40,287 nt of DNA, taken from positions 1-40,287 of the forward strand of contig DAIDJG010000392.1 of assembly GCA_027451445.1 (NCBI GenBank), read 5' to 3'. The notes under the pieces are model-generated. The model had not been told where the DNA came from. It did no database searches and saw nothing but the letters and a program-made list of their open reading frames with translations. This document shows positions 1 to 40,287 of the stretch, in pieces. Within the stretch, counting starts at the first letter, position 1. Every line of letters begins with the position of its first letter. The stretch is from Singulisphaera sp. (GTDB lineage Bacteria; Planctomycetota; Planctomycetia; Isosphaerales; Isosphaeraceae). The position numbers and the translations under genes are program-made.

Positions 1-3000
1 ATCGACCACGACCGGCGATAGCAACGAGACGCTGGACAGCTATCAATCGTTCGAGGGGCTTGGCACGACGGATACGGCGGCGCTCGCCGAAAGCGATCTC
101 TCGAACGACTCGGCGCCCACGGTCGATGACGCGCTCAGCACAACCGACATCAACGTGAAAGACGTCGCCGCGTACATTGGCGCGGGCGCCCAGGTGACCG
201 CGAATGGAAACCTCACGGTCGCGGCGACCGAGACCGACAATGTGACGTCCGGGACGGGCGCCTTATCTGCTTCATATAACGGTGTGGCCGTGGGGGGGGT
301 CGTGGCGATTGACACCATCGCCACAAGTGTTCAGGCGTTTGTCGATTCGTCGGCCGCTCTTTCGGTGGGCGGCGCTCTCTCGATCACGGCCAAGGCGGAC
401 GAGACCGACTCGGCTTATGGGGTTGCAGCGAGCGGAACATTCGGGTTCGGACTCGGCGTGGCATACATCGAGATCGACGATACGAGCAGTCAGAGCGCCA
501 CGCTAGGGAACAGTGTCGTCGTCTCGAAAGCGACGTCGGTAAACATCAGCGCTTCGCACACGCGAAACCTGGACAGCGAGGCAGGAGGTGTCACGGCGGC
601 AGCGGTCCCCATCGGCGTGAGCGTGGCGACCACGACCGCAAAAGGCACCGTTGAGGCAGCCATCGGTTCCGACGCGACTCTGGGCACGAGCACCAGTTCG
701 ATCGGAAGCGTCACAGTTTCCGCGGACGACGAGGTTACGCAGTTACAGGCGATCGGTGCGAGCCTTGCTGCAGGCGTCGCTTCCGGCGACGGTCTTCAGG
801 TCACGGCTACAGATTCGCCAACCGTTGAAGCGTTCACCGGATCGGGTACGTCCATCGATAGCTCCGGTGCAATTGCTCTTGAGGCCGAATCGTCAGGGCA
901 GGCTACGGCGACGTGCTACGGCTTGACACTCTCAGTAGGCGCGAGCGGAGGGGGAACCGTCGGCAAGGCGACGGTATCGCCCAACATCTCCGCGTCCCTT
1001 GGTTCTTCGAACACGATCGTCGCCACGACGCTCACAATCGATGCCACGCAGGGCATCGCGACCGGCTTCGACCAGCTTGCGCTCGCCTATGGCTACGGTA
1101 TCTCTGGGTCGGTCCTGATCGGCGTGATCGGAGCGGATATGACCGCCCTCAGCGATGCGTCGGCTGTGGCTTCACTCGGCAGCAGCTCAACGGTGACCGC
1201 CACGAACGTGACAGTCTCGTCCTGCACGGACACGGCCGAAAAGGGCGACGCCTTCGGCACCTCCACGGGCGTCGCCGCGGTCGGCGCGGTGTCGTCGAAC
1301 GCCAATGCACACACCACCACCGAGTCGTGGGTGGGCGCGAACACGACGATCACCGCGACTAATCTGAACATCGTCGCCGACGGGAGCGACCACTTCGTGA
1401 CGGACGCGGTCACCTCTCAAAACGCCTTCATCGGCAGTTTTGGTGCGAATGGGAGCACGCAGTACGGCGCCGACGCCGATACCACCGCCAGCAGCACGAC
1501 CGAAGCTTACATCGCCGATGCCACGTCCGCGAGCGGCGGAATCACCGTCACCAATTTCACGCTGAATGCCACGCACAATTCCGACTTCAACGGCGAAGCC
1601 GACAACCAGTCCGCCGCAGGCCTGGTCAGTCTGGGCGGCGCGCGGCTCAAGGTCATCGAGAACACAGCGACCGTCCAGGCCAACGTCGGCAACTATGCCT
1701 CAGTGAGTGCTCAGAATATCAACGTCAACGCCGCGAATAATGCCACCTCCGGCGAGACTCAGGTCACCAGCCTGACAGGGAGTGCCGCGTTTGACGACTC
1801 CGGCGCAGTGTCCGAGATTCAGATCAATCACGCCACCTCGATCAACATCGGTCAGAACGCGTCGTTGAGCATGACCGGCGATTCCACGAACCCCGGCACA
1901 TGGAGCATGCAGGCGTACAATACCGCCGACGTGCAGAACAGCGGCGAGATCGACACGGCGGCGTTCGACGGCGAGTCAAAGCTCACCGCCACCATCACGT
2001 TCCCCTCGTACAACGCGACGATCACCATCGGCCAGGGCGCGACGCTCACGAGCGTTGGCGCGATCAATGCGGCGGCCTGGTCCCAGGCCACGGCGAACCA
2101 GACGTCCACCGCCATCTCCGGCGGTGCCTTCGCCCATTCGAACAGCGATGCGGAGGCGACGGCCGACAGTACCAACACGGTCACGGTCGGCAAAAATGCC
2201 ACGCTCAACGCCCAGGGCAATATCAGCCTGCTGGCTGGCATCAACACCAGCACGATCGACCTGAATGTGCTCGACATCGAGATGAACGAGTTCCTGCTCA
2301 CGGCCACGTCGGGCAGCTACGCCAACGGCGGGGACACCAAGGCTGACGTCGAAGGGGAGACCCAGGCCGTCCAGGACAACGAGATCACCATCGATTCGGG
2401 CGCCTTGCTCACCACGGTTCAAAGTGCTTATCTCTGGACCAACAAAGGGATCGTTCAGCTTGACACCAGCCTTACGAAGAAGACGAGCTCCACAACCTCG
2501 ACCCCGGGAGGCACCGAGGATGATGCCCCGACCGACCTCGTCACCGTCGATGGGACCGTCGACGTCGGCACGGAGAACAAGGCGAATGTCGTCATCGACG
2601 CCAGTGGCAATGTCACGACGACCGCCGGGCTCAACATCAGCGTGACTCGCGTCGACGGCGACTCGAACAATATCGTCGCCCAGACAATCGACTCGCGCCT
2701 GTCGAGCTACGAAACCCTCGCCGCCGAGTATGCCGGCACCCCCGACGCAGCGGTTTACGATGCCCAGATTCAGTTCTGGGTCGACCTGATCAACGAACTC
2801 GGTGGGATCGCGAGCTACAACAGCAAGACCGGTGCGGTCACCATCACGCAGGACGTCAGCGTCAGCTTCTGGGACGTCAGCAACATCGAAGTCCAGAGCG
2901 GCGACATCTACGTCGCGGCCGACGCCCTCGTCGGCACGGCCACAGGCGCCTTGAGTGCACCGGGCGGCACCGAGATTACCATCGACAACTACGACACGGC

Positions 3001-6000
3001 TTCGCTCGCCCTGGGCTCGCTCACCATCCCCGATCCCGCCGGCGGTCACCTCTACTTCCGCAGCGCCCAGAACTCGAGCGCCAACTTCGACGCACTCTAT
3101 AGCGCCACGGACGTTAGCAGCGCGAACGACGACAGCGAGTCATCGCTCGGCGCGAACTTCTCCGTCAACGTCGCGAGTCAAAACGACACTCCCACCATCA
3201 GCGTCACGAACCATCCCCAGAGCGGCGAAACGACGGCCGCGAACGTTCTACTCGACGGTACAGTCTCAAACGCCTCGGGCACAGTCACCATCAACGCCGG
3301 CGACGGCAGCGTCCTCGCCGTCAGCACGATCGATGCCGGTACCCTTGCGATCAGCAGCCAGGGCGATTTCGTCCTCGACAGCAATAGCACCGGCTCCAGC
3401 TCCGACTTCCAGAACATGGGGGGCGATCCCAGCTCGCTCTACGGCTCGCTGGCCACGGCGAACCAGAACGCGGGCACGGAAGTCAAAACCACGGCCACGG
3501 CCATCGCTGGCACCTCAGCGACCATTGTCGCGGGTAATGTGTACATCAGTGCCCAGTACCTGAACATTAACGGTACAATCCAGAGCGGCATTCCCCAGCA
3601 CACGGTCACGATCGACTCGTCGTATACCAATGGTACGACGGTCCACAAGCTCTCGGACGATATCGAGAAGTATGAGACGCTCTACGTCGAGGGGGGCAGC
3701 CGTTACACGCAGATCCCCTCTGGCTTCGTGACGTATGCCGCCGATTTGAGCCAGGACATCACGGTCTACTGGGACGCCAAGCTCGAGCAGCTCGAGCTCG
3801 CCACCGACCTGCAAGTCAAGGGCGGCTACATCTCCCTCGTCGGCGACATCCTCAACACCGGCGGCGGCGAACTCAAGGTCATGGACGGCTATGGCCAGAT
3901 CGGTATCACCAACAACACGAGCTACGCCCTTGGACTCGACTCGACGCTCGACGCCGGTGAAGGGAGCAATGACACGAACGGCATCGCGGGCAAGATCGAG
4001 GTCATCGACACCGCCCAGACTGTGAAGGTCAACGGCTCCACGCAGTATCTCCACACGATCTACAGTGAGACCGGCAGCACGATCACCGAGGTCAACAACA
4101 CGACCGTCGACTCCGACGGCAACCCGTCGTACGTCGTCTCCACGACGAGCAACGTTGGGGGTGCCGTCGACCCCTCGACGCCCCAGGTTTACTACACGCC
4201 TGCCGCCCAGACCTATACCTGGGACAGCGCCTATGCGCAGGCCAACGTCGTCGAATACACGCTCTCAGTGACCAGCGGGCCCTACACGAGCCTCCCCAGT
4301 AGCCTCAACTTCAGCAACACCGCGACTGAGACCGTGTTGAGTACGATCAACTCCACCACGCCGATCAGCACCGGAACGTACGTCACCGGCGGCGACCCTT
4401 CGGGCGGAGCAGTGTACACGTATACGCATTCCACCTACGTGGCCAACGACGGTGGCACGCTGACGATCGACAATTACTACACGACGAAGTGGGACTTCGC
4501 GAAGGCGAAGTACGTCTCGACCTATCAGAAGACCACGTTCACGTTGATCGAGAACCAGGGCAATACGATCACGAACACGAACTCAGTGAAGGCCGACCAG
4601 CCGATCGGCATCATCTTCATGGGTAATAGCGGCAGTATCGACGTTACCTCCAAGGGTTCGGTCACGGTCAGCGGCGCCCTGGCCGCGCGGGGCGGCACGG
4701 TGAGTATCACCAGCAGCCAGGGCGGGATCTATGACGACGGCGGCTCCATCACGGCCAAGACGATCGATCTAAGCGCGGCGTCCGGCATTGGCAGCAGCAG
4801 CAATCCGTTGGACGTCGAGAACACCAGCGTGACCGGCGCAGGTGTGACGGCGACCGCGACGACCGGCGACATCGACCTCACCTCCAGCAGCAGCAATCTG
4901 ACCCTGTCGAGCGTCGTCGCGACCAGCGGCAATGTCAGCATCACGAACAGCGGCGGCAACATCCTCGGCACGAGCGGCAATTCGCCCCAGGTTTCGGGCG
5001 AGTCGATCACGCTCGACGCTGACGGGACGATCGGTTCGAGCACGAGCAGTCCCCTGATCATCCAGACCGGCGGCACCGCGTCGGAATACCTGACGGCGAC
5101 CGCGGTGGGGAATATCTACATCGAACAACCGACAGGCAACCTGGCGGTCAACAGCATCGAGTCGACCGGTGGCGATGTCTGGCTCGATATCGTGCAGGGC
5201 GAGGTGTTCAACGCGAACTCCGCGTCGGAGCCCTACAATACCGCCACGGAAGCCGCACTCCTGACGCTCTGGTCGAACCTCGAGTTGATCGGCACCGCCG
5301 CCGAGGCGCGGGAGCAGCAGCTCATCTCGTCGTACGTCAGCACTCAAGAAGCCGAGTACTTGTACTACTGGACGTTGCGCGGTCTCACGGCGGAGTACGA
5401 CTCGAACGACAACATCATTGGCTATACCGCAAACGCCTACGACCCGAATTACTCGTTCCAGTACAGCGCCGCGGTTCAAACCGAGTATCTGAGCGAGGGG
5501 ATCTCCGTCAGCGAGCTCGACGCCATGGAGCAAAGCGTCACGGACGAGTATTTCACGCTTAACGCGATCTTCGGCGCAGGCGGCACGTACGTGACGACGA
5601 ACGTGACGAATGGCTCGTACGATCCCACGACGTACGATCCCAATTTCGTCTACCAACCGACGAGCGCCGAGGAGTCGACGCTGACGCAGGGCGTTGTCTG
5701 GAGCGAGAACCAACTCCTGTGGGGCCTGCCGAGCGCGACGGTGGAGCAGACCACCAACACGCAGACCCAAACCGAGACGCCCAACATCACGGCGCAGAAT
5801 GTCACGATCACCGCGGCGCTCTCGGTCGGCCAGAATGCCACCTCTCCCGAAATTATCTCGGTCCCGAATGGCGACGTGGCCGACCTCACGGACACCGACA
5901 CGAAGGTCGCTCTGCTCTCGGCAGAGGCGGACGACATCAGCTTCTACAACTGGACCGACACGAACGGCGACGGCGAGATCGAATCCAACGAGCTGACGGC

Positions 6001-9000
6001 GTGGGTGGACACCAATGGCAATGGCATCGTCGACTCGTCCGAGTTCAACGTGATCGAGCTCCAGATCCGCCACGATGTGAACATTTCGGCGTCGGGCACG
6101 GTCAACGTGACGGCCGGTGGCGATGTCCTGCTCGGCTCCAACGGCAGCCTCTCGCTGGGCCAGGTCGTCGCCGATTCGGCGACCGCGGGTCCGCAAGAGG
6201 TTCGCATCAAGGTCTCGGACAACATCACCTCGTCGAGCAGCGCACTCGGGGGGGCCAACGTCCAGGGGTCGAACGCCGTCCTCGAAGCGGCGGACGGTTT
6301 CATCGGCGCGTCGACCAACCCGATCACGATCGACCTCAACGGTGCCTTGACCGCCCGCGCCGCGGGGAACATTTACATCAAGGATCTCTCGGGAACCCTG
6401 AACGTCGGCTTCATCTTCTCCACAGGCAGCGTCACGCTCGAATCGACCGGCACGATTGTGGACGATAACGTCGTCGCCGGTGAAACGGTGACGAACGTCG
6501 AGGCCGAAGACAATATCGAGTTCATCGCCAACCAGGTTGGCACCAGCACTCAGGCGCTGGTTGCGCAAATCGACGGCTCGGGGGCCGTGGGCGGCACGGT
6601 GACCAACAGTATTTATCTCTCCTCAGGCGGCGATCTGCCGGTCAACGACCTGGTGTCAACGCAAGGCTCCATCGACGTCACGAGTGATGGTGACCTCGAG
6701 TTGGGCTTCCTCCGCGCTCTCAAGGGCTCGATCTTCGTCGAATCGTTCTTCAAAGACGTTCTCGACAACAACGGCAGCGCCTTGAACCTCCAGGCGCCGA
6801 CGATCACACTCGAAGCCCCCGAGGGCCAGATCGGAACGTCGAGCGACTTCATCGACTACGTGAACACCGCCAGCATCTCCACCTCGGCGCCTCTCGGCAC
6901 GTATGTTACGCCGGTCCCGCTCCCCACCGGAATCTTCTACGTGGGTGCCGAGCCGACCAATGCGTATGGTTCGCAGGTGGTCCTCGCCGACTTCAACGGC
7001 GACGGCTATACCGACGCCGACATCAACGGCAGCATCTTCCTGAACGATGGCCACGGCAACTTCACCAACTCGGGCGTGACCGTCAATAGCACCTACGTCG
7101 GCGACCTCGAGAGCGACGGCGACATCGACGCTGTGGTCCTCAAGAACGCCGACTCGCTGCAAATCCGCCTTAATCAGGGTGGCACCCACCTCGGGACGGA
7201 AGGCACGTTTGTCAACGGGCAGACGATTTCGATCCCGCAGATTGGCAGCTACCCCGTCTTCGTCAATTCGGCGGCGGTCGCCCTGGCCGACTTCAACGGT
7301 GACGGCTACGAGGACATCGCCGTGGGAAGCTACAACGACGACGGTGTCTTCGTCTTCTACAACAACGGCCTGGGCGAGTTCCCAACGTACAAGTTCTTCT
7401 CTACCGGGAACGTCGCTCCGTGGTCGCTCCAGGCCGCCGACCTCAACGGTGACAGCGTCCCCGACCTGCTCGTCGGCTCCGATACCCACACCTACGGCGT
7501 GTTGCTCAACAACGGCAGCGGCACCCTGACGCGCCAGAGTCAGCAGCTCAGCCCCTCGAGCTCGCCGAACAACGTCACGATTGGCGACGTCAACGGCGAT
7601 GGCTACAACGACCTCTTCTTCGCCACCAGCTCCGGCAACCAGGTCTGGCTCAACAACGGTAGCGGAGCCTTCACGAACACCGGTCAGAGCCTGGGCACCG
7701 GCAATACGCAGCAGGTCGTGCTGGGCGACTTCCGGGGCCAGGACGTGCTCGACGCGTTCTTCGTCAACAACGGCTCGCCGAGTACCGTGTGGTTCAACGA
7801 CGGCTCCGGCAACTTCACCAACAGCGGCCAGTCCCTGGCCGCCAGCGGCAACATGACGGCCCTGGGCGGAGCGTCGGCCGACCTCAACAACGACGGCGTG
7901 CCCGATGTGTTTGTCTCGCAGGCCCTGGGTAACGACATCGTCTGGCTGAATGAGACCCCGCCGTTCATCAGTGTCGGGCAATCGTTCACCGCCTACGAGC
8001 ACAACGCGGTTGGCACCGTGATCGGCACCGTCGCCGCGGGCGACCAGGATTCGACCGACCCGCTCTCCTACGCGATCACCGACGGCAATTCCGCGGGCTT
8101 TTTCGCCATCAACGCGTCGACCGGTGTGTTGACTCTGGCCAGCAACACGGGGTTCGACTACAGCACCCTGGCCGCGAATGGCGAGAGCTCGTTCACGCTG
8201 ACAATTCAGGTGACCGACCGCACCGGCCAGACCGCGTCCGAGCCGGTGACCATCAACGTCGGCCACTTCACGCAGTCGCCGTCGATCGTATCAGGCCAGT
8301 CGTTCTCGATTGATGATAATGCCGCCGCGGGAACGAGCGTCGGCACGGTGCAGGTGACCGACGCCGAGTTCGCGCACGGCGACACGATCGCCAGTTACTC
8401 GATCGTCGGCGGAACGGGTGCCAGCCTCTTCGACATCGACTCTGCCACAGGTGCGCTGACCTACAACGGCAGCTCGGCTCTGAACGCCAGCGATACCGGC
8501 AATTACTCCCTCACCCTGCTGATCGAAGCCGCCGACGTCATCGGTCTCACCAACAACCTTCAGAACAGCTCGTCGCTGCTCACGATCAACGTCAACTACA
8601 TCAACAAGCCCCCCGTCGTGTCCACGCAGACGATCACGACGTACGACGGCTTTACCAATGGGACCTTGCTCGGCCAGGTCCAGGCGACCGACCCGCAAGG
8701 CGGCACGTTGACGTATGCACTTGTCCCCGACGGCTCCAGCGGTTTCGTCAGCGTCGACAGCGCGACCGGCAATGTTTACGCGACACAGAGCGTGCTGGTC
8801 GGAGTGGAGTCCGAAGCAGAGAACCTGGTCAAGGTCACGGATTCGGACGGCCTCTCGACGATCGGAGTCGTCTACGTCGACATCTTGCCGTACACGAACT
8901 CCCTCACGTTCAGTAACTCCACCGCCTCCGTGGTCGAGTTTGGCAGCAGCAACCAACTCGTCACGACCATGGCCGCGGCCGATGCCGACACCGCGAACGG

Positions 9001-12000
9001 CGACACGATCACCTACTCGCTCCAGTACGCCAACGCGATCGAAACGAACAACGACACGGTCGATGCCAGGAGCCTGTTCACGCTCAACAGCAGCACCGGC
9101 CAACTCTACGTGAATGCCTCCTCGATCGACGCCACTCAGACCAGCGAGTTCCAGGTCGGCGTGAAGGCGACTGATTTCACGGGCAAGACCGCAACGGCCA
9201 CCGTCACGGTCACAGTCGAGTTCACCGCGACTCCGCCAACCCTCAGCGGGGGCACGTTCTCCCTCTACGAAAACCCGCTCGACGGCACGGTCGTCGGCAG
9301 CGTGACCGGGCAGGAGCAGGACCCAGGCGACACGCTCACGTACTCCCTCGTCAATTCCGGCGGCCCGTACGCGATCAATGCCAGCACGGGCCAGATCACC
9401 GTCGGCAACGGCAGCGTGCTCAACTACGCCAACGACCCACAATACGACAGTGACACGTTCCTGGTGAAAGTGACCGACCTCATCGGCAACTCGGCCACGG
9501 CCAACGTGACGGTCAATCTGATCCAGTTCACCAACGTGCCGGTGAATACGAATCTGTACGACGCGACCGTTCCGGAGGAGTCGCCCGTCGGCACAACCCT
9601 GTTCCGTGCCAATACCCCCGCGCTCTACGATTCCGACGTCAACCTCGGCGACCGCCTCACGTTCGCCCTCTATTCGACCACCGATCCCGGCGCCTTCACC
9701 GTCGATTCCAGCACCGGCAATGTGACGATCGCCGACAACAGCAAGTTCAATTACAACACGGCCAACTTCAACGTCACGAACCCGACCTCGAGCGGCCCCG
9801 CGCCGGAGGTCGGCAGCCTGGTCGAAAGCATTACCAATACAGACGGGGACGTGGCCTACATTCCGATCTCGGTCTTCGTCACCGAGATCTACAAGGTTCC
9901 CACAATCACGGGTGGTCAGTCCTTCAGCCTGGCCGAGAATGCCGCCAAGGGGACCCAGGTCGGACAGATCGCCGGTTACTACAACTACGGCGACACGTGG
10001 TCGATCCTCTCGGGCGACCCGAACGGCGCGTTTACGATCGATAGTCAAGGAAACCTGAGCGTCGCCAAGGCGGGTACTTTGGACTACCTGCAACAATCGA
10101 CGTACACCTTGCTGGTCGAGGTCCAAACCAGTATGGGCGACTCGACGGAGCAGACCGTCACTGTGAACCTGTCTTACGTCGCTCAGCCCGACCTGGCCGT
10201 TTCCGAGACCGCTTCGAAGACGGCCTACGTCAAGCTCGGCGACACGGTCACCTACACGATCGTCGCCAGCAACCCGGGCAACGTGGCGGCCACCGGCGCA
10301 ACTGTCACCGATTACTTCAACGGGCTGCTCGATCCCGTCCTGACGAGCGTCCAGACGGCTGGCGGAGCCTCGACGTCGCTCACGGCGGGTGCGTTGACGC
10401 TCCCGCTTGACGATACGGTCAACCTGCCCGTCGGCGCTACGATCACGTACACCGTCCAGGGCACGGTATCACTCAACGCGAAGTACGCCATTCCGGCCAA
10501 TGGCATGATGCGGAGCGCCGCGGTTATCAATTCGTCGCTGACAGACATCAATACGTCCAATAATTCGGCCGCAGCCGATCTGCTGATCGAGCTAACGGGG
10601 ACCGCCGGCTCCGGCACATTCGTCAACTCCAACCAGAGCGTCAGCAGCGGCGGCGCGACCGGCAATCAGGTCGAGCTCGGCGACCTCAATGGCGAGGGTT
10701 ACCTCGATGCGGTCGTGGCTGCCGGCAATGGTGTGTATATCTGGATGAACGACGGACACGGTAACTTCTCCCTGAGCCAGACCCTTTTGGTTGATGCCAA
10801 CTCGGTGGCCCTGGGTGACCTCAACAACGACGGCAGCCTCGACCTCTTCATCGGCACCAGCTCCAATGCCCAGGTCTGGCTGAACAATGGCCATGGGACA
10901 TTCACCGACACGGGCCAGAAGCTAACCTATGATCGGTCGGACACACAGCCTGTGCGTGACTTTACGGACGTGGCACTCGCCGACGTCAACGGGAACGGCA
11001 ATCTCGACGCCATCGCGTCCAACCCCGACGGTGACAACGTCAATGTCTGGATCAACGATGGCACAGGCCACTTCACCAATGAGTTGTTCACGTCGACCGG
11101 GATCGGCAGCCAGCAAGACCTGGTGATCGGCGACGTCAACAATGACGGTCTACCCGACCTCTTCGAGACGGGCTCCCTCAATACCTTCTTTGAGAGTCTC
11201 AACGCCGGCAGCGGCCTGTTCTCGAACCAGCCAACAGCCCTGACGCCGGGCTCGCAGCAGATTACAGGCATCAGTCTCGCCGACTTCAACAACGATGGCT
11301 TCCTCGAACCCTTCCTGAGCGTCGTTTCCGACGGTACTCCCACCGGCGGCGACTTCGTGTTCGTGAACGACGGCACCGGCTCGTTCCCCACCGACACGAT
11401 CATCGGCACCGGCCACACCACGGCCTCGGCCATTGGCGACCTCACCGGCAACGGGAATATGGACATCCTGACGCTCGACGCCAACGGTAACAGCCAGGTC
11501 TGGTTGAACGAAGGCGCCGGCGACTTCACGCCGCTCTCGTTCGTGGATTCCAACGTCTACAACGGCGTCGCGCTCGGCGACCTCGACGGCAACGGCACGC
11601 TCGACGCCTTCGCCGTCGGCTCGAATGGAAACGCGGTCTACTTCAACCACACCGCGCCCGTCGTCACCGGCCCGTCCGGCGTCAACGTTACGGAGAACAC
11701 CTCGGCGTCCGTCAAGCCACTGTCCCTCAGCGATTACGACAGCGCCAACGGCTCGATCAGCGTCAATTTCAGCTCGACCAACGGCAACTTCAGCATCAAC
11801 AATCAGACGGGCAGCTCCGTCACGATCAGCGGCACACAGAGCCAGTTGAACGCGCTGTTGCCGACACTGGTCTTCACGCCCACAACCAATTTCCACGGCA
11901 GCACCAGTATCGTCATCACGTCGAACGATGGCGTGGTCTCGCAGACGCTGACGGTCCCCGTGACGGTGGCCTTCGCCAACATTCCGCCCACGCTCAACGT

Positions 12001-14995
12001 CCCGACCGGCGTCACCACGCAGGAAGGGGCGCCCGTGGCGTTCAACTCGCAGCTCAACGTATCCGACCCGGATTCGCCCTCGCTCACGGTCCAGGTGACC
12101 ACCGCGAATGGCACCGTGACGTTCGGCGGACAGACCGGACAGTCCGTCACCGTCAGCGGTTCCCAGGCATACTTGAATGCCCAGCTCAGTACGATGGTCT
12201 TCTCGCCCGCGAGCCTGTTCTACGGCAGTGCTTCCCTCGTCGTCGCCGTCAGTGACGAGGAAAACACGGTGACGCACACCGTGAACGTCACCGTGACCCA
12301 GCTCTACGCCCCACCTCAGTTCAACACACCTTCCTCGGTGCAGACGAACCAGAACGTCGCCTTCTTCCCTGGGGGCTTCAGTGTTTCCGACCCTCAGAAT
12401 ACTTCGCTCACCGTGACCCTCACGACCACCGGCGGCACGTTCACGCTCGGGTCGTCAACCGGCTCGACCGTGCAGGCGACCGGCGTCCCCGCCGCGCTCG
12501 ATACCATGCTCGGGAACCTGGTCTACTCGCCCGGCTCGTTCGTCGGCACCGGCCAGGTCCAGTTCAGCGTGAGCGACGGTCAGACCACTCAGTCGACCAC
12601 GGTCCCGTTGACCGTAACCCAGACGATCATCGCCCCGGCCACGGTCTCCGTGAATCAGCTCGTCACATCCCTGCCCGAAAACAGCGACGTGCGCCAGCCA
12701 ATCGCCATCGCCGACCTCACGGTCAACGGCGACTCCTCCGACACGATCACGCTCCAGCTCAGCGGTCCCAACGCGAACGACTTCGAGCTCATCGGCGACA
12801 TGCTCTACTTGCAGCCGAACGTTGTCCTCGACTTTGAGACCCAGCCCGTCCTCAACGTCTTCGTCACCGCGGTCGATCCGAACGCGGTGGGCACGCCGGT
12901 GCCATCGCTTGTCACGGTGGATCTCATCCAGGAGCCCAAGATCGACAGTACGCTTGCGCTGGGCGTGTCCGACCCGTCGCCTGTCTATGGCGAGTCGCTC
13001 ACTCTGACCGCAACGCTCACGCTTCCGGATGGCACCATCTTCACACCGACCGGCGACATCGAGTTCCTCGACGGCGGGAACGTGCTCGACACGGAGCCAC
13101 TCAACGGCAACCTGCAAGTGACCTTCAACACCACCTTGCCGCTCGGTGCGCACGATCTTCAGGTCGAATACGAGGGCGACCCCCGCTTCAACCTGGAGGA
13201 TTCCGTGGCCAACGATCTGACCGTCGGCCAGGACCAGACGACTACCAAGATCACCTCGAACACGAGCACCACCTATGTGGGCCAGACGGTGCAGGTGACC
13301 GCGACGGTCTCCGTGAACTCGCCGGGCGTTGGCACGCCGACGGGCATGGTCACGTTTTACGACAACGGATTGCCGATCGGCACTGGCACGCTCAACAGCT
13401 CCGAGGTGGCCATGTTCTCGACCTCGAGCCTGCCGAGCGGCAGCCATTCGATCACCGCCGTGTATGACGGCGACACCGACGATGCGATGAGTCCGGGTTC
13501 GAACACGCTGACACAGACGGTCAACCAGTATACGACCTCGACGTCCCTCGTGCCTTCGCCTTCGGCCTCCGACTACGGCCAGGCGGTTACGCTCACCGCG
13601 TGCGTCACGTCCGCGGGCGGCGTGCCCACGGGCACGGTGGTGTTCAAGCTCGGATCGTCGACACTGGGAACCGGGACGCTCAACGCGGACGGCATGGCTT
13701 CGTACATGACCAAGCCCTTCCAGTTGCCCGTGGGCACCAACCAGATTCTCACGGCCGTCTATGAATCGGACGGCAAGTACGCGACCAGCACCTCGTCAAA
13801 CGTAATGCAGACGGTCAACGCCGATCCGACGTGCACGTCATTGCCGACTTCGTCGGTGAATCCGGCGGCATACGGCCAGTCCGTGACGTTTACGGTGACG
13901 GTGACCGCCCAGTCGCCTGGCAGCGGTTCGCCCACGGGAACGGTCGTCTTCAAGGATGGCACGGCAACTCTGGGCACCGGCACGTTGAACGGCAGCGGCG
14001 TGGCCTCCTATACGACCACGCCGTTCCAGTTGGCCGCCGGCGTTCCGCACGTGATCACCGCCACGTACGAGACCGACGGCAACTACGCGGGTTCGACGTC
14101 GAAGTCGCTGGCCCAAACGGTTCAGTTGGCGGGTACCACAACGTACCTGAGCACGCCTCGAGTGTCGAACTTCGGCAATACGTTGACGTTCAAGGTCAAC
14201 ATCGCCGTCAACGCACCGGGGTCGGGCACGCCCTCGGGCACGGTGAGCTTCTACAACGGCACCACGTGCCTCGGTTCGGCGACGCTAGTTGGGGGTGCCG
14301 CGAGCTTCTCGACCGCGACGCCGCAAATCACAAACGGCTCGTACACGATCACCGCGCACTACAACGGCGACTCGAGCTTCAACCCCTCGACGTCCGTGGG
14401 CTATACCCAGACGGTCTACAAGGTCAGCACGACCACGATGTTGTCGGGCGTTGGTACTTCAACGTGCGGCCAGGTGATCGGTATCAGGGCGAATGTCAGC
14501 GCTGTGGGCTATTTGCCCACGGGATTGGTGACCTTCTACGATGGTAAGGCCGTGCTGGGTACGGCGATGCTCATCAACGGCAGTGCCACGTTGATCCTCA
14601 GCGCGGGTCGACTGGCTGTTGGCTCTCACGTGATCACCGCGACGTATTCCGGCGACGCCAACGACGCCCCCTCGACGTCGGCGGCGGAGACCCAGACCGT
14701 GCGCAAGGCGACCACGACCACAACCCTCGGGGCCGCAAGCATCGTGAAGCGCAGCGGCTCGGTCACATTCTCGGCAACCGTTGTTTCAACGAGCGGGACG
14801 CCGACGGGAACCGTCACGTTCCTCGACGGAACAACCGTTCTGGGCACGGAGAGTCTGGTCGCGGGGACGGCCACATTCACGTTCTCCGGCGTGCACCTCA
14901 CCTCCGGCTTGAACTCGATCACCGTGCGCTACAACGGCGATACGAACTTCAACGGATCAACCTCGACGTCCCGGATGGTCGAGGCCATTTCCTGA
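1..14995 (+). CDS. Giant modular secreted adhesin-like protein (5'-truncated)
   Basis: The frame is open from base 2 to the TGA at 14993-14995 (about 4,997 codons), so the true start and any signal peptide lie left of the window; the GTG at 155 is internal. In order: Thr/Ser/Gly-rich haemagglutinin-like beta-helix sequence (about nt 1-6900) interrupted by an EF-hand pair (about 5950-6050); a seven-unit FG-GAP/VCBS block (about 6970-7950); seven cadherin-like repeats (about 7960-10170); a DUF11 domain (about 10180-10600); a second seven-unit FG-GAP/VCBS block (about 10660-11650); three cadherin-like units sharing an LNxxLxxxxFxP-type motif (about 11660-12620); one more cadherin-like unit (about 12640-12930); and seven Ig-like Big_3_5 repeats (about 12940-14990). 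The protein ends inside the last Ig unit with no sortase, PEP-CTERM or membrane anchor. By family knowledge it should be an extracellular, calcium-stabilised adhesin or matrix protein; ligand and export route are unknown. Confidence 0.9.
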   Translation, partial: STTTGDSNETLDSYQSFEGLGTTDTAALAESDLSNDSAPTVDDALSTTDINVKDVAAYIGAGAQVTANGNLTVAATETDNVTSGTGALSASYNGVAVGGVVAIDTIATSVQAFVDSSAALSVGGALSITAKADETDSAYGVAASGTFGFGLGVAYIEIDDTSSQSATLGNSVVVSKATSVNISASHTRNLDSEAGGVTAAAVPIGVSVATTTAKGTVEAAIGSDATLGTSTSSIGSVTVSADDEVTQLQAIGASLAAGVASGDGLQVTATDSPTVEAFTGSGTSIDSSGAIALEAESSGQATATCYGLTLSVGASGGGTVGKATVSPNISASLGSSNTIVATTLTIDATQGIATGFDQLALAYGYGISGSVLIGVIGADMTALSDASAVASLGSSSTVTATNVTVSSCTDTAEKGDAFGTSTGVAAVGAVSSNANAHTTTESWVGANTTITATNLNIVADGSDHFVTDAVTSQNAFIGSFGANGSTQYGADADTTASSTTEAYIADATSASGGITVTNFTLNATHNSDFNGEADNQSAAGLVSLGGARLKVIENTATVQANVGNYASVSAQNINVNAANNATSGETQVTSLTGSAAFDDSGAVSEIQINHATSINIGQNASLSMTGDSTNPGTWSMQAYNTADVQNSGEIDTAAFDGESKLTATITFPSYNATITIGQGATLTSVGAINAAAWSQATANQTSTAISGGAFAHSNSDAEATADSTNTVTVGKNATLNAQGNISLLAGINTSTIDLNVLDIEMNEFLLTATSGSYANGGDTKADVEGETQAVQDNEITIDSGALLTTVQSAYLWTNKGIVQLDTSLTKKTSSTTSTPGGTEDDAPTDLVTVDGTVDVGTENKANVVIDASGNVTTTAGLNISVTRVDGDSNNIVAQTIDSRLSSYETLAAEYAGTPDAAVYDAQIQFWVDLINELGGIASYNSKTGAVTITQDVSVSFWDVSNIEVQSGDIYVAADALVGTATGALSAPGGTEITIDNYDTASLALGSLTIPDPAGGHLYFRSAQNSSANFDALYSATDVSSANDDSESSLGANFSVNVASQNDTPTISVTNHPQSGETTAANVLLDGTVSNASGTVTINAGDGSVLAVSTIDAGTLAISSQGDFVLDSNSTGSSSDFQNMGGDPSSLYGSLATANQNAGTEVKTTATAIAGTSATIVAGNVYISAQYLNINGTIQSGIPQHTVTIDSSYTNGTTVHKLSDDIEKYETLYVEGGSRYTQIPSGFVTYAADLSQDITVYWDAKLEQLELATDLQVKGGYISLVGDILNTGGGELKVMDGYGQIGITNNTSYALGLDSTLDAGEGSNDTNGIAGKIEVIDTAQTVKVNGSTQYLHTIYSETGSTITEVNNTTVDSDGNPSYVVSTTSNVGGAVDPSTPQVYYTPAAQTYTWDSAYAQANVVEYTLSVTSGPYTSLPSSLNFSNTATETVLSTINSTTPISTGTYVTGGDPSGGAVYTYTHSTYVANDGGTLTIDNYYTTKWDFAKAKYVSTYQKTTFTLIENQGNTITNTNSVKADQPIGIIFMGNSGSIDVTSKGSVTVSGALAARGGTVSITSSQGGIYDDGGSITAKTIDLSAASGIGSSSNPLDVENTSVTGAGVTATATTGDIDLTSSSSNLTLSSVVATSGNVSITNSGGNILGTSGNSPQVSGESITLDADGTIGSSTSSPLIIQTGGTASEYLTATAVGNIYIEQPTGNLAVNSIESTGGDVWLDIVQGEVFNANSASEPYNTATEAALLTLWSNLELIGTAAEAREQQLISSYVSTQEAEYLYYWTLRGLTAEYDSNDNIIGYTANAYDPNYSFQYSAAVQTEYLSEGISVSELDAMEQSVTDEYFTLNAIFGAGGTYVTTNVTNGSYDPTTYDPNFVYQPTSAEESTLTQGVVWSENQLLWGLPSATVEQTTNTQTQTETPNITAQNVTITAALSVGQNATSPEIISVPNGDVADLTDTDTKVALLSAEADDISFYNWTDTNGDGEIESNELTAWVDTNGNGIVDSSEFNVIELQIRHDVNISASGTVNVTAGGDVLLGSNGSLSLGQVVADSATAGPQEVRIKVSDNITSSSSALGGANVQGSNAVLEAADGFIGASTNPITIDLNGALTARAAGNIYIKDLSGTLNVGFIFSTGSVTLESTGTIVDDNVVAGETVTNVEAEDNIEFIANQVGTSTQALVAQIDGSGAVGGTVTNSIYLSSGGDLPVNDLVSTQGSIDVTSDGDLELGFLRALKGSIFVESFFKDVLDNNGSALNLQAPTITLEAPEGQIGTSSDFIDYVNTASISTSAPLGTYVTPVPLPTGIFYVGAEPTNAYGSQVVLADFNGDGYTDADINGSIFLNDGHGNFTNSGVTVNSTYVGDLESDGDIDAVVLKNADSLQIRLNQGGTHLGTEGTFVNGQTISIPQIGSYPVFVNSAAVALADFNGDGYEDIAVGSYNDDGVFVFYNNGLGEFPTYKFFSTGNVAPWSLQAADLNGDSVPDLLVGSDTHTYGVLLNNGSGTLTRQSQQLSPSSSPNNVTIGDVNGDGYNDLFFATSSGNQVWLNNGSGAFTNTGQSLGTGNTQQVVLGDFRGQDVLDAFFVNNGSPSTVWFNDGSGNFTNSGQSLAASGNMTALGGASADLNNDGVPDVFVSQALGNDIVWLNETPPFISVGQSFTAYEHNAVGTVIGTVAAGDQDSTDPLSYAITDGNSAGFFAINASTGVLTLASNTGFDYSTLAANGESSFTLTIQVTDRTGQTASEPVTINVGHFTQSPSIVSGQSFSIDDNAAAGTSVGTVQVTDAEFAHGDTIASYSIVGGTGASLFDIDSATGALTYNGSSALNASDTGNYSLTLLIEAADVIGLTNNLQNSSSLLTINVNYINKPPVVSTQTITTYDGFTNGTLLGQVQATDPQGGTLTYALVPDGSSGFVSVDSATGNVYATQSVLVGVESEAENLVKVTDSDGLSTIGVVYVDILPYTNSLTFSNSTASVVEFGSSNQLVTTMAAADADTANGDTITYSLQYANAIETNNDTVDARSLFTLNSSTGQLYVNASSIDATQTSEFQVGVKATDFTGKTATATVTVTVEFTATPPTLSGGTFSLYENPLDGTVVGSVTGQEQDPGDTLTYSLVNSGGPYAINASTGQITVGNGSVLNYANDPQYDSDTFLVKVTDLIGNSATANVTVNLIQFTNVPVNTNLYDATVPEESPVGTTLFRANTPALYDSDVNLGDRLTFALYSTTDPGAFTVDSSTGNVTIADNSKFNYNTANFNVTNPTSSGPAPEVGSLVESITNTDGDVAYIPISVFVTEIYKVPTITGGQSFSLAENAAKGTQVGQIAGYYNYGDTWSILSGDPNGAFTIDSQGNLSVAKAGTLDYLQQSTYTLLVEVQTSMGDSTEQTVTVNLSYVAQPDLAVSETASKTAYVKLGDTVTYTIVASNPGNVAATGATVTDYFNGLLDPVLTSVQTAGGASTSLTAGALTLPLDDTVNLPVGATITYTVQGTVSLNAKYAIPANGMMRSAAVINSSLTDINTSNNSAAADLLIELTGTAGSGTFVNSNQSVSSGGATGNQVELGDLNGEGYLDAVVAAGNGVYIWMNDGHGNFSLSQTLLVDANSVALGDLNNDGSLDLFIGTSSNAQVWLNNGHGTFTDTGQKLTYDRSDTQPVRDFTDVALADVNGNGNLDAIASNPDGDNVNVWINDGTGHFTNELFTSTGIGSQQDLVIGDVNNDGLPDLFETGSLNTFFESLNAGSGLFSNQPTALTPGSQQITGISLADFNNDGFLEPFLSVVSDGTPTGGDFVFVNDGTGSFPTDTIIGTGHTTASAIGDLTGNGNMDILTLDANGNSQVWLNEGAGDFTPLSFVDSNVYNGVALGDLDGNGTLDAFAVGSNGNAVYFNHTAPVVTGPSGVNVTENTSASVKPLSLSDYDSANGSISVNFSSTNGNFSINNQTGSSVTISGTQSQLNALLPTLVFTPTTNFHGSTSIVITSNDGVVSQTLTVPVTVAFANIPPTLNVPTGVTTQEGAPVAFNSQLNVSDPDSPSLTVQVTTANGTVTFGGQTGQSVTVSGSQAYLNAQLSTMVFSPASLFYGSASLVVAVSDEENTVTHTVNVTVTQLYAPPQFNTPSSVQTNQNVAFFPGGFSVSDPQNTSLTVTLTTTGGTFTLGSSTGSTVQATGVPAALDTMLGNLVYSPGSFVGTGQVQFSVSDGQTTQSTTVPLTVTQTIIAPATVSVNQLVTSLPENSDVRQPIAIADLTVNGDSSDTITLQLSGPNANDFELIGDMLYLQPNVVLDFETQPVLNVFVTAVDPNAVGTPVPSLVTVDLIQEPKIDSTLALGVSDPSPVYGESLTLTATLTLPDGTIFTPTGDIEFLDGGNVLDTEPLNGNLQVTFNTTLPLGAHDLQVEYEGDPRFNLEDSVANDLTVGQDQTTTKITSNTSTTYVGQTVQVTATVSVNSPGVGTPTGMVTFYDNGLPIGTGTLNSSEVAMFSTSSLPSGSHSITAVYDGDTDDAMSPGSNTLTQTVNQYTTSTSLVPSPSASDYGQAVTLTACVTSAGGVPTGTVVFKLGSSTLGTGTLNADGMASYMTKPFQLPVGTNQILTAVYESDGKYATSTSSNVMQTVNADPTCTSLPTSSVNPAAYGQSVTFTVTVTAQSPGSGSPTGTVVFKDGTATLGTGTLNGSGVASYTTTPFQLAAGVPHVITATYETDGNYAGSTSKSLAQTVQLAGTTTYLSTPRVSNFGNTLTFKVNIAVNAPGSGTPSGTVSFYNGTTCLGSATLVGGAASFSTATPQITNGSYTITAHYNGDSSFNPSTSVGYTQTVYKVSTTTMLSGVGTSTCGQVIGIRANVSAVGYLPTGLVTFYDGKAVLGTAMLINGSATLILSAGRLAVGSHVITATYSGDANDAPSTSAAETQTVRKATTTTTLGAASIVKRSGSVTFSATVVSTSGTPTGTVTFLDGTTVLGTESLVAGTATFTFSGVHLTSGLNSITVRYNGDTNFNGSTSTSRMVEAIS
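5950..6050 (+). other. EF-hand/dockerin-like calcium-loop pair within the giant protein
   Basis: Two adjacent 12-residue loops, DTNGDGEIESNE and DTNGNGIVDSSE, have Asp, Asn and Asp at positions 1, 3 and 5, Gly at 6, a hydrophobic residue at 8 and Glu at 12. This is the canonical EF-hand/dockerin pattern. They sit alone in beta-helix-type sequence, about 900 bases before the first FG-GAP block. Confidence 0.75.
6970..7950 (+). repeat. First FG-GAP/VCBS block, seven units
   Basis: Seven calcium-loop cores appear at roughly regular spacing: DFNGDGYTD, DLESDGDID, DFNGDGYED, DLNGDSVPD, DVNGDGYND, DFRGQDVLD (degenerate) and DLNNDGVPD. Most are followed by a W/F-L/N-N-x-G-x-G-x-F strand. Seven such repeats are the number expected for one integrin-alpha-type beta-propeller. 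Confidence 0.8.
10660..11650 (+). repeat. Second FG-GAP/VCBS block, seven units
   Basis: A second set of seven cores: DLNGEGYLD, DLNNDGSLD, DVNGNGNLD, DVNNDGLPD, DFNNDGFLE, DLTGNGNMD and DLDGNGTLD. It is separated from the first block by cadherin-like repeats and the DUF11 domain, and probably forms a second seven-bladed propeller. Confidence 0.8.
12940..14992 (+). repeat. Seven tandem bacterial Ig-like (Big_3_5) repeats
   Basis: Seven units of about 95 residues share a YGQxVTxTATV strand, a GxPTGTVxFxDG turn, a GTxxLxxGxA turn and a closing HxITAxYxGD strand. They form the C-terminus of the giant protein. Such arrays usually act as stalks or spacers on surface proteins. Unit-to-unit divergence is substantial, so this is an old duplication. 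Confidence 0.8.
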
Positions 14996-15017
14996 TCACG
15001 CCGACGCCCGTTGGCGC

Positions 15018-15051
15018 GAACCGCGAGGCCAGGAGAGGTGTCTCGCGGTTC
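15018..15051 (+). terminator. Stem-loop after the giant gene
   Basis: GAACCGCGAG (15018-15027) pairs perfectly with CTCGCGGTTC (15042-15051) across a 14-base loop, 23 bases after the stop codon of the giant gene. No T tract follows, so it may be a rho-assisted terminator or 3'-end stabiliser rather than a classical intrinsic terminator. Confidence 0.45.
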
Positions 15052-15213
15052 ATTCGCCGGTAGAATCGGCGGATGATCTCTTCCCCCGAAGGTTGTGCCA
15101 TGCAGGCGCAGCGCGGGGGGACCGGCTGGTCGTTCGAATCCGACCGTCGCGGCAGTACGGAGTCGCGTGGCCACGGCGATCCTACACTCGCGATGAACTC
15201 CCTGGAGCGCACC

Positions 15214-17130
15214 ATGAACAGCGTAACCCTCTATAGCAACGGTACGGCGGTCATCAGCCGGGAGTACGAATTCAAGGACCGGGAACCGTTGCGAATCGCG
15301 ATCCCCGTGCGGAAGTCGGACCTCGATGACGTCATTTCGTCCCTCAGCGTTTTCGGCAACGTAACGATCACGGCGCCCCCGACGTACACACCGACAAACG
15401 CTCAGCAAACCGAATTAACCCTGAACCCGAAAAACGTTATCAAAGATCTGGCCATGAAACTGGCCGGTGCCAGTGTCGAGATCGAGGCCGGCAGCGTCTG
15501 CACCGGGAGGCTGATTGGCCTGCATCCGCATCGTCGTGAAGTCGAGGGAACCGTCGTCGAACAATGTGGTCTGGTGGTCCTCACCGAGAAAGGCGTGCGG
15601 CAATTTGAGGTCTCCGCGGTAACCGCCATCCGGTTCACCGACCCCTTGGTGCAGGCAGAGATCGACAAGGCCCTGCAGGCGAGCCTCGGTCAGATCAAAC
15701 CCGACAGCAGCCTGGTCGAGCTGACCGTCCAGCCGAACGAGGGCGCGACGAGCGCGGTTGTGATGTATGCGACGCCCGTCGCCGCCTGGAAGATCCGCTA
15801 CCAGCTTCGGTTGTCGTCCACGGAAACGGAGCTTGAAGGCCAGGCCGTCGTCGACAACGATACCGACGACGACTGGACCGAGACGCTCATCACCACGATC
15901 ACGGGCGAGCCGATCACGTTCTCGACCGATCTCGCCGAAATCCGCCGACCCGCGCGCAGCCGGGTGAACGTGGTGTCCGACCGAGCGACCGGGGCGGTGA
16001 TCGCGGAACCGGAGATCGCGATGTACGACGCGATCGAAGAACTGCACGCGTACTCCAGTGCTCCCGGCGGCCGGATGGCCAAGCGGATCATGAGCGCTGC
16101 CGCCCAACCTTCCACACCGCCGAGAGAGCGCGCGGTGCAGGCACAGGCGGAAGTGAAGGAGAGCGGCGACTTCAGTGTGTTCCGCTCGCCGAATCCCGTC
16201 ACGATCCGAGCGAAGAAATCTGCGGTGATTCCGTTGTTCCGTACCGCCCTCAGCGAAGCGCGGGCCGTCCTCTTCTACAACGAAAAGGACGATCCCCAGC
16301 GGCCGTTTCGGGCCGTCCGTCTCAAGAACGAAGCCGCGCACTCGCTGGGCCGGGGCATCTGCGAGGTGGTCGTCGATGGCGACTTTCAGGGGAAGTGCGT
16401 GCTCGAAACGACCAAGCCCGGTGACGACGTCCTGTTGATCCACGCCAAGGAGACCGGCGTTCGCGTGTTCAAGGAGCCAAAGCGTGTCGAATCCCGTCTG
16501 ATGGCGATCAAGATCTCAGAGGGGACCGTCTATCGCGAGGACATGAAGCGCCAGAAGACGCTGTACCGGATCCAGAACAGCCATTCCGCGGCGTTCCTGA
16601 TGGAGATCGAACATCCCCGCGCCTGGACCGGTTCGACGCTCGCCGTGTCTGTTTCGGCGGGTGACTTCGAGACCGTCGATATCCCCAGCGGGCAACGCAT
16701 TCGCTCAAACCTCGAAGCCAAGGGGACCCTGGTCGTTACCGTCATGGAAGAACAGGTCGAGAAGCAATCGTTTGCCCTGCGTATCTCGTGGTTGCAGAGC
16801 AATCTCATCGAATTGAAAGCGCCGGCGTCGAACAACAAGGAAATCCAAAAGTGTCTTCAGCTCCAAAAACAGGTCGATGCCCTCCAGGCCGACCTCAAGG
16901 AGAAGGAAGACGCGGCGAAGACCCTGGAGGAGGAGCAAACGCGGCTCATGAAGCTCATCCCCAACGGGCACAACGAACAGGCTAACGCCTGGCGCACCGA
17001 TCTGGCGACGGCCGAAAAGGAGCTTCGGCAACTCCGGCGCACTGCGATCCCCAAGCTCAAACATCAGGTGCAGGAGGCGAACAAAGAGTTGCAGGAAGCC
17101 CTCAGCGGCTTGCAATTCTCTTGGTCGTGA
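15214..17130 (+). CDS. DUF4139 domain protein with C-terminal coiled coil
   Basis: A 638-residue protein starting at ATG 15214, supported by GGAG six bases upstream and by the start of conserved-looking sequence (MNSVTLYSNGTAVISREY). The same frame continues upstream to 15073, but that extension has no protein-like character. Residues about 180-560 resemble the DUF4139 (mucoidy inhibitor MuiA-like) core, with the blocks AAWKIRYQLRL and DNDTDDDWTETLI. The last 110 residues are a charged heptad-rich coiled coil (QLQKQVDALQADLKEKE onward). I see no signal peptide, so a cytoplasmic location is likely. The family's biochemical role is unknown, and MuiA proteins usually have the coiled coil in the middle rather than at the end. 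Confidence 0.75.
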   Translation: MNSVTLYSNGTAVISREYEFKDREPLRIAIPVRKSDLDDVISSLSVFGNVTITAPPTYTPTNAQQTELTLNPKNVIKDLAMKLAGASVEIEAGSVCTGRLIGLHPHRREVEGTVVEQCGLVVLTEKGVRQFEVSAVTAIRFTDPLVQAEIDKALQASLGQIKPDSSLVELTVQPNEGATSAVVMYATPVAAWKIRYQLRLSSTETELEGQAVVDNDTDDDWTETLITTITGEPITFSTDLAEIRRPARSRVNVVSDRATGAVIAEPEIAMYDAIEELHAYSSAPGGRMAKRIMSAAAQPSTPPRERAVQAQAEVKESGDFSVFRSPNPVTIRAKKSAVIPLFRTALSEARAVLFYNEKDDPQRPFRAVRLKNEAAHSLGRGICEVVVDGDFQGKCVLETTKPGDDVLLIHAKETGVRVFKEPKRVESRLMAIKISEGTVYREDMKRQKTLYRIQNSHSAAFLMEIEHPRAWTGSTLAVSVSAGDFETVDIPSGQRIRSNLEAKGTLVVTVMEEQVEKQSFALRISWLQSNLIELKAPASNNKEIQKCLQLQKQVDALQADLKEKEDAAKTLEEEQTRLMKLIPNGHNEQANAWRTDLATAEKELRQLRRTAIPKLKHQVQEANKELQEALSGLQFSWS

Positions 17131-17598
17131 TGGGATGGTCCGGCACAGCCTGTTCGGCGCTCTCGCAGTCAGCTCTCGTTCCGTGAACGCACGGCAGGAG
17201 CGAACGCCTCCCAACCGGATGTCCCAGGTCCGTTTCATTCCGGGTTTCGGGCGGTAGGTAGAGGCCGCAGGCTTTGGAGTGCGGGGGCTTGCTCCCGCTT
17301 TTGCGCTGGAAAGGCCGTCCGAGATCCGGACACTCGGGAAGGCCGTTCGACGGCGGGACCGTCCTTGTTGGAGCGGGAGGGCGATACGAAAGCGGGAGCA
17401 AGCCCCCGCACTCCAAAGCCTGCGGCCTTCTTCGCACGAGCGGCTTCCGGTCGGAGAATGAAACGGCCCTTCCGAAAGCCCTCGATCCGTTGAAAGCGAC
17501 CCGGTGCCACGTTATCGTGGCAAGCCGCGATCCCTCTGGGACGCGCTCTCACGCCAGCGAACGACGCCGATACGCTTGAGTCCAGTGTCAGGCCAACC
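17131..17598. other. Intergenic region with long inverted repeat and leader hairpin
   Basis: This 468-base stretch has no convincing gene; the short open frames in it read through the inverted repeat at 17262-17428. A second hairpin, TGCCACG (17505-17511) with CGTGGCA (17516-17522) around a TTAT tetraloop, lies 77 bases before the bestrophin start and may belong to its mRNA leader. I see no clear promoter. Confidence 0.6.
17262..17428. repeat. Perfect 40-bp inverted repeat (MITE/BIME-like element)
   Basis: The 40 bases at 17262-17301 are the exact reverse complement of 17389-17428, with 87 bases between the arms. The arms contain the core GCAGGCTTTGGAGTGCGGGG. The interior has smaller self-complementary patches such as TCCGAGATCCGGACACTCGG. 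Perfect arms suggest recent movement or gene conversion. No transposase is present, so it would be a non-autonomous element. Confidence 0.8.
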
Positions 17599-18528
17599 AT
17601 GATCGATTACGATAAACATAATTGGTACGACCATCTTTTCGACCTCGAAGGGTCGATGGTGCGCGAGATCCTCGGTCGCGTTTCGGCGTGCGTTGTGTGG
17701 GCCTTGGTCGTGTGTGCGATTCAGTTCGTTCTCAAGAAGAATGTATCCGTCGCACCGCTACCCCATACGTTGGTAGGTCTGGCGCTCGGTTTGCTCCTCG
17801 TTTTTCGGACGAACGCTTCCTACGACCGTTACTGGGAAGGGCGTCGATTGTGGGGAGGCATCATCAATGAATCGCGCAATCTGGCGCGAGGCGCGCACGC
17901 CTACCTGGCGGGTGACGCGGCGCTCGTCAGGACGATCCTGGACTGGACCGCGGCGTTTCCTTACGCGGCCATGAATCACTTACGCGGACAGCCGGGACTC
18001 GGCCCTGGGGCCCTCCGTCTACCGACGGCGGACACTCAGGCCATCTCGGGTGCCAATCATGTGCCTTTGGCGGTCGCCCTGCGCATCAGTGAAGCACTCG
18101 TCGCGGCCCGAGATAAAGGTTTGATTTCCGATTATGTGATGATGTCGCTCGATCAGAACGTGCAGCAGCTCATCGACTACATGGGCGGCTGTGAACGTAT
18201 TCACAAGACCCCGCTCCCGTTCGTCTACGTGGTGCACCTGCGACGGGCGCTCATCATCTATTGCTTCACGCTGCCGTTCGCGGTGGTCGAACCGTTCCGC
18301 TGGCTATCGATCGTCGTCACGTTCTTCATCGCCTACGTGTTTTTCGGAATCGAGGAGATCGGAGTCGAGATCGAAGACCCGTTTGGTCACGATACCAACG
18401 ACCTTCCGCTCGAACAGTTCTGCGCGACGATCGAGAAGAACGTGCTGTCCCTGGGGAGCCGCTCCTCCCGCAACGGGGTGCCTCGCGAGGCGGATGGGAA
18501 AATGCGGGTGGAAGAGGTCGGGACGTGA
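17599..18528 (+). CDS. Bestrophin-family anion channel (UPF0187)
   Basis: A 309-residue membrane protein from ATG 17599. The hallmark block LLLVFRTNASYDRYWEGR (about residues 67-84) followed by LWGGIINESRNLAR is typical of bacterial bestrophins, and the later segment FRWLSIVVTFFIAYVFFGIE followed by an acidic EIEDPFG motif matches the family's C-terminal conserved region. Four hydrophobic segments are visible (about 30-46, 55-70, 214-232 and 236-252). Family length is about 290-310, so it appears complete. Bacterial homologues form pentameric channels in the inner membrane; ion selectivity cannot be read from sequence. No partner gene is adjacent. Confidence 0.9.
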   Translation: MIDYDKHNWYDHLFDLEGSMVREILGRVSACVVWALVVCAIQFVLKKNVSVAPLPHTLVGLALGLLLVFRTNASYDRYWEGRRLWGGIINESRNLARGAHAYLAGDAALVRTILDWTAAFPYAAMNHLRGQPGLGPGALRLPTADTQAISGANHVPLAVALRISEALVAARDKGLISDYVMMSLDQNVQQLIDYMGGCERIHKTPLPFVYVVHLRRALIIYCFTLPFAVVEPFRWLSIVVTFFIAYVFFGIEEIGVEIEDPFGHDTNDLPLEQFCATIEKNVLSLGSRSSRNGVPREADGKMRVEEVGT

Positions 18529-18538
18529 GGCGGGTACG

Positions 18539-18745
18539 GGAGATGCGAGATGGCAGATGGTGGATGCAAAATGGCACATGGCGGATGCTGGGTGGCTCAT
18601 GGCTGATTGTCGATAAGCCGATCATGGAAACCGCGTGAGATCCGTTTGAAGCGTGGACTGGCTCTCCGTCGGTTTGTTCGGCGATCTTGGGAGTTCCTTT
18701 GCTCTTAATCGGCAATCTGCCATTTCGCATCTGCCATCTTGCATC
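18539..18745. repeat. Scattered GATGGCAGATG-type repeat in both orientations
   Basis: The sequence GATGCGAGATGGCAGATG near 18542 recurs with changes (GATGCAAAATGGCACATGG) and returns inverted near 18726-18745 (GCATCTGCCATCTTGCATC), with another inverted partial copy (GGCAATCTGCCATTTCG) just before it. The inverted copies end 12 bases before the next gene's start. There are no long open frames here. Confidence 0.6.
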
Positions 18746-18756
18746 GACCAATCGCC

Positions 18757-20097
18757 ATGACCTCTCGCCGTATCCCCTTCGAGCAAGCCGTTTACGGCAG
18801 CTTTCCCTTCTGGAACCAGGGCTACGCCATCCTCGCGCATTCTCCGGGCTGCCGTCCGGAGTGGTTGGCGGAGCTGCGTCAAGTATGCCAGCGGTACGGA
18901 GAACGGCCGTCAGCGGACGTGCGGGCGGGCGGAATCTTTGCTTTGCCGTTAGTGAACGGTCCGTGGATGATTGTGCGGCCGAGCGAGCAAGGCTGTGATG
19001 ATCAGGGTAGACCGGGCGCCTTGGGGTTCCATGCGCTCTTCGTCAGTACGGCCGACTATCGCGCGGCGGGCTGCAATCCCTTTGGGTTTGCTGCGGTTCT
19101 GCAGTCGGAGTGGAACGCAGACACGCGTGTCTTGCCGGCGGGTGTCTGTGTTGTTGACGTGAGATCGGATCAGACGGAAGAACCTCGATCTCACCGCATT
19201 GCCGAGGCGGTTGCGCGCGGGCGTCGCGTCGCACTGCAAACTGACGGGCCGATCGACGCTCTGGCGCGGCAGGTCTGGGGGGCCTTGCCGGTGTCGGCGC
19301 GCAAGCGTGCGACACTGGCAACGTGGGCTTTTGGAAACGACCTGCGTTTTGATCTCGTTGCCGTTCCTCGCGCGACGCGGCTTACGCTGGATGACTCGTA
19401 TGTCGATATCGATTCTCAAGAGGGCTCCGAGACCCAACATCCGCGGACGCGCGATCGGTTCGGTCGGCGTGCGCGGTGGGTTCTGTTTGGCCTGGGGGCG
19501 ATTCTCAGCGGTGTCGTGCTTCATTTCACGCTCCATCGCAGGTCCGACACGATCGAACTCCCCTCGGTCTCGGTTCAAGTACCGCGAGCGCCGGATCCCG
19601 CGGCCTACGGAAATGAGGCAACCGAGCCTGACGAGCGCCGACGCGTCGTTGAAGCTTTGATCAGTCTCACTCAGCGGTTTGGCGTGCCGGTCCCGAACCC
19701 CAATGTGGAACCAGCCGAGTTGATGATGCACATCGCGAAGGAGCTCCGATATCGCGGGCCGCTCTTGACGCCCGACGATCGTACGCGGCTTGCAGGGGAG
19801 GGGGGGCGGAATGGGCGGCTCGCTCTGCGCTGGGATGAGAGTGTTCGGCGCTACCTCGACGACCGGCCGCTGCCCGACGGGTTCGCGCGGGGCCCGCTTC
19901 GGTGGCAGCTCGATACGCTGGTGTGGTCGTTTCACCTTGACGACCTCCGTACGACACACCGCACAGCCTCGGAGGTTGTCCACGCGTTGGCCGACGCGTT
20001 GGCGATCGACGTTCCGGTTCATTCCATCCCGCTGGCGGCACACTTCCCACCGCTGGCGGCTTACGAGACGTTCCTCACCCGGCTCCCTCGTCGTTGA
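18757..20097 (+). CDS. Membrane-anchored protein of unknown function
   Basis: A 446-residue protein. I chose ATG 18757; a TTG 18 bases upstream falls inside the repeat. The N-terminal 230 residues form a globular domain beginning FEQAVYGSFPFWNQGYAILA and SPGC, faintly like the GAP1-N2 domain of GTPase-associated ternary systems, but I cannot confirm that. One membrane segment lies at about residues 237-260 (RWVLFGLGAILSGVVLHF), with Arg-rich sequence before it. The remaining 190 residues are hydrophilic, with no motif I recognise. The likely topology is an N-terminal domain and a C-terminal domain on opposite sides of the membrane. No GTPase gene is adjacent, which weakens the GAP1 idea. Confidence 0.7.
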   Translation: MTSRRIPFEQAVYGSFPFWNQGYAILAHSPGCRPEWLAELRQVCQRYGERPSADVRAGGIFALPLVNGPWMIVRPSEQGCDDQGRPGALGFHALFVSTADYRAAGCNPFGFAAVLQSEWNADTRVLPAGVCVVDVRSDQTEEPRSHRIAEAVARGRRVALQTDGPIDALARQVWGALPVSARKRATLATWAFGNDLRFDLVAVPRATRLTLDDSYVDIDSQEGSETQHPRTRDRFGRRARWVLFGLGAILSGVVLHFTLHRRSDTIELPSVSVQVPRAPDPAAYGNEATEPDERRRVVEALISLTQRFGVPVPNPNVEPAELMMHIAKELRYRGPLLTPDDRTRLAGEGGRNGRLALRWDESVRRYLDDRPLPDGFARGPLRWQLDTLVWSFHLDDLRTTHRTASEVVHALADALAIDVPVHSIPLAAHFPPLAAYETFLTRLPRR

Positions 20098-20154
20098 GGC
20101 GGCTCAGGGGTCGGGGGTAGTGCGAGATGATCGTCGGGAGACTACAATGGGCTC

Positions 20155-20670
20155 ATGAAAGACCGGAACGGAACGAGACGGATCGCGGCCGGAGTGCTGC
20201 TGGGTTCGTTATGGGGCCTGGCGGGCTGCGGCGGTGGAGAGAATGTGACACCACAGACACTCCGCGCGGCCCAAACGCGCTGGCAGCAGGCCGGGATCCG
20301 AGATTACGACCTGGAATGGACCAGTTCGGGGCTAACGCGCGGCCATTTCTTCGTCGCGGTGCGCGATGGGAAGGTGCGGACGATCGAAAGTCTACAACCA
20401 AACGGGACCCGGACCGTGCAGCACCCGCCCGAACCTCGGTTTTACGGGGTCGACGGGCTGTTCCTTACCATCGCCGAAGAACTCGCGACGCTCGACACCG
20501 ACCGTCCCTTCGGGCAGCCGAAGGGGACGCAGGCCGTGCTCCGGTTTTCGCCCGATCCGAAGCTTGGCTACCCCCGCAGTTATCATCGAGACGTGATCGG
20601 CGTGCACTTGGGGCTGGCGATCAGTGTGATCCAGCTCACGCCGAACTCCAACCCCGCTACGGCCCGTTGA
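20155..20670 (+). CDS. DUF6174-like lipoprotein
   Basis: A 171-residue protein from ATG 20155. It has a basic N-terminus, a hydrophobic core (IAAGVLLGSLWGL) and the lipobox LAGC (Cys at about residue 23), then a Gly-rich linker. The mature part has the pattern W-x-x-x-G-I-x-D-Y-x-L, then FFVAVRDGKVRTIES, and ends in a short beta-rich segment (DVIGVHLGLAISVIQLTP), which fits the small DUF6174 family. It should be anchored to a membrane facing the periplasm. Its stop codon overlaps the putative TTG start of the methyltransferase, so the two are probably co-transcribed. The function is unknown. Confidence 0.75.
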   Translation: MKDRNGTRRIAAGVLLGSLWGLAGCGGGENVTPQTLRAAQTRWQQAGIRDYDLEWTSSGLTRGHFFVAVRDGKVRTIESLQPNGTRTVQHPPEPRFYGVDGLFLTIAEELATLDTDRPFGQPKGTQAVLRFSPDPKLGYPRSYHRDVIGVHLGLAISVIQLTPNSNPATAR

Positions 20671-21494
20671 GCGAACCCCGAGTGAGCGGAACCACGTTCC
20701 GACGGAAAGTGCCCGATCCCGTGCGCGAAATCCAGGAGCAAGGCCGCCAGTGGAGCCGGGCCGCCGCTCGGTATGACGACCTCTTTCTGGATGCCCTCCA
20801 TCCGGACGTCAAGAATCCGATTCTGGATATGCTCGACGCCTTGCCTGAGCGGGAACGCAAAACGGTCGCCGACCTCGGCTGTGGGCCCGGCGCATTGCTG
20901 CCCCGGCTGGTGGGGCGGTTCGGCCGTGTGATCGCGCTCGACTTTGCGCCGGCGATGATTGCGAAAGCCAAAAAACGCCTCGGAGCCGACTCCGCGCAAG
21001 TGGAGTTTGAGACGCGGTCCATGCATGATCTCGCGCATCTCGCGGGTCAGCTCGACGTGGCGGTGGCGATCAATTCGGTTGTGATGCCGGATGTCCGGAT
21101 CATCGACAAGACTCTGCGCGCGATTCGCGAAAGCCTCGCGCCGGGTGGGATTTTCCTCGGGGTGGTGCCCTCGATCGATGCGATTCACTATCATACGATG
21201 CTCTTGCTCGACCAGGCGCTGGACCGCGGTCTCGCCCCCGAAGAAGCGGAGCGCACGGCCGCTTTCCACGCCGAACATCATTACTACGACTTTGCGTTTG
21301 GCCGGTTTCAGTTCCAGGGCCTGCGGCAGAAGTTTTGGCAGCCGTTTGAGTTGCGTCATCGCTTGAACAAGGCCGGCTTTACGTCGGTGGCGTTCGACAA
21401 GGTGCTCTACCCCTGGGACGAGAACCTCGCCAGCGGGGCCGATTTCACGGCGTTTCCCCAAAGTTGGGACTGGGCGTTTCGCGCCGAAGCTTGA
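20667..21494 (+). CDS. Class I SAM-dependent methyltransferase
   Basis: Clear Rossmann-type methyltransferase motifs: motif I VADLGCGPGALLPRL (about residues 65-79), post-I acidic turn VIALDFAPAMI, and motif IV region LDVAVAINSVVMPD. Later blocks are LAPGGIFLGVVPS and a His/Tyr-rich stretch. The start is uncertain: TTG 20667 overlaps the upstream stop (TTGA), and GTG 20682 or GTG 20712 are alternatives. The same frame runs back to 20127 but there overlaps the whole lipoprotein gene and is not credible. The substrate cannot be told from the sequence. Confidence 0.8.
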   Translation: MSEPRVSGTTFRRKVPDPVREIQEQGRQWSRAAARYDDLFLDALHPDVKNPILDMLDALPERERKTVADLGCGPGALLPRLVGRFGRVIALDFAPAMIAKAKKRLGADSAQVEFETRSMHDLAHLAGQLDVAVAINSVVMPDVRIIDKTLRAIRESLAPGGIFLGVVPSIDAIHYHTMLLLDQALDRGLAPEEAERTAAFHAEHHYYDFAFGRFQFQGLRQKFWQPFELRHRLNKAGFTSVAFDKVLYPWDENLASGADFTAFPQSWDWAFRAEA

Positions 21495-21530
21495 CACACT
21501 CTCCCCCGATTCGACCAGGAGTGGGTTTCA

Positions 21531-21929
21531 ATGACCGCCGAGTCGTCGGATGCCCGCGAGGCGCAAGAACAGTCGATCAAGGCCAGGAAGAGCGAGCTCT
21601 TCGAGGAGGAGGCCAAACCCGAACCGACCGGCCCGCGACTGCCGATCGAGGAGTACCTCAAGAAGACGCCCGCGACGCCGCTGGCGAAAAGCGTCCGAAT
21701 CGCCATCTACGTGGGCTGGGTGCTGGTGGCGCTCCTCTTTTTCGGTGCGATCATCAGTCTGGCCGTGCATTCCAAACGCCGGCCCGCGCGCCGGCGAACG
21801 ACGCATATGGCTCCCGACCGCGGAACCTGGCGTCAAAACCTCGTGCTGGGCGAGCGAGGATTCCGCAGCTTCACTTCCCTCAACTCACATTCCCTGGCAA
21901 TTGGGGCAGGCGCGTCCTCAAAAATTTGA
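21531..21929 (+). CDS. Small single-pass membrane protein, unknown function
   Basis: A 132-residue protein with a good ribosome site (AGGAG, nine bases before ATG 21531). The N-terminal 60 residues are highly charged (Lys/Glu-rich, KARKSELFEEEAKPEP). A single hydrophobic helix follows at about residues 62-85 (AIYVGWVLVALLFFGAII), then an Arg/Lys-rich segment, predicting a cytoplasmic C-terminus by the positive-inside rule. The final 35 residues look unstructured and may not be conserved. I recognise no family. Confidence 0.6.
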   Translation: MTAESSDAREAQEQSIKARKSELFEEEAKPEPTGPRLPIEEYLKKTPATPLAKSVRIAIYVGWVLVALLFFGAIISLAVHSKRRPARRRTTHMAPDRGTWRQNLVLGERGFRSFTSLNSHSLAIGAGASSKI

Positions 21930-21962
21930 AGTTCTTATCACCCGACATTCTCGATTTTCGGA

Positions 21963-21968
21963 TATAAT
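21963..21968 (+). promoter_or_regulatory. Candidate -10 box (TATAAT)
   Basis: A perfect TATAAT sits in a locally AT-rich stretch about 90 bases upstream of the LEPR-type gene. There is no -35 at ideal spacing: TTATCA at 21935-21940 would give a 22-base spacer. It is plausible as the promoter of the next gene but weakly supported. Confidence 0.35.
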
Positions 21969-22055
21969 CCATGTCGCGCAGCGTTGCGCGAGCGCGGCCC
22001 CATGAGGGGGGTTGCGTACATGAGTTTCCCCACAACGGATTGGAGTTTATCACTC

Positions 22056-22502
22056 ATGGCCGTTCGTACGGTTCGTCGGCGATTGGGGTTCGAGGGACTG
22101 GAACAGCGCGAGACGCCCAGCTCGATGGGCGGGGGCATTACCGAGCTGGCGAAGCATCCGAAGGCGGTTGCGTTCAAAGGCGCCGGAAACGCGGTCTATT
22201 CGTCGCAAACCACCGCTGCCGTGACTGGGCGTGCCAACGTGTTGGGCAATTTTAACGGCGAATTCACGGCGACGTCGGCGACGACCACGAGCGTGGTCCT
22301 CGATTCCGGGAACAACCAACTCGACCTGACCGTTACGGGGTCGTACAGCAAGGGAAAGACTCCGCATTTCAGGGGGACGTTCGTGATTGACAGTGGTACC
22401 AACCAATTCGCCGGTGTCACCGGTTCGGGCAAAGTTGCCGGCACTCTCAACACGATGACGGATACCCTGAAATTCAGCATCAACGGCAAGATCACACCCT
22501 GA
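22056..22502 (+). CDS. Small secreted protein with LEPR-XLL-type N-terminal motif
   Basis: A 148-residue protein. ATG 22056 has TGGAG ten bases upstream; ATG 22020, behind GAGGGGGG, is an in-frame alternative adding 12 residues. The N-terminus is Arg-rich (VRTVRRRLGFEG) followed by LEQRETPSS, which fits the planctomycete LEPR-XLL motif class (LE-x-R-x-x-PS variants) found at the start of exported proteins. The remainder is beta-rich and Gly/Thr-rich, with the block TNQFAGVTGSGKVAGTL, reminiscent of allene-oxide-cyclase-like or other small beta-barrels. Most LEPR-XLL proteins are very large, so this is a minimal example. Function unknown; extracellular location is inferred. Confidence 0.7.
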   Translation: MAVRTVRRRLGFEGLEQRETPSSMGGGITELAKHPKAVAFKGAGNAVYSSQTTAAVTGRANVLGNFNGEFTATSATTTSVVLDSGNNQLDLTVTGSYSKGKTPHFRGTFVIDSGTNQFAGVTGSGKVAGTLNTMTDTLKFSINGKITP

Positions 22503-22541
22503 TCGCGCGTTGCTGAGAGGCTGATTACGCTTGGCGTTGAC

Positions 22542-22604
22542 ACGAGCCCGAAGTTTAATCGAGTGATGGTAGACTCCACCCACTTGGTTGTGCTTCGGGC
22601 TCGT
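22542..22604 (+). terminator. Inverted repeat downstream of the LEPR-type gene
   Basis: ACGAGCCCGAAG (22542-22553) and CTTCGGGCTCGT (22593-22604) are perfect complements separated by 39 bases, starting 40 bases after the stop codon. There is no T tract. It may be a 3'-end structure or a repeat element; its CCCGAAG core recurs in the next hairpin. Confidence 0.4.
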
Positions 22605-22666
22605 CTGTTGCACGAGTGCCGAACGATCGGATAGCGCACGTCGTACGGTCGAGCCTCTTTCACTAC

Positions 22667-22717
22667 CCCGAAGCGCGAGCGAGGGATTATTATATAATCC
22701 CTCGCTCGCGCTTCGGG
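22667..22717. repeat. 24-bp perfect hairpin with 3-base loop
   Basis: The 24 bases at 22667-22690 pair perfectly with 22694-22717 across a TAT loop. The stem is GC-rich at its base (CCCGAAGCGCGAGCGAGGG) and AT-rich at its tip. It lies between two convergent genes, so it could work as a bidirectional terminator, but there is no T run on either side. A mobile palindromic repeat is equally likely. Confidence 0.75.
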
Positions 22718-22748
22718 TTAGTATGATTCTTGGTCAACTTGAGACGGA

Positions 22749-22793
22749 CCCAGCGTTAAAACGCTGGGCTATTATCAAATGTCCCTACGGGAC
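22749..22793. repeat. Double-hairpin repeat
   Basis: Two small perfect hairpins, CCCAGCGTT-A-AACGCTGGG (22749-22767) and GTCCC-TAC-GGGAC (22781-22793), are joined by an AT-rich linker. From memory this composite resembles a dispersed planctomycete intergenic repeat; I have not checked it. It lies in the convergent intergenic region before fliA. Confidence 0.55.
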
Positions 22794-22833
22794 AAAGGCG
22801 AATAACGCCGATCCGACGTTCGAAATCAAGGGA

Positions 22834-22885
22834 GCCCGCCCCGGCGGTCCCCACACCATCTGCGGTGGGGAACGCCGGCACGGGC
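22834..22885. terminator. Imperfect long stem-loop between convergent genes
   Basis: Three stacked complementary segments, GCCCG/CGGGC (22834-22838 with 22881-22885), CCGGCG/CGCCGG (22841-22846 with 22873-22878) and CCCCAC/GTGGGG (22849-22854 with 22865-22870), form one long stem ending in CCAAAAAGTG. On the minus strand this lies about 50 bases past the fliA stop and reads TTTTT before the stem; on the plus strand A residues follow. It may terminate the flagellar transcript. Confidence 0.4.
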
Positions 22886-22932
22886 CCAAAAAGTGAGATC
22901 CCACTCGTCCGAACGACTGCCCGAGACGTCCC

Positions 22933-23709
22933 TCAGGTCCCGAACTCGGGCCGGCGCGCCGAGAGCTGTGACTGCAACCGCTGAATGATCGACGAATGCA
23001 TTTGTGACACCCGCGACTCGCTCAGGTCGAGCGTGGCGCCGATCTCCTTCATCGTCAATTCTTCATAATAATAGAGAATGATGATCAGCCGCTCGTTCCG
23101 GTTCAGACCCTTGGTCACCATGCGCATCAAATCTTTGCGCTGGAGGCGGCGGGTGGGGTCCTCGCCTTTCTTGTCTTCGAGGATGTCGATCTCGCGGACG
23201 TCCTTGTAGCTGTCGGTCTCGTACCACTTCTTGTTGAGGCTGATGAGGCCGACGGCGTTGGCGTCGAGCGCCATCTTCTCGTATTCCTCGAGCGGCAGGC
23301 CGAGGCGTTCGGCGAGTTCGGCGTCGGTGGGAGGGCGGCCGTGCTGGGCTTCGAGGGCCTTGCGGGCCTCTTCCATCTTGGTCGCCTTCGAGCGCACGAG
23401 GCGAGGGACCCAGTCCATGGTCCTCAGCTCGTCGAGCATCGCGCCCCGGATGCGGGGGACGCAATAGGTCTCGAACTTCACGCCCCGGTTGAGGTCGAAG
23501 GCGTCGATGGCATCCATCAAGCCGAAGACCCCGGCCGAGATGAGATCGTCGAGGTCCACCCCTTCGGGCAGACGCTGCCAGATCCGCTCGGCGTTGTACT
23601 TGACCAGGGGCAAGTAGCGTTCGACCAGCCGGTTCCGCAAGGGCGTGGTGGGGCGTTCCTTGAACTCCCGCCAGAGTTCCGTCACGTCCACGTCCAGCTT
23701 TGTTGTCAT
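22933..23709 (-). CDS. fliA: Flagellar sigma factor sigma-28 (FliA/WhiG family)
   Basis: A 258-residue sigma factor. Start ATG at 23709 has a strong GGAGG six bases upstream; the frame continues upstream to 23919 without protein-like sequence. Region 2 is complete (LVKYNAERIWQRLP, then DLDDLISAGVFGLMDAIDAF and FETYCVPRIRGAMLDELR), followed by region 3 (ARKALEAQHGRPPTDAELAE) and region 4 with its helix-turn-helix (LTMKEIGATLDLSESRVSQM). Length fits the family (about 240-260). It directs RNA polymerase to late flagellar and motility promoters. It is the last gene of the flhA-flhF-flhG-fliA block, after a 310-base gap, so it may also have its own promoter. I see no FlgM-type anti-sigma gene nearby. 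Confidence 0.93.
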   Translation of the reverse strand: MTTKLDVDVTELWREFKERPTTPLRNRLVERYLPLVKYNAERIWQRLPEGVDLDDLISAGVFGLMDAIDAFDLNRGVKFETYCVPRIRGAMLDELRTMDWVPRLVRSKATKMEEARKALEAQHGRPPTDAELAERLGLPLEEYEKMALDANAVGLISLNKKWYETDSYKDVREIDILEDKKGEDPTRRLQRKDLMRMVTKGLNRNERLIIILYYYEELTMKEIGATLDLSESRVSQMHSSIIQRLQSQLSARRPEFGT

Positions 23710-24019
23710 CCTTGACCTCCATGTCGCCTGCGCGGGAGGGAGCACATCCATGTGCACAGCGGGGGGCAAAACGTCCCGGTTGCGATCCCGGGTCATTCGG
23801 GGGTGCGGTTTCGGTCTCGACGGGGGTACCCCAGAGCGTTCGCCCTGGCGTGCAACGGGTCGAGCCTGCCGTACTCCCTTCCCTGCATACCCTTCGCGGT
23901 CCAAGGAACCCGGTCCCATCTTAAATATCGGACGATTGGTGGAACCGGCTTGAGTCCTATCCTCGAGATAACCGTTACAACGGGGAGCCCTCGGGCCGCC
24001 AAGACGAAAGACCTGTGTC
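23710..24019. other. Gap between flhG and fliA, no gene seen
   Basis: This 310-base stretch separates flhG from fliA. The fliA frame is open through part of it, but the translation is Arg/Pro-rich and not protein-like. A short CCGT/ACGG hairpin lies at 23972-23983. On the minus strand an AT-rich patch (GATATTTAAGATG, near 23930) could hold a -10 element, but I cannot define a full promoter. Confidence 0.5.
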
Positions 24020-24931
24020 TTAGCGCGCCACGCGGCTCAAGGCCCAGCGCGTCGCGAGCGTTGCAAAGAAACCGGGGCGGCGGTTCCTCGGCTGTCGTTC
24101 TTCCAGCACCGTCCGGGCCAGCCGGCGCACGCCCTTCGAGGCGACGGCGGTGGGGAAGGCCGAGACAAAGGGCTGGCGAAGCCGCACCGCTTGCGCCACG
24201 CGGGGATCGGCCCGTACGTGCCCCAACGGGGTCACGACGGTCCCAAGAAACTGCCGGCTCGATGCCGTGAGGCGTGTGAGCACGTCCGAAGCCTCAGCGA
24301 CCGACACCGCCTGGTTGACGACGGTGCGGAGGCGAGGCGGACCGGGTAAGCGTCTGAGGCGTTGGATCGCGGCGTGCGCGTCGGCCACCGAGGTGGGTTC
24401 GGGCGTTGTGACCAGCACGACTTCACCCGCCGCGGCCGCGAGCGTGGCGATCCCCGGGCCGAGCCCCGAACCGGCGTCGACGATCAAGAAGTCGGCCTCG
24501 GCCTCCAGCGCGGCGAGCTCGTCGGCGAGCCGGGTCGCACCCTCGCTGAGGACGTCGACCAACGTTCGCATCCCATGCGCCCCGGGGACGATCTGCACGC
24601 CGCCCGGGCCTTCAATAATCGCGTCGGCCAGCGATGCGTCGCCCGCGAGGACGTCGCCCAGGTCGAACGGCGGTGACAGACCGCACAGCAGATCGATGTT
24701 CGCCAGCCCGAGGTCGGCGTCGACCAGCACGACCTTGGCGCCGCACTCCCCCAGCGCGATCGCCAGGTTCAGCGCCAGGTTTGACGTGCCGACTCCTCCC
24801 TTGCCGCTGGTGAACACGAGCGTACGGGTCTGCAACGGCAAGGGGCATGACCGCTCCGGAGGATCGGCCAGGACCGCTGTCCCCGACCGCGCCCGGACGA
24901 GCTCTCTCAGGGCATCGGCTTGATCGGACAT
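24020..24931 (-). CDS. flhG: MinD/ParA-like flagellar number regulator FlhG (FleN/YlxH) with altered P-loop
   Basis: A 303-residue MinD-family protein beginning MSDQADALRELV, which contains the DQAxxLR motif known in FlhG to stimulate the FlhF GTPase; its position right at the N-terminus supports ATG 24931. The deviant Walker A reads SGKGGVGTSN: the signature lysine (K44) is present, but the P-loop lysine expected at residue 49 is threonine (codon at 24785-24787). Walker A' (VVLVDADLGLANIDLL) and the Walker B region (FLIVDAGSG) are intact. The C-terminus is basic and could form an amphipathic membrane-binding helix (FFATLATRWALSRVAR). The family controls flagellar number and placement with FlhF. 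ATP turnover may be impaired or altered here. Confidence 0.88.
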   Translation of the reverse strand: MSDQADALRELVRARSGTAVLADPPERSCPLPLQTRTLVFTSGKGGVGTSNLALNLAIALGECGAKVVLVDADLGLANIDLLCGLSPPFDLGDVLAGDASLADAIIEGPGGVQIVPGAHGMRTLVDVLSEGATRLADELAALEAEADFLIVDAGSGLGPGIATLAAAAGEVVLVTTPEPTSVADAHAAIQRLRRLPGPPRLRTVVNQAVSVAEASDVLTRLTASSRQFLGTVVTPLGHVRADPRVAQAVRLRQPFVSAFPTAVASKGVRRLARTVLEERQPRNRRPGFFATLATRWALSRVAR

Positions 24932-25004
24932 AGGCTCCTCATATCAAAATGGCAACGCTATCGTTTTTGTACTTTGGAGTAACCCGAAGTGGACGAAGCA
25001 TCTG

Positions 25005-25108
25005 ACTCCCTCCCCCCTTGTGGGGGAAGGTTGGGGTGGGGGGTTCGAGCGGCCAAAGGTGATGCGACACCCCCCACCCCGGCCCTCCCCCACAAGGCGG
25101 GAGGGAGT
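25005..25108. repeat. GC-rich inverted repeat between flhF and flhG
   Basis: A left arm at about 25005-25044 (beginning ACTCCCTCCCCCCTTGTGGG) and a right arm at about 25069-25108 (ending CCCCACAAGGCGGGAGGGAG) are near-perfect complements with a 24-base loop. The element fills nearly half of the 228-base gap between flhF and flhG. If transcribed, the stem would sit in the middle of the flagellar mRNA and could attenuate or protect it. Confidence 0.75.
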
Positions 25109-25159
25109 AATTCAGTTTCTGCGTTCCCATGGTTTGCAATCTTTTGAACCGTATCGTGT

Positions 25160-26308
25160 TTATGCAACCACCTCATCGCCCAGGATCAGCCGCGCCAGCC
25201 TCCGGCGGTCGGCCGGCTCGATGTCGTCGGGCACGGCCTGGCCGGTCGTCAGGTAGCTCACTGGCCGGTCGGCCTGACCGAGGAGCGCCAGCACGCCTCC
25301 CAGGCCATCCGCCTCGTCGAGCTTCGTGAGGATCAAACGATCGGCCTTCACGTGTGCAAACCGCTCGACTGCGGAGCGGAGACTCCGCTCACCCGCCACG
25401 GCACTGAGGACGAGGTGGACCTCGTCGGGTTGTGCCGCCGCCAGGAAATCAGCCAGTTCGCGGATCTTCACTTCGTCGCGAGGACTGCGCCCGGCCGTGT
25501 CAATCAGCACGAGATCGACATCGCCCAGCTCTTCGACCGCCCGCGTCATCTCTCCCGGGGCATTGGCCACGGCCAGCGGCAGGCTGATGATTTCGGCATA
25601 GATCCGAAGTTGCTCGACGGCGGCGATCCGATACGTGTCCACCGTGACCAAGCCCGGCCGGAACCCCTGGGCAAGCTTGAAGTTGGCCGCGAGCTTCGCG
25701 ACGGTGGTCGTCTTGCCAACCCCCGTCGGTCCCACCAGCGCGACAACTCTCCTTGCTCCCGGCACCGCGCCGATCGGCGGCGCAATTGAGATGCACGACT
25801 CAACCGCCGCACGGAGCGCATCACGCACTGCTTCCGGCCTCGCAGCCTCATCCGGCTCCAGGCGCTCGGCGACCTCCCGCACAAGCCTGCGTGCCAGCAC
25901 CTCTGGCACCTCGGCCTCGAGCAACTGTGCGTAGATCGGCACGAGCTCACTCGGTAGTTCGGGCAGCAGGTGATCGATCCGTCCTTGCTTGCTCAAGTCT
26001 TCGACCATCGCGTGCAGCCGGCTGAGCTGCTCGCCGAACTGTGCGTGCAAGGCGCCGGGAAGCACACTCCCCGTCGACGTAAACGTGGACGACGCCATCT
26101 TCATTACGGGAACCGAGGGCGCCGCCGCGGGCGCTTCGGTCTGACTATTGGCTGCGGTCACTTCGATCAATTCGCGCGTTCCCAGGCCGAACAAGCGACG
26201 ACGGCGCACTTCGCGCGTGCCGAGGATCACCGCCCCGCCACCCAGGTCCTGGCGCACTTGCGCGAGCGCCTCGCGCATCGTGCCCGCTCGGTAGGTTCTC
26301 GCTCTCAT
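25160..26308 (-). CDS. flhF: Signal-recognition-particle-type GTPase FlhF
   Basis: A 382-residue protein with start chosen at ATG 26308 (MRARTYRAGTMREALAQVRQ, the typical FlhF opening; AAGG upstream); a TTG seven codons further upstream is possible. The N-terminal B-domain-like part (to about 110) is followed by the helical N region and the SRP GTPase G domain: G1 VGPTGVGKTTTVAKLAANF (about 190), the DTYRIAAVEQLR block (about 220), G3 DTAGRSPRD (about 269) and G4 TKLDEADGLGG (about 328). All nucleotide-binding residues are intact. FlhF places the flagellum at the pole and recruits early basal-body components, with FlhG, encoded next, as its activator. It follows flhA by 83 bases. Confidence 0.93.
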   Translation of the reverse strand: MRARTYRAGTMREALAQVRQDLGGGAVILGTREVRRRRLFGLGTRELIEVTAANSQTEAPAAAPSVPVMKMASSTFTSTGSVLPGALHAQFGEQLSRLHAMVEDLSKQGRIDHLLPELPSELVPIYAQLLEAEVPEVLARRLVREVAERLEPDEAARPEAVRDALRAAVESCISIAPPIGAVPGARRVVALVGPTGVGKTTTVAKLAANFKLAQGFRPGLVTVDTYRIAAVEQLRIYAEIISLPLAVANAPGEMTRAVEELGDVDLVLIDTAGRSPRDEVKIRELADFLAAAQPDEVHLVLSAVAGERSLRSAVERFAHVKADRLILTKLDEADGLGGVLALLGQADRPVSYLTTGQAVPDDIEPADRRRLARLILGDEVVA

Positions 26309-26391
26309 GCGGCCTTCGACCTTTCGCAAAGGATCGAGTGACTTCTTAGGGTTACGCTAGAATTATTTGCCAATAACTTTATCGAACGATC

Positions 26392-28542
26392 TCAATAATT
26401 CACCAACGTCGTCGCAATCGACGTCACCGACTCCGGTTCTTCCTCGACAACGCTCCCGAGCGTTTCAACGGGTGTATCGCGGGGAATTTCGCGCTGGCTG
26501 AGGACGACGAGCCGGGGAAGGTCCGCACGCGTGAGGTCCTTGAGAACGGGACGGGCCTCAGCCGACGCGAGGACGACCGGGGGATAGCCCGCTTCGATTA
26601 ACGGAGCCACCGCCAGAGCCACGGCACGCAGCAGGCTGCGCGAAGTGTCGGTGCCGAGCGCGGCATCGGGACGTGTCTCGGCCTCGCGGCCGGCGGCGGA
26701 GAGCCGGGCGTCGACCGTGGGGGCGAGCGCGACGACGTGCAGACGGCCGTCGGGGCTGCGATACTGTTCGGTAATTCGCCGGGCCAGACCTTGGCGCACG
26801 AGCTCGGTCAAGACATCGGTGTCCTTGATGCGGCCGGCGTGCACGGCGAGGGTTTCCAGGATCGTTTCGAGGTCGCGAACGCTCACGCGCTCGCGGAGCA
26901 GGTTTTGCAGCACGCGCTGAACTTCGCCGGCGCGGAGCAACGTGGGCACGACTTCCTCGACCAGCGCAGGTGCCGTGGCGCGGGTGCGGTCGAGCAGGCG
27001 TCCGACCTGTTCGCGGGTCATGAGCTCATCGGCGTGACCGAGCACGATTTCACCGAGGTGGCCGGCGACCACGGCCGAGGCCTCCAGGATGCGGCAGCCA
27101 GCGAGTTCGGCGACCTCGCGTCCGTCGGCGTGGATCCAGACGGCGGGCTGACCGGTCATCGGATCGACGCCGTCTCGGCCATCGGGCCGGGAGGTTAGGC
27201 CCGCAGGAGGGACCGCGAGGAGTCGGCCGGCGTAGGCAATCCCTTGTCCAACGACCGTTCCACGGATCTTGAGCCGGTATTCGTGCGGACCGAGGCTGAG
27301 CTCGTCGCGGATCCGGACCTGCGGCACGATCAGCCCGAGGTCTCGCGCGACGCGTTGGCGCACCCCCCGAATGCGGTCGAGCATGTCCCCACCGCGAGTC
27401 GGCTCCGCCAGAGCAATGAGACGGTAGCCGATCTCCAGTTCGAGCGGGTCGACGTGTAGCAAATCCTCCATCCGCTCGCCCGCGGGCTCGCTGACGGCCG
27501 GCGCGGCGGTGTTGGAGGCCTCGACCTCGGCGTCGGCCGCGTCGGTCTCCGCCGATTCCGCAGAGGCGCCCTGGAGAACCGCCGCGATCCCGAGCGCAAA
27601 GGCGAGCGTCAGGAGCGGAATCTTCGGCAGTGCGGTGAACGACAGCAGCACGAGGAAGCCCGCGGCAATCGCGAGCACTGTCCGACGGCCCAGCAACTGG
27701 CCCACCACATCGCGCCCGAGGTCCGTGTCCGACGATGACCGGGTAACGATCAGTCCGGCAGCTAGTGAGATCAAGAACGCGGGCACCTGGCTCACCAGTC
27801 CGTCGCCGATCGTCAGCTTGGTGAAGACGTTCACGGCGTCGCTGAGGCTCATTCCGTAGTTGACCACGCCGAGAAAGAGCCCTGCGCCAATGTTGATGAG
27901 TGTGATGATGATGCCCGCGATCGCATCGCCCCGGACGAACTTGCCAGCCCCGTCCATGGCGCCGAAGAAGTCGGCCTGGCGATAGACGAGCTCGCGGCGG
28001 CGGTGTGCCTCGTGCTGGTCGATCAGCCCGGCGTGGAGATCGGCGTCGATCGCCATCTGGCGGCCGGGGAGCCCGTCGAGCATGAACCGCGCGGCGACTT
28101 CGCTGATGCGCGTGGCTCCCTTGGTGATTACGACGAACTGGATTACGACCAGAATCGCGAACAGGATCGCGCCCACGACAACCTGGTCGCCCGCAACGAA
28201 CTCACCGAACGCCCGGATCACGCCGCCCGCAGCATCCAGCCCGTAATCGCCTCCGCGCGTCAACACGAGGCGGACGGTGGCGACGTTCAGGACCAGCCGG
28301 GTGAGGGTGGTCGTGAGCAGGATCGTGGGAAAGGTGCTGAAGTCCTGGGGCGTCCGGATGGCCAGGGTGGTCAAGAGGATAAGGACGGCGAGCGTGATGT
28401 TGGCCGCCAGCAGGAGGTCGAGGACGGCCGGTGGCACCGGCACGACGAACACCAGGATCGCGCCGACAATCGTGACCGGCAAGATCACGCCCCCAAGGCG
28501 CGACCAACCGGAAACGGCAGGGCTCGGTGTTGTGGGAGGCAT
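26392..28542 (-). CDS. flhA: Flagellar type III export gate protein FlhA
   Basis: A 716-residue protein from ATG 28542, which has GGAGG seven bases upstream; the open frame extends 14 codons further to a GTG without support. The N-terminal half has about eight transmembrane segments and the FHIPEP signature region RRELVYRQADFFGAMDGAGK plus FVRGDAIAGIIITLINIGAG (about residues 180-215). The hydrophilic C-terminal half (from about 330) is the cytosolic ring domain, including LELEIGYRLIAL, IRDELSLGPHEYRLKIRG and a MTREQVGRLLDRTR block. FlhA energises and selects substrates for flagellar export. It is the first gene of the minus-strand flagellar block; flhB is not in the window. Confidence 0.95.
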   Translation of the reverse strand: MPPTTPSPAVSGWSRLGGVILPVTIVGAILVFVVPVPPAVLDLLLAANITLAVLILLTTLAIRTPQDFSTFPTILLTTTLTRLVLNVATVRLVLTRGGDYGLDAAGGVIRAFGEFVAGDQVVVGAILFAILVVIQFVVITKGATRISEVAARFMLDGLPGRQMAIDADLHAGLIDQHEAHRRRELVYRQADFFGAMDGAGKFVRGDAIAGIIITLINIGAGLFLGVVNYGMSLSDAVNVFTKLTIGDGLVSQVPAFLISLAAGLIVTRSSSDTDLGRDVVGQLLGRRTVLAIAAGFLVLLSFTALPKIPLLTLAFALGIAAVLQGASAESAETDAADAEVEASNTAAPAVSEPAGERMEDLLHVDPLELEIGYRLIALAEPTRGGDMLDRIRGVRQRVARDLGLIVPQVRIRDELSLGPHEYRLKIRGTVVGQGIAYAGRLLAVPPAGLTSRPDGRDGVDPMTGQPAVWIHADGREVAELAGCRILEASAVVAGHLGEIVLGHADELMTREQVGRLLDRTRATAPALVEEVVPTLLRAGEVQRVLQNLLRERVSVRDLETILETLAVHAGRIKDTDVLTELVRQGLARRITEQYRSPDGRLHVVALAPTVDARLSAAGREAETRPDAALGTDTSRSLLRAVALAVAPLIEAGYPPVVLASAEARPVLKDLTRADLPRLVVLSQREIPRDTPVETLGSVVEEEPESVTSIATTLVNY

Positions 28543-28977
28543 CCCTTCCCCTCCACGACCATGTGACGGAACCAAATCGCGCACGTATCACGGGCGAAGC
28601 GAAGGCATACGTGGCGAGCGTCCTTGCTCGACCAAGGCCGCCGTCTCTACTCAGAGACGTCGGCGCCATCTGCCGCTGCCGTACTAGCGTCGGGAACCCG
28701 ATCGGTGACTTGCCTCAGACGTGTGGCGGGACGATAACGCGATTCGACTGGGGTGTCCAGATCGAAACCGACCGCTCGTCGCGGACGCGGACATACGTTC
28801 GGGGACCGGCCCACCACCGTTGCTCTCAGGGTTTTCTCAACGCGCGAAGTCTGCCTAGACCATACCCTTTTCCACCCGCACGGAAACGCGTTGCGGATTC
28901 ATCCTGGCCCATGGGTCCGACCGATACGAAAAGGGCTAAGGGCCAATGTCTCGAAGTTGAGATTTCGAGGGGTAACG
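28543..28977. other. Divergent intergenic region between flhA and the histidine kinase
   Basis: This 435-base region must hold promoters for both directions. I find no confident sigma-54 or sigma-28 site. The nearest thing is TGGC (28612-28615) with TTGC (28624-28627) on the plus strand, one base too far apart for sigma-54. A patch GGCGAGCGTCCTTGCTCG has partial dyad symmetry. Short open frames here do not look coding. Confidence 0.5.
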
Positions 28978-29760
28978 ATGGCGTCTTCAACACCAGAGAG
29001 ACCAGCGCCCACGTGGGAAGAAATCGAAGCCCTGCGCCGGCAGCTTGTGACCTTGCAACGGGTGAGTAGCCTCGGAGTTCTGGCCGGCGGCATCTGCCAC
29101 GAGCTCAACAACGCGCTCACGCCGATCTTGAATTACGCCAAACTCGGCCTGCGAAATCCTGATCCGGCGTATCGGCAACGAGCCTTCGAGAAGATTCTTG
29201 AGGGAGCCCAGCGCGCCGCGGCGATCACGGGCGGGGTGCTCGGACTGGCTCGGCCTCGGGCCGATCGCCGCGACCCGACCGATCTCGTTCGCCTGGCGGA
29301 GGAAGTGTTGCTGCTGGTCGGCAAAGATCTCTCGCGCCATCAGGTCCGCGTCGACTTTCAGGCCGAGGGACATCCGAATGCTCGGGTCAACCCTGCCCAG
29401 ATTCAGCAGGTGATCCTCAACCTGGTCATCAATGCACGCCAGGCGATGCCCGGTGGCGGAACGGTACGCGTTCGCGTGGGAACGGATCCGTCGGGAAGAA
29501 TGGCCGAGCTTTCGGTTTCGGACACGGGGATGGGTATCGCCCCCGCGGATCTTCGGCGGATCTTCGAGCCCTTCTTCACGACCAAAACCGGCCCCGACGA
29601 CCTCGGGCAGGGCGGCACCGGGCTGGGATTGTCGGTCTGCCGCGAGATTGTCGAGTCGCACAAGGGCCGTCTCCGCGCGGAGAGCCGCCTGGGTCAAGGG
29701 TCGACATTTACCCTCCGGCTACCGATTTGTGCGGCACCGGCGAAACAGGTCGTGGCCTGA
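28978..29760 (+). CDS. Soluble sensor histidine kinase (NtrB/ZraS-like core)
   Basis: A 260-residue kinase starting at ATG 28978, behind GAGGGG with a five-base spacer; the longer frame from 28753 is not credible. It consists almost only of the catalytic core: H-box GGICHELNNALTPILNY with phospho-acceptor His41, N-box QVILNLVINARQA (about 150), G1 VSDTGMGIAP (about 181), F-box IFEPFFTTK and G2 GQGGTGLGLSVCREIVE (about 212). There are only about 40 residues ahead of the H-box and no membrane segment or PAS domain, so input probably comes from a partner protein. Placed head-to-head with flhA, it may be a flagellar FlrB/FleS-like kinase, but no response-regulator gene is beside it. Confidence 0.9.
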   Translation: MASSTPERPAPTWEEIEALRRQLVTLQRVSSLGVLAGGICHELNNALTPILNYAKLGLRNPDPAYRQRAFEKILEGAQRAAAITGGVLGLARPRADRRDPTDLVRLAEEVLLLVGKDLSRHQVRVDFQAEGHPNARVNPAQIQQVILNLVINARQAMPGGGTVRVRVGTDPSGRMAELSVSDTGMGIAPADLRRIFEPFFTTKTGPDDLGQGGTGLGLSVCREIVESHKGRLRAESRLGQGSTFTLRLPICAAPAKQVVA

Positions 29761-29771
29761 CGACGTGCCGT

Positions 29772-29788
29772 AACGGGTTTCACCCGTT
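29772..29788 (+). terminator. Short hairpin after the histidine kinase gene
   Basis: AACGGGT and ACCCGTT pair perfectly (7 bp) around a TTC loop, 12 bases after the stop codon. No T tract follows, so termination is uncertain. Confidence 0.4.
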
Positions 29789-29910
29789 GACGCAGCCTTC
29801 CCAATCCTGCCTCCACACCGCCCCCTGGCTTGCTGACCCTGGACACGGTAGCCTTATTCCGAAACCGGTTGTTCTGAACGGGCTTTCGAGGCTGCGAGGG
29901 GGGCTGCAAC

Positions 29911-30771
29911 GTGCGCTGGGTGACCGTAAAGACCGAGTTTGGGCCGAAGGCATGTGGGGTCTGGCAGGGCGAATACGTGGAGGTCAACGCGGCCGACCCT
30001 GAGTTGCCGACGACCGTTCGGGAACTTCTGGCCCTGGGCTTCGAGGCCCAGGAGCGCGCCTGGGAGGCTCTGCCTCGCGGCGCCGCGCGTCACGATCCGG
30101 CGAATGTGGAGTTGCTCGCCCCTGTTCCCAACCCTCAGAAAATCATCTGCCTGGGTCTGAACTACCGCGACCACGCGATCGAGACGGGTGCGCCGATCCC
30201 CGAAGAGCCCATCCTCTTTAGCAAGTACCCCAGCGCGCTGATCGGCCACGAGGGGAAGATCGTCCTCCCCGCCGTGAGTCACGAGGTCGATTTCGAGGCC
30301 GAACTGGTCGTCGTCATCGGCCGGGGCGGGAAGCACATCCCGAAAGCGCGGGCGATGGAACACGTGGGCGGTTATGCGGTGGGCCACGATGTCTCGGCGC
30401 GCGACTGGCAACTGCACAAGCCAGGCAAACAGTGGATGGCCGGCAAGACGTTCGACACCTTCGCTCCGGTCGGACCTGAGCTCGTTGCCGCACACACCAT
30501 CTCCGACCCGCATAACCTCGGCATCCGCCTCCGCCTCAATGGTGAGGTCATGCAGGACTCGAGCACGAGCCAGCTCATCTTCCGGGTGGATGAAACCATT
30601 GCGTATCTCTCCCAGATTTTCACCCTGGAACCGGGCGACTTGATCTTCACCGGCACCCCGCCAGGCGTTGGGATGGCGCGAAAGCCGCCGGTGTGGCTGA
30701 AGGCGGGGGATGTGGTGGAGGTTGAGATCGAGGGGGTTGGGTTGCTGCGCAACAGCGTGGTGGCGGGCTGA
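29911..30771 (+). CDS. Fumarylacetoacetate hydrolase (FAH) family protein
   Basis: A 286-residue enzyme starting at GTG 29911 (GAGGGGGG with a seven-base spacer). A short N-terminal domain is followed by the FAH catalytic fold from about residue 80 (KIICLGLNYRDHAIETG). Metal ligands are visible in VDFEAELVVVIG (E129 and E131), with the following block GGYAVGHDVSARDWQ and the C-terminal GDLIFTGTPPGVGMARKP. The family holds acylpyruvases, 2-keto-4-pentenoate hydratases, oxaloacetate decarboxylases and related C-C bond hydrolases using Mg2+ or Mn2+. The exact substrate cannot be assigned, and no aromatic-degradation genes are nearby, so a housekeeping acylpyruvase role is as likely as a catabolic one. 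Confidence 0.9.
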   Translation: MRWVTVKTEFGPKACGVWQGEYVEVNAADPELPTTVRELLALGFEAQERAWEALPRGAARHDPANVELLAPVPNPQKIICLGLNYRDHAIETGAPIPEEPILFSKYPSALIGHEGKIVLPAVSHEVDFEAELVVVIGRGGKHIPKARAMEHVGGYAVGHDVSARDWQLHKPGKQWMAGKTFDTFAPVGPELVAAHTISDPHNLGIRLRLNGEVMQDSSTSQLIFRVDETIAYLSQIFTLEPGDLIFTGTPPGVGMARKPPVWLKAGDVVEVEIEGVGLLRNSVVAG

Positions 30772-30802
30772 TTCTCGCGACGCGCGTTTCGAGGAGGGCC
30801 GG

Positions 30803-31036
30803 ATGACACCCGATGCGATGCGAGTTCTGAAGGCCGCAGTAAAGTTGCCTGTCGACGATCGCCTTGAGCTCGTCGACGCTCTCATCGTCTCGCTTCAGCC
30901 CACGGATCGGCCACACCTTGATGACTCATGGCGCGAAGTCGTCGCAAGACGATCGTCCGAGTTAGCCGGTGGTGCCGTGGCTTCTGTCACGTGGGCTGAT
31001 GTCAAACAGCATGCTCGAGACGCTCTCGATGGATGA
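30803..31036 (+). CDS. Addiction-module antitoxin-like protein (Unstab_antitox/TIGR02574 type), orphan
   Basis: A 77-residue protein with a near-perfect ribosome site (AGGAGG, five bases before ATG 30803). The pattern AVKLPVDDRLELVDALIVSL, then SWREVVARRSSELAGG and SVTWADVKQHARDAL, matches the addiction module component family (PF09720), normally the antitoxin partner of a ParE/RelE-type toxin. No toxin gene follows: the next 180 bases are an inverted repeat and the next gene is on the other strand. It begins 31 bases after the FAH gene and may share its transcript. Confidence 0.8.
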   Translation: MTPDAMRVLKAAVKLPVDDRLELVDALIVSLQPTDRPHLDDSWREVVARRSSELAGGAVASVTWADVKQHARDALDG

Positions 31037-31113
31037 TTCAGGTTCGATCCGAACGCCGGAGCTGAGCGTCCGCGTTAAGTTACGATTGAGGTACACACGG
31101 GTGCGATCCGAAA

Positions 31114-31216
31114 GTAGGGTGGGTCGGAACCGCACGCGAGGGCGGTGAGGCCCACCGGCCGTCCCAGCCTCGCCGGTGGGCCTCGCGCCGCTGCGCGGCG
31201 TTCCGACCCACCCTAC
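31114..31216. repeat. Nested inverted repeat (GTAGGGTGGGTCGGAAC type)
   Basis: An outer perfect 17-bp pair (31114-31130 with 31200-31216) encloses an inner perfect 13-bp pair GAGGCCCACCGGC/GCCGGTGGGCCTC (31147-31159 with 31172-31184). It lies where a toxin gene might be expected after the antitoxin, and four bases from the 3' end of the minus-strand hypothetical gene. Similar GTAGGGTGGG elements occur in many bacterial genomes (general knowledge). Confidence 0.8.
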
Positions 31217-31220
31217 AACG

Positions 31221-31658
31221 TCACTCCTCTGAGTCGGTCTCTTCAAGCGATCTGCGCAAGCCTCGAAGCACGCCTTCAATATCCTCATCCTCCAGGTCTG
31301 ACCACTGACCGAAGACCAGGACGGTGCGTCTCGGCGTGCGGAAGCTCCGGATGCTGCACGAGTTGGTGATGTCGAGGCTGATGAATTCGACGTCGTGGCC
31401 GGTCGCGGGGTGGCCGTCGATCGTCTCGAACGCCTCTGTGGCGTCGAGGGTGGGGTACTCCTCGCGGAGCGCTTCGAGCGCCTCATTGGCCACGTTATCG
31501 GGGTCGGGACAGTCTTCGTCGGTGGTCACGAAGGCGAACGCCAGACCGCTGGGTGCGCTGACCGAAACGGTAATCAGCGACTCATCTTCGGTCACTTCCA
31601 GTTCCCAATCCTGCGGAAACTCGAAGCGGATCCCCCGCTCGTCGTAAACTGCCACCAT
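31221..31658 (-). CDS. Small acidic protein, unknown function
   Basis: A 145-residue protein from ATG 31658 with GGAGA eight bases upstream. It opens VAVYDERGIRFEFPQDWELE and continues with alternating beta strands (LITVSVSAPSGLAFAFVTT), a helix (NEALEALREEYPTL) and closing strands (HDVEFISLDITNSCSIRSF, TVLVFGQWSD), a layout like PsbP/DcrB-type folds. It is strongly acidic, has no signal peptide and ends in an acidic tail (EETDSEE). It stands alone between two plus-strand genes. Confidence 0.7.
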   Translation of the reverse strand: MVAVYDERGIRFEFPQDWELEVTEDESLITVSVSAPSGLAFAFVTTDEDCPDPDNVANEALEALREEYPTLDATEAFETIDGHPATGHDVEFISLDITNSCSIRSFRTPRRTVLVFGQWSDLEDEDIEGVLRGLRRSLEETDSEE

Positions 31659-31887
31659 CGCACACGTCTCCCGTGTGGTTGTGTCTGAAAGCCCGCGCCG
31701 CTCGGTCGGGAAAGGAAAAAGACGTTGCCAACGAACACGGGGAATTCACGAAATACCGAAGATTTTCCGACAACATCGTACCATACCTGCCGCCCGCCTT
31801 GGAACCAGACGGCTGAGGGTGGTACATTGGCCGTGCGATCGGCGCTTACGGAAAACGCTTCTTTTGTCTCTGCGAGTCTCCCCGGCT

Positions 31888-32850
31888 ATGCGAGTTCTGT
31901 CAGGCATCCAGCCTTCTGGTGCGCTCCACATCGGCAACTACTGCGGGGCGATCCGTCAATACATCGCGCTCCAGGAAGGGAACGATGCTTTCTACTTCGT
32001 TGCCAATTACCACGCCCTGACCAGCGTGCGCGACGCGGAGCTGCTGCGCCGGTATGTGTTCGACGTGTTGGTGGACTTGCTTTCCCTGGGGATTGATCCG
32101 GAGCACGCGACGTTGTTCGTTCAGTCGGATGTCCACGAGACGACCGAGCTGGCGTGGCTCCTGACGAGCGTGACGCCGATGGGCTGGCTGGAGAAGTGCG
32201 TCAGCTACAAGGATAAGGTCCAGCAAGGACTTCCGGCCGAGCACGGTCTGTTCGCGTACCCGGTGCTCCAGGCGGCCGACATTCTGCTCTACGACGCGGA
32301 TGTCGTGCCGGTGGGCCAGGACCAGAAGCAGCACCTGGAGATCACGCGCGACATTGCCGAGCGGTTCAACCACGTCTATGGCGACGTCTTCCGACTCCCC
32401 AAGCCGTATATCCTGGACCAGGTTGCGGTCGTGCCCGGTATCGATGGGCGGAAGATGTCGAAGAGCTACCAGAACACGATCGAAATCTTCGACGAGCCCG
32501 CCGTGATCCGCAAGAAGTGCAAGAAGATCGTCACGGACAGTACGCCGGTCGAAGCACCCAAGAACCCAGACACCTGTCCGCTCTTCGGTCTGTACAAGCT
32601 CTTCGCCCCGGCCGGCGATCTTGCCGAGGTCGAGCGCCGTTACCGTGAAGGAGGGATGGGCTACGGCGAGATGAAGACGCGATTGGCCGATGCGATCATT
32701 GAGCACTTCGCGGTCGCTCGCGAACGCCGCGCCGAGTGGGTGGCGCATCCCACCCGGGTCGCGGAAGTGCGCGCCGCCGCAGCCGAGCGTGCGCGGCGGT
32801 CGGCCCGGATCGTCCTGGACCGCGCACGAGTCGCCTGCGGTATGGATTGA
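31888..32850 (+). CDS. trpS: Tryptophanyl-tRNA synthetase
   Basis: A 320-residue class I aminoacyl-tRNA synthetase from ATG 31888; the open frame runs upstream to 31675 without homology-like sequence, and the typical TrpS opening MRVLSGIQPSGALHIGNYCG fits this start. The HIGH motif is HIGN, and the KMSKS motif is intact in GIDGRKMSKSYQNT. Between them lie SVTPMGWLEKCVSYKDK and PVGQDQKQHLEITRDIAERF, both tryptophan-pocket regions of bacterial TrpS. The length is near the family norm (about 330). It charges tRNA-Trp in the cytoplasm. The ribosome site is weak, and I find no T-box or trp attenuator in the leader. Confidence 0.95.
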   Translation: MRVLSGIQPSGALHIGNYCGAIRQYIALQEGNDAFYFVANYHALTSVRDAELLRRYVFDVLVDLLSLGIDPEHATLFVQSDVHETTELAWLLTSVTPMGWLEKCVSYKDKVQQGLPAEHGLFAYPVLQAADILLYDADVVPVGQDQKQHLEITRDIAERFNHVYGDVFRLPKPYILDQVAVVPGIDGRKMSKSYQNTIEIFDEPAVIRKKCKKIVTDSTPVEAPKNPDTCPLFGLYKLFAPAGDLAEVERRYREGGMGYGEMKTRLADAIIEHFAVARERRAEWVAHPTRVAEVRAAAAERARRSARIVLDRARVACGMD

Positions 32851-33012
32851 CGAGCGCACAAACGGGGTTGACGGTACGATCCTTCGAGCGTAACGTTCGG
32901 CACTCCTCAGATTCATATCGCTCCGGCTTGTCGTGGTCGTCGGCATTCGATCCGATGCCCGTTGGTTCACAAGGTTGCCCCAAGGTTGCCCCAGGGAAGG
33001 GGGTTAGGAAAC

Positions 33013-33888
33013 ATGCGGCGCCGGGCCGTCATTGCCGGAGGTGTCGCCATGCTGCTGCTGCCGGCGTTCTCCGGCTGCGCTGCGCTCCGTTTCCATAATG
33101 AGCGGCCGCTTCCCTCGACGGCCCAAACCCCCGAGTGTCAGCAATTGAGCCAAAGGGCCCAGGCGGCGATCGACCGACACGATTACGCAAGGGCGCAGGC
33201 TGATCTGGAAACGCTCGTGAGTTACGCCCCCTATTCCGCCGAAGCGCAACAGCGGCTCGGACGCGTGTTGCAGCTTCAGGGGCGACTCGCGGAGGCCGAG
33301 ACGGCCTACCGGCGTGCGCTGGCGCTTGACCCCGACTACGTCGGGGCCTTGACCGGCCTGGGCGAGGTCGAAGCGGAGAGCAAGCGAGCCCCTGACGCCC
33401 TCGAGCGCTTCCATGCTGCCATCGAAATCAACCCGCACGAGGCGGAGGCCCAGTTCGCAGAAGGCAAGGTGCTGGAATCACTCGGCCGCACCGAAGAAGC
33501 ACTCTCCGCTTACTTCCGCGCCCTGGCCATCGACCCGAACGCGGCTGCGGTCATCTTGAGGGTGGCCATCATTCAACTCGCCCACCGCCAGCCCGATCAG
33601 GCTCTGGTACGGCTTGACCAGGTACTGGAACTGGTTCCCAACGATGCCGACGCCCACTATCAACGCGGCCGCGCACACCTCGCCCTGAAACATTCCGCGC
33701 GCGCTCTCGAAGACCTTCAGTTCGCCGCCCAGCGCCTCCCCAATCGGGCGGACGTGCTCTATCACCTCGCGCGGGCCTACCAGGCCGAGAGCAAGCCCCA
33801 GTTCGCACTCGAAGCGGCCGAACGGGCCCTGAAGCTTGCGCCCAACTATGGCGAAGCGCTGGCGCTCAAGGAACAATTGAGGCGCTGA
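33013..33888 (+). CDS. TPR-repeat lipoprotein
   Basis: A 291-residue protein. Start ATG 33013 gives a proper lipoprotein signal: RRR, a hydrophobic core (AVIAGGVAMLLLPAF) and lipobox FSGC (Cys at about residue 23). An upstream in-frame start at 32962 would spoil this. The mature part is about seven tetratricopeptide repeats from residue 45, with good W/G/Y/A/P positions (AEAETAYRRALALDPDYVGA; EEALSAYFRALAIDPNAAA). It should be a periplasm-facing scaffold for protein complexes; partners are unknown. Just upstream, CCAAGGTTGC occurs twice in tandem (about 32967-32994). Confidence 0.85.
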   Translation: MRRRAVIAGGVAMLLLPAFSGCAALRFHNERPLPSTAQTPECQQLSQRAQAAIDRHDYARAQADLETLVSYAPYSAEAQQRLGRVLQLQGRLAEAETAYRRALALDPDYVGALTGLGEVEAESKRAPDALERFHAAIEINPHEAEAQFAEGKVLESLGRTEEALSAYFRALAIDPNAAAVILRVAIIQLAHRQPDQALVRLDQVLELVPNDADAHYQRGRAHLALKHSARALEDLQFAAQRLPNRADVLYHLARAYQAESKPQFALEAAERALKLAPNYGEALALKEQLRR

Positions 33889-34350
33889 GCGCCTTTCGGG
33901 ATCGAAGCCATCCGGTCGACGATACGGCTGCATCGAATCGTTGACAGTCGATGACGTGACAATTTGCCACTCAAAAAGAAGGTTCCAGTTCGCCTTGGTG
34001 AGCAGGATCGGACTTTCGTGCGCATTCGGCGCACCGATTGCATCAAAGGATCGGAACCGGGGTAACTGTTAGAAGCGTCGGTCTTCGCCTTCCCCGGTAC
34101 GGCATCGGTATCTTCACGAGTTGCCGACGGGGTTCGCCCGCACCCCTCACCCGGCCCTCGTTGAGGGCCGACCTCTCCCGCAAGGGGAGAGGTGCGATGT
34201 TGGCCTCCACGGCTCGCAGAGCGCAAAACTCCCTTCTCCTCTGGGGAGAAGGTCGCCGCAAAACGGCGGGGTGCGCGGTTCGGGGTGTTGCGGTCGTCGT
34301 GTCGATGCTAATGCCCGGTATGGGGCCTTGAATTGGGAAAGGGCAGATTC
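33889..34350. other. Intergenic region with several hairpins
   Basis: There is no gene in these 462 bases. From 34153 it holds a row of hairpins: GGCCCTC/GAGGGCC (34153-34169), ACCTCTCCC/GGGAGAGGT (34171-34193) and CCTTCTCC/GGAGAAGG (34232-34252). Together they look like the CTCTCCC-type dispersed repeat seen in many GC-rich genomes. The first 250 bases show nothing I can name. Confidence 0.6.
34153..34252. repeat. Row of three hairpins (CTCTCCC-type repeat)
   Basis: Three perfect stems of 7, 9 and 8 bp follow one another, with loops of 3-5 bases. They lie between two plus-strand genes and could act as a terminator of the TPR gene transcript or as a mobile repeat. Confidence 0.65.
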
Positions 34351-35109
34351 ATGAACGTGCATCGTGCGTTCTCGAAGGTCAGCGCGTGCGCCCTGGCCTT
34401 GTGGGCGTTGGCGGGAGGTGTGTCGCGAGCCGACCAACTGGCCGGGATCATCAAATCGGTCGATACGTCAGCGCGGACACTCCGGGTGTACGAGAAGACG
34501 ACCGACCGCCCGTTCAACGTTGTTGTTGCGCCGAACACGGTGATCACCTCGATGAGCGGGCGCCCCCTTACGATGAAGGCTTTGAGACGAGGGGACGGCG
34601 TGGGCGTTTCGCTCTATAACGGAATCGCCACGGTCATCGTCGTGAACCAAACGGCGCTGTTGGGCGTGGTGGAATCGATCGACCTCGACGGGAAGACGTT
34701 CACCCTGGACGAGAAGGGAACGGATCGCGATGTCAAAGTCGCCATCTTACCGAACACGACCATCGAAACGCCGGACGGGAAGAATCTTCCCTTCAAGGAC
34801 CTCAAATCGGGAGACGGCGTGAGCGTGAATTTCAACGGTGAGGATGTCGCGGTCGTCGTCGTGAACGCCAAACCCGACGAAATGACCGGACACATCAAGA
34901 CCGTTGCCGCCGATCTCAAGTCGTTCGTCATCACCGATATTGCCACGAAGCGGGAGGTCAGGGTCGCCGTCACGCCGAAGACCAACATCGTGACGTCGGA
35001 GGGGAAGACGATGGAACTGCGCCAACTCAAAAAGGGTGACGGAGTCGGCATCGCTCACAACGGGAGCGTCGCGTCCAAGATCGTCGTGAACCCGGCCCCG
35101 GCGCAGTGA
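34351..35109 (+). CDS. Secreted protein of three tandem DUF5666-like domains
   Basis: A 252-residue protein from ATG 34351 (GGAAAGGG seven bases upstream). The signal peptide is clear: basic start, AFSKVSACALALWALAGG, likely cleavage after SRA at about residue 27. The mature part is three copies of one about 70-residue unit. Each opens with GxIxSVD-type sequence (GIIKSVDTSARTL, GVVESIDLDGKTF, GHIKTVAADLKSF), has a central V-A-x-x-P-x-T-x-I segment, then LKKGDGVGV-type and closes with IVVN. This resembles OB-like DUF5666 domains. Periplasmic or extracellular; function unknown. Confidence 0.8.
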   Translation: MNVHRAFSKVSACALALWALAGGVSRADQLAGIIKSVDTSARTLRVYEKTTDRPFNVVVAPNTVITSMSGRPLTMKALRRGDGVGVSLYNGIATVIVVNQTALLGVVESIDLDGKTFTLDEKGTDRDVKVAILPNTTIETPDGKNLPFKDLKSGDGVSVNFNGEDVAVVVVNAKPDEMTGHIKTVAADLKSFVITDIATKREVRVAVTPKTNIVTSEGKTMELRQLKKGDGVGIAHNGSVASKIVVNPAPAQ

Positions 35110-35260
35110 CCGACGCTACTGGCGAGTGTCGCGCAGACTGAGTATGATGTGAACGCCTCAAGAGAACTGAATTAATTAAGAGTGCTGATATATCGGGATG
35201 GCAGAGACGGAGCCTCGCCCTCCCAGATCCATCAAGCGATTCTTCGTTGAGCTGAAGGCG

Positions 35261-37459
35261 TTATTCCTGAGGAAGTCCTCGCTGAGCGCGCTCAGCCTGG
35301 GAAAGTGTCTGTTCAACCTGGGTCAGCAAGGGCGTTCCTTCGAGGTTGGCGTCACGAGCCACACGCTCGAGAGTTGGGCGCAGCCGGCGATCGTCGAGTG
35401 CGATGAGGACCCGGAGCGCCACGTCGCGAACGGCGGGCGACGCATCGGAGTCCGCCAGCAGCGCGGCGAGACGTTCGCGGATGGCGTCGTCGTTGTGCTC
35501 GGCGTGATCGAGAAGCTGGGCGGCGGCGCGAGCGGCGGCGATGACGATTTCATCACGGCGCGAGCTGAGGGCCTCGCGCACGATCGGCAGGGCTTCGGCC
35601 GCGCGCAGGTCGCCGAGCGCGATCAACGCGGAGTCGGCCAGCGGATCGCCAGGGGTGCGCGCGATCTTGAGGAGCTGGGGGACGATATCTTGCTGGTCGA
35701 GCTTCGCCAGGACGCGGATTGCGGGGGCGTTCCAGGCGAGGTCGTTGCTGGTTTGCCAGCTGCGACGCAGCTCGGGGATCGCCTTCGGATCGCCGATCGC
35801 CGCGACGGCGGCGACGGCCTCTTCACGCAGTGTGGTTTGCGACAGATGCTCCAGGGCGACGGTGTAGCCCTCATGGAAGCCGTGGCGTCCAAGGAATGCC
35901 ACGAGCCGGAGCTTGCGCGAGACGTCGGCCTCCTCGTCGAGATGGGGCCAGAGCGCGCTCGCGGCCTCGTCGGTGTCGATCTTACGCAGGGCTTCCATCG
36001 CGTAGGACCGAACGGGGAATAGCTGAGGATCGAGCAGCGTCGACACGATGGGGATCAGGCGCGCGTCGGCAACGTTGGCACACGATTCGGCGAAGGCAAG
36101 ACGCTCGCGAGGGCCGAGCGAGCGTTTCCAGGCTTTCAGGAGCGCCGGGGTGGCCGTCTCCCGAGGGAGTTGTCCCAGCAAGGTGAGCTCGACGCTCACG
36201 TCGAGCCCTGCGTCGTGTTTACGTTCAATGCGATTGGCGACCAGGTCGGCGGCCTTGGGGGCATCGAGGCGAACGAGCGCTCGGCCGGCAACGTCCTGGA
36301 TGCTGTCCGGGGCATCGAGAAGCAAGGTTTCGTAGGTGCGCGAGACCTCGGCGCCTCCCACCGACGCCGGGAGCGTACCGAGCACATGGAGCCGTGCTGT
36401 GAGCTCGGCGAACGTTGCGGCGGGTTGCTTCGCGTTGCGCCACGCCAGGGCCGTCGGCGTACGCAGCAACGCCGGTGCGCCCGCTGCGCCGAGCGCGTTG
36501 ATCAACGCGACCCGGACGCCGAGGTCGGGGCCAGAGTCGGCCAGGGCGGCGGCCAGCGCCACGGCGGACTCGGTCTGGAATCGGTTTGGGTCCGGTGCTC
36601 CGCGATCGGCGCGCGGACTGGGGATGGCGCCGAGCATTGCCCCGAGCGTCTTGGCGGCAACCTCGCGGATCGCTGGTGAGCCTGTTTTCAGGTGGGGCAA
36701 GACCGCCTCGGCGATCGCCGGATCCTGCGCCGCGGGAAGCGCGCGCCGTCCCAGGGCGAGGAGCAATGGGGCCGCGTCGCGGCCTTTCGCCCCTTTCAAT
36801 CCATCGCGAAGCAACGCGACCCTCTCGGCGCGGTCGCGCTTGCGCATTGTCGCGATCAGTACATCAACAGCCGCAAGCAACGGGTCGTCCTTGCTGTCGA
36901 GGCGAGGGATCGACTGGGCAAGCGTTGCAACACCGCTGCAGTTGCAATTGAAATAACCCTGACCCTGCCGGCCGAGCAGCACCAGCATGAGCTGACCTCG
37001 TTCGAGTCGATCGGCCCCTTCGGCGAACCGATAGATTCCCAGGTCCTGGCCCGTCATCAACAACTCGGTGCGGGCGAAGATCCCCTTGAGCACGCGAATG
37101 GGCTCAAGGCGATATTGCTGTGTTACCTGCACGTTCTGGCCGCCGTGGATGATCTTGGTCTCGGTGACGTCTACGAGCCGCACGGCCAGAACGAGCTCAG
37201 CCTGCGCGACGGCAGGCTCCAGGTCGAGGATCCCCGTCCGTGCCGTGGGATCAAGCAGGGGCAAGAGGATTCTATGAGGCGGGATGAACCCCACATCCTG
37301 CTCGAGTGAGAGGGGTGGCAAAGACCTCCGGCCCTTGACCTGACCCCGGGTTGATGCTGTGAGGGCAGCGCAAGCTACAGTCGCTATCCCAAGGACCCAC
37401 AGTGGACCACCGAGTTGGAAACGGCACGTCGGCGGCTTCCCCGAGCCTGTGTCGAACAT
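35261..37459 (-). CDS. Secreted HEAT-repeat protein
   Basis: A 732-residue protein from ATG 37459 (GGGGAG nine bases upstream). A hydrophobic segment at about residues 18-36 (LWVLGIATVACAALTAST) is probably a signal peptide or anchor. Residues about 60-190 form a beta-rich N-terminal domain with a CNC motif (YFNCNCSG). From about 220 to the end it is alpha-helical HEAT/PBS-type repeats (GSPAIREVAAKTLGAMLG; SRRDEIVIAAARAAAQLLDH). Such solenoids serve as protein-binding scaffolds, and planctomycetes encode many secreted ones. It converges with the plus-strand gene ending at 35109. Confidence 0.85.
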   Translation of the reverse strand: MFDTGSGKPPTCRFQLGGPLWVLGIATVACAALTASTRGQVKGRRSLPPLSLEQDVGFIPPHRILLPLLDPTARTGILDLEPAVAQAELVLAVRLVDVTETKIIHGGQNVQVTQQYRLEPIRVLKGIFARTELLMTGQDLGIYRFAEGADRLERGQLMLVLLGRQGQGYFNCNCSGVATLAQSIPRLDSKDDPLLAAVDVLIATMRKRDRAERVALLRDGLKGAKGRDAAPLLLALGRRALPAAQDPAIAEAVLPHLKTGSPAIREVAAKTLGAMLGAIPSPRADRGAPDPNRFQTESAVALAAALADSGPDLGVRVALINALGAAGAPALLRTPTALAWRNAKQPAATFAELTARLHVLGTLPASVGGAEVSRTYETLLLDAPDSIQDVAGRALVRLDAPKAADLVANRIERKHDAGLDVSVELTLLGQLPRETATPALLKAWKRSLGPRERLAFAESCANVADARLIPIVSTLLDPQLFPVRSYAMEALRKIDTDEAASALWPHLDEEADVSRKLRLVAFLGRHGFHEGYTVALEHLSQTTLREEAVAAVAAIGDPKAIPELRRSWQTSNDLAWNAPAIRVLAKLDQQDIVPQLLKIARTPGDPLADSALIALGDLRAAEALPIVREALSSRRDEIVIAAARAAAQLLDHAEHNDDAIRERLAALLADSDASPAVRDVALRVLIALDDRRLRPTLERVARDANLEGTPLLTQVEQTLSQAERAQRGLPQE

Positions 37460-38022
37460 CGTTCACATCTCCCCTGGAAGGAATGAAAGGAATGAAGGTT
37501 CGGTGCGTCGTCGGGTGTCCCCGACGGCTGCTTCCGCGACGAAATGACGGCGAATTCGCATCTATAATTCTTAGCGCGTGTTATCGCGCGACGGTCTCTA
37601 AATAACATTGCATGAACATAAAATATATTATAAGGCATGCTGGTGTCATGTCTCCCCGACCCCAGCCACCTCGTGTGGCTGGTGAAGGAGGTCTCCGGCT
37701 AGTCGTCGTGGTGCCGTGTTTTGCCGACCCCAGCCACCTTGTGTGGCTGGTGAAGGAGGTCTCCGGCTAGAGACGGGCGACCGCTAGCCAGCGACCTCCT
37801 TCACCACCCGCACAAGGCGAGTGGGGTCGTACGTACCTGGGCAACGTGTCTAGCCAATGACCTCCTTCACCATCCCCACAAGGCGGGTGGGGTCGTGTGA
37901 TGGCGTGCGATGCATCGCATCTCGGGCCAAACGCAGCGGGTGCAGACAGCATGCGACTTGCCCAAACCAAAGCCGTGCGTCCAGACGCGTCCCAAGCTAC
38001 CGCAAGGTTATTCAGATGACGC
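37460..38022. other. Repeat-rich intergenic region
   Basis: This 563-base region has no gene. From 37500 to 37650 it is AT-rich with a small hairpin (GCGCG-TGTTAT-CGCGC near 37573) and a TATAAT on the minus strand (37627-37632) lacking a properly spaced -35. From 37657 to 37895 it carries the four-copy hairpin array described separately. The last 120 bases show nothing recognisable. Confidence 0.6.
37657..37895. repeat. Four-copy hairpin repeat array, two direct plus two inverted
   Basis: Four ungapped 46-base copies: 37657-37702 and 37725-37770 in plus orientation, 37784-37829 and 37850-37895 in minus. Each has an 8-bp inner hairpin with a 5-base loop (CTTGT or CTCGT), an invariant TGAAGGAGGTC, four variable bases and GCTAG. 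Outer GACC and GGTC segments can also pair. Stem bases differ between copies yet mostly keep pairing: CCAGCCAC/GTGGCTGG in copies 1-2, CCACTCGC/GCGGGTGG in copy 3. Copy 4 keeps six of eight pairs. The array as a whole is also a large palindrome. Confidence 0.85.
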
Positions 38023-39237
38023 TCAGCGCTCGCAGCGGCAGTCTTCCTGAGCGCTCCGCTCGAGACCGTGATTCACACCCAATTCCGCCCAGAGCGCGTT
38101 CAACTCGGCCTGCGATAACCCCTGGCTCGTGTTCGGACAACTCAAATTCAGGCTGTGGTGCGTGTGAGGAACTCCGGTCGAGAGCTCTTGAGGCGTGCTT
38201 GCTGAGACGAGGTCCAATCGTGCGGAACTGCTCAACAAGACGACGGCCGCGCAGAGTGTCAGGGCCGTAGAGACCGCGCGCACGCAGAGGGACCAGGGTT
38301 TTGGACAGGTCGGCTCAACGCAGAACTTACCGTTAAGAAGCAGCGTGATGCGCTTCGTCAGCATCGATGACCGCCCCCACAAGCCGAGCGACGGGGCGAG
38401 CATGCTCGCGGCACGCCCGCCAGTTCGGGACCAGGAGAGCAAGGCTTCGGCGTAGGCGATCCGCCCTTCGCGTGCAGCGGCTTCCGCGTCGGCCAGCAGC
38501 TCCTGGTCGGCACGGATCGCGCGGCGAAGCCAGGCGTACAACGGATGCGCGAAGAGCAACGGCAGCAAGAGCCGGCTCAGCGCAAGCGTCCAGAGATCGC
38601 CGTTGCGGATGTGTGCCCACTCGTGTGCGAGCGCCGCCTCAATGCGGCTCACCGGCTCTGACTTGGCAAATCGCGTGGGAAGAACAATGGATGGCCGGAT
38701 CAGCCCCACGGCGACCGGATGACAGACCGTCGCACTCACGACCAGCCGGGGAGCCCTCGCTCCGTCGTCGACGACTCGATTCAAGATCTGTATGACCTTA
38801 TCGGGCACTCCGCTCGCTGACCGAGCCAGCCGGCCCGACGCGATCGCGCCGAGGCCCAACCATGCGACCATCGCGCCCGACCCGCCTGCGAACGCGACGA
38901 AGATTGCCGTAAGTGAGTTTGAAGGCCGGTTCGGAGCAGGTGTCGTTATCGTCGAAACGTGCAATGCGGAGGGCTCGGGGCAACACCCGCCTGTCCAGCG
39001 CGCCGTGCTCGTGATCCTTGGTTTGCTCTCGCGCTGCGGAACTGACCGTGTTCCTCTGGCAACAGCGGTGATCGGGACGAGCAGCACGAGGGAGACAAGT
39101 GCCGAGCGCGCGACGACCAATCGACGCGCTGGCTGTCGGAGCATAAGCATGATCAAGCCTGTCACGGTCAGGACGACCGTCGAGAGCAGGTACACCTCTG
39201 CCAGCCAGGCCCCGGCCGGTCGGATCCACGAGCTCAT
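38023..39237 (-). CDS. M56-family (BlaR1/MecR1-like) membrane metallopeptidase
   Basis: A 404-residue membrane protein from ATG 39237 (GGAGGG five bases upstream), overlapping the repressor gene by four bases (ATGA). Transmembrane segments appear at about 10-32, 40-60, 108-132, 225-245 and 310-330. The zinc site HEWAH (about residue 203, in AALAHEWAHIRNGDLWTL) and the downstream DQELLADAEAA helix match the M56 family. There is no C-terminal penicillin-binding sensor domain as in true BlaR1; instead a short tail ends in CRCER. In this family the peptidase senses a signal and triggers cleavage of the paired BlaI-type repressor. The stimulus is unknown. Confidence 0.88.
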   Translation of the reverse strand: MSSWIRPAGAWLAEVYLLSTVVLTVTGLIMLMLRQPARRLVVARSALVSLVLLVPITAVARGTRSVPQRESKPRITSTARWTGGCCPEPSALHVSTITTPAPNRPSNSLTAIFVAFAGGSGAMVAWLGLGAIASGRLARSASGVPDKVIQILNRVVDDGARAPRLVVSATVCHPVAVGLIRPSIVLPTRFAKSEPVSRIEAALAHEWAHIRNGDLWTLALSRLLLPLLFAHPLYAWLRRAIRADQELLADAEAAAREGRIAYAEALLSWSRTGGRAASMLAPSLGLWGRSSMLTKRITLLLNGKFCVEPTCPKPWSLCVRAVSTALTLCAAVVLLSSSARLDLVSASTPQELSTGVPHTHHSLNLSCPNTSQGLSQAELNALWAELGVNHGLERSAQEDCRCER

Positions 39238-39662
39238 CGTGTCCCTCCTTGCTTGTCTTTGCCGCCCCCTTGCCCACGCCTCATGGTTTGTTGTTTGACC
39301 TCGGCGATCATACGTTCGAGGTTCTCCAGTTCCTCGAGGCTCGGCCGCTTCGACTGAAGCGCCCGGGCGACGTACTCGCCGAGTGCCCCGTCGAAGACCC
39401 GGTCGAGGAACCCTCCCGCGAGCCGCCGAAAGACGCTGTCGCGCCGGACTTTCGCGTAGTACGCATAGGCCTTGCCGGCGGCCTCGTGGCCGACGAGTCC
39501 CTTTTCCTCCATGGTCTGGAGCAGGCTGAGGACGGTCGTATAAGCCAGGTCCCCATCCGTGGGTCGCAGCTCCGCGTAGATCTCCCGTACCGTGGCCTTG
39601 CCCCGGGACCAGAGAACTTTGAGCGCTTCCAGCTCTCGGCTGGTCGGCAGCGTTTCCGACAT
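39234..39662 (-). CDS. BlaI/MecI-family transcriptional repressor
   Basis: A 142-residue protein from ATG 39662 (AGGAG with a six-base spacer). The N-terminal winged helix (residues about 5-75: SRELEALKVLWSRGKATVRE, then YTTVLSLLQTMEEKGLVGHE) and the helical dimerisation part (GGFLDRVFDGALGEYVARAL) match BlaI/MecI. It is likely to bind its own promoter region and be inactivated when the M56 peptidase, encoded by the overlapping next gene, is activated. The C-terminal tail is basic and Gly-rich (RRGQGGGKDKQGGTR), longer than needed for dimerisation. Confidence 0.92.
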   Translation of the reverse strand: MSETLPTSRELEALKVLWSRGKATVREIYAELRPTDGDLAYTTVLSLLQTMEEKGLVGHEAAGKAYAYYAKVRRDSVFRRLAGGFLDRVFDGALGEYVARALQSKRPSLEELENLERMIAEVKQQTMRRGQGGGKDKQGGTR

Positions 39663-39703
39663 ATCGATCTCCTACCAGGTCGATTCGTGCATCGACGTCT
39701 CCT

Positions 39704-39732
39704 ATAGTACTGCCCGACCCGTAGGTTGGCAA
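39704..39732 (-). promoter_or_regulatory. Sigma-70-type promoter of the BlaI/M56 operon
   Basis: On the minus strand TTGCCA (39727-39732) and TACTAT (39704-39709) are separated by exactly 17 bases, about 40 bases before the repressor start codon. The -10 overlaps the small palindrome AGTACT, and GACGTC lies just downstream; either could be part of the repressor's operator, but no classical TACA/TGTA dyad is obvious. Confidence 0.65.
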
Positions 39733-39739
39733 GAGAGAC

Positions 39740-40287
39740 GGTCCGACAGAACTCTGGGATGACGCGTGGACACCGTGTGCCACCCAACGAGCCCCGCTCT
39801 ATCTTCGCCCTTTACCAGTCAAGACCGAGTTGCCCCAGGGCGATGAGGATGATGGATGAGTGTTAATATGGTGTAATATAGAGAATTTTATATATAAATG
39901 TCACTATAATCGTATTATTCTGTAACGAGCCATGGCTCGTTTTCGTGGCAGCACCGGCAACGGTAGGGACTGACCGTCAAGCCCCAGGACGAGAAGAGTC
40001 GACTAAAAATCGAGCTCCCAATGCACGTCCTGGCGTCCTTACGGCGTCATGCAGGTTGAAGAGATGGTAGCAACCAGAGAAAGCTTAACGCCAGCACCGA
40101 AATTGCATGTTCTTCCTTTTTCCTACGTTTTTTTCCTCTTTTGACCAAAAGATGATATCTTAGAGTAAACCTCTAGTTACCGGCTGTTCGGGAGGGATTC
40201 ACGAGTCTTCTTTGCACAGCATAGAGCTTCACAAATCCTTCAGATGATCCGCTCTGGCGCTCGCCCGGTCGAGGACCAAACCGAGCC
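39740..40287. other. Non-coding right end with AT-rich island and palindrome
   Basis: I see no gene in these 548 bases. An AT-rich island (about 39850-39925, containing several TATA-like runs and a TATAAT at 39905-39910) ends in an 18-base perfect palindrome AACGAGCCATGGCTCGTT (39924-39941) followed by TTTCG. Further right, T-rich stretches (about 40115-40145) and another AT-rich patch precede a gene that probably begins beyond the edge. Confidence 0.55.

Follow-up and report, generated by a model that had tools for sequence, protein, structure and literature searches.

The DNA analysed in the present study (the window) is a stretch of 40,287 nucleotides from the genome of Singulisphaera sp., a planctomycete genome of 10.9 Mb (G000). 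Two parts of the window were characterized by inspection: a 4946-aa open reading frame at 155-14995, with many cadherin-like and Ig-like repeats, is probably a giant surface protein, and several frames on the minus strand at 22933-28584 look flagellar (FliA-type sigma factor, MinD/FlhG-like, FlhF and FlhA). The region of interest lies between two genes of the minus strand, with a BlaI-like gene (function named by inspection) beyond the second one, and holds the following features.

35264 to 37459, minus strand: flanking gene, a 732-aa open reading frame with its start codon toward the element; a 95% identical copy lies on contig C471
37599 to 37600: TA, left target-site copy, from the sequence; the nested insertion on contig C22 and the comparison with C471 fit a TA duplication
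37601 to 38012: miniature inverted-repeat element of 412 bp with four hairpins, based on terminal inverted repeats (TIRs), the TA flank and a hairpin-free site on C471
37601 to 37616, plus strand: left TIR, AATAACATTGCATGAA, degenerate further in (2 mismatches against the family consensus in a pattern search)
37657 to 37702, plus strand: hairpin unit 1, reading CGACC, 8-bp stem, CTCGT loop, stem, TGAAGGAGGTC, TCC and GGCTAG
37725 to 37770, plus strand: hairpin unit 2
37784 to 37829, minus strand: hairpin unit 3, with a compensatory C-G at pair 9-23
37850 to 37895, minus strand: hairpin unit 4, degenerate, with two broken pairs
37988 to 38012, minus strand: right TIR, AATAACCTTGCGGTAGCTTGGGACG (pattern search, 1 mismatch)
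38013 to 38014: CA, the right-hand copy of the target site, one change away from TA, from the sequence and the C471 comparison
38023 to 39239, minus strand: other flanking gene, an M56/BlaR1-like peptidase by inspection, with its 3' end toward the element

The array consists of four 46-nt units that align without gaps, as the original prediction had described, in the orientation ++-- with the GGCTAG tails directed inward, and TGAAGGAGGTC is present in all four. The arm pairs were also as stated there, with G-C at pair 9-23 in units 1 and 2 replaced by C-G in unit 3 and with A-T versus G-C at pair 12-20, but unit 4 breaks both of these pairs (C/A and G/G). When folding was compared with shuffled sequences, units 1-3 gave z values of -2.2 to -2.6, whereas unit 4 was no better than its shuffles (z -0.3), and the predicted fold of the whole array is a single long inverted-repeat hairpin, not separate hairpins. 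Each window unit can also be read as an open frame with a terminal stop, DPxRLxRxVxEx(G/S)-stop.

What the earlier reading missed is the TIR-bounded mobile element and the dispersed repeat family around the array. The 12-mer GTGAAGGAGGTC occurs 67 times in G000, against 3 occurrences of the reversed control pattern, and a covariance model (R1) gave 126 matches at E <= 0.1, most of them below 1e-9, so the units are not due to chance. With up to 9 mismatches allowed, about 114 units were found in 48 clusters, 13 of which are single units, 12 are ++ and 11 are ++--, with few others; ++-- is the commonest multi-unit layout after ++. The consensus unit in this genome is CGACC-CCAGCCRC-CTTGT-GYGGCTGG-TGAAGGA-GGTC-NNN-GGCTAG, and the conserved parts are the 5-nt loop CTYGY, the 3' flank GGTGAANGAGNTC and the tag RGCTAG/A, which is located downstream of GGTGAANGAGNTC-NNN. 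In an alignment of 62 copies (55 distinct), 40 cells showed changes on both sides of a pair, compared with 12.8 +- 3.6 after shuffling and at most 3 for control structures slid along the alignment. The compensatory changes are therefore real, in agreement with the selected fold that had been proposed.

The clusters of G000 also share sequence outside the units, the outermost part of which is an inverted repeat, TA-AATAACCTTGCRSGAACTTGGGACG, and TIRs of this kind are almost confined to the surroundings of hairpin clusters in this genome. A hairpin-free relative on C22 is inserted within the tag of a unit, with GGCTA before and TAGC after it, which fits a TA duplication. Elements of about 170 bp with the same TIR type and no hairpins were observed at C22:3731-3899 (L080) and C296:53972-54140 (L194). 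Moreover, both flanking genes and the intergenic region are also present on another contig of this assembly, C471 (C471:8606-10796 and upstream, locus L342, 93-95% identical to the gene pair within window 34500-40287), where the element is absent. The junction, aligned by eye, reads GTCATC-CG-GAAT-CCGTTGCG on C471 and GTCATC-TG-element-TA-GAGA-CCGTCGCG in the window, with no length change other than the element. The C471 segment may represent a segmental duplication or paralogue, or a second strain (the contamination estimate is 4.77%), and the difference may reflect loss of the element instead of gain. In the same-genus genome G001, units are absent and the flanking gene has no match, so no comparison was possible there.

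No autonomous DDE element with the TIRs of the window was recovered in G000. TIR-like ends were found at C86:1-140, C91:13646-13785, C40:1-140 and C433:14652-14791, where the contigs break inside and the assembly lacks the interior. The ends on C86/C91 and on C40/C433 resemble those of a collapsed insertion sequence, which is probably IS630-like, judging by visual inspection and by its TA flanks. A 41-aa tail of this putative insertion sequence gave no Pfam match and no plasmid match. The DDE_3 (PF13358) genes of G000 were considered as partners of the TIRs and rejected, because the TIRs do not surround them.

The hairpin family extends well beyond this genome. A core pattern demanding CCC, CC, CTYGY, GG, GGTGAA, GAG and TC, with the arm columns (8, 9, 12, 13 and their partners) left free, was scanned against 84,980 species genomes. 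The 84 stretches detected belong without exception to MAGs of Planctomycetota (Isosphaeraceae and Pirellulales among them), Lentisphaerae or Spartobacteria. In the alignment of these units from other genomes, in which the constancy of the required letters is by construction, 81 double-change cells were counted, compared with 29 +- 3.5 after shuffling. Covariation thus recurs in other genomes. The distribution is patchy, with units in 5 of 392 sampled genomes of the phylum under strict filters and, among 99 relatives, only in G000 and in a second genome of the family.

The ++-- layout was observed again in several other genomes with a broader model (R2), and its carriers differ. In MaH-09apr19-81, the elements have GGGCGCACGACGCA ends and 9-bp target duplications, exact at L275 (TGAGGAATG), 8/9 at L265 and 7/9 at L209 and L231. 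Less firmly, by eye, those of KLAP142 show GGGCG...AATAA at their ends together with TNAG-like duplications, and those of LH-05nov19-129 (LH05) have TATACTCC ends with TA. As the TIRs and target duplications differ, the ++-- set appears to be carried by unrelated mini-transposons. Other arrangements were also observed, including five units in direct tandem with 74-75 bp spacing at L216:680-1022, unlike the usual ++--, and, on a contig of a viral collection (L285, IMGVR_UViG_3300047160_024480), two arrays at 1265-1604 and 11633-12098, one with the layout +++-- and one with at least 6 units in direct orientation. L285 was the one viral contig with units, and no relative of the Y1 protein described below was found among viral contigs; among plasmids, neither the LH05 element nor the tail of the putative insertion sequence nor the Y1 protein was matched.

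The Y1_Tnp genes of G000 (nine) and of 14 genomes reached through hairpin loci were listed, and about 98 loci were read. To test for a classical RAYT, the surroundings of 30 other Y1 genes and of the nine in G000 were searched for the motif, with no match. With R2, used as a sensitive model, two identical units were detected, one on each side of the Y1 gene at the lentisphaere locus L310, and the closest relative of the L310 protein is encoded at L320/L404, a locus brought in by the hairpin search. Lower-scoring Y1 loci gave four more members of this subfamily: L345 from LH05, L366 from NC_groundwater_892 (frame-broken), and L392 and L394 from Spartobacteria. Units adjoin the gene at 6 of the 6 subfamily loci, arranged as follows.

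L404: ++ gene ---
L345: ++-- gene ++--
L366: ---- gene +++--
L392: + gene -+
L394: -+ gene
L310: + gene +

A unit lies within 1.5 kb of the gene at 5/5 subfamily loci, compared with 2/92 other Y1 loci (Fisher p 3e-7); this count leaves out L404/L320, which was found through its hairpins, the figures of 2 and 92 are hand counts, and, since the genomes were chosen for having hairpins, the test covers the association within those genomes only. Family copies flank the Y1 subfamily in five other genomes, which points to the way in which the hairpins arose. Neither the nine Y1_Tnp genes of G000 include a member of the subfamily nor does KLAP142 have any Y1_Tnp match in Pfam, and the hairpins in these two genomes would accordingly be cargo of miniature inverted-repeat transposable elements (MITEs) or relics. 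The Y1 genes near units at L276 and L264 were excluded as the cognate enzyme because they belong to other subfamilies, and weak R2 matches at L306 were rejected as hairpins because they are repeated coding sequence. At that lentisphaere locus, a Y1 gene of another subfamily lies between two copies of one coding-gene fragment (626-671 and 2012-2057).

The proteins of the subfamily are about 265 aa long, and the Pfam domain Y1_Tnp covers only the C-terminal 100 residues. The HUH motif, MPDH(LIV)H, is invariant and located in the C-terminal half, which ends with YxGTF(SG)EY and a short tail; no Y-motif (YIxxQ) with the catalytic tyrosine follows the HUH, and an invariant Y---Q sits in the N-terminal half instead. 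Compared with the PDB, the N-terminal half alone gave six matches at E <= 1, all six being IS200/IS605-type transposases (best E 0.0067), with its Y---Q aligned to the Y-motif and xIQ/xLQ at the position of the HUH. A weak alignment between the two halves was also obtained for this region (E 0.004, probability 8%). These results suggest that the N-terminal half resembles a Y1 domain that has kept Y---Q and lost the HUH, and that the protein may be a fused pseudo-dimer with a composite active site, a reading based on matches that are weak but all agree. In IS608-type dimers, the active site is likewise built from two chains.

Several known systems resemble the one described here. REP/BIME/REPIN elements with their RAYT (TnpA_REP) proteins (Di Nocera 2013, PMC3733652; Quentin 2018, PMC6006769; Bertels and Rainey 2011, PMC3116915) have in common with it short palindromes in many dispersed copies, compensatory arm changes, doublets in direct or inverted orientation, tandem arrays, and copies that flank a Y1/HUH gene, the last being observed here in other genomes and not in G000. 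However, the tag RGCTAG/A lies about 15 nt from the stem and the canonical GTAG or CGTC at the hairpin foot is absent, the usual set is ++-- and is carried by TIR mini-elements, and the protein, of about 265 aa, contains a degenerate Y1-like half in addition to the first one and reaches no more than 21.9 bits with the RAYT model (NCBIfam NF047646, cut-off 80). Thus, the hairpins and the Y1 subfamily appear to work like REP/RAYT systems, without two marks that were tested, the tag and the RAYT score. The class 3 TnpA_Y1 proteins of Quentin et al. 2018, from Planctomycetes, Acidobacteria and Proteobacteria, are reported to have NHVH, a median length of 178 aa and atypical flanking structures with a CnGA foot (PMC6006769). 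Planctomycete occurrence, a motif of the Y----Q/Y---Q type and high-copy atypical flanking hairpins are shared with this class, whereas the DH(LIV)H motif, the length of about 265 aa and the position of Y---Q in the N-terminal half differ; judged by HUH type and length, the subfamily would not belong to class 3. The IS200/IS605 transposases (IS608, ISDra2) share the HUH core and include the best PDB matches, and 2 of 5 subfamily proteins pass the NCBIfam IS200 cut-off, but here the HUH and Y---Q lie in two fused halves and several hairpins are located on each side of the gene. Finally, the element of the window resembles TA-target (IS630/Tc1-type) MITEs in its size, TIRs, TA flanks, lack of genes and many copies, and differs from them in its internal load of four copies of an unrelated hairpin family.

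Herein, we propose, with a probability of roughly 0.8, that the 46-nt units are hairpins of the REP-like kind and serve as substrates of a Y1/HUH single-strand-DNA transposase, that their typical arrangement is a direct pair facing an inverted pair, and that in G000 they became the cargo of a TA-target miniature inverted-repeat element. The enzyme of the Y1 subfamily would bind, cut and amplify the hairpins. A four-hairpin set would have been taken up by the element at 37601-38012, a DDE transposase would act on its TIRs, and the spread of the element by this transposase may have placed many of the roughly 114 units in the genome. G000 may once have had the Y1 enzyme or may have received the hairpins from a host that had it. 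A protein-recognized DNA fold, one of the suggestions made originally, is thus the best reading of the array.

The hairpins could instead be structural parts of a MITE only, either subterminal transposase sites or cruciform arms, unrelated to any Y1 transposase. Most clusters of G000 do lie within TIR elements, and the subfamily enzyme is missing from G000 and KLAP142, as this explanation would expect. The same units nevertheless flank Y1 subfamily genes, where the two ++-- sets of LH05 stand without the MITE terminal repeat, the sets are found with TIRs unrelated to each other and with different target-duplication lengths, and plain tandem arrays exist (L216, L285), all of which make the explanation unlikely.

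A function in RNA, as a ribosome-binding decoy, small RNA or mRNA-stabilizing hairpin, is considerably less probable. The Shine-Dalgarno core AAGGAGGT pointed out in the original prediction is indeed present in all four window units, but it does not hold as a mark of the family, being intact in 66 of 114 units of G000 and in 1 of 46 aligned units of other genomes, and columns 31 and 35 vary freely; a decoy or small RNA is thus not supported. In addition, the inverted copies make each unit antisense to another in either transcript and turn the array into one long hairpin, and an Rfam search (E <= 1) gave only matches far under the family thresholds. In some Y1 loci, a unit is located just upstream of the start codon or at the start of the gene (L404:5998-6044, ending 18 nt from the start codon; L392:93-138 and L394:2376-2421, a few nt to tens of nt from the gene start). 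A leader role is therefore possible at these loci, where the unit could act on the translation of the transposase. That the units are protein-coding, each with the peptide given above in one frame, is hardly credible: TAG or TAA terminates 105/114 units of G000 and an in-frame stop in the variable codon occurs in one unit only, but the variation follows base pairing and not codon position, changes are free at codon positions one and two (columns 18, 35), the frame upstream shows no conservation, the stop is missing from many units elsewhere, and the RGCTAG/A tag explains the stop-like ends equally well. GTAG repeats often provide TAG stops to adjacent ORFs (Di Nocera et al., PMC3733652).

The preferred reading, that of REP-like substrates of a Y1 enzyme, can be extended to a PVC-wide system, and for this extension we consider the odds to be even. 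In such a system, a fused pseudo-dimer transposase would combine the tyrosine of its N-terminal half and the HUH of its C-terminal half into one composite site in one chain, and the four-hairpin sets would repeatedly have been taken up by unrelated DDE mini-transposons, resulting in two independent modes of spread. REP hairpins and domesticated transposases are known mostly from Proteobacteria. In the present study, one hairpin family spans three PVC groups, is associated with a transposase subfamily of its own, whose active site appears to be split, and has unrelated mini-transposons as carriers. If there is a single composite site in one chain, the cis or trans question of HUH strand transfer would be testable with simple mutants. 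Moreover, the capture of the sets by MITEs would provide datable insertion events for REP sets.
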